Shown here: piece by piece, positions 1 through 44,052 of the stretch
Layout: the number at the start of each line of letters is the position of its first letter
Numbering within the stretch: position 1 is the first letter of the stretch
Virus record (IMG/VR): IMGVR_UViG_3300016461_000040
Span: 1-44,052 of that record
Source: a virus
DNA length: 44,052 bases
Strand: one strand, 5' to 3'
Translations under genes and position numbers: made by a program
Notes under the pieces: model-generated
Database searches by the model: none
Told to the model about the DNA's origin: nothing
What the model saw: the letters and a program-made list of their open reading frames with translations, nothing else

Positions 1-369
1 ATGAATACGCGATCAACATTCGTTGATCGGGCTCATGCCGACAGGCGCCTGGCCGCGTTGCTAAAGCAGGCTCCCATCGAGTTTGCGCGTGCTGTCTACG
101 GCATCAACGACTACGAAAGCGGGCGCACCGACACCATGGCGGCGCGCGAAGTTGTGCGTGCCCAACGTCATGGCATGCCGCTGACCGAAGAGCGTGCCGA
201 GCAGCGCGCCCGCGCTTATCTGCCGACGGTGGGCCAGGAGCACTGTCCACGCTGCTGGGTCGTGTATGGGCAGAAAAGCCCGCTGCGATTCCGTGAGGCC
301 GCTGAAGAGCGGCCGGAGGTGGCGGGTTGCCAGGCGTGTGGCGCGGAGTACGCGACATCGGCGGATTGA
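1..369 (+). CDS. Hypothetical zinc-ribbon protein (host)
   Basis: This 122-residue protein is not recognised. Its C-terminal third has two cysteine pairs, CPRC near residue 82 and CQAC near residue 111, spaced like a small zinc ribbon. The N-terminal part is charged and probably helical. It lies upstream of phaR on the same strand, on the host side of the prophage junction. The window opens exactly on its ATG, so its upstream context is unseen. A DNA- or RNA-binding role would be a guess from the zinc ribbon alone. Confidence 0.6.
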   Translation: MNTRSTFVDRAHADRRLAALLKQAPIEFARAVYGINDYESGRTDTMAAREVVRAQRHGMPLTEERAEQRARAYLPTVGQEHCPRCWVVYGQKSPLRFREAAEERPEVAGCQACGAEYATSAD

Positions 370-470
370 GGAAAGTGTCCGGGCTGGTCAGGGTAAACCT
401 TGTCGCGGCGCAGCAAAACCGCTCCCTAGAATCATCCGATGACATGGGCGTCCATGTGAAGGAGTCCGCA

Positions 471-1004
471 GTGCAGAGCAAGAAGTCCGGGGCTAAGCCG
501 GTGCAGCGTGTGATCAAGAAGTACCCGAACAGAAGGCTCTACGACACGGAGACATCCACGTACATCACGCTGACCGAGGTGAAGCAGTTGGTCATCCAGA
601 GTGCCCAGTTCGTGGTGCGCGATGCCAAGACCGGCGACGACCTGACGCGCAGCATCCTGCTGCAGATCATCCTTGAGGAAGAGGCGGGCGGCGCGCCGAT
701 GTTCACCGAGCAGGTGCTGGCCAACATCATCCGGTTCTACGGACAGGCGATGCAGGGCTACATGGGGCCGTATCTCGAGAAGAACATCCAGGCCATGACC
801 GAGGTGCAGGCGCAGCTCGCTGAAAAGGCCGAGGGCCTGACGCCCGAGATGTGGTCGCGCTTCATGACCATGCAGTCGCCCATGCTGCAGGGGCTGATGG
901 GCAGCTACGTCGAGCAATCGAAGAATGTCTTCCTGCAGATGCAAGAGCAGATGCAGAAGAACACCGAGCAGGTGCTGGGGGCCTTTGGCATCAAGCGTCC
1001 CTGA
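471..1004 (+). CDS. phaR: Polyhydroxyalkanoate synthesis repressor PhaR
   Basis: PhaR represses phasin and polyhydroxyalkanoate synthesis genes and also binds PHA granules. The N-terminal PHB/PHA regulator DNA-binding domain is clear, with KKYPNRRLYDTETSTYITL at about residues 15-33 and the conserved LLQIILEEE. The PHB-binding region FTEQVLANIIRFYGQAMQGY follows, and the C-terminus is Met/Gln-rich and amphipathic. The start chosen is GTG 471, preceded by AAGGAG six bases upstream, giving 177 residues, the usual length. ATG 444 in the same frame would add nine residues. phaR next to rimO is a common order in Burkholderiales. This is host DNA. Confidence 0.93.
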   Translation: MQSKKSGAKPVQRVIKKYPNRRLYDTETSTYITLTEVKQLVIQSAQFVVRDAKTGDDLTRSILLQIILEEEAGGAPMFTEQVLANIIRFYGQAMQGYMGPYLEKNIQAMTEVQAQLAEKAEGLTPEMWSRFMTMQSPMLQGLMGSYVEQSKNVFLQMQEQMQKNTEQVLGAFGIKRP

Positions 1005-1082
1005 GTGCAACGCGGTCTTCCGGAAGCGAAGGCTATCCGGCGGATGCCCCGCCGTCACCGATAGCTGGGACAATAGAGGCAT

Positions 1083-1184
1083 ATGAGCGAAGTTGCCTCC
1101 CCCGAACGTACGACCGCGCCGACCGCCCCCAAGGTCGGCTTCGTGAGCCTGGGCTGCGCGAACGATACTCTAACTAAACCTTAG
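1083..1184 (+). pseudogene. rimO: rimO 5' fragment cut by the prophage
   Basis: RimO is the radical-SAM methylthiotransferase that modifies ribosomal protein S12. Residues 1-25 match a RimO N-terminus, ending in GFVSLGC, whose cysteine belongs to the N-terminal MTTase domain. Intact RimO normally continues with PK; here the frame goes into ANDTLTKP and stops after 33 codons instead of about 450. The break lies at about 1158, inside a strongly conserved motif, and phage-type genes begin right after it. I infer that this is the left host-phage junction. The rest of rimO is not in the window. Confidence 0.8.
1150..1165. other. Putative left prophage attachment junction (attL)
   Basis: RimO coding identity ends after the TGC codon at 1155-1157 and unrelated sequence follows. 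The exact core cannot be fixed without the right junction, which is outside the window. The core is probably part of the conserved GFVSLGC-coding segment. Confidence 0.5.
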
Positions 1185-1199
1185 AGGAGACTCATTGCA

Positions 1200-1559
1200 A
1201 TGCACGATACGATCGAAAAGCTGATGGCGGGAGATCAGGCTGTTCCTGGTCACTACGCGACTGCACACGCTCACTGGAAGACGCTGCTTCAGGATATCGA
1301 CACTGTGTCTGTCGAAGATCTCGCGAAGCGCCTTTCCTCTGCGCAGAGTTGGTTTGAGCGTCATTGCGGCGGCCGTTGGCCGGGCCAGGAGGTGATGGTT
1401 TGGACAGGATTCGCGTCGATGTACAGCACTCAAAGTGGCTGGGACGGCAACGAGGCGGCCGGGACGAAGCTGGCCAAAGCATTCGAGGCCAGCATGTGCA
1501 GCATCGAGGTTAAGGGCGGCGCGCGAAGGGCGGCCAGGTCCTATCACGTGGATCTCTGA
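1200..1559 (+). CDS. Hypothetical protein next to the left prophage end
   Basis: This 119-residue protein has a GAGGAG ribosome binding site at 1184-1189. I do not recognise it. It is soluble, with a tryptophan-rich middle (residues about 60-85) and a basic stretch KGGARRAARS near the C-terminus. It is the first gene inside the prophage boundary and is convergent with the long leftward operon, the two being separated by a bidirectional terminator. Its position suggests a lysogenically expressed cargo gene or a gene linked to integration, but it has no integrase or excisionase features. Confidence 0.6.
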   Translation: MHDTIEKLMAGDQAVPGHYATAHAHWKTLLQDIDTVSVEDLAKRLSSAQSWFERHCGGRWPGQEVMVWTGFASMYSTQSGWDGNEAAGTKLAKAFEASMCSIEVKGGARRAARSYHVDL

Positions 1560-1576
1560 CAGCGTCTTTCCAAGAT

Positions 1577-1750
1577 AAAAAGGGCCCGCAGTTCAGGCTG
1601 TGTAAATAGTCGAGAAGAGTCCGTTTTAGGCGGTGCTTGACCCCTTCGTCACCTTGTGATCGTGGCTCCAAAGGCCATTAAAGAGGCCGACCAACCTGTG
1701 AGAGTTGGTCGGCCTTACTTTTTACACAGCCTGAGTTGCGGGCCTTTTTT
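1577..1750. terminator. Bidirectional terminator in a 30-bp inverted repeat
   Basis: Arms at 1577-1606 and 1721-1750 are inverted copies matching at 27 of 30 positions. Each begins with a run of A and so ends in a run of T on the strand reading out. Nested inside is a perfect 12-bp hairpin at 1684-1695/1704-1715 (AGGCCGACCAAC and its complement, 8-nt loop), followed by TACTTTTT. The element sits between the plus-strand gene ending at 1559 and the minus-strand operon ending at 1779, and can terminate both. The 219-bp gap holds nothing else I can see. Confidence 0.75.
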
Positions 1751-1778
1751 CTTTGGGTACGGGGCCGAACGCTCGGAA

Positions 1779-2165
1779 TCAGCCGTTCTGGATCTCGGTT
1801 CCGGCCGGCACCTCCTCGCCGAACCTCAAGGCCACGTAAGCACGCATGGCGGCGACAAGTGGCGTCTGGCCGTAGCTCTCGTCAGACAGGAAGCCTCCGG
1901 CGGATTTGACTCGAGAATGCCACCCGTCGCCTGGCGCGCCGTTGGGGGCGACGAGCAGATTTTCTCGCTCGATGATCGGGCCTGCCAGTTCCCATTGTTC
2001 GCTGAACTTGTGGCGCATGCCGCTCAGACTTCCGTGCATCGTGTCAGCATGCCACATGAGTTCGCCGGCTGGCGAGTTCAGCTTTCGTAGGAGCTTGGGT
2101 GCATGTCCCTCTGCCTTTGCAACATAGAAGTCGAGCAGTACGCCGGTGAGTTCAGAGGTTTTCAT
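1779..2165 (-). CDS. NinX-like phage protein (DUF2591 type)
   Basis: This 128-residue protein resembles the phage NinX/DUF2591 family in its N-terminal MKTSELTG, the central GPIIERE motif and the C-terminal TPLVAAMRAYVALRFGEEV. The biochemical role of the family is unknown; members sit in lambdoid early or nin regions. It is the last gene of the leftward early operon, about 10 bases after its neighbour, and is followed by the bidirectional terminator. Confidence 0.75.
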   Translation of the reverse strand: MKTSELTGVLLDFYVAKAEGHAPKLLRKLNSPAGELMWHADTMHGSLSGMRHKFSEQWELAGPIIERENLLVAPNGAPGDGWHSRVKSAGGFLSDESYGQTPLVAAMRAYVALRFGEEVPAGTEIQNG

Positions 2166-2175
2166 GGTGCCAATG

Positions 2176-2424
2176 CTATCGCGACTCGATGGGCTTGCTC
2201 AGCACTCGGAGGAAGCCTTTGCCCTTGAGGAATCCGCGGTAGCAGTTGACGGCCACCGCCTCTGCCTCTCGGGCCACGTCGGCGCCGGCGGCGATGACCT
2301 GGCCATCGTCGGTCACGATCGCCAGCTTGGCCGGCTTGCCGTTGACCGTGACGGTGAGCCCTTCATGAGAGACCGCGCTGATCACGACGCCCTCGATGGC
2401 GCCGGTAGGTTGCGTGCCGATCAT
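2176..2424 (-). CDS. Hypothetical early phage protein (82 aa)
   Basis: The protein is not recognised. It appears beta-rich, with IEGVVISAVSHEGLTVTVNG at the start and a basic C-terminus (FLKGKGFLRVLSKP). Its ATG overlaps the stop of the preceding gene in ATGA, and AGGAGG lies seven bases upstream, so the start is well supported. Confidence 0.65.
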   Translation of the reverse strand: MIGTQPTGAIEGVVISAVSHEGLTVTVNGKPAKLAIVTDDGQVIAAGADVAREAEAVAVNCYRGFLKGKGFLRVLSKPIESR

Positions 2425-2930
2425 GTGGATGCCTCCTGCAGCATGTCTGCCTGTTGCGCCGCTGGCGTGATGATCCGGCCGCCGGTCGACCGGATCTCGC
2501 CGGCGGCTTTCTTCACCGCCCGGCTGACCTCGCTGTAGCTGAGCCGCTTCAGCTGGAACTCGTGGAGGTCGACGGCCGCATTGATGTGGTCGAGCTCTTG
2601 GTAGTACAGGGCGGTGGCCTTCCACTCGCCGCTGGCCATCGCGCGCTGCTCGATGCCGTGCAGGGCGAGCTCGGCGCTGCGGAAGTGCTCGCCCAGGCCT
2701 CGCACGACGCCCAGCTGCTCGATGGCCTGGGCCACGTTGAGCGCGCTGGCCACGATCGACCAGTCGAGTTCGGTGGCCACGCCTTCTCGCAGCGCTCGAG
2801 CTGCAGCGCGCAGCGGGTCGAGCGTGTTCGCGAGCTCCGCCGGCGTCAGCAGCGTGGCGCCGTTCCTGGCAAGACGCATCGGTGCGAGTGATACGCGGCG
2901 TGGTCGACGGGGAGGGCGGCCGTGCGTCAT
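2421..2930 (-). CDS. Hypothetical early phage protein (169 aa)
   Basis: Not recognised by name. The N-terminus is strongly basic (RPPRRPRR), followed by a mostly helical protein. Residues about 45-100 are alanine-rich helices and the C-terminal part contains LSYSEVSRAVKKAAGEIRS. It overlaps both neighbours by four bases (ATGA), so it is translationally coupled in the early operon. The basic tail and helices would allow nucleic-acid binding, but no motif proves it. Confidence 0.6.
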   Translation of the reverse strand: MTHGRPPRRPRRVSLAPMRLARNGATLLTPAELANTLDPLRAAARALREGVATELDWSIVASALNVAQAIEQLGVVRGLGEHFRSAELALHGIEQRAMASGEWKATALYYQELDHINAAVDLHEFQLKRLSYSEVSRAVKKAAGEIRSTGGRIITPAAQQADMLQEAST

Positions 2931-3511
2931 GACATTGCGGCCTTGTTTTTGGCCTCGGCCTCGTCCAGCATCGCCCGCAGATCTGCGTCGGCCTGCTTCG
3001 CCCAGTCTTTGCCGTGGCGCACGTAGCGCGTCAGCAGGAAGTGGATCACCGCGGCTTGCTCGTGCTCAGCCTTCGTCTTGATTTCGACGTCACACAGGCG
3101 CAGAGCTTGGGCAAGTTGGATGCAGGCGAAGTTGGGCCGGCCGAGGATGGCGATCAGGTCGTCATTGAGGATCGCGAGACCGTGCGCGTTCGAGTCGGAC
3201 AACCGATGGATGCTGACGTGCGAGATCTCGCCGACATCGCTGGCGAAGTGGTACGCCACGCCATCCTCATCGGCAATCCATTGGTCAGGGTCGGAGAACA
3301 TGGCCAGCCACTCCTCCCACTCGTCGCGGTTGGCGGCCTCCGGATCGTCGACGATCGCGCCGGTGTAGTCGATGGTCTCGCTAGCGAACCGGCGAAGCAG
3401 AGCATTCCACCCGTGCACCACGTAAGCGGCGGCACCCTCGCCGCTGAAGGCGAGAACGAACGAGGCGTCAATCAGGCGTTCGTTGGGGACCGGGGTGATC
3501 AGTCCTTCCAT
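2927..3511 (-). CDS. Hypothetical early phage protein (194 aa)
   Basis: The protein is acidic and soluble, with repeated tryptophans and acidic runs (EEWLAMFSDPDQW). I assign no function. ATG 3511 shares its A with the upstream stop (TGATG), and GGGAGG lies six bases before it. A GTG three bases earlier is possible. It is coupled to both neighbours in the early operon. Confidence 0.6.
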   Translation of the reverse strand: MEGLITPVPNERLIDASFVLAFSGEGAAAYVVHGWNALLRRFASETIDYTGAIVDDPEAANRDEWEEWLAMFSDPDQWIADEDGVAYHFASDVGEISHVSIHRLSDSNAHGLAILNDDLIAILGRPNFACIQLAQALRLCDVEIKTKAEHEQAAVIHFLLTRYVRHGKDWAKQADADLRAMLDEAEAKNKAAMS

Positions 3512-4389
3512 CACAGGCCTCCCTTCGGCGCCTCGATGCCCGGCCGCATGCTGGTGCTCTTGCCTGTCACGTTGCGATGCCAGTTCAGCAGGGCGGCACT
3601 GCTGCTCACGATGTGGTGCAGACCTTTCTCATGGTCACCGGACCGGAGCGCTGCGAGAGCTTTTCCGCTGAGATAGCCCAACAGCCAGAACCAATCCTCC
3701 GGCTGCTTGCCGGCGTCGTGTGCGGCCGACCAGCGCTCGACCTGGTGTGCAGCCTCCAGCTCGGTGGCGGCCATCCAGTCCTTGGTGTGCGGAGTGTTGA
3801 TAAGAGCCCGCAAGCGCTGCAGTTCATCGCGTTCGGCATTTGTCAGCGTGGGCTCGGTGGCCCCTACGCTCGCCGCTGCATAAACCTTCATGCCGACAGA
3901 GATTGGAGGGGCATCCGCGGCCCACTTGATCACTTGCAAGCCATCTTCGCCCGTCAGTGAGGTGGAGACGACTACCTCGCCGATGGGGCGTTCCGGTGCA
4001 GATGTGGCCTCGAGCCAGTCGCGAGCGTCATCCCAGGCTTGGCACAGACCGATGTAACCGCGAGTGCCGCGCAGGCCTCCGAGTCTCGCGAGAGCCGCCT
4101 CGTTCCTGAAGACGCGCACGGCCTCGACAAGGGCCTGCAAGAGTACCCACGCCTGAGTGATGGAGCCGGGTTGAACTGCTGGGGCCGGGAGGCGCTCCTT
4201 GTCCGCGAGATCCTCGTCGACTTCGGTGGGGCCCAGGTATTGCGCTCCCTCATCGGGGTAGTCCGTCAGCCAGGCATAGAGGCCTGGGGAAAGACCGGGT
4301 GACTCCGCTGCGATTGTCACCTCCGCGTCCTGGCCACCGAAGAAGGCCAGCAGCGCCTCTGCCTGCCTGAGCGTGATCTTTGTGGTCAT
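3511..4389 (-). CDS. Hypothetical early phage protein with a C-terminal helical region
   Basis: This 292-residue protein begins MTTKITLRQAEALLAFFGG. Its C-terminal third (from about residue 195) reads LTNAERDELQRLRALI followed by EAAHQVERWSAAHDAGKQP and EDWFWLLGYLSGKALAA, ending in HHIVSSSAALLNWHR. That region resembles one I associate with phage early proteins, possibly MazG-like nucleotide-pool helices, but I cannot confirm the family. The ATG overlaps the stop of the ParB-like gene (ATGA). Confidence 0.6.
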   Translation of the reverse strand: MTTKITLRQAEALLAFFGGQDAEVTIAAESPGLSPGLYAWLTDYPDEGAQYLGPTEVDEDLADKERLPAPAVQPGSITQAWVLLQALVEAVRVFRNEAALARLGGLRGTRGYIGLCQAWDDARDWLEATSAPERPIGEVVVSTSLTGEDGLQVIKWAADAPPISVGMKVYAAASVGATEPTLTNAERDELQRLRALINTPHTKDWMAATELEAAHQVERWSAAHDAGKQPEDWFWLLGYLSGKALAALRSGDHEKGLHHIVSSSAALLNWHRNVTGKSTSMRPGIEAPKGGL

Positions 4390-6743
4390 GCCAGCACCTC
4401 GAGGCAGTTGTTCTCGAAGTGGGCGAAGGCACCGACGATGTCTCCTTTGTCGAGCGGTGGGAACCTGACGCCCCAGCCATCCTGATCGCACGTCTCCACC
4501 GTGCCGCTCCGCCAGAGCAGCTTGTCCTGGCCAGGAGCGATGCCGGTGCGAAGGATGCGCACCTGGTCGCCGATCGTCGGCAGGGCCGCGTAAGGCTCGA
4601 GGTGGTCAGCTTCGACGACCAGGAGCTCGTGTCTACGCTCGCCGTGCTTCATGTGGACCCGGCCGTCGTCGCCGAGGCCGAACACACGTCCGACACGGCC
4701 GATGGATTTAAGGAACTTGCCACCCGGCCCCTTGCTGCCGGCCTTCACCTTGACCAGTTGGCCGATGCTGAAAGTAGGCGCGGGCGCGGCAGGTGCCGCG
4801 CCTTTCTCTTCGTTTGCGCCGATAGGCGCCTGGCTCTGGCTGTTCTTCTCGTCCTCGTGCGCCTGCAGCGCATCGGCGATATCACGCTGGGCCTGCTCCT
4901 TCGAGATCTTCTTCGCGCGTGGTGCTTGCGCCGCAGGCGGGGCGGTCGATTTTTTTGCCTTCTGCCCCTTCGCGGGCTTCGGCGCGGTCTTCTCCGCTTG
5001 CTTGGCCTGGGCTTCAGTCTCGGCCGCGCGCTCCTCGCTCTCGATCTCGCGCTTGGCCTCGGCCTTGACCTCGGCGAGGTCGACCTTCGTCATGTGCAGA
5101 ATCTCGTGCAGCACGCTGCGAGGGCCTTGGCGCTTTGCATTCTCGGGAGACCATGCGCGATAGCGCTCGGCGGCCAGGTGCAGCATGAAGCGCAGCAGCA
5201 GGCGAGGGACCTCCTCGTCGGGTGTTCTCGCGATGAGCTTGCTGATGTCGCCCTTTTTCTCGCCGAGGACGGCCTGCAGCGCCTGGGACGCTTCCCAGTT
5301 CTCGCCATCTTCATCGATCATCCATGCACGCAGAAGGTCCGGCGTGCCGGCGGCGGGCTCGCGCTGTAGGTACTCGTCAGCGAGCTTCAGCGCAGTGGCC
5401 TGCCAGCGGACCTCGAACTCGGGGCGTTCTTCGATGGGAAGCTGGGCCTGCTCGGCCTTGTTCTTGGCCTCCGCAGCCGCTTCCTTCTGCTTGCGTTTGG
5501 CAGACCTCGTGAGGTTGTTCGTGCGAACGATCTTCTTGACCTGGTCGATCGGCAGGACTTCGACGATGTCGCCTGTCTCGGGGTGTTTCGCCAGCACTGG
5601 CTCGGGGCAGTGTTTGCCGAGCGCTTTGCGCAGGGTCGGCCCGTCGATTTCGAGGCTGTAGTCCGGATAGCGGTCCAGCAGGTAGTGTCCGCGCAGCCAT
5701 TCGTTCGAATCGGCCTTGAGCATGCCCGCCGCTTGCTCCTGGTCGATGACTTTCTTGCCTTCGCGCTGGGCTTCTTCGAACCGCCGCTCGGCCGTCGTCT
5801 TCTCCTTGTCTTGGTAGCACGTCGGATCGGTGCAGATGTCTGCACTCTCGACGTCGGCAAAGAGGTCCGGGTTTGCGCCGGTACGCTTGGGGCAGTCTGC
5901 GCATGCGCCGGCGCTTTCGCACAGGGTCGCGTCCTTCACATCGAAGGGCGCACGCTTCAGCGGCAGCATGACGTTGGTCTGCAGCCACTCCTGGAATTCC
6001 TTGACGTTGAGAGCCCGGCCGTAGTTGTCGGAGCCGGTGGCCTGGCCGAGGGCCTTGATCTGCAGCTTGTCGACCGGAATGCGGGCGATCAACAGCGCCT
6101 TGCTGGCGTCGATCTGGCCGCGTCGAAACGCTTCTCGAGCGGCGGGGTTGAGGTCCAGTAGCTTGAGGCGGGCGTAGACATACTCGCGACTCTTGCCGAC
6201 TGCAGCGCCGAGCTCTCTCTTCGGAATGTCGGTCTCGGTCACCAGCCGATGGAAGCCTTCGGCCTCCTCAAGCTCGCTTAGATCGACGCGCTGGAGGTTT
6301 TCGATCAGCTGGATCTTGAGGACCTCTGCGTCCGTCAGACGGCGAGCGACTGCCGGGACCTTCGACATGCCGGCCAGTTTGCTGGCACGCCAGCGCCGTT
6401 CGCCTGAGACGAGCTCGTGTGTCTCGCGCTGGGTGCGGCCCAGCTTGCGGCTGGTTTCGTCCAGCCGCGAGGCCGGCAGCGGGCGCACCAGGATCGGCTG
6501 ATGGATGCCGCCCGCTCTGATGCTCTCTGCCAGCTCCGCGAGGTCTTCATCGTCGAAGACGGTACGCGGGTTCGTGAGGCTGGCGACGACCGCGTCGACG
6601 TCCAGGAGCAGGAGCTCGCCTGCATCTGTTTGCGCTGCCGCGAGTGCTGCGGCTTCAACCGTGGATTCTTGGGACATGGAGATCTCCGCGGCTGCGGCCG
6701 CATCGGTGGGGGTGGATGAAAAATGGGCGCCGGTCAGGTTCAT
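4386..6743 (-). CDS. Large ParB-like DNA-binding protein
   Basis: This 785-residue protein has a ParB/Spo0J N-terminal domain: NPRTVFDDEDLAELAESI and IHQPILVRP at residues 58-88, GERRWRASKLAG at 114-125, and QLIENLQRVDLSELEEAEGF at 145-164. A helix-turn-helix follows at about 172-195 (PKRELGAAVGKSREYVYARL). Cysteines 275, 281, 284, 304 and 309 form a possible zinc or Fe-S site. A charged Ala/Lys-rich linker leads to a C-terminal KOW/SH3-like region. ParB proteins bind palindromic centromere sites; no ParA is seen here. AGGAG lies six bases before ATG 6743, which overlaps the reverse transcriptase stop (ATGA). It may bind the 18-bp palindromes listed below (inference). Confidence 0.85.
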   Translation of the reverse strand: MNLTGAHFSSTPTDAAAAAEISMSQESTVEAAALAAAQTDAGELLLLDVDAVVASLTNPRTVFDDEDLAELAESIRAGGIHQPILVRPLPASRLDETSRKLGRTQRETHELVSGERRWRASKLAGMSKVPAVARRLTDAEVLKIQLIENLQRVDLSELEEAEGFHRLVTETDIPKRELGAAVGKSREYVYARLKLLDLNPAAREAFRRGQIDASKALLIARIPVDKLQIKALGQATGSDNYGRALNVKEFQEWLQTNVMLPLKRAPFDVKDATLCESAGACADCPKRTGANPDLFADVESADICTDPTCYQDKEKTTAERRFEEAQREGKKVIDQEQAAGMLKADSNEWLRGHYLLDRYPDYSLEIDGPTLRKALGKHCPEPVLAKHPETGDIVEVLPIDQVKKIVRTNNLTRSAKRKQKEAAAEAKNKAEQAQLPIEERPEFEVRWQATALKLADEYLQREPAAGTPDLLRAWMIDEDGENWEASQALQAVLGEKKGDISKLIARTPDEEVPRLLLRFMLHLAAERYRAWSPENAKRQGPRSVLHEILHMTKVDLAEVKAEAKREIESEERAAETEAQAKQAEKTAPKPAKGQKAKKSTAPPAAQAPRAKKISKEQAQRDIADALQAHEDEKNSQSQAPIGANEEKGAAPAAPAPTFSIGQLVKVKAGSKGPGGKFLKSIGRVGRVFGLGDDGRVHMKHGERRHELLVVEADHLEPYAALPTIGDQVRILRTGIAPGQDKLLWRSGTVETCDQDGWGVRFPPLDKGDIVGAFAHFENNCLEVLA

Positions 6744-8098
6744 GTTTTTCTCCTGAAGGCTCGGGTCAGGTCGCCGTCGACTGCGTGGCCACGCTTAAGC
6801 AGCGCACGCGCGATGGCGGCTTGTTCCTTGTGACTGGCGCCGGCCTGGCGCACCAGGCCGAAATAGCTGTTGCCGGTCGTGTAGACGTCTGCAGGCGCTG
6901 CCGCCTCGATCCGGCGCAGTGCGGAGCGCAGGGTGCGCGGCCTGGTGGTGCGACGCCATGGCTTGATCAGGTGGCCCACGAAGTCGATGCCGCGCGCCAC
7001 GGGCTGCAGGATGGTCTTGCTCGGGTTGAGCTGCAGGTGGAGTTCCTGGAGCTTCGCCTCGATGCGCTCGCGTGCCTGGTTGAGCCACTGCGGATCCGGA
7101 TGCACCATCACGAAGTCGTCGACGTAGCGGACGTAGTGCGGTGCCCGCAGCTGGTGCTTCGCGAACTGGTCGAGGTCATCGAGCAGCACGTTCGCAAAGA
7201 ACTGTGAGCTCAAGTTGCCGATCGGCAAGCCGTGGCCGTCCGGTGCATTGAACAGGCTCTTGTGTGGTGGCACGAGGGCGAGTTCGTGCGGCCGAGACCG
7301 GACCTCGACCTCTTGCCGTGGGTCGTGCATCAGCAGGACCTCGGCCAGCGATAGCCACCATGGTTCCGAGACTCGGCGCGCGAGCTGCTCGCGCAGGACC
7401 ATCTTGTCGATGCTCACGAAGAAGTTCGCAAGATCGCATTTCAGGTAGTACGCCGGCCGGCTCCAGTTGCGCGTGACGCTGCGCACCTGGTGCTCGAGGC
7501 GCCGGGCCGCGTACAGCGTGCCGCGGCCCGGGATGCAGGCGCAGCTGTCGGCAGTGAAGGCGGCATGGAAGCGCGGCGCGATGCGGTTGTACAGGAGGTG
7601 ATGGACGATGCGGTCGGGGAACCGCGCCGCCCAGACTTCACGAGGGCGCGGCCGTGTGATTACGAAGCAGATCGAGCGGCCGGGCCGATAGCGGCCGCTG
7701 GCCAGCTCGTCGTGCAGTTGGTAGAGATTGCTCTCGGCCATCGCCTCGAAGGCCTGCGCGCTGGCGCTGTTCCGCTTTGTGCGCCGGCAGTCGAGATAGG
7801 CGTCGATGAGCAGGGGGAACAGGTTGGAATCTGCGGACGGCAACGGCGCAACCCTCGTAGCTCTTGTGGTTGTTGTTCTGGTTGCCGTTGTTGAAGTTGC
7901 AATTCCAGGCGTAGGAGGCGCGCCCGTCGCGCTATGTAGGCCGTCCCGCCGAAGGCCGAGGCCGATCAGTGGGGAGGCTGCACCGGACGCGGCGCGCGCA
8001 GGCGTGCCCGTATCCGTCTCGTGCATGTCGGTGGACTTGTGGTCCAGCGGCGCGACCAGATTCACTATGCGCACGGGCGTGAGGGCCTTGACCGTCAT
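6740..8098 (-). CDS. DGR reverse transcriptase
   Basis: The RT-type core includes SGRYRPGRS and the catalytic Asp in LKCDLANFFVSID (D about residue 222). The DGR hallmark GLPIGNLSSQ is at about 291-300, YVRYVDDFVMVH carries the second catalytic pair (YVDD about 325-328), and LNPSKTILQ and IDFVGHL follow. Group II introns and retroviruses have other residues in place of IGNLSSQ. The conserved N-terminus of DGR RTs (NLFPLLIDAYLDCRRTKR) begins only near 7825. ATG 8098 overlaps the avd stop (ATGA) and stays open through the TR, giving 452 residues. A TTG at 7843 inside the TR, with GAGGG upstream, would give 367. The stop overlaps the ParB-like start. Confidence 0.93.
   Translation of the reverse strand: MTVKALTPVRIVNLVAPLDHKSTDMHETDTGTPARAASGAASPLIGLGLRRDGLHSATGAPPTPGIATSTTATRTTTTRATRVAPLPSADSNLFPLLIDAYLDCRRTKRNSASAQAFEAMAESNLYQLHDELASGRYRPGRSICFVITRPRPREVWAARFPDRIVHHLLYNRIAPRFHAAFTADSCACIPGRGTLYAARRLEHQVRSVTRNWSRPAYYLKCDLANFFVSIDKMVLREQLARRVSEPWWLSLAEVLLMHDPRQEVEVRSRPHELALVPPHKSLFNAPDGHGLPIGNLSSQFFANVLLDDLDQFAKHQLRAPHYVRYVDDFVMVHPDPQWLNQARERIEAKLQELHLQLNPSKTILQPVARGIDFVGHLIKPWRRTTRPRTLRSALRRIEAAAPADVYTTGNSYFGLVRQAGASHKEQAAIARALLKRGHAVDGDLTRAFRRKT
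7833..7920 (-). repeat. DGR template repeat (TR)
   Basis: This is an 88-bp non-mutated copy of the VRs. In the VR frame it reads ASYAWNCNFNNGNQNNNHKS followed by YEGCAVAVR. Eight asparagine codons (one AAT, seven AAC) mark the mutable sites; AAC codons let adenine mutagenesis reach many amino acids. The last 35-40 bases are identical in TR and both VRs and would hold the initiation-of-mutagenic-homing part. The TR sits between avd and the RT core and is also crossed by the long RT reading frame in a different phase. Confidence 0.95.
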
Positions 8099-8466
8099 GC
8101 TGCAGGCGCCCTGTTCTTGGCGTTCTTGAGCCACCCGCCGGCCTGCTTTCCGATACTGCCCAGCAACTCGATGGACTCGGCCCAAAGCTTCGGAGAGAGG
8201 TGCTTGCGATTGAACGTCACGCGCAGCATCACCGTCACGGCGCGCTGCTTCGTGAGCACCTCCTCGAGGTAGGCCGCGCGCGCATGCATGTCGTGCTGAG
8301 CGGCGTTGGCGAGGGCCATGAGCTCGAGCAGGTCGACACAGTGCTGCGTGATCTTTTCGCCCAGGATGCGCTTGAGGCTGCGCGGCATCTGCTCCTGCAC
8401 GCTCACTGCGAGATCGAGCAGCCGCATGCCGGTGCGGTGGATGGGGGTATCGGAGTGCATTGCCAT
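8095..8466 (-). CDS. avd: Avd-like DGR accessory protein
   Basis: This 123-residue basic, all-helical protein fits the Avd four-helix bundle in size, composition and position. Avd forms a pentamer that binds the RT and DGR RNA and is needed for mutagenic retrohoming in BPP-1. Helices are visible around residues 15-35 (LLDLAVSVQEQMPRSLKRIL), 38-60, 60-90 and 95-115, with many Lys/Arg. It lies between the VR1 gene and the TR as in BPP-1, and its stop overlaps an ATG in the RT frame (ATGA). ATG 8466 is chosen; ATG 8460 is an alternative. Confidence 0.85.
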   Translation of the reverse strand: MAMHSDTPIHRTGMRLLDLAVSVQEQMPRSLKRILGEKITQHCVDLLELMALANAAQHDMHARAAYLEEVLTKQRAVTVMLRVTFNRKHLSPKLWAESIELLGSIGKQAGGWLKNAKNRAPAA

Positions 8467-8474
8467 GGGTGGGC

Positions 8475-8963
8475 TCAGCTCAAAAGGATTGAAGGACCGA
8501 AGGGTTCAAACCCTGCGGACGGCAACGGCGCAACCCTCGTAGCTCTTGTGGGTGCTGAGCTGGTTGCCGTGGAGAAGTCGCAATACCAGGCGTAGGAGGC
8601 GTCCTCTTCATGTGCCTGGCTCGACCAGTGCCATGCGGCCTCGAGGTGAGGCTTGCAGTTCGCGAAGAGCAGCGCCTGTTCCTGGCGGTCCGGCAGGACG
8701 CCGCCGACTTCGGTCGCCCACTTCATGGCGTCGTCCCAGTTGAGACGCTCACTGGGGCGCGCCGCCATGAGGACCAGGTGGTGCTCGATCCGGCCGGTTT
8801 CGTCGAGCACGGCGCCGGCGTAGTGCTCACCGGCGCGCAGCTCGATGTGGGTCTCGGGCGTCGTGATGGTGGTCACGATCGCTTCCGCGCGGAGCTGCAG
8901 CTCCTTGATCATCTTGTCCAGCTCGGCCTGGCGGGCCTTGACGGCTTCGAGTGTGGTGGTCAT
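8475..8963 (-). CDS. DGR variable protein 1 (frameshifted in VR1)
   Basis: This 162-residue paralogue of the neighbouring variable protein shares an LNWDDAMKWATEVGGVLP-type motif, ALLFANCKP, WHW and ASYAW, a C-type-lectin/DUF1566-like end. It has an extra N-terminal coiled coil (TLEAVKARQAELDKMIKELQ) and no signal peptide or membrane segment. VR1 has lost one base relative to the TR, so the frame leaves SYAWYCDF and runs to PTRATRVAPLPSAG and a stop at 8475. Restoring the base would end the protein as AVAVRRV at 8506, directly after the VR, as expected for this family. The present C-terminus is probably non-native. Confidence 0.85.
   Translation of the reverse strand: MTTTLEAVKARQAELDKMIKELQLRAEAIVTTITTPETHIELRAGEHYAGAVLDETGRIEHHLVLMAARPSERLNWDDAMKWATEVGGVLPDRQEQALLFANCKPHLEAAWHWSSQAHEEDASYAWYCDFSTATSSAPTRATRVAPLPSAGFEPFGPSILLS
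8501..8514 (-). other. Small hairpin just 3' of VR1
   Basis: On the coding strand AGGGTTTGAACCCT follows the VR directly and can form a 5-6 bp stem. BPP-1 has a hairpin/cruciform just after VR that helps homing. VR2 has no equally clear hairpin, so the role is uncertain. Confidence 0.4.
8513..8601 (-). repeat. DGR variable repeat 1 (VR1)
   Basis: This 89-bp copy of the TR differs by eight substitutions, all at TR adenines on the coding strand, plus loss of one adenine in the second codon of the first AAC-AAC pair. Codon changes include AAT to TAT, AAC to GAC, AAC to CTC, AAC to AGC and AAC to ACC. The 3' part is identical to the TR. Confidence 0.93.
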
Positions 8964-8994
8964 TGATGGGCTTTCGGAGAAAAGGACTGAAGGA

Positions 8995-9393
8995 CTAAGC
9001 GGCGAGGGGAATCCGGCGGACGGCAACGGCGCAACCCTCGTAGCTCTTGTGGCTGCTGGTCTGGTAGCCGTGGCCGAAGTGGCAATGCCAGGCGTAGGAG
9101 GCGCCATCGGCTTCACAGGTCCAGTGCCAGCGAGGCGTGAGCTGCGGCTTCAGATTCGCGTAGAGGAGGGCGGCGACGGGGCGGGAGGGCAGTTCGCCGC
9201 CCTGTTCGGCGGCCCACGCCATCGCGGCTTTCCAATCTACGTCCTGGGCCTTGGCGGGCAACAGGACGACGGCGACATGCTTGCCGTCCGCTGTGCTGGT
9301 GAGGCCGGCGAAAGCGCCTCCCTCGAGTTGGTCGCCGATGGGCGGCAGCGAGGCGAGGGAAACGATGGGCGTGGTTGCGGATTCAGCGGGCAC
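8995..9393 (-). CDS. DGR variable protein 2
   Basis: This 132-residue protein has a variable C-terminus. The scaffold contains VDWKAAMAWAAEQGGELPSR, AALLYANLKP and PRWHWTCEADGASYAW, then the diversified stretch HCHFGHGYQTSSHK and the constant YEGCAVAVRR. The pattern resembles DUF1566/Lcl-type C-type-lectin folds, the fold class used by DGR targets. There is no signal peptide, membrane segment or virion-anchoring domain, so a cytoplasmic product is likely. GTG 9393 is five bases after AAAGGAG and overlaps the preceding gene. Its binding partner is unknown. Confidence 0.88.
   Translation of the reverse strand: MPAESATTPIVSLASLPPIGDQLEGGAFAGLTSTADGKHVAVVLLPAKAQDVDWKAAMAWAAEQGGELPSRPVAALLYANLKPQLTPRWHWTCEADGASYAWHCHFGHGYQTSSHKSYEGCAVAVRRIPLAA
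9016..9103 (-). repeat. DGR variable repeat 2 (VR2)
   Basis: This 88-bp copy has the same length as the TR, with nine substitutions, all at adenines of the TR coding strand. The resulting changes are N to H (three times), N to G, Y and T, and N to S (twice). No substitution falls on C, G or T. The frame is intact and the stop follows seven codons after the repeat. Confidence 0.95.
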
Positions 9394-9970
9394 GATGGCT
9401 CCTTTCAGTGGTTGAGACGGGGGAAGAGGTGGCCGGGGCGGCCGGAAGGGTGTAGGCGAGGCAGCGGCCCTTCTTGACGCGAGTCAGGAGGCCGGCTTCG
9501 AGGCAGCGGGCGAGGCACGTGGCCACAGAGACGCGCGGAGCGCTGAAGATCGCTTCGATCTCGTCGCAGGTGTATGCGACGCCGGCGGGCATCGCGCGCA
9601 GGTCTTGGATGACGGACTCGGCGAGGCTGCCTGGCCGGGGCCGGTAGCCGTCGGCGCCCTCGATGGGCGCCATCTCGGGCGGCGTGTGGAGCACTTCCAC
9701 CGCGGCCTCGGCGCATTCGGTGGGCTCGGTGACTTCCGAGACGCTGATCCGGGCCCGCGTTGAGACAACGCGTCGCGTGGTGCTCGTGGTCAAGATCGGC
9801 GGCGGCGTGGTCGTTCGGCCATTGAGCCTGCTGGGCAGGCACATGGCGTCGTAAGCGCCGGCGCGCGGGCAACTGGGGAGGAGCTCGGCGCCGTCGTAAC
9901 TCTCCGCCGGATGAACAGTGCCGGCCGGCCGCGCGTAGGGAACGCGCTGGGTCGCATATCGGTCATTCAT
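9383..9970 (-). CDS. Early phage protein with a C-terminal winged-helix-like domain
   Basis: The first 120 of 195 residues are low-complexity and Pro/Thr-rich. The C-terminal 60 residues (VAYTCDEIEAIFSAPRVSVA, then LARCLEAGLLTRVKKGRC) look like a winged helix with a basic wing. It could be a DNA-binding regulator, but no family is certain. The ATG overlaps the previous stop (ATGA). Its 3' end overlaps the start of the variable protein 2 gene and contains that gene's ribosome binding site, so the DGR is coupled to it. Confidence 0.65.
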   Translation of the reverse strand: MNDRYATQRVPYARPAGTVHPAESYDGAELLPSCPRAGAYDAMCLPSRLNGRTTTPPPILTTSTTRRVVSTRARISVSEVTEPTECAEAAVEVLHTPPEMAPIEGADGYRPRPGSLAESVIQDLRAMPAGVAYTCDEIEAIFSAPRVSVATCLARCLEAGLLTRVKKGRCLAYTLPAAPATSSPVSTTERSHRAR

Positions 9971-10266
9971 CGCTTCGAGCTCCCTGAGATCGACCGGCCC
10001 AGCTCGGAAAGATCCTGCAGCACGTCGCGTGTGCGGCGGTAGACCCACATGCTTGCGACGATGCCGAATGGACCGCCGGCGCGGTAGGCCGCGATCTCGA
10101 TGCCGTTGGCGTCCGGGGCAAGCTTGAAGAGCACCAGGTTGCAGGCGCCGATCGCACCGCTGTTCAGGAAGGCAGCGACAAAGTGCCCGTTATTCACAAG
10201 CTGGCTCTGCAGGCCGAGTGCGAACACCAGGCCGAAGGTGCTGAGCAGGAGCCACAACGCGCTCAT
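9967..10266 (-). CDS. Small phage membrane protein (99 aa)
   Basis: The N-terminal segment ALWLLLSTFGLVFALGL and a second hydrophobic stretch around residues 28-48 predict two or three membrane passes, followed by a basic cytoplasmic tail (VYRRTRDVLQDL). The function is not recognised. It has four-base overlaps with both neighbours. Confidence 0.65.
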   Translation of the reverse strand: MSALWLLLSTFGLVFALGLQSQLVNNGHFVAAFLNSGAIGACNLVLFKLAPDANGIEIAAYRAGGPFGIVASMWVYRRTRDVLQDLSELGRSISGSSKR

Positions 10267-10613
10267 GCTTGCCTCGCGCGCGTGCGGTGCACGCTATCGA
10301 TGTCGACGCCACGGGAGGCGCTGTGTGCTTCGTCGTCGCGGCCGAGGGCGCGGCTGGCTCGCTCACGGACCTCGCCGGACACTGCGTGGCCCAGACCTTC
10401 CGCGTCGATCAGGTCCAGCGCGAGCGCCACGGCCGGCACCGATTGGGCGTCGTAGAGCACCTCGGCCCCGCGCTTGAATGACGTGCCCAGCAGCTCCATG
10501 GCAAGGCTCTGCGCTGGGGTGACTCTCTGGCCGATCGTCGGTCGATCAGCGTCGGTACGGACGCTGACGCGGCCGTCCTCGAGGTCGATCAGGGTGATGG
10601 TGGTCGTTGCCAT
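10263..10613 (-). CDS. Hypothetical early phage protein (116 aa)
   Basis: The N-terminal beta strand TTTITLIDLEDGRVSVRTD is followed by a helical middle and a basic C-terminus. I see no family motif. ATG 10613 shares its A with the preceding stop (TGATG); a GTG one codon upstream is possible. Confidence 0.6.
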   Translation of the reverse strand: MATTTITLIDLEDGRVSVRTDADRPTIGQRVTPAQSLAMELLGTSFKRGAEVLYDAQSVPAVALALDLIDAEGLGHAVSGEVRERASRALGRDDEAHSASRGVDIDSVHRTRARQA

Positions 10614-10906
10614 CACGCCTTGCTCCGCACGTAGGCGAGTGCTTCTTTGAGCGTGAACACGCGGCGGTCATTCGAGAAGCGTGCAGGCACCTCGTTGGTC
10701 AGGTAGAGAACGCCGATGGTCTCGCGGTGCTTGCCGTCCCAGCAGTCCACGAGTCGATCCAGCCCGAAACCTTTGAGGAGCTTCTTGGCGTTCCGCGTCT
10801 TGCCGCATCCGGGCGGGCCATACACGATGACGGACTTCATGGTGTGCTTGGCGACAGGGGAGGGCGCTTGCCGGGTGTACGGAGCGCGAGAAGTGACGTT
10901 GGTCAT
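10613..10906 (-). CDS. Small P-loop protein
   Basis: This 97-residue protein carries an intact Walker A motif, VIVYGPPGCGKT, at about residues 26-37. A possible Walker B-like strand (IGVLYLTNEV) follows near residue 65. It is too short for a full AAA ATPase and resembles compact phage NTP-binding proteins. The partner or substrate is unknown. ATG 10844 just before the P-loop is an alternative start that would leave out the basic N-terminal 22 residues. Confidence 0.65.
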   Translation of the reverse strand: MTNVTSRAPYTRQAPSPVAKHTMKSVIVYGPPGCGKTRNAKKLLKGFGLDRLVDCWDGKHRETIGVLYLTNEVPARFSNDRRVFTLKEALAYVRSKA

Positions 10907-10915
10907 GCGAGCCTT

Positions 10916-11299
10916 TCAAGTGGAGGGAGTGAGCTCGACGGCCTGGACGTGCGGCAGAATCGTGCGCATGTCCTTGAGGCTGGCGAGCAGGGTGACGGGG
11001 GCCCCCTTTTTCAGGGTGGCGGCTTTCGCCTCTGCGGCCTCGCGGCCGGTCTCGGGATAGACCTGCTCTGCGTGCAGCGTGCGCCCGTGGCCACCGTGGG
11101 CTGGGCGCACTTCCATGCATAAGACCGGCAGCGCAGAACTGCCGTCGCGTGTCATCTTCACGCGCACCTCGGCGGCTGCGGCCATGGTCCCGTGCAGTTC
11201 GAAGATCAAGCCCTCGACCGCCTGGGGAACACAAGGGTGATTGCCGAACATGTCGGGCTCAGGAGCCTGTGCAGACGTGTGCACAGTTGCTGCCGTCAT
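10916..11299 (-). CDS. Hypothetical early protein, possibly OB-fold/SSB-like
   Basis: In this 127-residue protein the alternation of strands, the motif AATLKKGAPVTLLASL and the terminal HVQAVEL recall single-strand DNA-binding OB folds, but this is only a visual similarity. The N-terminus (VHTSAQ) overlaps one of the 18-bp palindromes at 11268-11285. The ATG overlaps the previous stop. Confidence 0.55.
   Translation of the reverse strand: MTAATVHTSAQAPEPDMFGNHPCVPQAVEGLIFELHGTMAAAAEVRVKMTRDGSSALPVLCMEVRPAHGGHGRTLHAEQVYPETGREAAEAKAATLKKGAPVTLLASLKDMRTILPHVQAVELTPST
11268..11285. repeat. 18-bp palindrome site (1 mismatch)
   Basis: TGTGCAGACGTGTGCACA matches the perfect copy at 29495 at 17 of 18 positions. 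It lies in the N-terminal codons of the gene at 10916-11299. Confidence 0.75.
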
Positions 11300-11526
11300 G
11301 GTGTTGGCCCTCCGGCGCCGGCGGCCAGCGACACGAGCACGACGAGCAGGACCGCCAAGGCCAAGATCTCGATGGCACGGGCGGCGGCCGCGCAGAACCA
11401 GTCGAAGGGCGTCGAAGCCTGTTCGTCTGTGGGCGCGAGGCCGTAGAGCGTGCGCGTCGAACTCGTCAACTGCTCGTGCCGCTGCACAAGCTGGTCGAGC
11501 TCATCCCGCAAGAGGGGGCGCTTCAC
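11296..11526 (-). CDS. Small single-pass membrane protein (76 aa)
   Basis: A soluble charged N-terminus (LLRDELDQLVQRHEQL) is followed by a strong C-terminal membrane helix (AIEILALAVLLVVLVSLAAG), a tail-anchor arrangement. The function is not recognised. It has ATGA or equivalent overlaps with its neighbours. Confidence 0.6.
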   Translation of the reverse strand: MKRPLLRDELDQLVQRHEQLTSSTRTLYGLAPTDEQASTPFDWFCAAAARAIEILALAVLLVVLVSLAAGAGGPTP

Positions 11527-11627
11527 GGCGGGCCTCCGAGCATGTAGGCGATCGACGGGAGAAGCGCGAACAGGAGGAACATGAGCACGGCGAAGCCGGC
11601 CTGGGCGAGTGCTGCGGCGCGGCTCAC
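11523..11627 (-). CDS. Micro membrane protein (34 aa)
   Basis: GTG 11627 overlaps the stop of the preceding gene (GTGA) and its own stop overlaps the next start, so the frame fits the operon exactly. It encodes one membrane helix (FAVLMFLLFALLPSIAYML). The function is unknown. Confidence 0.5.
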   Translation of the reverse strand: MSRAAALAQAGFAVLMFLLFALLPSIAYMLGGPP

Positions 11628-11791
11628 TGCTTTTTCTCCGGTGCGTCCTGCTCGTGGGACGTCGAGGTAGAGGGCTGATGCACGGCGATGGCAGGCGTGG
11701 AACCTTTCCCCGGGTCGGCGAAGAGATTGGCGATCAGCGTGAGGGCGTCGAGCGCCCAGCTCAGGGCGTCGCCAGCGATCGGGCGGCTCAT
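11624..11791 (-). CDS. Hypothetical early phage protein (55 aa)
   Basis: Starts MSRPIAGDALSWALDALTLI, an amphipathic or weakly hydrophobic helix, and ends in a polar Ser/Glu/Lys tail. ATG 11791 overlaps the preceding stop. It is not recognised. Confidence 0.5.
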   Translation of the reverse strand: MSRPIAGDALSWALDALTLIANLFADPGKGSTPAIAVHQPSTSTSHEQDAPEKKQ

Positions 11792-11883
11792 AGCGCCCCG
11801 CCTTCTTTGAGGGTCCACACGATCAGCACGGCGAGCACGAGCTCGACGGCCAGGAAGATGAGGAAGAGGGTGCGCGGCTTCAT
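11788..11883 (-). CDS. Micro membrane protein (31 aa), paralogue of 12544-12639
   Basis: Begins MKPRTLFLIFLAVELVLAVL and ends GGAL: one membrane helix. Its length, its M-x-PRT start and its Gly-Gly-x-Leu end match the gene at 12544-12639, which suggests duplication. It has four-base overlaps at both ends. Confidence 0.55.
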   Translation of the reverse strand: MKPRTLFLIFLAVELVLAVLIVWTLKEGGAL

Positions 11884-12155
11884 GCGTGCAGCCCTCCCTC
11901 GATGGCCGGCACGATGACCAACTGGCCGCCCATGGTCAGACCCGGCATGCCGCCGGCGTCGTCGGCCGCCTGGTTGTGCATCTCGATGGCCTGGTCATGC
12001 CAGAAGTCAGCCCTGTCCTCTGCACCGGCCAGGCGGCGCTCTGTCTCTTCGAGGCGCGCGGCCAGGTCGGCGGCAAGCACGCGCAGGTGCTCGAGCTCCC
12101 ACCGTTCAAAGCGTCGCTGCAGGCTCGCGGTCGCTCGCGTGTGCTGCGCGCTCAC
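11880..12155 (-). CDS. Hypothetical coiled-coil protein (91 aa)
   Basis: GTG 12155 overlaps the preceding stop (GTGA). Residues about 10-60 form a charged coiled coil (FERWELEHLRVLAADLAARL, then EETERRLAGAEDRADFW), followed by a glycine/methionine-containing tail. It could be a small structural or adaptor protein; no family is recognised. Confidence 0.55.
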   Translation of the reverse strand: MSAQHTRATASLQRRFERWELEHLRVLAADLAARLEETERRLAGAEDRADFWHDQAIEMHNQAADDAGGMPGLTMGGQLVIVPAIEGGLHA

Positions 12156-12547
12156 GATGCGTACCTCCAGTTCGGCGCATGGTGATAGCGTTGACCGCCG
12201 CAGATGCGAGCCCATCTGTTCCAGATGCCTGGGCCGGCGCCCTTCGCCACCACAAAGCGGCAGTCGCCGGGATACGAGGGCCAGCCCTCTTTGGGCGTGT
12301 TTTCTCTAGCCGGCGTGGCCTGTGCACCCGTGATGCGGTTGGCTGGACCTTGAGCGATGGCTGCCCGCGCCGCCGCCCATGCAGCCGGCAAGCGTCGTTC
12401 CAGCTCGGCCTTCATTTCGGCCGCTTCGGCTACTGCGGCCGGCTCTCGCCTGATCGCGCAGTCTCGGCGCTGCTTGCGGCGCGAGTAGCTGGCCTGCAGT
12501 TCTTGCAGAAACAGCAGTTCGATGAGCGCTACACGCTCGGCACTCAC
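12152..12547 (-). CDS. Hypothetical early phage protein (131 aa)
   Basis: A helical basic N-terminus (VALIELLFLQELQASYSRRK) leads to a C-terminal part rich in Trp, Gly and Tyr (GWPSYPGDCRFVVAKGAGPG). GTG 12547 overlaps the preceding stop in GTGA and is the best start. No function is recognised. Confidence 0.55.
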   Translation of the reverse strand: MSAERVALIELLFLQELQASYSRRKQRRDCAIRREPAAVAEAAEMKAELERRLPAAWAAARAAIAQGPANRITGAQATPARENTPKEGWPSYPGDCRFVVAKGAGPGIWNRWARICGGQRYHHAPNWRYAS

Positions 12548-12639
12548 AGGCCGCCTCCGAGGAAGAGTAGGCGGCCGCAGCCGGCGATCGCCGCCAGCAC
12601 TGTGGCGATGCAGATCAGGAGGACGGTGCGCGGGGTCAT
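12544..12639 (-). CDS. Micro membrane protein or lipopeptide (31 aa)
   Basis: Begins MTPRTVLLICIATVLAAIAG followed by Cys. The IAGC would fit a lipobox, but only ten residues follow. It is a paralogue of 11788-11883 by length and termini, with four-base overlaps on both sides. Confidence 0.5.
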   Translation of the reverse strand: MTPRTVLLICIATVLAAIAGCGRLLFLGGGL

Positions 12640-12827
12640 GCCTGCCTCCCGGTGGGCTCGGAGTGGGCGGCGCGTGTCCCGACATCGAACTCTGGTGGGT
12701 CTGCGAGGCCAGCCATCAGCAGCGCTTGGTGCTGCGAGTAGCCCTCATCGCGCAGGTCGATGTAGCGTTGTGCTCGCTCCGCGTCGCAGCCGTATCGCTG
12801 CATGACGTTTGCCACGGTGCGGATCAC
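12636..12827 (-). CDS. Hypothetical early phage protein (63 aa)
   Basis: A small helical protein (ANVMQRYGCDAERAQRYIDL, then EGYSQHQALLMAGL) that could be a short helix-turn-helix or UBA-like bundle. ATG 12827 overlaps the preceding stop. It is not recognised. Confidence 0.55.
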   Translation of the reverse strand: MIRTVANVMQRYGCDAERAQRYIDLRDEGYSQHQALLMAGLADPPEFDVGTRAAHSEPTGRQA

Positions 12828-13219
12828 GATGCGACCTCGACCAAGTTGCCGAAGTCGTCGGCCACACCGTGCCCCGATGTGCGCCAGAGACGGCCGTTTT
12901 CATCGAAACGTTGCGTCGACCAGTAATACAGGCCCCGTCGGCCGTGGTGGCCGTGGCGCTCCAGGGTGAACGCGACTTCCTCGGTGCTGGCGTGCATCGC
13001 GTAAGCGAAGTCACTGCCGATTGGGACGCGCGGCGCGGTGGTATCGGGGATCTGCAACTGCAGCAGGCCCGGGCGGTTAGCGCGGCGCAGTTGCTGAAGC
13101 AGTGGTGCCACACACTGCTCGGGGTCACCCTCGAAACCTTCGAGGAAGCCGATGCACCGGTCGAGCAGTACACCGATCGATGTGGGCGCCACGGATGCGG
13201 CGGGGAAGGAAATGACCAT
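12824..13219 (-). CDS. First gene of the leftward early operon, hypothetical (131 aa)
   Basis: This soluble protein has a C-terminal half that looks beta-rich (FTLERHGHHGRRGLYYWSTQ, then RFDENGRLWRTSG). GGAGG lies a few bases before ATG 13219, and the leftward promoter is about 25 bases further upstream. No function is recognised. Confidence 0.6.
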   Translation of the reverse strand: MVISFPAASVAPTSIGVLLDRCIGFLEGFEGDPEQCVAPLLQQLRRANRPGLLQLQIPDTTAPRVPIGSDFAYAMHASTEEVAFTLERHGHHGRRGLYYWSTQRFDENGRLWRTSGHGVADDFGNLVEVAS

Positions 13220-13248
13220 TTCGGCCTCCGTCTGTGATGACGGGCCGG

Positions 13249-13278
13249 ATTCTACAAATGTAGAAATGCTAGTGTCAA
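13249..13278 (-). promoter_or_regulatory. Leftward early promoter (pL-like)
   Basis: On the minus strand a perfect TTGACA (13278-13273), an 18-bp spacer and TAGAAT (13254-13249) form a strong sigma-70 promoter for the operon that contains the DGR. Both hexamers are overlapped by repressor operators. Confidence 0.85.
13250..13265. promoter_or_regulatory. Repressor operator OL1
   Basis: TTCTACAAATGTAGAA fits the palindrome TTCTACANNTGTAGAA and covers the -10 box of the leftward promoter. Confidence 0.8.
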
Positions 13279-13289
13279 CAACTGTAGAA
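13274..13289. promoter_or_regulatory. Repressor operator OL2
   Basis: GTCAACAACTGTAGAA is the same 16-bp operator with two changes in the left arm. It covers the -35 box of the leftward promoter. Confidence 0.7.
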
Positions 13290-13373
13290 AATGAGGCCGC
13301 AGCGAGGCGACCGCAAGTCAGTGATCAACGCGGGTCGAAGAGGGTGAACTGATAGATCTTGGCGCTGGGGGCG

Positions 13374-13796
13374 TTAACCGGTCGTACCGGTCTTGCGGCT
13401 TTTTCGAGGCGAGCGATTCGCGTCGATCAGGCCTCTGACGTATGCCTCTACGAGCCCGTGGTCGGCGTCGCTCAGGCCGCGCCACTCATGAGGCGTGATG
13501 CGTTCGAACGGCCATTGGGTGATTGGCGACGGGCTATTGCTTGGTTTGGTCGGGGAAGGAGCGTTCGGGGTAGCGCCAGCGAGCAACGCGGGTAGATGGT
13601 CTACGCTCTCGTCGAGTAGTTGCTCCAGAGAAAGACCGAGTCCGCGGGCCAAGGCGACTCCAAACTGAGAGCGGCGGCTGTCGCGTTGCTCGATTGCGCT
13701 AATGGTGCCTACATCGACTTGAGACTCTTCGGATAGGCGTTCCAACGTCCAGCCGAGGCCAGAGCGGTAGTGCCGAACCTGTTTGCCTAATGCCAT
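13374..13796 (-). CDS. CI-like XRE-family phage repressor
   Basis: This 140-residue protein has an N-terminal lambda-repressor-type helix-turn-helix (GKQVRHYRSGLGWTLERLSE, then SQVDVGTISAIEQR, residues about 4-40). A proline-rich linker and a short C-terminal helical part follow. There is no LexA-type Ser/Lys peptidase domain, so it is probably not cleaved in a RecA-dependent way. It faces the Cro-like gene across an operator region and lies beside the leftward promoter. I infer that it maintains lysogeny by binding the TTCTACANNTGTAGAA sites. Confidence 0.85.
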   Translation of the reverse strand: MALGKQVRHYRSGLGWTLERLSEESQVDVGTISAIEQRDSRRSQFGVALARGLGLSLEQLLDESVDHLPALLAGATPNAPSPTKPSNSPSPITQWPFERITPHEWRGLSDADHGLVEAYVRGLIDANRSPRKSRKTGTTG

Positions 13797-13819
13797 GGGG
13801 CAACGTTAAACAGTTGTTG

Positions 13820-13845
13820 ATCTACAAACAAACACAGTTGTAGAT
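13820..13845. promoter_or_regulatory. Operator half-sites between repressor and Cro genes
   Basis: Inverted ATCTACAA and TTGTAGAT half-sites are separated by 10 bases. They share the operator core and lie in the divergent cI-cro promoter region. Confidence 0.6.
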
Positions 13846-13852
13846 CTTGCAC

Positions 13853-13868
13853 TTCTACAACTGTAGAA
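13853..13868. promoter_or_regulatory. Repressor/Cro operator OR
   Basis: TTCTACAACTGTAGAA is palindromic apart from its two central bases and ends on the first base of the ATG at 13868. Confidence 0.8.
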
Positions 13869-14185
13869 TGTCGCGCATGGATCAATCTCAAGTCGTAGAT
13901 CAGGATGCGGCCGAGCTTCCTGTAGTTGCTCGAGCCATCGACGCCGCTGGTGGCCCAGCAGTTCTGGCGCGGCGGCTCGGCGTCACTACGCAGGCCGTGT
14001 GCTTCTGGCGTGATGGCCATCGCGCCGTGCCGGAGAAGCATGGGGCCGAAATCGAAAGCGCGTGCAATCGCGCCTACACCCGAAAGGACCTCTGGCCGGA
14101 CACCTGGCAACGCATCTGGCCTGAACTGGTCAAGGGCGACGCTACGGCTGTCGAGAGTGAAGGTGCCCGACATGAGGCAGCCTGA
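13868..14185 (+). CDS. Cro/YdaS-like regulator
   Basis: The helix-turn-helix IDAAGGPAVLARRLGVTTQA, then VCFWRDGHRAVPEKHG, is typical of the YdaS/Cro family, including the FWRDG recognition-helix pattern and a C-terminal region with Trp. It is probably the lytic-switch regulator opposing the CI-like repressor. ATG 13868 touches the operator; ATG 13877 is an alternative, and neither has a clear Shine-Dalgarno sequence. It is the first gene of the rightward early operon. Confidence 0.8.
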   Translation: MSRMDQSQVVDQDAAELPVVARAIDAAGGPAVLARRLGVTTQAVCFWRDGHRAVPEKHGAEIESACNRAYTRKDLWPDTWQRIWPELVKGDATAVESEGARHEAA

Positions 14186-14360
14186 TCGACCGAGTGCGAG
14201 GCCTACGTTTCTCCCCGCCGCCGCAATCGTCGGCGTGCTTGCCATTTCCCAAATCCCTCCTCCTTCGCCGTGCGCGGGAAGGTGCACGGTGTTGGGTGCG
14301 CCGAGGCGGCGGGGTCTTTGTGTTGTCGTCATGGCGGCAGTTTCGTGCGCTGCAGCATGA
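14172..14360 (+). CDS. Small hydrophobic protein (62 aa)
   Basis: It overlaps the end of the Cro-like gene by 14 bases, which is common in phage operons. It has a hydrophobic stretch (FLPAAAIVGVLAISQI) and a second weak one at the C-terminus. The function is unknown and the gene is only moderately supported. Confidence 0.4.
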   Translation: MRQPDRPSARPTFLPAAAIVGVLAISQIPPPSPCAGRCTVLGAPRRRGLCVVVMAAVSCAAA

Positions 14361-14392
14361 CCGTCAGTAACTACGAAAGAGAGCCGTCGTAA
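14357..14392 (+). CDS. Possible 11-residue leader/coupling peptide
   Basis: MTVSNYEREPS starts in an ATGA overlap with the preceding stop and ends in TAATG, overlapping the CII-like start. This exact fit suggests it may couple translation between the two genes. It is too short to be sure. Confidence 0.25.
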   Translation: MTVSNYEREPS

Positions 14393-14862
14393 TGGCCATG
14401 GATGTGAGGGTCGCCGCGTTCAACGTGGCGCATGACTTCGAAGGCGGTGTTGTCCAGCTCGCCCCGCAGATCGGGAAGAACCACAACACGCTCAATGCCG
14501 AGGTGGCTGGGATCGGGAGCGCCAAGCTCGGCCTCCTCGACGCAGTGAAGATGACGCTGCGCACCAAGGACTTCCGCATCCTCGATGCGTTCAATGCGAC
14601 ATGCGGGCGGATGTCGATCCCATTGCCGGAGATGCTGGACGTCGAGGGCGATGACTGCATGCGTGCGCTGGCCGAGTCGTCGCGCGAGTACAGCGAGCTT
14701 GTCGCCAGCACCTGCTCATCGCTCGCCGACGACGGATGGGTCTCGGACAACGAGCTGAAGAAGCTCCAAACGGAGGCAGGACAGGCCATCAGCGCGATCA
14801 ATGCGCTGATGGCCGCAGCAGCGAGGCGCAACCAGTCGGGCAAACCGAGGGGGGCGGCATGA
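14392..14862 (+). CDS. CII-like phage regulatory protein
   Basis: This 156-residue protein resembles the phage regulatory CII/YmfL family, with HDFEGGVVQLAPQIGKNHNT, then LNAEV, GLLDAVKMTL and RILDAFNATCG in the expected order. A helical C-terminal region (LKKLQTEAGQAISAINALMA) is typical. Such proteins control early or establishment promoters of temperate phages. It follows cro in the rightward operon and its stop overlaps the next start (ATGA). Confidence 0.75.
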   Translation: MAMDVRVAAFNVAHDFEGGVVQLAPQIGKNHNTLNAEVAGIGSAKLGLLDAVKMTLRTKDFRILDAFNATCGRMSIPLPEMLDVEGDDCMRALAESSREYSELVASTCSSLADDGWVSDNELKKLQTEAGQAISAINALMAAAARRNQSGKPRGAA

Positions 14863-15161
14863 GGCCGGTGGGGGAGGTGCGCGAGGCCCTCTTCAACGCT
14901 GCGCTCGTGCTCACGACGCCCGAGCGCGCGCCGACGCTGCTCGAGCTCGCCCATCACGCGCGTGTTGGCTATGCTGCCGCGCGTCGCACAGTCTCCAACA
15001 TGCGCAGGGCAGGGGTGCTCGAGCCCGTGCGCGACCGGGAGGTCGACTACCGGCACAAGCCGGTGAAGGAGTACAGCCCGTGCAGGCGGCGTGGCGTTCC
15101 CTCCAGGTCTTCATGCCCTTTGGGCGACGCGATCGCAACCTGGCCCACGGCGGCGGTCTAG
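14859..15161 (+). CDS. Winged-helix protein (100 aa)
   Basis: The segment APTLLELAHHARVGYAAARR, then TVSNMRRAGVLEPVRDREV, is a clear winged helix-turn-helix. It lies directly upstream of the primase-helicase gene and may be an initiator-like or regulatory DNA-binding protein. ATG 14859 overlaps the preceding stop. Confidence 0.65.
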   Translation: MRPVGEVREALFNAALVLTTPERAPTLLELAHHARVGYAAARRTVSNMRRAGVLEPVRDREVDYRHKPVKEYSPCRRRGVPSRSSCPLGDAIATWPTAAV

Positions 15162-15164
15162 AAG

Positions 15165-17840
15165 ATGGCCGACCAGTCGAAGAAGCTGCCTGATATCAAT
15201 TTCGGGGCGCTGGGTAGGGCGCTGCTCGCTCGTGCGGCGGATCTCGTAGCGCAATGGTTGCCTGGCGGCACGCGTAGAGGCGACGAATACGTCTGTGGGT
15301 CGCTCGCTGGCGGCGCTGGCACCAGCTGCTCTGTCAACCTGACGACCGGGGCCTGGGCCGATTTCGCTGGCGATGATCGCGATAAAGGCGGTGACCTCAT
15401 CAGCCTCTATGCCGCGATCCATATGCTGGACAACGGCCAGGCCGCGCTGCAGCTTGCACGGTCGGAGGGGTTGGAGGACGTGGCCGGCATCGTGTCGCGA
15501 AGGGGCGGTGATGCACCTCCGCCGCCGCCCCCACGCCCGCCAGCACCGCCGGCGTCGCGACCGAAGGAGTCGGAGGGCTGGACCACAGTCATCCCCGTGC
15601 CAGCCATCGCGCCACAGCCGACGTTCTGGCACTTCGAGCGCAAGGTGGAGGACATCCTTCACAAGGCGGCGTACTACGTCGGGGAGCATCTGTTGGGCTA
15701 CGTCGTTCGTTTCCGCACGAGCGACGGTGGCAAGGAAACGCTGCCCTATACCTGGTGCACGAGCGCGCGTGATGGTGGGTCCAAATGGCACTGGCGCCAG
15801 TGGGACGTGCCTCGGCCGTTGTACTACCCTGGCCGACAGCACCCCGACGGGCGCACAGTCATTTTGGTCGAGGGCGAGATCAAGGCCGAAGTACTGCAGG
15901 CGCTGCTCGAGCGGCACGCTCCGGGTGTGTACTGCGTCGTCAGCTGGCCGGGTGGCAGCAAGGCCTGGAAGAAGGCCTCATGGGCATATCTCAAGGGCTG
16001 CACGGTTTTGCTGTGGCCCGACTGTGATGCGAAGCGCGTGTTGCCCACGCCGAAGGAGCGCCAAGCCTGTGCCGATGACGCGGCGCTGGAAGAGCTCAAG
16101 GCCTCGAAGCCGCTCCTCCCTACTCGGAAGCAGCCGGGCATGTCGGCGATGTTGGGCATCGGCGTTCACTTGCGGGATGCGCACCAGGCGGCCGTTTCTA
16201 TGCTGCCGATTCCCGAGCCCGGCGAAGTGGAAGACGGGTGGGACTGCCGAGACGCGATTGAGGTCGACGGTTGGGACGGCACCCGCGTGCTCGAGTTCTT
16301 CGCGCGCGCGCAGCCATTGCCCGACCTGGTCGAGGACACGGCTTCGCCGGCATCCCCGCCGGTCGACGGAAAGCCGTCGGCTGGCGGGAATGCCGGCGGC
16401 GAATCGGATGCGCCGGACGAGGGCGAGGATGCCTTCCAGGGCTATCTCGACTTCATCTGCAAGCAGGCCAAGTGCAAGACGTGGGAGCTGGGCGTCAATC
16501 GCCACATGGTGATCGCAGCGCTGAGAAAGGCTCCAGCCCTGGCCGGCATCGTCGGGTACGACGACCTTCGCAGCACCCCGAGCACGCAGCGGCCGTGGCC
16601 TTGGCGCCAGGACGCCGCGCCGATGACCGATGCCGACGATCTTCGGCTCGGTGATTGGTTGACGCAAAAGTACAGGATCAAGGGGGCTTCGCGCGGGGCG
16701 CTGTCTGAGGCGATCGAAACTGTCGCCGACGAGAACCACTTCCACCCGTTTCGCGACTGGGTCCAGGCGCAGAAGTGGGACGAGAAGCCGCGCACCCGGA
16801 AGTGGCTGATCCATGTCCTCGGGCGAGACGTTGCAGCGCTGCCAGAGAAGGAGCGGATCTACCTCGAGATGGTCGGGCACTTCATCCTGCTGGGCCACGT
16901 GGCGCGCGTAATGCAGCCCGGGTGCAAGTTCGATTACTCGATCGTGCTCGAGGGCAAGACAGGCATGGGCAAGTCGACATTGCCGGAGACGCTGGTGGGC
17001 GAGGCCTTCTTCAGCGACACGCATTTCGACATCGGTGCAGGCAAGGATGGTTTCGAGCAGCTGAGCGGCATCATCGCCTACGAGCTTTCCGAGATGACGG
17101 CCTTTCGGCGGGCCGACAGCGAATCAGTGAAGCAGTTCTTCAGCACGCGGAAGGATCGATACCGCGGGGCGTACGGGCGGTACGTGACCGACCACCCGCG
17201 CCAATGCGTGATCTGGTGCACGACGAACAAGAGGCAGTACCTCTACGATTTGACCGGCAACCGCCGCTTCTGGCCCGTGTGGGTCTATCAGCCATTGAAC
17301 ATCGAATGGCTGCGAAAGTGGCGTGGGCAGCTCTTCGCCGAGGCCTTGGTCATGCTGCAGGCGGGTGAGCGCATCTTCCCGACGCACGAGGAGGAGCGGC
17401 TGTACTTCAAGCCTGAGCAGGAGAAGCGACTGGTGGAGACGTCGGTCCAGTCCAAGCTCTACGACCTGCTTACACGCGAGGGCGCTGCACGCACAGAGGG
17501 GCGCCTGACGAGCGAGCTCAGCCAGCACACAACTTTTGTGACCATCGCACAGATGACTGCTGCCCTGGGCGCTGACCCGGCGAAGTCGACGGCGCTGCTG
17601 GAGACGCAGGTCCGCGACTGGCTTGTCGAGAACGGATGGCAGCGCGCGCGCGCTGGCAAGCCTGCCGTGGCGGGAGGTTCGCGCCCTTGGGGATACGCGA
17701 GGCCGGATGTCTGGCCGCCGCTCGACGAGGATGAGCAGCCGCGGGCCGAAGGCCCGTCGGGCAACGATGACGATGAACGGGGAGGCCCGCCTGCACCGGC
17801 GGACGATCCCTATGGAGGCAGTGACGATGCGCCTTTCTGA
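15165..17840 (+). CDS. Phage primase-helicase (Toprim plus VapE/VirE-type ATPase)
   Basis: This 891-residue replication protein has an N-terminal region (residues about 43-90) resembling a CHC2-type primase start, with only part of the cysteines. A Toprim-like segment VILVEGEIKAEVLQALLE lies at about 231-248, and LLWPDCDAKR near 283 supplies the acidic DxD. The C-terminal half is a VapE/virulence-associated-E P-loop domain, with Walker A LEGKTGMGKST at about 595-605, IIAYELSEM near 637 and the conserved WCTTNKRQYL and GNRRFWPVWV. It probably primes and unwinds the phage genome. It is the main replication gene of the rightward operon. Confidence 0.88.
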   Translation: MADQSKKLPDINFGALGRALLARAADLVAQWLPGGTRRGDEYVCGSLAGGAGTSCSVNLTTGAWADFAGDDRDKGGDLISLYAAIHMLDNGQAALQLARSEGLEDVAGIVSRRGGDAPPPPPPRPPAPPASRPKESEGWTTVIPVPAIAPQPTFWHFERKVEDILHKAAYYVGEHLLGYVVRFRTSDGGKETLPYTWCTSARDGGSKWHWRQWDVPRPLYYPGRQHPDGRTVILVEGEIKAEVLQALLERHAPGVYCVVSWPGGSKAWKKASWAYLKGCTVLLWPDCDAKRVLPTPKERQACADDAALEELKASKPLLPTRKQPGMSAMLGIGVHLRDAHQAAVSMLPIPEPGEVEDGWDCRDAIEVDGWDGTRVLEFFARAQPLPDLVEDTASPASPPVDGKPSAGGNAGGESDAPDEGEDAFQGYLDFICKQAKCKTWELGVNRHMVIAALRKAPALAGIVGYDDLRSTPSTQRPWPWRQDAAPMTDADDLRLGDWLTQKYRIKGASRGALSEAIETVADENHFHPFRDWVQAQKWDEKPRTRKWLIHVLGRDVAALPEKERIYLEMVGHFILLGHVARVMQPGCKFDYSIVLEGKTGMGKSTLPETLVGEAFFSDTHFDIGAGKDGFEQLSGIIAYELSEMTAFRRADSESVKQFFSTRKDRYRGAYGRYVTDHPRQCVIWCTTNKRQYLYDLTGNRRFWPVWVYQPLNIEWLRKWRGQLFAEALVMLQAGERIFPTHEEERLYFKPEQEKRLVETSVQSKLYDLLTREGAARTEGRLTSELSQHTTFVTIAQMTAALGADPAKSTALLETQVRDWLVENGWQRARAGKPAVAGGSRPWGYARPDVWPPLDEDEQPRAEGPSGNDDDERGGPPAPADDPYGGSDDAPF

Positions 17841-17979
17841 CCAGCGATCGCTGTGGGCAACAGCGGAAAAGGTCATGGCGCAAGAAACACGCCGTGGGGC
17901 ACCAGCTGCGGGAGGCGAGATTCGCGGCAGCAGGTGCGCAGCGGTAGTGGGGAAGTCACTGCACGCGCCCATGACGTAG
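17827..17979 (+). CDS. Small hypothetical protein (50 aa)
   Basis: It overlaps the primase stop by 14 bases and encodes a small basic protein with no motif. It may be real because the operon commonly uses short overlaps, but support is weak. Confidence 0.3.
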   Translation: MRLSDQRSLWATAEKVMAQETRRGAPAAGGEIRGSRCAAVVGKSLHAPMT

Positions 17980-18256
17980 TCCAGCTCATTTGAGGCATGG
18001 CCGGAGGCTGGGCGTTCGCGCTGCACATGTGCGGTGACGTCCACGCGTCCAGCTTTTGCATGGAGCGCATGGTGCTGTCGGTTCCTGGGGAACTGCCAGT
18101 TCAGGCCGCTGCATTGTCTTTCGGGTCTCGCGCGCCTTCAATGCGGCGCGCAGGCAGGTGTGCACACGTCTGCACGCTCGCGCGCGGGGCCTTGTGTGTG
18201 TTTCTCTCAGTAGAAGTCAATGGACGGATGGACGTCCGAGGAATGGAGAGCCAGCA
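17980..18256. other. 277-bp gap carrying one palindrome
   Basis: I see no convincing gene here. An 87-codon frame starting at 17997 has no good ribosome binding site and odd composition. The only marked feature is the 18-bp palindrome site at 18159-18176. The 3' end carries the ribosome binding site for the next gene. Confidence 0.5.
18159..18176. repeat. 18-bp palindrome site (2 mismatches)
   Basis: TGTGCACACGTCTGCACG. It is the only copy in non-coding DNA. Confidence 0.7.
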
Positions 18257-18568
18257 ATGACCACAGAAAAGCAGGTTGATCCGGCGGTGCAGCAGATCCA
18301 GACGATCAAGCGCCAGATGCCGTCGGTCTATGCCGCGATTCAGGCGAAAGCGGCGGAGATTGGGGGGCGAGCCTACGAGCTTGTCCGTCGTGGCGCCCGA
18401 GGCGAAACGGGTTGCTTCTACGCGTGCGAGAAGGACATCAAGGTCGGCACGTATTGGCACGTCGCGCTGACGACCGACGTCGCGCTGCTGGTCGAGCGGT
18501 ACGGCATGTCGTTCGTCTGCATGTGGGGTGACCCGACGAAGCAGGAGGCACCCGATGGAGCGCGTTGA
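18257..18568 (+). CDS. Hypothetical early protein (103 aa)
   Basis: GGAG precedes ATG 18257. The N-terminus is helical (VQQIQTIKRQMPSVYAAIQA) and the C-terminus contains GCFYACEKDIKVGTYW and FVCMWGDP. It is not recognised. It overlaps the following gene by 14 bases. Confidence 0.6.
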   Translation: MTTEKQVDPAVQQIQTIKRQMPSVYAAIQAKAAEIGGRAYELVRRGARGETGCFYACEKDIKVGTYWHVALTTDVALLVERYGMSFVCMWGDPTKQEAPDGAR

Positions 18569-18881
18569 ATGGACGAGGTCGCGGAAGGCCGGACTTCGAA
18601 TGAAGCAGGCGGGGCGGCGGTTTGGGGCGGCGGGGCGCGCTCGGTTCTACGCTGACTGGGTATGGGGAACGAGCGACCGAGTGCGCCGCATACGTAGCAC
18701 TCTCAAGCCAATCGGTGGTTGGCTTATGCCGCGCCGGCGCCGAGGGCGCGCATTCCCCAGGCCAAGTCGACGCGATTTCTACCAGTTCCGCCTGGGGGCT
18801 TTCCGGTGCTATACGAATCCGCCTGCAAGCCTTGCGCTTCATCGCCTCAAGGCGCTGGGGTATGACGAGTTCCCGTTCTGA
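18555..18881 (+). CDS. Hypothetical basic protein (108 aa)
   Basis: AGGAGG lies eight bases before ATG 18555. The protein is very basic and aromatic (KQAGRRFGAAGRARFYADWV). A nucleic-acid-binding role is possible but unproven. It lies between the replication genes and the Q-like antiterminator. Confidence 0.55.
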   Translation: MERVEWTRSRKAGLRMKQAGRRFGAAGRARFYADWVWGTSDRVRRIRSTLKPIGGWLMPRRRRGRAFPRPSRRDFYQFRLGAFRCYTNPPASLALHRLKALGYDEFPF

Positions 18882-18893
18882 GCTCGCGACGAT

Positions 18894-19298
18894 ATGGCAC
18901 GGATTGAATGGGTGAAGGCTCGGCTGGAGAACTGGGCAATGTGGAAGGCGCGAGGGGAGGCCGGTGGGCTGGGCTGGTCATCGCAATCAGCGTTTCTCAA
19001 CGAGCCGGCCGGCGGATACCGGCAATCCCGGATACCGATCGACGAGGTCGACGCATCCGTGACCGACCAGGCCGTCGAGTCGCTTAAGGATGCGAGGCCG
19101 AGCCTGTATCAGGTCCTTCAATGTGTTCACGCGCGTGGCATTGGAGTCAAGGCGACGGCACGAGCGCTCGAGTGCAGCGAGTCGAATGTGAAGGCGCTGC
19201 TCGATGCGGCTGATCGGGTGCTTGGTGTCTGGTTCACCGAGCGTGCGGCCAGGCAGGCGGCCGCGCGCGGTGCCCTGAGAGGGGGTTTTACGACATGA
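18894..19298 (+). CDS. Q-like late antiterminator
   Basis: This 134-residue protein has the pattern of small phage antitermination (Q-like) proteins: RIEWVKARLENWAMWKARGE at the start, GGLGWSSQSAF, then ASVTDQAVESLKDARPSLYQ. It ends in a sigma-region-4-like helix-turn-helix (GVKATARALECSESNVKALL). Such proteins let RNA polymerase read through a terminator at the start of the late genes. A terminator is found directly downstream, just before the first late gene. Confidence 0.78.
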   Translation: MARIEWVKARLENWAMWKARGEAGGLGWSSQSAFLNEPAGGYRQSRIPIDEVDASVTDQAVESLKDARPSLYQVLQCVHARGIGVKATARALECSESNVKALLDAADRVLGVWFTERAARQAAARGALRGGFTT

Positions 19299-19344
19299 CT
19301 CTTTTTGGTAGATTTCTGGCATTCTGAGTGACACGCACAGCTGG

Positions 19345-19375
19345 ACCCGCTACGAGCAATCGCAGCGGGTTTTTT
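19345..19375 (+). terminator. Terminator at the head of the late operon (tR'-like)
   Basis: ACCCGCT and AGCGGGT form a 7-bp stem (inner CGA/TCG pairs extend it), followed by TTTTTT. It lies between the Q-like gene and the first late gene, the expected place for a Q-dependent control terminator. Confidence 0.7.
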
Positions 19376-19376
19376 C

Positions 19377-19940
19377 ATGCTCAAGATTGACATCGACACC
19401 AAGCAGTTCGCTGTCCTCGGGAGCAAGTTGGCGCGGTTCGGCGAGCAGACGCGGGCCAAGGCCATTGGGCGCGGACTCTCGAAGGTGATGAAGCAGGCGC
19501 AGACGCAGGCCAAGCGAGAGATCACGTCGGAGTACAACGTGAAGTCGGGCGAGGTGGGTAAGCGGCTCGGCGTCCGGCTCCAGGCCAAGGGCATGCAGGC
19601 GGTGTTGTTCGCGAAGGCTCGTGCGCGCAATCGCATTCCGTTGATGGAATTCGCGGCCAAGGCGACGAAGAAGAACGGCGTGAGGTTCAAGGTTCGCAAG
19701 ACTGCAGGCAGAGGGCAACTGCGGCATGCCTTCGTCGCCACGATGAAGAGCGGGAAGATGGGGGTCTTCATGCGAGTGCCTGGCACTCGCAAGATCAAGC
19801 AGGTTGTCGGCGTCGACATCACGCACATGTTTGCCGGCAAGCGCGTGCGGCCAGCGGTGATGAAGGCCATCAATGACAACGTGGCCCGCGTCGTGACCCA
19901 TGAAATGGAGTTCGAGCTCCGGCGCCTCGGGTTCCGGTGA
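19377..19940 (+). CDS. Minor tail protein Z-like (gpZ)
   Basis: This 187-residue basic protein shares the features of phage minor tail protein Z: FGEQTRAKAIGRGLSKVMKQ, the conserved AKREITSEYNVKSGEV, a beta-rich middle and the C-terminal NVARVVTHEMEFELRRLGF. In lambda gpZ acts in tail completion, and its gene lies between FII and U. Here it is displaced to the front of the late operon, before the terminase genes. ATG 19377 directly follows the terminator T-run and no Shine-Dalgarno sequence is visible. Confidence 0.78.
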   Translation: MLKIDIDTKQFAVLGSKLARFGEQTRAKAIGRGLSKVMKQAQTQAKREITSEYNVKSGEVGKRLGVRLQAKGMQAVLFAKARARNRIPLMEFAAKATKKNGVRFKVRKTAGRGQLRHAFVATMKSGKMGVFMRVPGTRKIKQVVGVDITHMFAGKRVRPAVMKAINDNVARVVTHEMEFELRRLGFR

Positions 19941-20091
19941 CGTTGCGCCCCCGCAACGTTGTGAAAAAGGTACTCCCGGACCCCCTCCGAGAACTGCGGG
20001 CACGAAAACGACCCGCGAAAAAAAAGAAATTATCTGTGGCGCCTGAAGCGGGTTTCGTTTCGGGCTGATGGCCTGTGGGCCGGAGGTTGTG

Positions 20092-20718
20092 ATGGAAGAA
20101 CTGCTCGGCACTGCGGACTGGCGCGTGTCGGTGGCGCAGCTCGCGTCGTTCCTTGAGCTCACCGAGCGGCGCGTGCAGCAGCTGGCCGCCGACAGCGTGA
20201 TCCCGCCGGGCGAGGATGGGCAGTATCTCTTCCTCGCGAGCGTGAAGGGCTACCTGCAGCTCATCCAGCAGGCCGCCGCCGGCAAGGCCGTTAGCGATGA
20301 GGCCAAGGAGAAGCAGCGTGCGCAGATCGACCTGCTGCAGACGCAACGGGACTCGGCGCAGCTGGTGCTCGACGAGAAGCGCGGTGCGCTGATCCCAGTC
20401 GAGTCGGTGCGCGCCGCGACAGTGAAGCTGGTGAAGGTGCTGACGGAAGGCGCTGACACGCTCCCCGACCTGCTCGAGCGTAAGAGCGGCATTCCCGGGA
20501 ATGTCGTCGTCGCCGTCGGCGAAGTCGTCGATCAATGGCGCACACGTCTTTTCAAGCGGGCGACGGAAGTCCTCGGAGGCGAAGTCATTGCGGACCAGCT
20601 CCCTGCCGTGCAGACGTCTGCAGATCGGCCCGACGAGCTCGAGGCGGAGCCGCCGAAGAAGAAGATCGGCCGGCCTCGCAAAAAGCGGGGCGATTCCTTC
20701 ACGCCGCCATTGCTCTGA
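20092..20718 (+). CDS. Terminase small subunit (Nu1-like)
   Basis: CGGAGG lies five bases before ATG 20092, giving 208 residues. The N-terminal MerR/Nu1-type winged helix (VSVAQLASFLELTERRVQQL) recognises cos or pac DNA in this family. A helical oligomerisation region follows, then a basic tail (PKKKIGRPRKKRG). The linker LPAVQTSADRP overlaps an 18-bp palindrome. It pairs with the GpA-type large subunit that follows. Confidence 0.82.
   Translation: MEELLGTADWRVSVAQLASFLELTERRVQQLAADSVIPPGEDGQYLFLASVKGYLQLIQQAAAGKAVSDEAKEKQRAQIDLLQTQRDSAQLVLDEKRGALIPVESVRAATVKLVKVLTEGADTLPDLLERKSGIPGNVVVAVGEVVDQWRTRLFKRATEVLGGEVIADQLPAVQTSADRPDELEAEPPKKKIGRPRKKRGDSFTPPLL
20607..20624. repeat. 18-bp palindrome site (2 mismatches)
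   Basis: CGTGCAGACGTCTGCAGA, in the linker codons of the small terminase gene. Confidence 0.7.
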
Positions 20719-20720
20719 AC

Positions 20721-22727
20721 ATGGCGAAGGGGTTTGCCAGCGCAGAGGAGGTGATGCGCGACGCGGTCGCGTTGCTGCAGCCGCCTCGGCGCATCAAGGT
20801 TAGCGAGAGCGCAGCGCAGTTCCTGCACGTGGGAGCGGCCGGTGGCGACGACGCGCTGTGGGATCCCGCCCTGACGCCGTACATGCCAGCGCCGATGGAC
20901 CGGCTCGCGGATCGTAGTGTGGAAGCCGTCGTGTTCGCCGGGCCCGCGCAGTCTGGAAAGACGGACGGGCTGCTGCTGGGCTGGATGGCTCACAGCATCG
21001 TGTCCGATCCGTGCGACATGATGATCGTGCAGACCACGCGAGAGCAGGCGCGCGACTTCAGCAAGCGTCGGGTCGAGCGTTCTCTGAGGGCCTCGCCGAA
21101 GCTGCGCGCGCTGGTAGGAGCGGGCCATCAGGACAACGTGCTCGACAAGCAATTCCGCAACGGCGCGATGCTGAACATTGGCTGGCCGACCGCGAACCAG
21201 CTCTCGGGCAAGCCGATTCGGCATGTGGCTGCGACGGACTACGACCGCATCCCGCTGAACATCGACAAGCAAGGAGACGGCTTCGGGCTGCTGAAGACTC
21301 GGACGAAGAGCTTCATGAGCCGTGGCAGGACGTTGATCGAGTCCTCGCCCGGCCACGAGGTGCTTGACCCGGAATGGAAGCCGCGGGGCCATGGCGCGCC
21401 GCCGACCCATGGAGTCCTCGGGCTCTACAACCTGGGCGACCGGCATCGCTGGTATTGGCCGTGCCTGCACTGCGGGGCAGAGTTTCTGGCCGAGTGGGAC
21501 AACCTCAAATGGGACACCACGATCGACGATCCGGTCATGGCCAGTCGGACGGCGCACATGCGGTGCCCGGAGTGTGAGGGAGTGGTGGGGCCCGAGCACA
21601 AGGAGGCGATGAACAGGCGCGGGCGGTGGCGCAGTGAAGCGGAGGTATTCGGCGACAGCTACCAGAGCAAGATCGCCAGCTACTGGATGCAAGGGCCGGC
21701 CGCCGCTTTCCAGACCTGGGAGAGTCTGGTCTACAACTACCTGTCCGCACTCAAGGATTTCGAGCTCACGGGCAATCAGGAGAAGCTGAAGGCGACCACC
21801 AACACCGACCAGGGGAGGCCCTACACGGTGCTGAGCGCCAAGGGCGACGGGCTGGACGCGGTGCTGCTCAAGCAACGTGCCGACAACTACGCGCCGCAGC
21901 GCCACGTGCCGGCCGAGGCGCGCTTCGTGACCACGGCGGTCGACGTGCAGAAGCATCGGTTCGTGGTTCAGGTGCACGCGTGGGGCGTCGATGGGCAGTG
22001 CTGGATCATCGACCGCTTCAACCTGACGTCGAGCGATCGCATTGGTGATGGCGGCGAGCGGTTGAAGATCTCGCCGTTCACACACGCCGAGGACTGGGCC
22101 GCGCTCGACAAGCTGCTGGACGACGAGTATCCGGTGGCCGGCAACGAGGACATCAAGGTCCAGAGCCGGATGATCGTCTGCGACTCCGGCGGCCAGGACC
22201 AGGCGACCAACAACGCGTACGCGTACGCGCTGCGGCTCAAGCGCCAATCTCGTGCCGACCGGTTCGCGCTCATCAAGGGGGCGAGCTCGCGCACTGCACA
22301 ACGGATCGTCAAGGGCAAGCCCGGCGACGACCGGATCAAGGTGCCGCTGTACATCATCAACCCGAACATCTTCAAGGATGAAGTGGCGGCGAGCCTGGCG
22401 CGTGAAGAGCCAGGCCCGAATTCGATCAACCTGCCGGATTGGGTCGGCGAGTGGTTCTTCCGCGAGCTGACGGCAGAGACGCGGACCGCGACAGGCTGGG
22501 TGAAGAAGCGCAAGGGCGACAACAACGAAGCCTTCGACCTGTGCGGCTACAACCGCGTGGCCTACACGCTGGTAGGCGGCGAAAAGATCAACTGGGCCAA
22601 GCCTCCCGAGTGGGCCGGGCGTGCCCTCGGCGAGCGGATGGCGGAGAAGGACACCGTCGGCAAGACCGGCAATGACAAGTACCTGCAATGGCTGCGCGAG
22701 CGTGGCCGTCGCATTAACGGCGAGTAA
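20721..22727 (+). CDS. Terminase large subunit (lambda GpA family)
   Basis: This 668-residue packaging ATPase/nuclease has the motor P-loop FAGPAQSGKTDG at about residues 71-82, VQTTREQARDFSKRRVERSL after it, ATDYDRIP as a likely Walker B region, and a zinc-binding pair CLHC (about 248) and CPEC (about 282). The C-terminal nuclease half includes TTAVDVQKHRFVVQVHAWG and IVCDSGGQ. This layout is typical of the GpA family of cos-type phages such as lambda. Confidence 0.93.
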   Translation: MAKGFASAEEVMRDAVALLQPPRRIKVSESAAQFLHVGAAGGDDALWDPALTPYMPAPMDRLADRSVEAVVFAGPAQSGKTDGLLLGWMAHSIVSDPCDMMIVQTTREQARDFSKRRVERSLRASPKLRALVGAGHQDNVLDKQFRNGAMLNIGWPTANQLSGKPIRHVAATDYDRIPLNIDKQGDGFGLLKTRTKSFMSRGRTLIESSPGHEVLDPEWKPRGHGAPPTHGVLGLYNLGDRHRWYWPCLHCGAEFLAEWDNLKWDTTIDDPVMASRTAHMRCPECEGVVGPEHKEAMNRRGRWRSEAEVFGDSYQSKIASYWMQGPAAAFQTWESLVYNYLSALKDFELTGNQEKLKATTNTDQGRPYTVLSAKGDGLDAVLLKQRADNYAPQRHVPAEARFVTTAVDVQKHRFVVQVHAWGVDGQCWIIDRFNLTSSDRIGDGGERLKISPFTHAEDWAALDKLLDDEYPVAGNEDIKVQSRMIVCDSGGQDQATNNAYAYALRLKRQSRADRFALIKGASSRTAQRIVKGKPGDDRIKVPLYIINPNIFKDEVAASLAREEPGPNSINLPDWVGEWFFRELTAETRTATGWVKKRKGDNNEAFDLCGYNRVAYTLVGGEKINWAKPPEWAGRALGERMAEKDTVGKTGNDKYLQWLRERGRRINGE

Positions 22728-22739
22728 CCACGAAAGACC

Positions 22740-23060
22740 ATGACGAACTGCAATCCCTGTGATCAGGCTGCGGCCCCGCCCTCGGCTTCCCCGTGCGTGA
22801 CGCCGACGTGTGCGGAGATGCTGTGCGCGGCCGTGAACGCCTACAACGCGCTGATGTCCGGGCGCGAGGTGGTCGAGGTCCAGTTCGGCGAGGAGCGGGT
22901 CAAGTACAACCCGAAGTCGATGCCGAACCTGCTGGACCACATCCGGCGTCTGAACATCGCCTGCCCGAGCGCTGCAGCTTCTGCAGTGCTGGGCCTGGGC
23001 GGTGGCGGGCCTCTGTCGGTGTCCTTCGGCCCGCGCAACCGTCGCTGCTGCGGCTGCTGA
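22740..23060 (+). CDS. Head-tail joining protein (gpW-like)
   Basis: The middle of this 106-residue protein (CAAVNAYNALMSGREVVEVQ, then FGEERVKYNPKSMPNLLDHI) matches the gpW family, which closes the portal after packaging. It has cysteine-rich ends (NCNPC and RRCCGC) that are unusual for the family. It sits between terminase and portal as in lambda (A-W-B). Confidence 0.82.
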   Translation: MTNCNPCDQAAAPPSASPCVTPTCAEMLCAAVNAYNALMSGREVVEVQFGEERVKYNPKSMPNLLDHIRRLNIACPSAAASAVLGLGGGGPLSVSFGPRNRRCCGC

Positions 23061-23067
23061 GATCGCC

Positions 23068-24735
23068 ATGCTCGACACGCAAAGCGGCATCCGGATTCTG
23101 GACGCCGACGGGAGACCCATGCCCAGCGCGGCCAGCTACAAGGCCAGCGACAGCATCAGCCGCGAGCTCGGATCTTGGCAGCCGCCGCTGCAGAGCGCCG
23201 ACCGATCCATGCTGCCGGAGAAGGCGAGGGCGGAAGGACGCGCCAAGGATCTGGTGCGCAACAACGGTTACGCGCGCGGCGCAGTCCAGAACCAGAAAGA
23301 CCGCATCGTCGGCGCCAGCTACAAGCTGCAGCTGCAGCCGGTCTACAAGCTGCTGGGCATCACCGCGAAGGTCGCCGCCGCGTGGGCCAGCCAGGTCGAG
23401 GTGGCGTTCCATGCCTGGGCCGATGACCCGGATTGCTGGATCGATGCGCAGCGCAAACGCACGTTCAGCCAGTTCGTGCGGGAGATGTCCGGGACCGAGA
23501 TGGTGCAGGGCGAGGGCTTTCTCGTGCGCCAATGGCGACCGTCCCCCTCGGGCTATGCCACCTGTTTCACCACAGTGGAGCCGGAGCGGGTGTCGACGCC
23601 TGGCGTCCAGGGCCTCCTGAACAATCAGGAGGAGTTGCTGCCCAACGGCAACCGTGTGCGCGCCGGCATCGAGCTTGATGCGTGGGGCGCAGCGGTCGCG
23701 TACCACATTCGCACGAAGCACCAGCAGGATTTCGGCTACCTCGCGTCGACCACGGTGGGGCAGTGGGATCGCGTCACCAAGCTGAACGAGTTCGGCTGGC
23801 GCCAGGTCATTCACCTCTTCGAGGTCGAGCAGGCTGACCAGACCCGTGGCTTCAGCGCAATGGCCAGCACCTTGCAGAAGCTCAAGATGATGGACATGCA
23901 GGAGGACCTCGAGCTGCAGCTGTCGCAGCTGAGCACGGCCTTTGCCATGTACATCAAGACGCCGCTCGGCCGTCAGCGCGCCAAGGAAATCATGGGCGCT
24001 GACGACGAAGAGGGGATGATGAAGTTCACCCAGATGTGCATGGCGGCGCAGGAGGCCTTCTACGGCAGCGCCGGCGTGAACATCAACGGCGTGAAGCTGC
24101 CGACGCTCTACCCTGACGACGAGATCGGCGTGCTGCAGCCGCACAACCAGGCGGCCAACCACGAGCAGTTCAAGGAAGGCCTCATGCGCCAGAACGCTCG
24201 CGGTTGGGGCATGAGCTTCGAAGAGGCCAGCGGCGACTTCAGCAAGACCAGCTACAGCAGCGCTCGTGCCGCGATGCAGATCGCCTGGCAGTACGTGCTG
24301 GCCAAGCGTGCCGCCATCGCCGACAAGGCCGCGACGCTGATGTTCCGCTTGTGGTTCGACGAAGCCATCGTGCGCGGCACAATCGCGCCGCCACCGGGCG
24401 TGAAGTACTGGCCGGACAACAGCACGCAGATGGGGCAGATCTTCGCGTGGCTCACGAGCTGCACCTGGATCGGCGCCGGCAAGATCGTGCTGGACGAGTT
24501 CAAGCAGGCCAAAGCCAACGAGGTTGGCTTGGCCACTCATCAGGTCGCGCTGGATGACATCCTCGCCGAGAGCGGCAACGACCTCGAGCGGCTTCTCGAC
24601 GGCCATGTCCGTACGCGCGAGATGTTCGAAGAGCGTGGCCTGCCGCTGCCCGAGTACCTCGGCGGCGCACCGAAGACCGCTCGCACGCCCGAGCAGAACG
24701 CAGCCGACGACGCGGCGGCGGCAGAACAGGACTGA
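23068..24735 (+). CDS. Portal protein (lambda gpB family)
   Basis: This 555-residue portal has the lambda-family signature ARAEGRAKDLVRNNGYARGA near residues 52-71, followed by QNQKDRIVGASYKL. Later features include GRQRAKEIMG and the conserved SFEEASGDFSKTSYSSARAA. It ends in an acidic/alanine-rich tail that may be trimmed by the protease. It forms the dodecameric DNA channel and nucleates head assembly. Confidence 0.93.
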   Translation: MLDTQSGIRILDADGRPMPSAASYKASDSISRELGSWQPPLQSADRSMLPEKARAEGRAKDLVRNNGYARGAVQNQKDRIVGASYKLQLQPVYKLLGITAKVAAAWASQVEVAFHAWADDPDCWIDAQRKRTFSQFVREMSGTEMVQGEGFLVRQWRPSPSGYATCFTTVEPERVSTPGVQGLLNNQEELLPNGNRVRAGIELDAWGAAVAYHIRTKHQQDFGYLASTTVGQWDRVTKLNEFGWRQVIHLFEVEQADQTRGFSAMASTLQKLKMMDMQEDLELQLSQLSTAFAMYIKTPLGRQRAKEIMGADDEEGMMKFTQMCMAAQEAFYGSAGVNINGVKLPTLYPDDEIGVLQPHNQAANHEQFKEGLMRQNARGWGMSFEEASGDFSKTSYSSARAAMQIAWQYVLAKRAAIADKAATLMFRLWFDEAIVRGTIAPPPGVKYWPDNSTQMGQIFAWLTSCTWIGAGKIVLDEFKQAKANEVGLATHQVALDDILAESGNDLERLLDGHVRTREMFEERGLPLPEYLGGAPKTARTPEQNAADDAAAAEQD

Positions 24736-24737
24736 CC

Positions 24738-26069
24738 ATGAAGCATGCGCACATCGCAGCGCGGGCGCTCAATCGCCCGCTGCTGCTGGAGCCCGGCTAT
24801 GCCCGGATCTTCTTCTCGGCCCTTGGCGGCCGACTCAACTTTTCCGGCCTGGTCGACGCGAAGGGGGAGGCCCTCGATCAGAAGGCGATGGCCGCCCTGT
24901 GCGAAAGCTACCTGCCGCGCGCCGTCGATCCCTGGAGCGGAGCGGATGTCACCGATCAGAGCTATGCGGTGGTCGACGGCGTGGCCGTGATCCCGGTGCA
25001 GGGCTCTCTGATGCACAAGAGCGGCTACATCGGCACCCGCTCGGGCGCAATGGGCTATGACGGCATCCAGGCGCAGATCGTGAGCGCGCTCGCCAGCTCG
25101 CGCGTTAAGGGCATCCTGCTCGACATCGACAGCCCCGGCGGCGAGGTCGCCGGCGTGCGAGACCTCGCGCGAATGATCGGCAGCGCGTCCAAGCCGGTTT
25201 GGGCTCACGCGAACGAGACGTCTGCGAGCGCCGCCTACTGGCTGGGAAGCGCGGCGCAGCGCCTAGTCCTGTCAGAGACGGCAGAGGTCGGCAGTATCGG
25301 CGTGCTCATGGCCCACGCCGACTACAGCGGCATGCTCGACCAAGAAGGGGTCAAGGTCACGCTGCTCTATGCCGGCGCGCACAAGGTCGACGGCAACCCG
25401 TACGAAGCGCTGCCGGAAGCGGTCCGCAACGCGTTCCAGGCGGACATCGAAGAACTTCGCTCCCAGTTCGCCGAGGCAGTCGCCGGCAACCGGGGCATCT
25501 CCACAGCGCAGGTGCTTTCCACCGAAGCCCAGCTGTACCGCGGCCGTGACGCCGTCGAGATCGGACTGGCCGACGAGGTCATGTCGTTCGACGACGCGCT
25601 CGGCGCATTTTCTGCAACCCTCGCCAAACAAGGCGGATTCTCGAAAGGCAAATCCATGTCGAATGGCTCGAACGCCTCGCCCAGTGCTGGCGAGATCTCC
25701 AACGAACAGCTCGCCCAGGCGCGCGAAGCCGGCCGGGCCGAAGGCCACGCTGCAGGCCTGCGCGAAGGCGCGACCGCGGAGCGCACGCGAATCGGCGCGA
25801 TCCTCGGCTGCGACGCTGCGAAGGGCCGCGAAGCCACGGCACGCGAGTGCGCCCTCGGCACCGACATGGCTGCCGATACTGCCGCGAAGCTGTTGGCCAC
25901 GGTCCCCGCAGTCGATCCTGCCGCGGCTGCTGCCGCCGCGACGCTCGAGCAGATGGGCAATGTCCAGCTCGTGCGCCCCGACGCCTCCGGCCAGGGCGGC
26001 GGTGGCGGTGAAAAGCCGACGCTCGCCCAGCGCGTCGCGAGCGCCCGCCAGGCGCAGACCCAGGCCTGA
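24738..26069 (+). CDS. S49-family head maturation protease (gpC-like)
   Basis: The N-terminal 310 of 443 residues form an S49 (SppA-like) peptidase: VAVIPVQGSLMHKSG, GILLDIDSPGGEVAG, the active-site-region ANETSASAAYWLGSAA at about 157-172, and VGSIGVLMAHADY. The C-terminal part is an Ala/Gln/Glu-rich scaffold. As in lambda C/Nu3, the scaffold is probably also made separately from the internal start at 25656. Confidence 0.92.
   Translation: MKHAHIAARALNRPLLLEPGYARIFFSALGGRLNFSGLVDAKGEALDQKAMAALCESYLPRAVDPWSGADVTDQSYAVVDGVAVIPVQGSLMHKSGYIGTRSGAMGYDGIQAQIVSALASSRVKGILLDIDSPGGEVAGVRDLARMIGSASKPVWAHANETSASAAYWLGSAAQRLVLSETAEVGSIGVLMAHADYSGMLDQEGVKVTLLYAGAHKVDGNPYEALPEAVRNAFQADIEELRSQFAEAVAGNRGISTAQVLSTEAQLYRGRDAVEIGLADEVMSFDDALGAFSATLAKQGGFSKGKSMSNGSNASPSAGEISNEQLAQAREAGRAEGHAAGLREGATAERTRIGAILGCDAAKGREATARECALGTDMAADTAAKLLATVPAVDPAAAAAAATLEQMGNVQLVRPDASGQGGGGGEKPTLAQRVASARQAQTQA
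25656..26069 (+). CDS. Nested scaffold protein (Nu3-like)
   Basis: An in-frame ATG (MSNGSNASPSAGEIS) is preceded by GAAAGG at an acceptable distance. It would yield a 137-residue helical scaffold identical to the protease C-terminus, as in lambda C/Nu3. Independent translation is inferred, not shown. Confidence 0.6.
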   Translation: MSNGSNASPSAGEISNEQLAQAREAGRAEGHAAGLREGATAERTRIGAILGCDAAKGREATARECALGTDMAADTAAKLLATVPAVDPAAAAAAATLEQMGNVQLVRPDASGQGGGGGEKPTLAQRVASARQAQTQA

Positions 26070-26110
26070 TCCGACAGGCACACCCATCCCACAACTTCAG
26101 GAGCATCACC

Positions 26111-26497
26111 ATGCAATCTTGCTGCAATGCCGCGGGAGTGACCCGCGACGTCTTCACGCCGGACGGCCTCATCGTCGGCGACCATGTGCAAACGGCCGAG
26201 GCGCTGCTGACGGGCGGCGTTGCGTATGCACGTGGTGACCTGCTCGGCGTCGACGCTACCAATACCGTCAGCCTGGTGGCGGATCCGGTCAACGCCAAGT
26301 ACATCATGCCGTTCACGCTGACGGCGGCCGAGGCCACCGCTCACGCCGCGACCGGCAACCAGCTGCAGTTCTACAGCCAGGGCGAGTTCGCGCAGGACCT
26401 CGTGAAGCTGGCCGGTGCGGCGTTGACCGCTCCGCAGATCGTCGCCGCGAAGGCCGCCCTCGGTCCGCAGAAGATCGAACTGCGCCGCGTGCTGTAA
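26111..26497 (+). CDS. Head decoration protein (gpD-like)
   Basis: This 128-residue protein lies between protease/scaffold and major capsid, as lambda D does. VTRDVFTPDGLIVGD and GGVAYARGDLLGVD match the decoration-protein family, which trimerises on the expanded capsid. An AGGAG motif lies upstream. Confidence 0.85.
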   Translation: MQSCCNAAGVTRDVFTPDGLIVGDHVQTAEALLTGGVAYARGDLLGVDATNTVSLVADPVNAKYIMPFTLTAAEATAHAATGNQLQFYSQGEFAQDLVKLAGAALTAPQIVAAKAALGPQKIELRRVL

Positions 26498-26539
26498 GGC
26501 GCGCTTCTCCTTCGTCATCGCTCGCTTGCCGAGCTCGGG

Positions 26540-26562
26540 GCCCGCCAGAGAGCGGGCTTTTT
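26540..26562 (+). terminator. Terminator between gpD and capsid genes
   Basis: GCCCGC-6-GCGGGC is followed by TTTTT. A second hairpin (26570-26589) follows without a T-run. These may raise or balance gpD expression relative to downstream genes. Confidence 0.7.
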
Positions 26563-26608
26563 CATTTCCGGCCCGCCAACCCGCGGGCCATTCACTTTGG
26601 ATTGAGCC

Positions 26609-27634
26609 ATGGACATCTATTCGCCCCAGGAGCTGCTGGACGTCATCGACCTGACGTATCGGCCGACCACGTTCCTCACGAACACCTTCTTCCCGGAGGT
26701 GCAAACCTTCGACACGCCCGCGATCAGCTTCGATCGCCTGAGCGGTGCGCGCCGCCTCGCTCCCTTCGTCTCGCCTTGCGTCGAAGGCCGGCCCATCCGT
26801 CGCCGCGGCTTTTCGACCGACAGCTTCTCGCCGGCCTATGTGAAGCCCAAGATGGCGCTGACCCCTTGCAACGTCACCACGCGCCGGCCTGGCGAGCGCA
26901 TCGGTGGCTCGCTGTCGCTCGCTCAGCGCCGCGACCTTCAGCTGGCTGCGGACCTGCAGGAGCTGATCGACATCATCGACAACCGCCTCGAATGGATGGC
27001 GGCGCAGGCACTCGTCTACGGATATGTCGACGTGGCAGGCGACGACTATCCTCTGGTCCGTGTCGACTTCCAGCGCAGCGCTGGCCACAGTGTGGTGCTG
27101 GCCGGCGCAAATCTGTGGAGTGCTACCACCGGCAAGCCGGTCAGCAATCTCGACAGCTGGTCGGGCACGGTGGCCCAGGACCAAGGTGGTTCCGTCACGG
27201 ACGTGCTGCTCGGGGCCAACGTCTGGGCGCCGCTGTCCCAGAACCCGGAGTTCAAGGACCTGTACAAGAACGTCCAGCCGATCGGCGGCCAGCTGCCGAG
27301 CCTGCTGCCCGGCGTGCAGGACAACGACCAGAAGGTGTACCGCGGCGTGTTCGGCCAGTACCGCCTGTGGTCCTACAACGCGACCTACACGGACCCGGCC
27401 GGCGTGACGCAGTTCTACCTCCCGCCGGACGAAGTGCAGCTCGTGGCCAAGCAGACGATGCGCGGCGTGCAGGCTTTCGGGGCCATTCAGGATCTGGAAA
27501 GTCTGGCTGCAGTGAAGTACTTCGCCAAGATGTGGCCGCAGCACGATCCGAGCCTCATCTACACCATGGTCCAGTCGGCCCCTCTGCTGGTGCCGCGGGT
27601 CACCAACTCCACGTTCCGTGCAAAGGTGCTGTAA
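26609..27634 (+). CDS. Major capsid protein (gpE-like)
   Basis: This 341-residue protein is of lambda gpE type: it starts IYSPQELLDVIDLTYRP and contains FLTNTFFPEVQTFDT, RLAPFVSPCVEGRP, the central SFSPAYVKPKMALTP and RRPGERIGGSLSLAQRRD. The C-terminal LLVPRVTNSTFRAKVL is also typical. It forms the HK97-fold shell decorated by the preceding gpD-like protein. Confidence 0.92.
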   Translation: MDIYSPQELLDVIDLTYRPTTFLTNTFFPEVQTFDTPAISFDRLSGARRLAPFVSPCVEGRPIRRRGFSTDSFSPAYVKPKMALTPCNVTTRRPGERIGGSLSLAQRRDLQLAADLQELIDIIDNRLEWMAAQALVYGYVDVAGDDYPLVRVDFQRSAGHSVVLAGANLWSATTGKPVSNLDSWSGTVAQDQGGSVTDVLLGANVWAPLSQNPEFKDLYKNVQPIGGQLPSLLPGVQDNDQKVYRGVFGQYRLWSYNATYTDPAGVTQFYLPPDEVQLVAKQTMRGVQAFGAIQDLESLAAVKYFAKMWPQHDPSLIYTMVQSAPLLVPRVTNSTFRAKVL

Positions 27635-27637
27635 GCC

Positions 27638-28003
27638 ATGACCGATACCACTAATACCACCTCGGGCGCCGGTGAGGGCGCAGACCAAGCCGGTGCAGGC
27701 ACCGGCGCCGGCGGCAGCGCGGGTGCTGCCGGGACCAACGCAACCGCGATCCCCGCGGGGGCAGGTGCTGGCGCTGGTGGCAGCGCTGGCTCCAAGGAGC
27801 CCGGCCGGGGCCGCGGCGGTGCGCGGGCGAAGAGGGGGTTGCGGGCCAAGGCCCTCGGCGTCGTGCAGCTCGAGCGCAACGGCAAGGTCGTCGAGATCGC
27901 GCCCGGCGAGGAGTTCGATGCCACTGCCGAGGAGCTCGATCCGCTCGTCGACGCCCGCTTCGCCGTGCGCGTCGGCAGCGAGGACGACGAGTCCGCCGAG
28001 TAA
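27638..28003 (+). CDS. gpFI-like Gly/Ala-rich head protein
   Basis: The first 50 of 121 residues are Gly/Ala/Thr low complexity, then a basic patch (GRGRGGARAKRGLRAKA), then a compact C-terminus (VQLERNGKVVEIAPGEEFDA). Position after the capsid gene and composition suggest the counterpart of lambda FI, which helps terminase-prohead docking; sequence similarity is not evident. Confidence 0.5.
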   Translation: MTDTTNTTSGAGEGADQAGAGTGAGGSAGAAGTNATAIPAGAGAGAGGSAGSKEPGRGRGGARAKRGLRAKALGVVQLERNGKVVEIAPGEEFDATAEELDPLVDARFAVRVGSEDDESAE

Positions 28004-28012
28004 GCGCAGGCC

Positions 28013-28405
28013 ATGAGCGACAGCTACCTGCGAAACCTGCACCTCGAGCTGGTGCAGGGCGACGACTATCTCGCGGCCGATAGCCGCGCGTTGCAGTTCG
28101 TCGGCGCGGGCGTCTGCTGGCCGGCGGCCGTGACCGAGGTGCTGTTCAGCGTGTGGAATCCCGTTGCCGACTGCGGGCTTGTCGGCAACGGGAGCGCGCC
28201 GCTGGCGGTGGTCTCGGTGGCCGGGGTTTTCACTCCGGTGGGCGCCAGCGCCGCCATCATCGCGGTCGACCTGCCCAGGGCGGAAACGATCAAGCTGGCT
28301 GCCGGCGTGCGACGCTACACCTGCGAGGTGGTGGGAAAGCTGCCGAGCAACAGCATGTGCACGCTGGCCCGCGGCTTCGTCACCGTGCTTGCGAGCCAGT
28401 CATGA
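28013..28405 (+). CDS. Hypothetical head-tail region protein (130 aa)
   Basis: A beta-rich protein (LHLELVQGDDYLAADSRALQ). It lies between the FI-like and FII-like genes, and its stop overlaps the next start (ATGA). It is probably a head-completion or neck protein by position only. Confidence 0.55.
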   Translation: MSDSYLRNLHLELVQGDDYLAADSRALQFVGAGVCWPAAVTEVLFSVWNPVADCGLVGNGSAPLAVVSVAGVFTPVGASAAIIAVDLPRAETIKLAAGVRRYTCEVVGKLPSNSMCTLARGFVTVLASQS

Positions 28406-28752
28406 ACTGGGAGCAGATCAAGCAGGAGGCGGCCGCCGTCGTCCAAGCTGAGTTCGGCGAGCCGATCCGCTTCCAGTACCTCGAGGGCCACCTGGTCGAC
28501 ATCTGCGCGAAGTTCACGATGGCGACCACCGACGTCAGCATGGGTGGGCAGGTGCCGATTTCCAGCAGGCAGCCCATGTGCAACATCCGCAAGGGAGTGC
28601 TGGAGCGTAAGCCGCGCCAGGGCGACCTGATCATCCGGCGCAGTGTCACGTACGAAGTAAAGGCTGTTGAGGTGAAGCTCGATGCATCCTTTGACGTCCT
28701 GCTGTTGGTCGTCGACGCCCGGCACGCTGCACACATGAGGGACCGCACGTGA
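28402..28752 (+). CDS. Head-tail attachment protein (gpFII-like)
   Basis: At 116 residues it is close to lambda gpFII. The C-terminal RQGDLIIRRSVTYEVKAVEV, then VLLLVVDA, fits the tail-attachment fold, in which a residue pair precedes RRGD-type turns. The four-base overlaps and the position before the U-like gene support this. Confidence 0.65.
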   Translation: MNWEQIKQEAAAVVQAEFGEPIRFQYLEGHLVDICAKFTMATTDVSMGGQVPISSRQPMCNIRKGVLERKPRQGDLIIRRSVTYEVKAVEVKLDASFDVLLLVVDARHAAHMRDRT

Positions 28753-29381
28753 CGCACCCGCGCACACTGATCCGCGAGCACATGGCCCGCGAGCTCGTGC
28801 GCCGGGGCGCCTGGGCCGACTCGGTGTTCGTCAGCCGGTCGACGCCGTTCTCCGACGAGGACCACTTCCCGCACGTGTGCGTCTACACGGACGGCGAGCG
28901 CACGCGCAACGCACTCGGGCAGCAGCTGCTCGAGCAGGAGCTCTCGCTGCTGATCGAGATCCGCGTAGCGCGGACCCCGGACGCGCATCAGCCCTGGCGC
29001 CATGTCGACGGCCTGCCATCGCATCCGGCTCAAACCACTGCGGCCGATCGTGAGCTCGATGACTGCTGCGAGGCGATCGAATCGATCGTTTTCAGCCAGT
29101 TCAGCAACACGTCTGTCGTGGTCGAAGGGCAGGAGATCACGACCGACGAGATCTCCGAGGTCAACACCGAGATCGCGCGCAGCGCAGAGGGCGAGGTGCC
29201 CTACGTGCTTGCGCAAATCGAGTTCAAGCTCATCTATCGCGCCTGCTACCCGGTGCCCGACGTCAATACCTGCCCGCTCGAGAAGATCCTGGGCGAGCAG
29301 CGGCACCGCGTGTGCGGTGTCGAAGGGCGGGGCATTCACGTGACTGCCTATACCCCCCAACCGCCGCAAGGCGCCTGCTGA
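28749..29381 (+). CDS. Tail terminator / minor tail protein U-like
   Basis: The GTG start overlaps the previous stop (GTGA). In this 210-residue protein the N-terminal IREHMARELVRRG and the acidic middle match the general look of gpU-type tail terminators, which cap the tail tube at the head end. It is longer than lambda gpU (131 aa). The assignment rests on position and general pattern. Confidence 0.6.
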   Translation: MTHPRTLIREHMARELVRRGAWADSVFVSRSTPFSDEDHFPHVCVYTDGERTRNALGQQLLEQELSLLIEIRVARTPDAHQPWRHVDGLPSHPAQTTAADRELDDCCEAIESIVFSQFSNTSVVVEGQEITTDEISEVNTEIARSAEGEVPYVLAQIEFKLIYRACYPVPDVNTCPLEKILGEQRHRVCGVEGRGIHVTAYTPQPPQGAC

Positions 29382-29390
29382 AAGAAGCCC

Positions 29391-29552
29391 ATGGCCTGTT
29401 CTACCTGCACTGCCGTCCGCCATCTCGTCAACGTGCCGCTGCGCCGTTTCGGGCTGCCGACCTTCAACACGCCAGCGCCGGCGCCAGCACCGCGTGTGCA
29501 GACGTCTGCACAGCGTCCCACCAACCCGGCCTGGCCGACGCGCAAGGGTTGA
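29391..29552 (+). CDS. Small Cys/Pro-rich protein carrying the perfect palindrome
   Basis: A 53-residue frame with AAAGAAG before its ATG. The N-terminus has two close cysteines (CSTC); the C-terminal half is a Pro/Ala linker (APAPAPRVQTSAQRP) that encodes the perfect 18-bp palindrome. Whether the peptide or the DNA site is selected is open. Confidence 0.5.
   Translation: MACSTCTAVRHLVNVPLRRFGLPTFNTPAPAPAPRVQTSAQRPTNPAWPTRKG
29495..29512. repeat. 18-bp palindrome, perfect copy
   Basis: TGTGCAGACGTCTGCACA equals its own reverse complement. It is used here as the reference for the other sites. Confidence 0.85.
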
Positions 29553-29590
29553 ACCCGGCGCCGATCTTTCGTCCACTCCAAGGAAATGCC

Positions 29591-29869
29591 ATGTACCTGC
29601 TGAAAGCCCAACGACCAGGCGTCAAGGACGCCCTGACCGGCGACCTGATCCCCGAGGAGGGCATCCGGCGCGAGGTCCTCCTGCCGCCCGACCACTATGC
29701 CGCGCGCACCGGCGATCTCTCGATCGAAGAACTGCCGCCCGAAGCCGGTGCGGCAACGGGTGCCGAGCCTGCTGCATCCGAGACGCCGTCGAGCTCGCTG
29801 CAGGACGTTCCTGCCTCCGAGGTGCGCTCTGGCCGCTCCGGCAGGGCGACGCCGGCGTCTGCCAGCTGA
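29591..29869 (+). CDS. DUF2635-like small tail protein
   Basis: MYLLKAQRPGVKDALTGDLI followed by PEEGIRREVLLPPDHYAAR resembles the DUF2635 family (Mu gp38 type), which lies directly before the sheath gene in Mu-like phages. The last 40 of its 92 residues are Ser/Ala-rich. AAGGA precedes ATG 29591. Confidence 0.65.
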   Translation: MYLLKAQRPGVKDALTGDLIPEEGIRREVLLPPDHYAARTGDLSIEELPPEAGAATGAEPAASETPSSSLQDVPASEVRSGRSGRATPASAS

Positions 29870-29891
29870 CACCGCTCTCCTTTCGTTTCTG

Positions 29892-29916
29892 GGCCCGCCG
29901 ACGTGCGGGCCTTTTT
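29892..29916 (+). terminator. Terminator before the sheath gene
   Basis: GGCCCGC, a 6-nt loop and GCGGGCC, then TTTTT. Confidence 0.75.
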
Positions 29917-29963
29917 GTTTCCACCCGCCCGCGCACCGTGGGCTCTGAGCCAAGGAAGGCCCT

Positions 29964-31529
29964 ATGTCCCTCACATTCCAGCAAATCCCGAGCACGGTCG
30001 GCGTGCCCGGCACCTACGTCGAGTTCGACGGCACCGGCGCGCGGACCACGCAGGCCGGCAAGCCCTACAGGATCTTCGTTTATGGCCAGATGGACAAGGC
30101 CAAGACGGGCCCGTATCCGCTCGGTTCCACCGCGCAGCCGAACATCCCGGTGCAGGTCAACAGCGCGCCGCAGGCGAGCCAGCTCTTCGGGCCGGGCTCG
30201 ATCCTTTCGCACATGGCGCGGGATCTGTTCAAGACGAACAGCATCAATGAGGTGTGGTTCTGCCCGCAATACGACGACGCGGCGGGCGTTGCCCGTGTCG
30301 TGACGGCCGACTATGCGGTGCCGTACGCGACGCCCGCCGCGCAGGCCGGCGTCGAACGCATCTACATCGGCGACCTGGAATATCGCGTGGCCGTGGCCGT
30401 GGGTGCGACGGGGGCTACCGTCGCCGCTGCTCTCGCCGCCGTGATCAACGCCGACCAGGCGGCGCTCTTCACGGCGACCGCGCCGGCTGCCGTGCTCACG
30501 CTGACGGCGAAGAACAAGGGCGAGCTGGCCAACGACGTGCAGATCGTGGCGCAGTACAACGCGGGCGACGTGAGCCCGGCTGGCACCTTTGTCACGTTCG
30601 CCACCGTCACCGCCGGCGTGCAGAACCCGAGCATTGCCGCCGGCATCGCCAGTGCGTCGACCATGTACATGACGCACGTGACGGTGCCGTACAACGATGC
30701 CACCAATGCGGCCCTGATCCTGGCGGAAGCGCAGGACCGCTGGGCCCCGCTGCCCGGGGCCACCAGCCTCGGCAACGGACAGGACGATTTCGAGATCTTT
30801 GGCGCCTTCCGGGGCACCGAGGCGCAGATCGGGACGTTCATGTCGACGCGCAACAGCGAGTACCGCACGACGATGGCGGTCGAGCCCGGCCAGGTCATCA
30901 ACGGCATCCAATATGGCGGCCTCATGTCCAGCGCGTGGCAGGTCGCAGCCGTCTACTGTGCTATCAGCGCTGCGCTGGCCAGTGCAGTCGCGAACAACCC
31001 GCACCAGAACGTGGTGCTGAGCTGTCTCAAGCCTGCACCCATGCCGTGCCGCTTCATGTGGAACGTGCGCAACCGGCTCATCCTGAACACGGGCAACGCC
31101 ACCTGCAAGTGCAACGATGCCGACCAGGTGATGCTGGAGACCGCGATCACCGAGCGCACGACCACCGATACGGGTGTCGCGACCGATGCGGAGCGCCGCG
31201 TGGAAACGCAGCTGGCCAAGAGCTACATGCGCTGGAGCGTGCGCACCATGCGCGACACGACGTACCCGCGCAACCGTCTGGCCGACGACGGTACGCCCGG
31301 CCTGCCGCCCGACGTGGCGACGCCCAAGATGATCCAGGGCTCGATCCTGTCGTTGTGCCAGAACGTCTGGGTCCCGCTGGGTATCGTGGAGAACTTCGAG
31401 CGGTTCAAGGCGACGCTCGTGGTCGAGCGCAGCATCGAGGACTGCAACACGATCAAGTTCCAGGCCATGCCGGACATCGTGAACATCCTGACGGTCAAGG
31501 CCGGCAAGCTGTCCTACATCGTCTGCTGA
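29964..31529 (+). CDS. Tail sheath protein (Mu gpL-like)
   Basis: This 521-residue sheath of a contractile tail begins LTFQQIPSTVGVPGTYVEFD. It has the typical central APLPGATSLGNGQDDFEIFG and the conserved C-terminal sheath domain with MRWSVRTMRDTTYPRNRLAD and VERSIEDCNTIKFQAMPDIV. AAGGAAGG precedes the ATG. Its presence makes the virion a myovirus-type particle although the head is lambda-like. Confidence 0.93.
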   Translation: MSLTFQQIPSTVGVPGTYVEFDGTGARTTQAGKPYRIFVYGQMDKAKTGPYPLGSTAQPNIPVQVNSAPQASQLFGPGSILSHMARDLFKTNSINEVWFCPQYDDAAGVARVVTADYAVPYATPAAQAGVERIYIGDLEYRVAVAVGATGATVAAALAAVINADQAALFTATAPAAVLTLTAKNKGELANDVQIVAQYNAGDVSPAGTFVTFATVTAGVQNPSIAAGIASASTMYMTHVTVPYNDATNAALILAEAQDRWAPLPGATSLGNGQDDFEIFGAFRGTEAQIGTFMSTRNSEYRTTMAVEPGQVINGIQYGGLMSSAWQVAAVYCAISAALASAVANNPHQNVVLSCLKPAPMPCRFMWNVRNRLILNTGNATCKCNDADQVMLETAITERTTTDTGVATDAERRVETQLAKSYMRWSVRTMRDTTYPRNRLADDGTPGLPPDVATPKMIQGSILSLCQNVWVPLGIVENFERFKATLVVERSIEDCNTIKFQAMPDIVNILTVKAGKLSYIVC

Positions 31530-31568
31530 TCGCAGTCATCTATCCCCTGAAACGAAGGAGCATCCAAC

Positions 31569-31937
31569 ATGGCTTGCGCATCGAAGACTATTCGCGTGGC
31601 GACCGTTGTCTTCAACAACATCAACCACACACCGGTCAACAAGACCGCTCTCATCAAGCTCGGCGGCGAGGTCGCATCCGACGGCGTGACCGACAACAAG
31701 GGTCGATGGTTCGGCACGACGACCGTCGAGCCCGCGGAAATCGAATTCGAGTTTCCGCTCACGGTCGATTTCAACCCGGACAACTACCGTGGCCAGTGCG
31801 GCGACCTGATGTTCCTGACGGTCGAGGGCATGAGTTACCTCTCTACGAACGCGCAGCTGTCGGCTGCCATCGAGGTCAAGGACGCCGAGGGCAAGGTCAA
31901 GCTGGCCTTCAAGGGCGACGCGGCGGTCGTCTACTGA
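31569..31937 (+). CDS. Tail tube protein (Mu gpM-like)
   Basis: This 122-residue protein directly follows the sheath gene. It is beta-rich with ALIKLGGEVASDGVTDNKG and VEPAEIEFEFPLTVDFNPDN. It polymerises as the inner tube of the contractile tail. AAGGAG is seven bases before the ATG. Confidence 0.88.
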   Translation: MACASKTIRVATVVFNNINHTPVNKTALIKLGGEVASDGVTDNKGRWFGTTTVEPAEIEFEFPLTVDFNPDNYRGQCGDLMFLTVEGMSYLSTNAQLSAAIEVKDAEGKVKLAFKGDAAVVY

Positions 31938-31950
31938 GTATTTCTCAACC

Positions 31951-32415
31951 ATGTACCAACTCAAGACCCCCTTCAAGGCCCGCCGAGACGGTGCGGACAT
32001 CGAGTTCACGGAGCTGCCTTTCCCCGAGGTCATCACCGTGAAGATGATGCGCAAGGTGCCCATGGCGCAAACGCTCTTGGCGGCGCACGTGCTGGCCGAG
32101 CAGTGCGCCGGCCTGAACCAGATCGAGGCGTCCAAGCTCACGACGCCCGATGCTCTGGACTATGCCAACGAGCTGCAGGCGTTGGGATTGCTGACGCCGA
32201 GTGAGGAGCCGGGCTTCAAGGTGCCGGAGATCAAGCCGGTCAAGTCGTTGATCGCTCGGATCTCGGCAGATCCGCATGCGCAGCGCGTCGATTTTGCGGC
32301 CCAGGTGCTGCAGCTCAGTGGCATGTCCCGTGAGGAGATCGACGAGATGGACTACCGGGCGTTCGAACCAGCTATTGCGGCCATCACTGCGATCTTCATC
32401 GGCCCAAACAAATAA
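31951..32415 (+). CDS. Tail assembly chaperone (Mu gp41-like)
   Basis: This 154-residue protein follows the tube gene and precedes the tape measure gene. FTELPFPEVITVKMMRKVPM and AEQCAGLNQIEASKLTTPDA, with a helical C-terminus, are typical. It normally coats the tape measure protein during tail assembly. Its last codons hold a -1 slippery site that gives a longer product (next entry). Confidence 0.85.
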   Translation: MYQLKTPFKARRDGADIEFTELPFPEVITVKMMRKVPMAQTLLAAHVLAEQCAGLNQIEASKLTTPDALDYANELQALGLLTPSEEPGFKVPEIKPVKSLIARISADPHAQRVDFAAQVLQLSGMSREEIDEMDYRAFEPAIAAITAIFIGPNK

Positions 32416-32564
32416 GGGACTCCGCGGCCGCGCTTCTGGCGCGCGGAGTCCAGCCCTCTGAAATCGAAGAGATGACTCTCGGGCGCCTTGCCTTCTGGGT
32501 CGAGGTGTCCGAGGTCATCGCAGAAGCTGAGCGCGAGGCGGCAGCTGCAAAGACAGGTAGGTAA
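31951..32564 (+). CDS. Tail chaperone -1 frameshift product (gpGT/gp41-42 type)
   Basis: CCCAAAC at 32403-32409 is in the correct phase (C CCA AAC) for -1 slippage, just before the TAA at 32413. After slipping, the frame continues with QIRDSAAALLARGVQPSEIE and ends at 32562-32564 with a charged helical domain, six bases before the tape measure gene. A programmed frameshift at this place is a conserved feature of dsDNA phage tail genes. The product would have 204 residues. Confidence 0.8.
32403..32409 (+). promoter_or_regulatory. -1 ribosomal slippery heptamer
   Basis: CCCAAAC fits X XXY YYZ. The GC-rich sequence just downstream (GCGCTTCTGGCGCGCGG region) could form a stimulatory hairpin. Confidence 0.75.
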
Positions 32565-32569
32565 ATCAC

Positions 32570-34561
32570 ATGGCAGTCACTCAAGAGTCCAAGGTCGTCC
32601 TGAACGCTCAGGACAATGCCGGCTCGGCCTTCCAGTCTCTTCAGCAGCGCTTCCAGGGCATCTCGTCGGCTGCTGACTCTCTCAAAAACCGGCTGGTCGG
32701 AGGTTTGGGCGCGACGTCGTTCGGCCGCCTGCAGACGCATCTCGGGAACCTGCGAGGCCAGATGGCGGCGCTGGGTATCGCCGGTGGCGCCGGCCTGGCC
32801 ATTGGCGGCATCGCCGCGATCAAGACGGGCTTCGACGCGGTGGCCGAGACCGCCGAGAAGGCCGGTCGAATTCACGACCTTGGCGGCCGGCTTCGCCTCA
32901 ACGCCGAGGAGTTCCAGATCTTCGAGAAGATCTCGAAGGATGCAGGCGCCAGCATCGAGGAGACCGGTGGCGCGTTCCTCAAGTTCAAGCTGAACATCCA
33001 GTCGGCTGTCTCCGAGGGAGGGAAGAAGCTGGAGAAGCTCGACGGAGATCTCCGCGCATTCGGCCTGACGGCCGCCCAGGCGCAGCAGATGAAGCCGCTG
33101 GATCTCATGAAGACGATGGGCCTGGTGTCGAGCAAGAGCACGACCGAGGCCGATGAGATGCTCAAGATCGAGAAGTTTCGCGCGCTGGCCGGCAAGACAG
33201 GTGCGACGCTCATCCCGATCTTTGAGGCCATCGGCACGGACTACGACATCCTGGCGAAGAAGATGCGCGCTTCGGGCACGCTGATGACCGACGAGATGGC
33301 CGCGATCGGCGATTCTGCCGACGAGGCCTACCAGCGCTCGAAGGGCGCGATGAATGGCCTGAAGCTGGCTTTCGGTGTGCAGATGCTTCCGGTTTTTGAG
33401 CAGTTCTCGAACATCATGGAAGCGCGCATGAAGGCGAATCGCAGTGCGATGATGCCGGGCGTGAAGGCTCTGGCCGACGTGCTCAGCCAGAACCTGAAGC
33501 CCTTCATGGACGACATGGACCGGATGGCCGACAAGACCAGCGGTCTCTTCAAGATCCTCAACAGGGTGGCTGGCCTGGTCGGCTGGGACAACCTGGTCTT
33601 CGGCGGCCTGATCGCGATCGCGTCGCCCTTCATCTTGAGCGCGGGGGGCATAGCGCTCGCACTGGGGCGGATGGCGATCAGCGCCGTGACTGCGGCGACC
33701 AGTTTCGCTGCCATGAACTTCGCGCCGGCCCTTCGCAGCCTCGTGCTGTTCCAGATCGGGCTGCGCTCTTTCGGTTTGTCGGCCGCAGCCTCGTGGGCGC
33801 TGGCTCTTGCGCCGGTAACGATCGTTGTTGCCGCTGTCGCTGCAGTTGCGGCCCTCGGCTATCTGATCTACCAGAAGTGGGACGGCATCAAAGCGTTCTT
33901 CGTGGGCGTGTGGGATGGCTTCATGCGCGGGATCGCGCCGGTGGCTGACGCGCTGTCACCACTGTCCGGCATCGCTTCGGTGGTCGGCTCTGCGTTCGGT
34001 GCGATGGGAAGCATGATCGGCAGCGCGATCGATTGGGTCGTGCAGCTCTTCGCTCCGGTCGACAAGACCAAGGAAAGCTTCGCGGCGTGGGGTCTGGCGG
34101 GTCAGAGCGCAGGCGACATGATCGCGACCACGTTCAAGCTGATGCTCACGCCGATCACCGCAGTGATCGACGCGGTGAAGCTGTTCGGATCGGTGATGGA
34201 CTGGGCGATGGGCAAGGAATTCAAGTTCGACTCGTCGACCGCGAAGCTGTTCCAGGAACAGCAGGCGCAGACGGCCGAAGTCCAGCGCCTGCAGACCGTC
34301 CTGCCGGTGCAAACCGCATCGGCTGCAACTGCGGCGGTGGATTCTTCCTCGGGCCCGGCGGCGACCTCGAGCTCCGGCCCGGTGCAGCGCTTCGGCGCCG
34401 GCGCACCCTCGATCAGCATCCCGACACCGAAAGTCGACGTGAGCGGTCGGCTCGATGTCCGCGTGACCGCGGACGGCAAAGCCGAGATTGCGCGTGTGGA
34501 GTCCCGCAATCCCAACTTCAACATCGACGCCCGCTCGGGCGGCATGTTCGCAACGCAATGA
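32570..34561 (+). CDS. Tape measure protein
   Basis: This 663-residue protein sets tail length. It starts VTQESKVVLNAQDNAGSAFQ, has a long helical N-terminal part, hydrophobic segments at about 345-375 and 400-430 (LAPVTIVVAAVAAVAALGYL), and an Ala/Ser-rich C-terminus with SIPTPKVDVSGRLDVRV. It follows the frameshifted chaperone as expected. Its length implies a medium tail, if the usual length rule holds. Confidence 0.9.
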   Translation: MAVTQESKVVLNAQDNAGSAFQSLQQRFQGISSAADSLKNRLVGGLGATSFGRLQTHLGNLRGQMAALGIAGGAGLAIGGIAAIKTGFDAVAETAEKAGRIHDLGGRLRLNAEEFQIFEKISKDAGASIEETGGAFLKFKLNIQSAVSEGGKKLEKLDGDLRAFGLTAAQAQQMKPLDLMKTMGLVSSKSTTEADEMLKIEKFRALAGKTGATLIPIFEAIGTDYDILAKKMRASGTLMTDEMAAIGDSADEAYQRSKGAMNGLKLAFGVQMLPVFEQFSNIMEARMKANRSAMMPGVKALADVLSQNLKPFMDDMDRMADKTSGLFKILNRVAGLVGWDNLVFGGLIAIASPFILSAGGIALALGRMAISAVTAATSFAAMNFAPALRSLVLFQIGLRSFGLSAAASWALALAPVTIVVAAVAAVAALGYLIYQKWDGIKAFFVGVWDGFMRGIAPVADALSPLSGIASVVGSAFGAMGSMIGSAIDWVVQLFAPVDKTKESFAAWGLAGQSAGDMIATTFKLMLTPITAVIDAVKLFGSVMDWAMGKEFKFDSSTAKLFQEQQAQTAEVQRLQTVLPVQTASAATAAVDSSSGPAATSSSGPVQRFGAGAPSISIPTPKVDVSGRLDVRVTADGKAEIARVESRNPNFNIDARSGGMFATQ

Positions 34562-35811
34562 CAACGAATAGCTGGCGGCAGCTCCTCCGGCCGGCCTCAT
34601 GGCGCGGCGTGCCTTTCGAGGTGGTGGGCGACGAGGTCGAGTTCGGCCGCAACGTCGCCATCCACGAGTTCGTGCAGCGTGACAAGCCGCAGGTGGAGGA
34701 TCTCGGACGCAAGACCCGAAAATTCCGCATCGATGGCTGGATCTGCGCCGGCGCGCAGAACGGCTTCAATCCGTGGCCGCAGCGCGACGCGCTGGTCGCC
34801 GCGGTCGAGCAGGGCGGCGTGGGCACGCTGGTGCATCCGTTCTACGGAAGCCTGCGAGGCCACATCACGACGCTGGGCATCAAGCAGACCAGCAGCGAGC
34901 TGGGCGGGTTTATTTCGCTGTCGATGGACTTCGTCGAAGCCGGCGAAGTCGAGTTTCGTGCGGACGCCGTCGACGACACGGGCGGCACCGTTCTGGGGGC
35001 GGCCGACGACAGCTATGACGCGCTGATGGACGAATTCTCGATGGCCTTCAGCGTCGAGGACCTGCCCGGGTTCGTCCTGGCCGATGCCGTCGACATGGTC
35101 GGCCAGTTCCTGGGTGTTCTGTCGCAGTGGCGCAGGCCGGAGAGCCTGGCGGCTCAGGTTGCCGAGCTCAACCTGGGCGCGGTGGGTATCTACTCGCAGC
35201 CGCTGGTGCTGGCGCAGCAAGTCGTCGCGATCATGCGCGACGTCAGCCAGCCGCAGGCCTTCCACCAGTTCCTGCGTCCGCAGACACCGGACATCCCGAC
35301 GCGGGGCCGCACCGCGCAGCGGGCGAACAGCGTGGCGTTCACGCATCTCGTTCAGACCGCCGGCCTGATCAGGACTGCCGAGCTCAGCGTGGACTTCGCG
35401 AGCTCGAGCGATCGCTTCGCGGCGGACAGCACCGTGTTTCGCGGCACGCCGAAACTCATCACCTACAACGAGATGCAGGCGCAGCGCACGGCGATCACGC
35501 AAGCGTTCACCGCCGAGCTCCTGGACCTGTCCGGGCTGCAGATGTTCCCCAACACGCAGCAGCTGCTGGTCGCGCTGCGAACGGCCGCGGTGCAGCACAT
35601 GACGGCAACGGGGGAGCACCTGGCACGAACCTTCGTCACGACGTGCTGCGACGGCACGGGGTGGAACGGGTTCATGCCGACGCTGGTGCTCGCCTACCGC
35701 CACTACGGCGTGCTCTCTGATGACGTGATCAACGAACGCAACGAGATCCCGAATCCGCTCTTCGTGCCGCCGCGCGCCGCGATCGAGCTCCTACACGAGG
35801 TGACTGAATGA
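34558..35811 (+). CDS. DNA circularisation / tail protein (Mu gpN-like)
   Basis: ATG 34558 overlaps the tape measure stop (ATGA); 417 residues. The N-terminal DNA circularisation domain is clear: SWRQLLRPASWRGVPFEVVG, HEFVQRDKP and VEDLGRKTRKFRIDGWI. In Mu the gpN protein is a baseplate component. It is the first of four tightly coupled baseplate genes. Confidence 0.87.
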   Translation: MTTNSWRQLLRPASWRGVPFEVVGDEVEFGRNVAIHEFVQRDKPQVEDLGRKTRKFRIDGWICAGAQNGFNPWPQRDALVAAVEQGGVGTLVHPFYGSLRGHITTLGIKQTSSELGGFISLSMDFVEAGEVEFRADAVDDTGGTVLGAADDSYDALMDEFSMAFSVEDLPGFVLADAVDMVGQFLGVLSQWRRPESLAAQVAELNLGAVGIYSQPLVLAQQVVAIMRDVSQPQAFHQFLRPQTPDIPTRGRTAQRANSVAFTHLVQTAGLIRTAELSVDFASSSDRFAADSTVFRGTPKLITYNEMQAQRTAITQAFTAELLDLSGLQMFPNTQQLLVALRTAAVQHMTATGEHLARTFVTTCCDGTGWNGFMPTLVLAYRHYGVLSDDVINERNEIPNPLFVPPRAAIELLHEVTE

Positions 35812-37058
35812 TTTCCGAGCGGCTGAGTCCGATCGACGCAAACAACCGGGTGAGCCTGGAGGTGAGCGGAGTGCGATACGAAGGTTGGAAGGGTGTGCGC
35901 ATCACGCAAGGGATCGAGCAGCTCGCCGGCACCTTCTCGCTCGATGTCACCCAGAAGTGGCCCGACCAGGCTGTCGATTTCCCGATCGAGCCCGGCGAGG
36001 CTTGCACCCTCAAGATTGGGGATGACGTGATGATCACGGGCTACATCGATATCGTCGGCGAGGTCGAGGGCACCGAGGAGCACACCATCCGGGTCGAGGG
36101 CCGAGACCGGACGGGCGATCTGGTCGACTGCAGCGCGCCCAGCACCGAATGGACCGGTCTGACGTTCGAGTACATCGCGGCCGAGCTCCTGAAGCCCTAC
36201 AACATCGAGCTGTTGACGCAGGTGGAGACGTCGGGAGGCGGCTACGTGGCGAAGAAGCCAGGCAAGCACAAGGCGCCCGCGGCGAAGGCCGGCAAGGGGG
36301 GCGGCAGGTTGCCCCGGAAGGCCAGCAACAGCGGCGAGACCGTGCACAGGCTTCTCGAGAAGCTCGCCAAGATTCAGGGTGTTCTGCTGATCAGCGACCG
36401 CAAGGGCGGGCTGGTTGTGACGCGGGCAGGCCTGAACGGGCGCGCCACCGACAAGCTCGAGCTCGGGCGCAACCTGAAGTCTCCGATCAACTACGAGCGG
36501 AGCTTCGCCAACCTCTTCTCCGAGATCACGGTCAAGGGCCAGGCGCACGGCGCATCGAGCGGGGGCCTTCCGGTGTTGAGCGGCGCGGCGTCGGTCAAGC
36601 CTGTGGCCACCGTCAAGCGCAGCGGCGCTGCAGCGCCCGGATCCATCACGGTCGGCAGCAAGTCGATTCAGCGGTATCGCCCGCTCATCATCAACGCGGA
36701 AGACCAGGCGGACGCGAAGCGGTGCCGGGATCGCGCCGAGTGGGAGGCGGGCACGCGCGAGGCCAGGAGCCGGAAATTCGTGGTGCAGGTGCAGGGCTGG
36801 CGCCAGAGCGACGGCAGCATCTGGGAGATCAACACGCTGACGAACCTGCTGAAGCATCGCAGGGTGGGGGAGAACGAAGACATGCTGGTCAGCAACATCG
36901 AGTACACGCTGGACCTTTCCGGCGGCACGGTCTGCATCATGACGCTCTACAGTCCCGAGGCATACGACGTGCTGAAGGAGATCCCGAAGATCGAAGCCGG
37001 GCAGGGCGGGGGCAGCGCGGGCTCGCGGCAGCTCAGCGGTGTGAGCAGGGGACGCTGA
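35808..37058 (+). CDS. Baseplate hub protein (Mu gpP-like)
   Basis: This 416-residue hub protein of the phage late-control/gpD-P fold starts NNRVSLEVSGVRYEGWKGVR followed by ITQGIEQLAGTFSLDV. The central region holds VEGRDRTGDLVDCSAPS, and an extended Lys-rich loop (KKPGKHKAPAAKAGKGG) is inserted near residue 150. It forms the central ring below the tube that carries the spike. Confidence 0.9.
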   Translation: MISERLSPIDANNRVSLEVSGVRYEGWKGVRITQGIEQLAGTFSLDVTQKWPDQAVDFPIEPGEACTLKIGDDVMITGYIDIVGEVEGTEEHTIRVEGRDRTGDLVDCSAPSTEWTGLTFEYIAAELLKPYNIELLTQVETSGGGYVAKKPGKHKAPAAKAGKGGGRLPRKASNSGETVHRLLEKLAKIQGVLLISDRKGGLVVTRAGLNGRATDKLELGRNLKSPINYERSFANLFSEITVKGQAHGASSGGLPVLSGAASVKPVATVKRSGAAAPGSITVGSKSIQRYRPLIINAEDQADAKRCRDRAEWEAGTREARSRKFVVQVQGWRQSDGSIWEINTLTNLLKHRRVGENEDMLVSNIEYTLDLSGGTVCIMTLYSPEAYDVLKEIPKIEAGQGGGSAGSRQLSGVSRGR

Positions 37059-37801
37059 TGTCGGCCGATCGAATCTTTGGACTGGTTCGGCGCGTGATGC
37101 GCATCACGACCAACACGGACACGCCCAATGTGCAGGTGCAGCTTGAGAGCGCTGCCGACGACGTGCACAACGATGTGGAGGTGCTCGAGACGTACGGTTT
37201 CACCGCGCACCCGCCGACCTCGGTCCCGGAGGGGCTGGCGGTGTTTCCGAATGGCGAGAGCGACCATGGCATCGTCATCGGGTGGTTCGACAAGGCGCAT
37301 CGCCCTACGGGCCTGAAGGCGGGCGAAACGCAGCAATACAGCGTGCACGGGCAGAACCAGCTGTTCGATGAAGACGGTCAGATCACGCTCGAGGCGACTC
37401 AGCACGGGCAGCGGCTCTTCTTCAACAAGGACGGGGAGGTCGAGATCCGCGCACAGCAGGGGCAGACCGTCCTGCTCGACAAGACCGGCCAGGTGGTGAT
37501 CACGGACAAGGCCGGCAGCACCTTCAGGATGTTGGCGAATGGGGATGTCGACGTGACGCCGGCGTCCACCCAGTTCCGGGTGAACGGCTACCTCACGGCC
37601 TCCTATGGCGGCAGCAGCATCGGGATGAACCCGAACGGGGACATCGTCATGCAGCCTGCCAGTGGCGTAGTGCAGGTCATCGGCAATGCCAAGGCGACCG
37701 AGGACATGGTCGCCGACAGCGATGGGACTGCGATCAGTGCGTTGCACCATCGGCATCCGGGCGGAAGCATCGGGGCCGGGACCTCGTTGGAGCCGATCTG
37801 A
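37058..37801 (+). CDS. Baseplate spike protein (Mu gp45-like)
   Basis: This 247-residue gp45-family protein starts RIFGLVRRVMRITTNTDTPN and has an OB-fold N-terminal part (VLETYGFTAHPPTSVPEGLA). A repetitive beta-helix follows with GEVEIRAQQGQTVLLDKTGQ and ends with HHRHPGGS, where the histidines may bind iron at the spike tip. It is the membrane-piercing needle. Confidence 0.9.
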   Translation: MSADRIFGLVRRVMRITTNTDTPNVQVQLESAADDVHNDVEVLETYGFTAHPPTSVPEGLAVFPNGESDHGIVIGWFDKAHRPTGLKAGETQQYSVHGQNQLFDEDGQITLEATQHGQRLFFNKDGEVEIRAQQGQTVLLDKTGQVVITDKAGSTFRMLANGDVDVTPASTQFRVNGYLTASYGGSSIGMNPNGDIVMQPASGVVQVIGNAKATEDMVADSDGTAISALHHRHPGGSIGAGTSLEPI

Positions 37802-38298
37802 TGGACGTGGAACTCTTCTACGGCTGCGGCCCCGATGCCTGTGCAGACGTGCGCACAGCATGCGGCGACCTCGTTGCAGCCAACGAGCTGTCGACGGCGA
37901 TCCTCATCAGCCTGTTCACGGATCGGCGCGCGAACGAAGACGACGTGCTTCCTGATGGCAGCGATCCCCGGGGCTGGTGGTCCGATGCGATGGACGGCTT
38001 GCGCATCGGTTCCCGTCTGTGGCTCCTCGAGCGTGCTCGAAACCTGCCAGAGGTCGTGCGACTGGCCGAGGAGTACGCGCTCGAGGCGCTGGCGTGGCTG
38101 ATCGAGGACCGTGTGGCGCGCAAGGTAACTGCTACAGCGGTCGTGGTCGGTGGCTGTCACAACGTGCTCATGCTGACCGTGCAGATCTTCAAGCCCGATG
38201 GGCGGAGCCTGCGGTGGAAGTTCCGCTACGCGTGGGATCTGAGGGCGGTACAGGATTGGGAAGCGCTGGATTGCGCCAGCGCGCTCGCGATGGCCTGA
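37801..38298 (+). CDS. Baseplate protein gp46-like
   Basis: This 165-residue protein of the gp46/GPW-gp25 wedge type contains LSTAILISLFTDRRANEDDV, then LPDGSDPRGWWSDA, and GSRLWLLERARNLPEVVRLA. The N-terminal CGPDACADVRTACG is unusual and encodes an 18-bp palindrome. It is coupled by TGATG to the spike gene. Confidence 0.87.
   Translation: MDVELFYGCGPDACADVRTACGDLVAANELSTAILISLFTDRRANEDDVLPDGSDPRGWWSDAMDGLRIGSRLWLLERARNLPEVVRLAEEYALEALAWLIEDRVARKVTATAVVVGGCHNVLMLTVQIFKPDGRSLRWKFRYAWDLRAVQDWEALDCASALAMA
37840..37857. repeat. 18-bp palindrome site (2 mismatches)
   Basis: TGTGCAGACGTGCGCACA, in the N-terminal codons of the gp46-like gene. Confidence 0.7.
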
Positions 38299-38327
38299 CA
38301 CACAACGAACTTGAAACAGGGGTACTC

Positions 38328-39395
38328 ATGGCATTCAACCGACCCACGCTCGGCCAGCTGATCAGCACGGCTGAGGCCGAGATCAACGCGCTCATTCCGA
38401 ACGCCGACGCTCGCCTGCGCTTCTCGATGCTCAACGTATTCGCGCGCGTCTGGGCGGCGCTGACCGATGGCCTTTACAGCGCCCTGGTGTTTCTGAGCCG
38501 GCAGCTGTTCGTCATGACGGCAACGCGGCGCTTCCTGGAGCTCATCGCAGAGAGCTACGGGATCTACCGTCTGCCGCCGACGGCGGCGCAGGGCAGCATC
38601 GCTTTTCAGGGCCTGCCCAACAGCCCGATCGTCGCGGGCACCGTCTTCCAGCGGTCCGATGGCGTGCAGTACCAGATCACGGGCGGTGGTTTCATCTCAG
38701 GTGCCGGATATCTCGAGCTGCCCGCCGTTGCCCTGACGGCAGGAGCACTTGGCAATGCCCCTGCACAGGTGCAACTGCAGTCCACCAGCCCGGTGGCGGG
38801 CCTTCAGAGCGCAGTGGTGGCTGGCGGGGCAATCGCCGGCGGTGCCGACGAGGAGACGGACGACGGACTGCGCGTGCGGACCCTGCAGCGGATTCGCAAT
38901 CCCCCGGGGGCCGGGACGTCGACCGACTGGGAGCGCTGGGCCCGGCAGCTCAGTTCTGGGGTCACGCGGGTATGGGTCGTGCCGACCGTCTACGGCAACG
39001 GCACGGTGGCCGTCGTCTTCGCGCAAGACAACGACGGCATCGTCCCGCCGCCCACGGTCGTGCAGCAGATGCGCGATCACCTTGCCCAATTCACGCCGGA
39101 AGGCACGGTTCTCTACGTCTTCGCGCCCACGCTGAAGCCGGTGCCCTTCACGATCCACGAGATCCCGAACAGTGACCCCGCCGTGCGTCAGAACATTTCG
39201 AACGAGCTGCAGGATCTGCTCTATCGCGAAGCGGGTCCCGGGAAGACCATTCCGCTGACACACGTCTCGGAGGCGATCAGCGGCGCGCAAGGCGAGTACG
39301 ACCATTCGATGACAGTGCCCAGTGGTCCGCTCGTCTTCAGCGCCTTCGCGCCACTGTTCGAGGTGGGCGTGATGGGCGCCATCACGTGGGGCTGA
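38328..39395 (+). CDS. Baseplate wedge protein J-like (Mu gp47)
   Basis: This 355-residue baseplate J family protein has FNRPTLGQLISTAEAEINAL, TATRRFLELIAESYGIYRLP, and GGADEETDDGLRVRTLQRI with RNPPGAGTSTDWERWAR. The paired acidic motif and the DxxRWA pattern are typical of the family. It forms the wedge with the gp46-like and gp48-like proteins. Confidence 0.92.
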   Translation: MAFNRPTLGQLISTAEAEINALIPNADARLRFSMLNVFARVWAALTDGLYSALVFLSRQLFVMTATRRFLELIAESYGIYRLPPTAAQGSIAFQGLPNSPIVAGTVFQRSDGVQYQITGGGFISGAGYLELPAVALTAGALGNAPAQVQLQSTSPVAGLQSAVVAGGAIAGGADEETDDGLRVRTLQRIRNPPGAGTSTDWERWARQLSSGVTRVWVVPTVYGNGTVAVVFAQDNDGIVPPPTVVQQMRDHLAQFTPEGTVLYVFAPTLKPVPFTIHEIPNSDPAVRQNISNELQDLLYREAGPGKTIPLTHVSEAISGAQGEYDHSMTVPSGPLVFSAFAPLFEVGVMGAITWG

Positions 39396-39397
39396 CT

Positions 39398-40210
39398 GTG
39401 GACGCAGTCAACACCTCGTGCTCGGTCGAGGCCGCACCTCTTTGCGAGGATCAGCCTGTCGCCGCAGACGCACCCTTGTGCGGCCATACGCCGGAACAGT
39501 TTGCGGAGGTGGCGCTCGCGCTCGAGCCGCGAGGCGCCGCCTGGTGCAAGCTCTACACGACGACGAAAGCAGCACTCTACCGTGCCTTCGGGCGGTTGCT
39601 GGCGGACTTCGAGCAGCGGCTGTGCGACCTCTTCACCGAGGCGCTGGCATGCGAATCGGTCGAGCTGCTGGCCGAGTGGGAGCAAGAGTATGGCCTGCCA
39701 GGTGAATGCGCTGCTGGTGCATATCCGACGGATCTGCCGGGCCGACGGGCGCAGGTTTGCGCGGCTCGGCGCAACACCGGCATCAGCACTCGAGAGCAGC
39801 TGCAGGCATTGCTTCGGATCGCGCTCGACTGCCCCCTCCTGACGCTCGAGCACATCTTCGTTCACAGCTGGATGAACAGCACCATGGGCCAGCCCCTCAC
39901 GGTGTACGGCGGGATCTGTGTACGCGGCATCGGTCCGGCGGACCTCCAGACGACGATTCACAACGTCATCGGCGGCTGGGGCGTGATCAGCGACGGCGCG
40001 GGCTCGAGCGTGGGGCAGCCGCTGACGCTCAACGATCCGGACTTCGTCCAACCGCCCATGTGTCCCGTCATCTATCACAGCACTATGGGGGGCTGGACGG
40101 GTGGCGTAGGCGAGCCGCTGATGGTGGCCGATCCGGTCAAGTGGGGCCTGCTGGTGTGCTTGCTGAAAAAGCACCTGCCGGCGCATGTCGCCTGGAGCGT
40201 GTGCCCCTGA
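39398..40210 (+). CDS. Tail protein gp48-like (DUF2313 family)
   Basis: This protein of 270 residues contains LEPRGAAWCKLYTTTKAALY, then RAFGRLLADFEQRLCDLFTE, and LLAEWEQEYGLPGEC, the pattern of Mu gp48/YmfQ proteins. The C-terminus has two MG(Q/G)-type repeats (NSTMGQPLTVYGG and VGEPLMVADPV). GTG 39398 is chosen because of a TGGGG upstream; GTG 39386 would add four residues. Confidence 0.85.
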   Translation: MDAVNTSCSVEAAPLCEDQPVAADAPLCGHTPEQFAEVALALEPRGAAWCKLYTTTKAALYRAFGRLLADFEQRLCDLFTEALACESVELLAEWEQEYGLPGECAAGAYPTDLPGRRAQVCAARRNTGISTREQLQALLRIALDCPLLTLEHIFVHSWMNSTMGQPLTVYGGICVRGIGPADLQTTIHNVIGGWGVISDGAGSSVGQPLTLNDPDFVQPPMCPVIYHSTMGGWTGGVGEPLMVADPVKWGLLVCLLKKHLPAHVAWSVCP

Positions 40211-40232
40211 CCCCTGCAATTCGATTTTTCTC

Positions 40233-40261
40233 AAGGACTGCCCCGGCAGTCCTTTTTTTTG
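40233..40261 (+). terminator. Strong terminator before the tail fibre
   Basis: AAGGACTGCC and GGCAGTCCTT form a perfect stem followed by eight T. It separates baseplate and fibre genes. Confidence 0.85.
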
Positions 40262-40275
40262 GCTGAAAGGAAATC

Positions 40276-41535
40276 ATGGACCTGATAACCCACATCCCGG
40301 GGATAGCGAACTCCGGGCTATTCACACCAGGTGCGAACACGCCTTCGCCTTGGAACGTGCCGATCACTGGCGCGGTCGACGGCAACAGCCCGGCGAACGC
40401 GACGCGCAACATGGCGGAGATCTACAACCGGGTTCTGTTTTCGCGTGCGGCTCTTATCGAGGCCTCGGGTCTGCCGATCGATAACAGCGACTGGGCCCAA
40501 CTCGTACATGCCTTTCGAACTAACGGGCTGATCTATGCGGCAGGCGCTGGCACGGCTAACGTGCAGACGGTTGCCTATACGCCGGCCATCAAAGCATTGG
40601 TTGATGGCATGGTGCTCTGGTTCAAGGCTGGGGCAACAAATACCGGGCCTATGACGCTGAATGTGAGCGGCCTGGGAGCGAAGGCTCTTGTCGGTGGTGC
40701 GCACGCGGCGCTGCAGGGCGGTGAAATTCTGGCCAATGGCAAGTGCCTGGTCGTGTGGAATGCGACATTGGACTCGTTCGTGTTGATCGAGTGCACGGGT
40801 GCGCCTCTGCAGGTTGCAAACGCGACGGCAGGGCAGCAGGCCGTCGCAATGAATCAGCTGTTTGGGGGGCTAAAGGGCATCGCTCGCTTTACGACAAGCT
40901 TTACCTTCGTTGTGCCGCCTGGCGTTACCACTCTGTGGGTTTCGGCGATCGCTGCCGGCGCTGGCGGCGGCTCCGGCGGTGGCGGTGATTCCACCTTCAC
41001 CGGGAGCGGCGGTGGCGGCGGTGGCGCAGGCCAATGGGTGCTTCGTCAGGCCTACACGGTGGTCCCTGGTCAGACCATCACCGGAACGATGGGGGCTGCG
41101 GGGTCGTCTGTTCCTGGTACAGGATCCAGTGGAACCGCTGGCCAGGCTGGCGGCAACTTCACGATCACAAATCTGAACGGTGCGACGTTGACTCTCACCG
41201 GAGGCACTGGTGGTGGCGGAGGCTCAAATGGCTCGACAAGCGCCGTGGCGGGACCTAACGGCGGCGCGGGGCAGGCGCCGGGCGCGAATGGTGGCGATGG
41301 CTACAAGCTGGCGGGAACTGGCGCGGGCGGGGCAGGGGGAAGCAGCCCGTTTGGGGGCGGAGGCCCAGGTGGGCGCGCAGCAAGCGGTGCAAACGGCCTT
41401 CCTGGCACAGCAGGCAATGGCTTTGGTGCTGGCGGCGGTGGTGGGGGCGGCTACTACAGCCAGGGTGCCGGCAGCACGCAGTCGGGAGGCACTGGCGCCG
41501 GTGGCGCCCCAGCCCTCGCAATCTTCGAATGGTGA
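40276..41535 (+). CDS. Glycine-rich tail fibre protein
   Basis: The N-terminal 90 of 419 residues form a fibre attachment region (HIPGIANSGLFTPGANTPSP). A beta region (PMTLNVSGLGAKALVGGAHA) follows, then about 160 residues dominated by glycine (GGGGGGAGQWVLRQAYTVVP), ending GAPALAIFEW. Glycine-rich tips of this kind recognise receptors in other phage fibres. No TR-like sequence is present. AAAGGAAA precedes the ATG. Confidence 0.88.
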   Translation: MDLITHIPGIANSGLFTPGANTPSPWNVPITGAVDGNSPANATRNMAEIYNRVLFSRAALIEASGLPIDNSDWAQLVHAFRTNGLIYAAGAGTANVQTVAYTPAIKALVDGMVLWFKAGATNTGPMTLNVSGLGAKALVGGAHAALQGGEILANGKCLVVWNATLDSFVLIECTGAPLQVANATAGQQAVAMNQLFGGLKGIARFTTSFTFVVPPGVTTLWVSAIAAGAGGGSGGGGDSTFTGSGGGGGGAGQWVLRQAYTVVPGQTITGTMGAAGSSVPGTGSSGTAGQAGGNFTITNLNGATLTLTGGTGGGGGSNGSTSAVAGPNGGAGQAPGANGGDGYKLAGTGAGGAGGSSPFGGGGPGGRAASGANGLPGTAGNGFGAGGGGGGGYYSQGAGSTQSGGTGAGGAPALAIFEW

Positions 41536-41549
41536 TGAAGGACATAGAA

Positions 41550-42149
41550 ATGAAATACGCAAACTTCCATCCGCTGACACGGGCGGTCGCTCGATTTCTT
41601 GACGATGCAGCCTTGGAGGCTGGTGGTTTGGATCCCGATGCGCTGCATCGGTTGCCCGACGACTTTGATCTGGACCAATCGCCGATCGGCTGGTTCGTTG
41701 TGCAGGGCGCGCTCACACGAGAGGTGCCGCATGCCAAGTTCGCGCTGTTCGATTTGGAAGGGAAAGCGGTCATGCAGTGGCAGGATCGGCTTGCCTTCCT
41801 ATACCTCGACGCCGATCCAGCTGCCTTGCTTGCGCTGCCTGGTGATTTCGATATCAACCAGTCGACCGATGGCTGGTATGTGATCGACGGCGCGCTGTCG
41901 CGTGTGGCGCCGCCGGCGCCGCCGCCGCTGCCGCCGACCGACGCACAGGTGTTGGCTCAGCGAGATGCGTTGTTGGCAGAGGCGACGTTGCGCATTGCGC
42001 CCCTGCAAGACGCGGTCGACCTGGACGAGGCTACCGTCGAGGAAGCCGCGCTGCTGAGGAAGTGGAAAAAGTACCGGGTCGACCTGAGCCGCATCGAGCA
42101 GCAGGCGGGCTTCCCGGCGGCGGTTCAGTGGCCGGCAATGCCAGCCTGA
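41550..42149 (+). CDS. Tail fibre assembly protein
   Basis: The C-terminal part (LRIAPLQDAVDLDEATVEEA, then ALLRKWKKYRVDLSRIEQQ) is the classical tail-fibre-assembly domain with its chaperone helix, followed by VQWPAMPA. The N-terminal half contains two related segments (LPDDFDLDQSPIGWFV and LPGDFDINQSTDGWYV). ATG 41550 with AAGGA seven bases upstream is chosen; ATG 41535 overlaps the fibre stop. 199 residues. Confidence 0.88.
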   Translation: MKYANFHPLTRAVARFLDDAALEAGGLDPDALHRLPDDFDLDQSPIGWFVVQGALTREVPHAKFALFDLEGKAVMQWQDRLAFLYLDADPAALLALPGDFDINQSTDGWYVIDGALSRVAPPAPPPLPPTDAQVLAQRDALLAEATLRIAPLQDAVDLDEATVEEAALLRKWKKYRVDLSRIEQQAGFPAAVQWPAMPA

Positions 42150-42168
42150 CCGAGATTCCCAAACAGTA

Positions 42169-42188
42169 ACCCGCTTCGGCGGGTTTTG
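42169..42188 (+). terminator. Terminator before the lysis genes
   Basis: ACCCGC, TTCG, GCGGGT, then TTTT. Confidence 0.7.
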
Positions 42189-42205
42189 TCTTTCTGGAGC
42201 TCGCA

Positions 42206-42580
42206 TTGCCCGAACCTACGACCACCGTCGCCGGCGCGATCGCCGCCGGCGCTTCTGCCATATCGCTCGCTCTGCTGGGCGTTGACTACTACAGCCTGAT
42301 CTGGGGCATGGTCGGCGCCCTCTTGGCGCTGTACCAGGCGGCCAAGATGGGGCGCGTCCGCTCCGTCATCTTCGTAAGCCTGTCGACGCTCGTGGGTGCT
42401 GCCTGCGGCACAGGTGCGCTATCGACGTTCCAGAGCGAATCGCGGCCGCTGCTCATCGTGTGCAGCCTGGTCGCTGGCTTCGGGGCGCAATTGATCGTCA
42501 CGGCACTCCTGAGGGCAGGCATCAACCGTATCGACAAGCTGGGCGGCGTGACCGACATCGACAAGCAGGGGGAACAGTGA
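42206..42580 (+). CDS. Putative holin
   Basis: Three hydrophobic segments (GAIAAGASAISLALLGV, YYSLIWGMVGALLALY and LLIVCSLVAGFGAQLIV) suggest a class I holin topology in this 124-residue protein. It sits upstream of the endolysin gene. The start is TTG 42206 with GGAG before it. It would time lysis by forming holes in the inner membrane. Confidence 0.75.
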   Translation: MPEPTTTVAGAIAAGASAISLALLGVDYYSLIWGMVGALLALYQAAKMGRVRSVIFVSLSTLVGAACGTGALSTFQSESRPLLIVCSLVAGFGAQLIVTALLRAGINRIDKLGGVTDIDKQGEQ

Positions 42581-42891
42581 TGGAAGCCGCAATCCGCTGT
42601 TTGGGAATGGCTGTCTGCGCCTTGGTGTTGATGGCCTGCATCTGCCGCATCGACCTGATGCGGTTCCACACCAACCGAGCCGCATGGTTCGCCATGTATC
42701 TGCTGTTCGCCGTCTATGCCCTCGGCGTATTGCTCGACCTTCTTGCCGCGAGGCCGGTCGATTGGTACGAGGGCGCCGGCGTCGGCGGCGTGCTGCTCTA
42801 CATGGCGCTGACCCGAAAACTTTGGCGTCAGGGGCCGCCCGCTGAAACCGAAACCGGAGGCCTGCGCAAGGCTGACGGATCTCCTCTCTGA
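42580..42891 (+). CDS. Second membrane protein of the lysis module
   Basis: This 103-residue protein has three hydrophobic helices (CLGMAVCALVLMACI, WFAMYLLFAVYALGVLLDL and GVGGVLLYMALTR) and a short polar tail. ATG 42580 overlaps the holin stop (TGATG). It is probably a second holin or an antiholin by position. Confidence 0.65.
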   Translation: MEAAIRCLGMAVCALVLMACICRIDLMRFHTNRAAWFAMYLLFAVYALGVLLDLLAARPVDWYEGAGVGGVLLYMALTRKLWRQGPPAETETGGLRKADGSPL

Positions 42892-42901
42892 AGGATCTCT
42901 C

Positions 42902-43507
42902 ATGCACGAAGACCTCTCCACCGGGCCGGATGGCCACGAGCTCAATCATCACTACGAGGCCTGCAAGCTGCGGGCCTATCCAGATCCCGGCTCGCCGTTG
43001 TTCAAGGCGCTGCAGGCCGCCCGCATCGATCCCTACAGTCTGACCATGGTGCCGCTGCAGTTCGCGCACCTGAGCGGCAAGCCCTGGACGATCGGCTGGG
43101 GCGACACCGAGGGCGTGACCGTTGGCATGGTCATCAGCCAGGCTGAGGCGGACGGGCGCTATGCAAAGCGCCTGGTGCGCGATTTCGAGCCCGCGACTCG
43201 GCGCGCTGTGCAAGTGCCCGTCAATCAGCGGCAGTGGGATGCCATCGTTTCCACGGTCTACAACACTGGCCCCGGCGGTGGTGGCCGTGATGGCATCCTG
43301 TGGTTGGCTGATGGCCAGCCGTCTACGTTCTTGCGCAAACTCAATCTCGGGGACTACGCCGGCGCGGCCGCCGAACTCCCGAGGTGGGTTCGCGCTGGTG
43401 GTCAGGTACTCAAGGGCCTGCAGCGTCGACGCGAGGCGACGCGGCTCGTGTTCCTCGGCATGGACGCCAGCTCGGCCATCGTGTCGGGCGACGCGAAATT
43501 CCCATGA
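42902..43507 (+). CDS. Endolysin, GH24 (T4 lysozyme-like)
   Basis: This 201-residue muramidase degrades peptidoglycan. The catalytic Glu is E19 in HHYEACKLRAYPDP, followed by Asp 28 and Thr 63 in WTIGWGDTEG. The spacing between Asp and Thr is about 30 residues longer than in T4 lysozyme because of an insertion. RWVRAGGQVLKGLQRRRE at the C-terminus is typical of the family. There is no signal or SAR segment, so a holin is needed for release. Confidence 0.9.
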   Translation: MHEDLSTGPDGHELNHHYEACKLRAYPDPGSPLFKALQAARIDPYSLTMVPLQFAHLSGKPWTIGWGDTEGVTVGMVISQAEADGRYAKRLVRDFEPATRRAVQVPVNQRQWDAIVSTVYNTGPGGGGRDGILWLADGQPSTFLRKLNLGDYAGAAAELPRWVRAGGQVLKGLQRRREATRLVFLGMDASSAIVSGDAKFP

Positions 43508-44052
43508 GTGCGATCGCGGGCCTTTTCGGCCTGGTGCCCGGTTGGCTCTGGGCTGGCCTGATGGCCGCCAGCGTCCTCCATGGGTGCTGGGTTGGCCACC
43601 AGCGCGACGGCGCCGTCAACGGGCTGCGCGACCTGCAGGCGAAGGTGGCGGAGCAGGAGTCCGTACGCGCGCAGGTCGCGTCGGCGGCCAACGCGAATTT
43701 CCGCAAGTTCGAACATCAACAGGCGGCTTCGGCCGCGGATCTGGAAAATGCAAATCAAACCGCCAAGCTGGCTGCGGGCACTGTCGATCGCAGCAATCGT
43801 GATGATGTTGACGGGTTGCGGCGCGATGTCGCCCGGCTCGACGCCGCCGCCCGAAGTGGTGGGCTGCCCAGCGCCGCCGCCTATCCCCGCGAGCTTGCGG
43901 CAAGCCGGCGAGCGGCTGAAAACGCAAGAGGACTATTCGTTGCGTGCGCAGCGGAATATCAGGCAGTGGCGGGAGAAGCTCGGCGAGACGTCATCGACCT
44001 CGGCACCGGAGTGAGCTACGCGAACCTTGTGCACACGCCTGCACCACCATGA
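43504..44052 (+). CDS. Rz-like inner-membrane spanin
   Basis: One N-terminal membrane helix (FGLVPGWLWAGLMAASVL) is followed by a long charged coiled coil, the layout of i-spanins, in this 182-residue protein. ATG 43504 overlaps the endolysin stop (ATGA). The stop codon is the last codon of the window, and the C-terminal NLVHTPAPP contains the last palindrome copy. Confidence 0.8.
   Translation: MSAIAGLFGLVPGWLWAGLMAASVLHGCWVGHQRDGAVNGLRDLQAKVAEQESVRAQVASAANANFRKFEHQQAASAADLENANQTAKLAAGTVDRSNRDDVDGLRRDVARLDAAARSGGLPSAAAYPRELAASRRAAENARGLFVACAAEYQAVAGEARRDVIDLGTGVSYANLVHTPAPP
43748..44014 (+). CDS. Rz1-like outer-membrane spanin, nested
   Basis: This 88-residue lipoprotein lies wholly inside the Rz gene in another frame. 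The signal peptide ALSIAAIVMMLTGC has a LTGC lipobox. A proline-rich segment follows (GSTPPPEVVGCPAPPPIPAS), then a helix. This is the classic o-spanin arrangement; together with Rz it fuses inner and outer membranes at lysis. Confidence 0.85.
   Translation: MQIKPPSWLRALSIAAIVMMLTGCGAMSPGSTPPPEVVGCPAPPPIPASLRQAGERLKTQEDYSLRAQRNIRQWREKLGETSSTSAPE
44028..44045. repeat. 18-bp palindrome site (3 mismatches)
   Basis: TGTGCACACGCCTGCACC, in the last codons of the Rz gene. Confidence 0.55.

Follow-up and report, generated by a model that had tools for sequence, protein, structure and literature searches.

The RT-15 RNA as a putative 5' leader of the template RNA in a phage diversity-generating retroelement

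In the BPP-1 diversity-generating retroelement (DGR), the spacer 3' of the template repeat (TR) folds and recruits bRT-Avd, while cDNA synthesis is primed by an internal adenine at the TR 3' junction and ends in the end of avd (PMC12875486). The locus considered here, at positions 6740-9393 (minus strand) of a complete virus record of 44,052 bases which we refer to as the window, raises the question of how the template RNA of a DGR may be arranged where there is almost no such 3' spacer. That the locus is a DGR had been proposed in an initial annotation and is well supported, since it holds a reverse transcriptase (RT), an Avd protein, an adenine-rich TR and two adenine-specifically diverged variable repeats (VRs) in paralogous lectin-like genes. 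There is nothing unusual in the DGR itself, and Burkholderia phage Magia is among the relatives already annotated as carrying one.

The RT (6740-7843, the upper end being approximate; all features given below likewise lie on the minus strand) is an open reading frame with the IGNLSSQ and YVDD motifs that had been reported for it, and it matches phrog_1423 (E = 2e-110). Its best solved relative is the BPP-1 bRT (E = 5e-34), with group II RTs far behind (2e-10), and its matches to group II and retron models fall far below their cut-offs, so that by match scores, rather than in a tree, it lies nearest to bRT and not with retrons or group II introns. The start of the RT is uncertain, and may be either a TTG at 7843 behind a GAGG, within the TR 3' end, or a position further up the open frame; nor is the start conserved among 95 related loci. 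A long open reading frame running through the RNA upstream and the TR, read as a general N-terminal extension of the RT, was rejected because 28 of these 95 loci have an in-frame stop within that stretch and one further locus has a stop after the TR. The product of avd (8095-8466, 123 residues) was rightly called Avd-like: it clearly matches phrog_3206, the Avd protein of DGRs (E = 3e-22), passes the PF22296 bAvd cut-off narrowly (E = 2e-10; 41.3 bits against 40) and scores under the cut-off of the NCBIfam DivGenRetAVD model. The order target-target-avd-TR-RT had also been recognised, and corresponds to target-avd-TR-RT in BPP-1, although the RNA part of the locus is laid out differently.

The AAC-rich TR occupies 7831-7921, and the two VRs, VR1 (9013-9104) and VR2 (8513-8601), differ from it by ten and eight substitutions, respectively. 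When the three are aligned, all 18 substitutions fall on template adenines, for which the chance, given 25 adenines among 90 sites, is 6e-7 for VR1 and 1e-5 for VR2; VR2 has additionally lost one base. No further VR was found in a search of the window. The same strict bias, which had been named as the property that would distinguish a DGR, runs through 193 VRs from 96 related loci, where 2,230 of 5,352 adenine sites carry a change (1,125 A to G, 760 A to T and 345 A to C) compared with 39 of 12,901 other sites. Two VRs are present in 72 of the 96 loci and three in 14 (including L024:1781, L025:2794, L029:1055, L073:1788, L103 and L136); these third VRs are often several kb distant, in genes of different make-up, some of which are fused to coiled-coil-like stretches. 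Between close relatives, whose TRs are 0 to 4 bases apart (17 in one pair), the VRs differ at 283 of 576 adenine sites and at only three of 1,393 others, and VR1 of the window differs from that of its relative L007 at 10 of 24 adenine sites and at none of 63 others. This turnover suggests that the DGR family is active on short time scales. An earlier description of the element as active or recently active holds in so far as such comparisons support recent activity in the lineage of the window, from which activity in this very phage may be inferred.

Target gene 1 (8995-9393), which ends in VR1, encodes a single domain of 132 residues whose predicted model is confident outside the VR. The predicted fold is C-type-lectin-like, of the Lcl_C/DUF1566 type, with the Lcl C-terminal domain of Legionella as the best match (Z 8.8), and PF07603 is matched by 23 of 38 homologues; a Foldseek search alone returned no significant match for the target (best E 0.41). 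Target gene 2 (8475-8963) is its paralog, as the initial annotation had it, and likewise carries a VR. The two VRs are not of matching length as had been stated, however, because VR2 is short by one base at a TR adenine position, and from that point onward, over a final ~35 residues, target 2 has lost its frame in the window sequence. Its counterparts in relatives are in frame. Only four indels occur in the 193 VRs of the 96 loci, three of them insertions of 3 nt and the fourth, the single frameshift, being that of the window VR2; it may reflect either a genuine faulty copy or a misassembly of a variable region.

The stretch between avd and the TR, for which the earlier reading had no feature, is an RT-15 RNA (RF03018; 7920-8111). 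The Rfam match covers the full length of the model (positions 1-192) and scores 153.4 bits against a gathering score of 82. RT-15 is present in 24 of the 26 relatives scanned with Rfam, the exceptions being L018, which is cut off before its RT-15 region, and L023, a distant partial RT match; it is also present in all five reference phage records tested and, by profile, in more than 100 loci. Two candidate relatives were set aside (L023 and L031), as their RT matches cover only part of the query and have no RT-15, TR or VR nearby. The TR can be located independently of the RNA through an adenine-tolerant match to the VRs, and in nearly all loci it then starts no more than ~10 nt from the RT-15 3' end; in the few loci with wider spacing, one of the VR matches is truncated or broken. 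Given that RT-15 abuts the TR in this way, we conclude from the comparison of loci that it is a structured 5' leader of a DGR template RNA. In one locus, L029 (from a Rubrivivax MAG), a DNA methylase gene (PF01555, 4921-5898) stands between the TR and the RT, which are ~1 kb apart, and this indicates that RT-15 and TR form a unit of their own. L030, from the same assembly, shares the DGR region of L029.

The Rfam model of RT-15 leaves a conserved UGAAUCUGG unpaired, and the complement of the core of this linker, CAGAUUC, is found at the TR 3' boundary. In the window the GAAUCUG of the linker lies at 8057-8063 and the CAGAUUC at 7827-7833, as the putative 5' and 3' strands of a leader-TR helix. 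Over 96 loci, 90.8% of the cells in eight pairs are paired, compared with 11-49% in registers slid by 1 to 4, and when partners were shuffled the mean was 660 against 697 observed, with none of 2,000 shuffles as high. Since shuffles ignore relatedness, changes were also counted on a 95-row RT tree. At pair 13-10 there are three changes per side, all three of them joint, and at pair 8-15 there are eight and seven, with eight joint and all four Watson-Crick types in use; altogether some ten coordinated compensatory changes are seen in the helix. Among the top 90 rows of a scan of all columns, the helix supplies the sole leader-to-downstream pair that is at least 95% paired, the other such pairs being within RT-15. 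Free-energy folding of the window lends no support to structure or helix (z -0.05), the folding probability of the five core pairs averages 0.48 over loci and is 0.07 for the window, and 38 of the 96 loci have an A-C mismatch at one inner position. Covariation nevertheless demonstrates, in so far as comparative evidence can, a pairing between the GAAUCUG linker of RT-15 and CAGAUUC at the TR 3' boundary.

A second element absent from the earlier reading lies downstream of the VRs, where 8-nt repeats with the consensus CTTCRRTC follow both VR1 (TTAGTCCTTCAGTCCTTTTC, 8977-9000) and VR2 (CCCTTCGGTCCTTCAATC, 8487-8510) as candidate target-site elements. Across the related loci there are 206 matches to CTTCRRTC in the 8.7 kb after VRs and 23 in 1,791 kb elsewhere. 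A longer, 19-nt repeat pattern is matched with at most four mismatches by 134 of 192 VR flanks, whereas none of 96 TR flanks matches it with fewer than six; as the pattern was derived from VR flanks, it is the contrast with the TR, and with remote VRs, that constitutes the real test. The repeats also lie 3' of the third, remote VRs in L024, L025 and L029. The cruciform that follows the VR in BPP-1 has been proposed as a conserved requirement (PMC3240598). No GC-rich hairpin or cruciform (7-10 bp, 4-nt loop) follows VR1 or VR2 of the window, and in the window's clade one is found after 1 of 59 VRs, below the 12% background; distant clades often have a GC hairpin, together with weaker repeats. 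The 8-nt repeats could mark a VR as recipient, as opposed to the TR as donor.

The comparison with BPP-1 brings out what the two arrangements share and where they part. Both have the target-avd-TR-RT order, homologous RT and Avd proteins, adenine-only mutagenesis, a lectin-like target and a possible RNA pairing at the TR 3' junction. In BPP-1, however, the structured RNA is RF03022 (Phage_DGR, 2750-2882) and lies 3' of the TR, avd stands directly against the TR and a 144-nt spacer separates TR and RT, whereas in the window RT-15 lies 5' of the TR and almost no 3' spacer is left. The window has no match to RF03022, and its RT frame begins at the TR end with no structured TR-RT spacer; conversely, RT-15 was not found in BPP-1 or 62 related loci. 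The distance from the TR to the RT N-terminal motif has a median of 37 nt in RT-15 loci and 154 nt in BPP-1-type loci. BPP-1 further differs in having one TR-linked tail-protein target rather than two early-region targets, and a GC cruciform after the VR in place of the 8-nt repeats. In the BPP-1 spacer, AGGUGGU, just before the primer adenine (which we take to be A56 of the spacer), can pair with AUCACCU at the TR end, and across 37 BPP-1-type loci this spacer/TR-end pairing beats shuffled partners (2 of 500 as good, in a control that ignores relatedness). The VRs of BPP-1-type loci (L139-L200) end in GACCACCTG, which is fully complementary to the spacer AGGUGGUC beside the primer adenine, the TR carrying a variant; this complementarity might serve target recognition.

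Since the RT-15 helix would sit at the junction at which BPP-1 is primed, reached from the other side, the simplest reading may be a permuted RNA in which the priming domain has come to precede the template instead of following it. RT and Avd would bind the RT-15 fold, and the helix between linker and TR would place a duplex of RNA at the 3' junction of the TR, a task that falls to the 3' spacer in BPP-1. Synthesis of cDNA would start at this junction, probably from a nucleotide just 3' of GAAUCUG, proceed back across the TR, misincorporating opposite adenines, and stop at the base of RT-15, whereupon the cDNA would replace VR1 or VR2, the recipients being marked by the repeats 3' of them. We infer, then, that the leader helix primes the cDNA and that the repeats guide homing. 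To the whole of this reading, a DGR whose template RNA is permuted, situated in the leftward early operon of a phage with a contractile tail and working by the mechanism proposed here, we assign a probability of roughly 0.7. The broader generalisation, that RT-15 DGRs constitute a class with a permuted RNA (an RT-binding and priming domain before the template, with GAAUCUG as primer strand) and that the repeats replace the cruciform in the window's clade, we regard as evenly poised.

Other functions for the helix need to be weighed against priming. It may merely close the template loop, protect it or mark the TR ends, with cDNA primed otherwise, for example from nicked target DNA; the older model of BPP-1 had synthesis primed by the target (PMC3240598), and the support for the helix is structural. 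We consider this somewhat doubtful, as the current account of BPP-1 is self-priming from the internal adenine at the TR 3' junction (PMC12875486), the RT-15 helix sits at the equivalent junction, and the spacers of BPP-1-type loci pair with the TR end beside the primer site better than shuffled partners do. A further possibility is that the helix acts as a translational switch, hiding the ribosome-binding site or start of the RT at the TR 3' end and having no role in priming. The GAGG and TTG of the window, 9 nt apart within the TR 3' end and near the helix, would fit such a switch. Yet L029, in which the methylase gene separates TR from RT, retains the helix with a compensatory change, and the helix also persists in L016, L017 and L019, where an ATG 42-43 nt downstream serves as the RT start; with the RT start itself so variable among loci, a switch of this kind appears distinctly unlikely.

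The repeats and the state of the element itself also admit other explanations. Repeats that lie mostly between a stop codon and the start of the next gene could be ordinary intergenic signals of these phages, for transcription or translation, rather than homing sites. We hold this to be unlikely given that their density after VRs, counted over both strands of the loci, is ~1,850 times that elsewhere, and that they follow remote VRs in other gene contexts while missing after the TR. It might also be argued that the element is decaying in this phage and that the VR2 frameshift, the sole one in 193 VRs, is a sign of lost function. This we find very improbable, as RT and Avd are both intact and retain every motif, VR1 keeps its frame and differs from that of L007 at adenines only, and the frameshift could be an assembly error or a passing bad copy, to be overwritten by later homing. 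The permuted template RNA, with its leader helix and landing repeats, remains our preferred reading of the locus.

The setting of the element is that of a phage. Rightward late genes from ~20 kb encode terminase, portal, protease, capsid, tail sheath, tape measure and baseplate, together with fibre, fibre assembly and endolysin functions, a set that identifies a contractile-tailed phage, and the left third of the window is a leftward operon with ParB in which the element lies. The window opens with an ATG at position 1 and closes with a TGA at 44052, so that its ends look cut at gene borders and the record may be a trimmed provirus. Bacterial genomes seldom carry RT-15 above the cut-off (1 of 369 in a class sample and 7 of 301 in a family sample), which is consistent with a phage element; one Acidovorax MAG, the genome of L025, holds two different RT-15 elements, on separate contigs. 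In annotated relatives the neighbours of the DGR are replication, recombination or modification genes (RecT, ssDNA-binding protein, exonuclease, methylases), and the VR-bearing target genes are situated in the early region. The targets of the main viral DGR clades are mostly tail proteins according to a large survey (PMC8144416). Here, where the targets are small single-domain lectins among early rather than tail genes, we would tentatively favour binding to something in or on the infected cell over a role as tail fibres.

Among known systems, Magia (MT701587) comes close to the window, with an RT-15 leader, a TR, Avd and two proximal VR-bearing genes, an RT ~60% identical to that of the window, and an existing annotation as a DGR with a C-type lectin target. 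It differs in that its pairing strands are CAAUCUG and CAGAUCG, while its RT-15 is unannotated and its second target labelled 'hypothetical'. In Pseudomonas phage Cruim01 (PP179333) an annotated RT-15 (RF03018) likewise adjoins a TR with two VRs. Shewanella phage vB_Sb_QDWS (OK094664, L034) and Hujiaoplasma phage zrk29-1 (OP650936) have identical record length and match statistics and so look like one phage with two very different recorded hosts. The Bacuni phages of Bacteroides uniformis resemble the window in carrying a DGR with two DUF1566-type targets, but one of these is remote and the targets resemble fimbrial tip proteins (PMC8143477). Rfam names RT-15 only by its nearby RT, and its entry includes neither a TR nor the leader-TR helix. 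A text search of the literature found no link between RT-15 and DGRs, no covarying helix and no VR repeats; as the 2017 paper that named RT-15 lay outside this search, the novelty of the three is provisional.

Linking RT-15 to DGRs places an orphan Rfam RNA within a machine that is already known. With a second arrangement of the template RNA, comparison can ask which parts of the RNA are needed for self-primed, adenine-specific cDNA synthesis. Laboratory work on targeted protein diversification could also find a convenient tool in a leader-template RNA that is short and has defined landing repeats. That two small, hypervariable lectins are encoded in an early operon further prompts one to ask what, besides tail fibres, phages diversify.

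Follow-up and report, generated by a model that had tools for sequence, protein, structure and literature searches.

A lineage of temperate phages appears to use a diversity-generating retroelement (DGR) to diversify two small cytosolic lectin-fold proteins from a repressor-controlled leftward operon, and the best reading of these proteins is that they are probably early, cytosolic, hypervariable binders with a C-type-lectin fold. The lineage is described from its relatives and from one virus, IMG/VR record IMGVR_UViG_3300016461_000040, the whole analysed stretch of which (44,052 nucleotides) is referred to below as the window.

The window carries a complete DGR on the minus strand, in which transcription runs from the short target through the long target, Avd and TR to the RT. 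The short target (8995..9393) is a C-type-lectin-like protein of 132 amino acids with homologues in ~40 relatives; its variable repeat, VR2 (9016..9104), is intact and differs from the template repeat by ten substitutions, all ten at TR adenines. The long target (8475..8963, with its ATG at 8963) has 162 amino acids as sequenced and an N-terminal helix, and is frameshifted within its variable repeat, VR1 (8515..8602), which shows one gap, a single nucleotide being absent between 8573 and 8574, and eight substitutions that again all fall at TR adenines. With 24 A in the 89 TR positions, the chance of such an adenine-only pattern (18/18 substitutions over the two repeats) is ~6e-11. The Avd accessory protein (8095..8466) matches PF22296 bAvd at 41.3 bits against a cut-off of 40 and phrog_3206 at 2.9e-22, and the TR itself (7833..7921), read in the VR frame, is ASYAWNCNFNNGNQNNNHKSYEGCAVAVR. 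The reverse transcriptase, taken as the longest ORF (6740..8185), overlaps the TR with its 5' part, matches RVT_1 (1.7e-13) and phrog_1423 (2.7e-110), and has the motifs IGNLSSQ and YVDD, in agreement with the published definition of a DGR-type RT as (L/I/V)GxxxSQ plus YxDD (PMC3521204). RT motifs, adenine-confined TR/VR changes and Avd are thus all found in the window. PADLOC related the RT to DRT families, which was put down to general RT similarity and not read as a sign of a defence system.

Each target is followed by a short DNA element on the minus strand, TCCTTCAATCCTT after VR1 (8484..8496) and TCCTTCAGTCCTT after VR2 (8982..8994), which is conserved at the target ends of relatives. 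Of 109 target ends, 80 have the motif with at most one mismatch, compared with 1 of 5450 shuffles, and within the window the element TCCTTCARTCCTT is found only behind the two targets. TR and VR have a common constant GC-rich end, a search for hairpins downstream of the VRs found no conserved stem, and the conserved post-VR motif is a direct repeat and not a hairpin. TCCTTCARTCCTT is a candidate target-recognition element.

Relatives were sought in IMG/VR, GTDB genomes and named phages, which gave ~50 distinct loci. The gene order of the cassette is kept in ~40 of them, the others being interrupted by contig ends or having no RT within the fetched stretch, and the ~40 carriers are phages and prophages, mostly of Burkholderiales. 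The named cellular hosts, which include Hydrogenophaga, Methylibium, Curvibacter, Limnohabitans and Pseudacidovorax, again belong mostly to this order, whilst the hosts of isolate carriers are Burkholderia, Shewanella and Pseudomonas; no long-target relative was found on plasmids at E 1e-5. In 22 of 52 loci a Cro homologue is encoded on the other strand ~7 kb from the cassette, and 17 have a VapE-type primase, so the early-arm position is conserved. Amongst the named phages, Burkholderia phage Magia and Shewanella phage vB_Sb_QDWS have a homologous RT (~58-63% identity over the core); like the window they encode Avd and, within the early arm, small lectin-fold targets, in their case three. The Magia record annotates its targets as possible DGR targets; otherwise the two records call these proteins only 'lectin fold domain protein' or 'hypothetical protein' and give no role. 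Third targets (L005 38802-39182, which is Magia gp57, and L006 44694-45131) lie near the start of the leftward operon, several kb from the cassette, and still match the TR outside its adenines. A protein with 50% identity to the short target, gp4 of EBPR siphovirus 1 (L009 1937-2350), was found in a record in which no DGR RT was detected, and is possibly a stand-alone, fixed version of the short target.

Across all VRs of all loci, differences from the TR are seen at 887 of 2218 adenine sites and at 96 of 5526 other sites, so that adenines account for 887 of 983 mismatches. Sibling phages were compared over their single longest collinear match. L034 and L039, which come from different samples, are identical over 9141 nt outside the VRs and differ at 15 sites inside them; L034 is set apart from L038, which has the same TR, by these same 15 sites, of which 14 are at TR adenines and 14 in the long target. 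Such divergence is confined to L034 versus L038/L039, the VRs being identical in the other sibling pairs. These VR-confined differences show that the cassette has been in recent natural use and, in close relatives, that the DGR lineage is active in nature.

The long target was modelled in its nearest relative (L022, pLDDT 86), where a helix at residues 6-26 is followed by a C-type-lectin-like domain. Foldseek matched this model to 8oks_B and 8q4e with a probability of 1.0, a TM of 0.51 by query length and E ~0.01, a moderate match; these nearest solved structures are the domains of Bdellovibrio Bd2740 (8oks) and of the Lcl C-terminus (8q4e), the fold search identifying the PDB hit 'HbP1' as the C-terminal domain of Legionella Lcl. 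The short target has no N-terminal helix, its VR loops are poorly modelled and its structural matches are weak only; with moderate confidence the model of the long target places a C-type-lectin fold in the VR domain. In structure and by profile the targets come closest to the Lcl C-terminal domain (PF07603) and Bd2740, with Lcl_C scores of 12.9-16.5 bits that lie below the curated cut-off of 34.9. Both neighbours are parts of surface or fibre-type proteins, whereas the targets have no export signals. Fibres of Bdellovibrio have been treated elsewhere (PMC10769870). The preliminary description of this DNA had held that the targets lack signal and membrane parts, and this is upheld: neither has a signal peptide-like start or a segment of membrane-span strength, the maximum 19-residue Kyte-Doolittle means being 1.07 and 0.85.

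It had gone on to call the proteins variable intracellular binders, a reading that draws on the C-type-lectin fold, the absent export signals and the early position, and that we retain as the probable one. The target pair would then stay outside the virion and serve as interchangeable binders within a cell undergoing infection or induction, and as each phage lineage would hold one variant pair, the phage population as a whole would hold a library of binders. The likeliest partners would be host proteins that vary and that the phage encounters early in infection (defence sensors or effectors, nucleases, regulators); this is the least certain step and is offered tentatively. The partners suggested in the preliminary description, host defence, competing phages or host regulators, are likewise conjectural. 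An antibody-like counter-immunity, in which a dedicated DGR, apart from the tail DGR, keeps rewriting two early cytosolic binders and these neutralise host defence proteins that vary, is a rather doubtful proposal. Counting against the intracellular reading are the moderate fold matches (TM ~0.5) and the frameshift in the long target of the window. Early-operon genes also occasionally yield virion or injected proteins.

When the targets would be made can be judged from the switch region. A leftward early promoter found by promoter scan (13249..13278, minus strand; TTGACA-18-TAGAAT, 11/12 consensus) outranks the one other promoter-like site in 15 kb and is overlapped by the left operators (13251..13288), which consist of TTCTACAAATGTAGAA and a copy with one mismatch. 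The right operator TCTACAACTGTAGA lies at 13854..13867. Between the two operator clusters is the gene of a CI-like HTH repressor (13374..13796, minus strand; HTH_31 above cut-off, phrog_5823/phrog_3), and the rightward operon begins with a Cro/YdaS-like regulator (13847..14185, plus strand; PF15943 2.7e-15, P22_Cro 4e-5). The palindrome TTCTACAnnTGTAGAA is perfect at 13251 and 13854 and has one mismatch at 13275; away from the switch region it has only weak matches, within 3 mismatches. No terminator-like site was found on the minus strand from the first leftward gene to the DGR. The operator-covered promoter and the uninterrupted path from it place the DGR in a lambda-like leftward early operon, in agreement with the early operon of the preliminary description, and on this sequence evidence the operon is predicted to be silent in the lysogen and expressed early upon infection or induction. 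A tyrosine integrase (PF00589) was not found in the window phage and is present in 25 of 37 related records; its absence may reflect an incomplete contig or other means of persistence.

This control bears on the possibility that the targets instead work during lysogeny, made from an internal promoter, as cytosolic sensors or blockers of competing phages in a form of superinfection immunity. Cytoplasmic DGR-varied C-type-lectin sensors have been proposed in cellular conflict systems, including loci with a short and a long target (PMC10907252), and DGR-based immunity has been proposed as well (PMC10053308). Such a role is nevertheless unlikely here, as the nearest strong promoter is covered by operators and the operon should therefore be off in the lysogen, with internal promoters judged by a consensus scan only, and as the neighbouring proteins scanned have no effector or adapter domains. 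Amongst the proteins scanned, no partner, effector or defence-linked domain adjoins the cassette.

The genes around the cassette would fit another role, in which the targets act on early functions of the phage itself (replication, recombination or partition proteins), with variation adjusting their contact with divergent host replication factors. Directly behind the RT is a ParB-domain protein (4386..6743, minus strand; PF02195 and PF17762) whose start overlaps the RT stop, and a direct ParB search found a homologue in 22 loci, mostly at the RT end and often overlapping it. Recombination genes are present in the same arm of Magia, QDWS and Haboob. Upstream in the operon lies a stand-alone early coiled-coil protein (11880..12215, minus strand; phrog_6525) with homologues that are fused to DGR-target domains in L047 (7406-8038) and L069 (7363-8133), the target domain being found once at each end; these fusions link the targets to early intracellular functions and count for the main, intracellular reading as well. 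However, the ParB gene is not universal, its place being taken in several phages by cytosine methyltransferase-like or other genes, and binding to such proteins is conjecture, so that we regard a role in the phage's own functions as distinctly unlikely.

The intracellular reading also has to be weighed against the tail. The targets could be virion accessories, separate adhesin tips attached non-covalently to fibre or baseplate, like proteins of the gp38 type, and merely encoded afar; adhesins often have no anchors of their own. According to a large survey, the receptor-binding module of phage DGRs is usually a C-type-lectin VR protein (PMC8144416). The fibre of the window (40276..41535, plus strand; phrog_863 2.5e-28, also phrog_12796), which is followed by a fibre assembly protein (41529..42149, plus strand), lies ~31 kb from the DGR and on the opposite strand, and contains no VR or TR-like copy. 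A scan of the window with the TR, adenines ignored, found no third copy anywhere, each half-repeat having at least 10 non-A mismatches elsewhere. Distance, strand and the absence of a VR in the fibre therefore stand as they were first described.

The same targets are, moreover, carried with tails of very different kinds. Amongst 37 records of carriers a sheath was found in 3, baseplate J in 5, a TipJ-type protein (PF13550) in 9 (7 above cut-off) and a T7-like connector in 1, so that the cassette co-occurs with contractile, long non-contractile and podovirus tails, and in each of the 15 marker-bearing contigs the DGR and the tail genes are on opposite strands. A protein that docks on one tail would be unlikely to move with so little change among such different tails.

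Two phages hold, in addition to the early DGR, a second and unrelated one in the tail module. G020 (39257 bp, contractile tail) has it immediately downstream of its baseplate genes, on the minus strand, with RT2 at 17618-18937, Avd at 18979-19401, TR at 18800-18947 and VR at 19407-19554; this VR ends a 351-aa target that matches phrog_11262 'tail protein' (1.4e-35), with 12/12 differences at TR adenines. In G016 (46977 bp) it lies on the plus strand directly after the tail genes and consists of a 455-aa target (19180-20547), Avd and RT (21257-22276), the early DGR being on the minus strand at ~30.7-33 kb. The second cassettes correspond to L074 17618-19600 and L075 1-853 (G020 17618-20453) and to L076 5181-8277 (G016 19180-22276). 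By its predicted genes each of these viruses thus has two DGRs, one for the tail module and one for the early pair. With the early promoter under repressor control, these observations make a place in the virion very unlikely, and they lend good support to the preliminary description's central statement, that the DGR targets are small early proteins and not tail fibres: operon position, repressor-controlled promoter and the several tail types all speak for it, as do the opposite strands (15/15) and the separate tail-linked DGR of two phages.

The deletion in VR1 puts the 162-aa product out of frame from 8573/8574, so that it ends ...RATRVAPLPSAGFEPFGPSILLS, whereas the long target of intact relatives ends ...KSYEGCAVAVRRV; the conserved last segment of the domain is missing from the window product. 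Intact homologues have 150-153 amino acids and the unframeshifted window protein would have ~150, so that of the two lengths first given for the targets 132 is correct and 162 is that of a frameshifted product. The frameshift may be genuine, giving a null or altered allele, or may stem from a sequencing error, and new retrohoming from the intact TR could put VR1 back in frame. A VR frameshift was suspected at first in the short targets of L028 and L068 as well, and could not be traced to the VR. That the cassette is a decaying relic in the window phage, with a broken long target and a functionless remainder, as the frameshift and the relatives that hold targets with no RT in the fetched stretch might suggest, is the most improbable reading of all, given that RT, Avd, TR and short target are all intact, that the next retrohoming can rewrite the broken VR and that VRs have recently been rewritten in relatives.

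Phage DGRs have been assigned mainly to attachment proteins (PMC10743442, PMC7981956), and in the large survey the phage-only DGR clades are likewise tied mainly to host attachment (PMC8144416). Multi-VR DGRs of Burkholderia and Ralstonia were already listed in 2012, without a reading as early proteins (PMC3521204), and in the literature searched, which covered few subscription papers, phage DGRs aimed at small early proteins are undescribed. If the reading of the targets as intracellular binders is true, phages also turn targeted mutagenesis on something inside the cell, by means of a widespread early-protein cassette, and the dual-DGR phages together with cultured carriers (Magia, QDWS and the Limnohabitans and Pseudacidovorax prophages) make this directly testable.

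The cellular DGRs of Thiohalocapsa PB-PSB1 (PMC10907252) resemble the window in having predicted cytoplasmic DGR-varied lectin proteins, with a short lectin-only and a longer target at some loci. Cellular DGR conflict systems differ in that they contain NTPase, adapter and peptidase genes, none of which was found in the subset of proteins scanned next to the phage cassette. With the tropism-switching DGR of Bordetella phage BPP-1 and its target Mtd the window has in common an SQ-type RT motif, Avd, a TR, a C-terminal VR in a C-type-lectin-type fold and adenine-specific changes. The cis element adjoining the VR of BPP-1 comprises the IMH and a hairpin/cruciform, whereas the post-VR motif of the window is a direct repeat. 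In DGRs of the BPP-1 type it is a tail or receptor-binding gene in the late module that contains the VR, whereas the window targets lie in the leftward early arm; BPP-1 varies a tail-tip protein, and the window varies two small proteins of the early operon.
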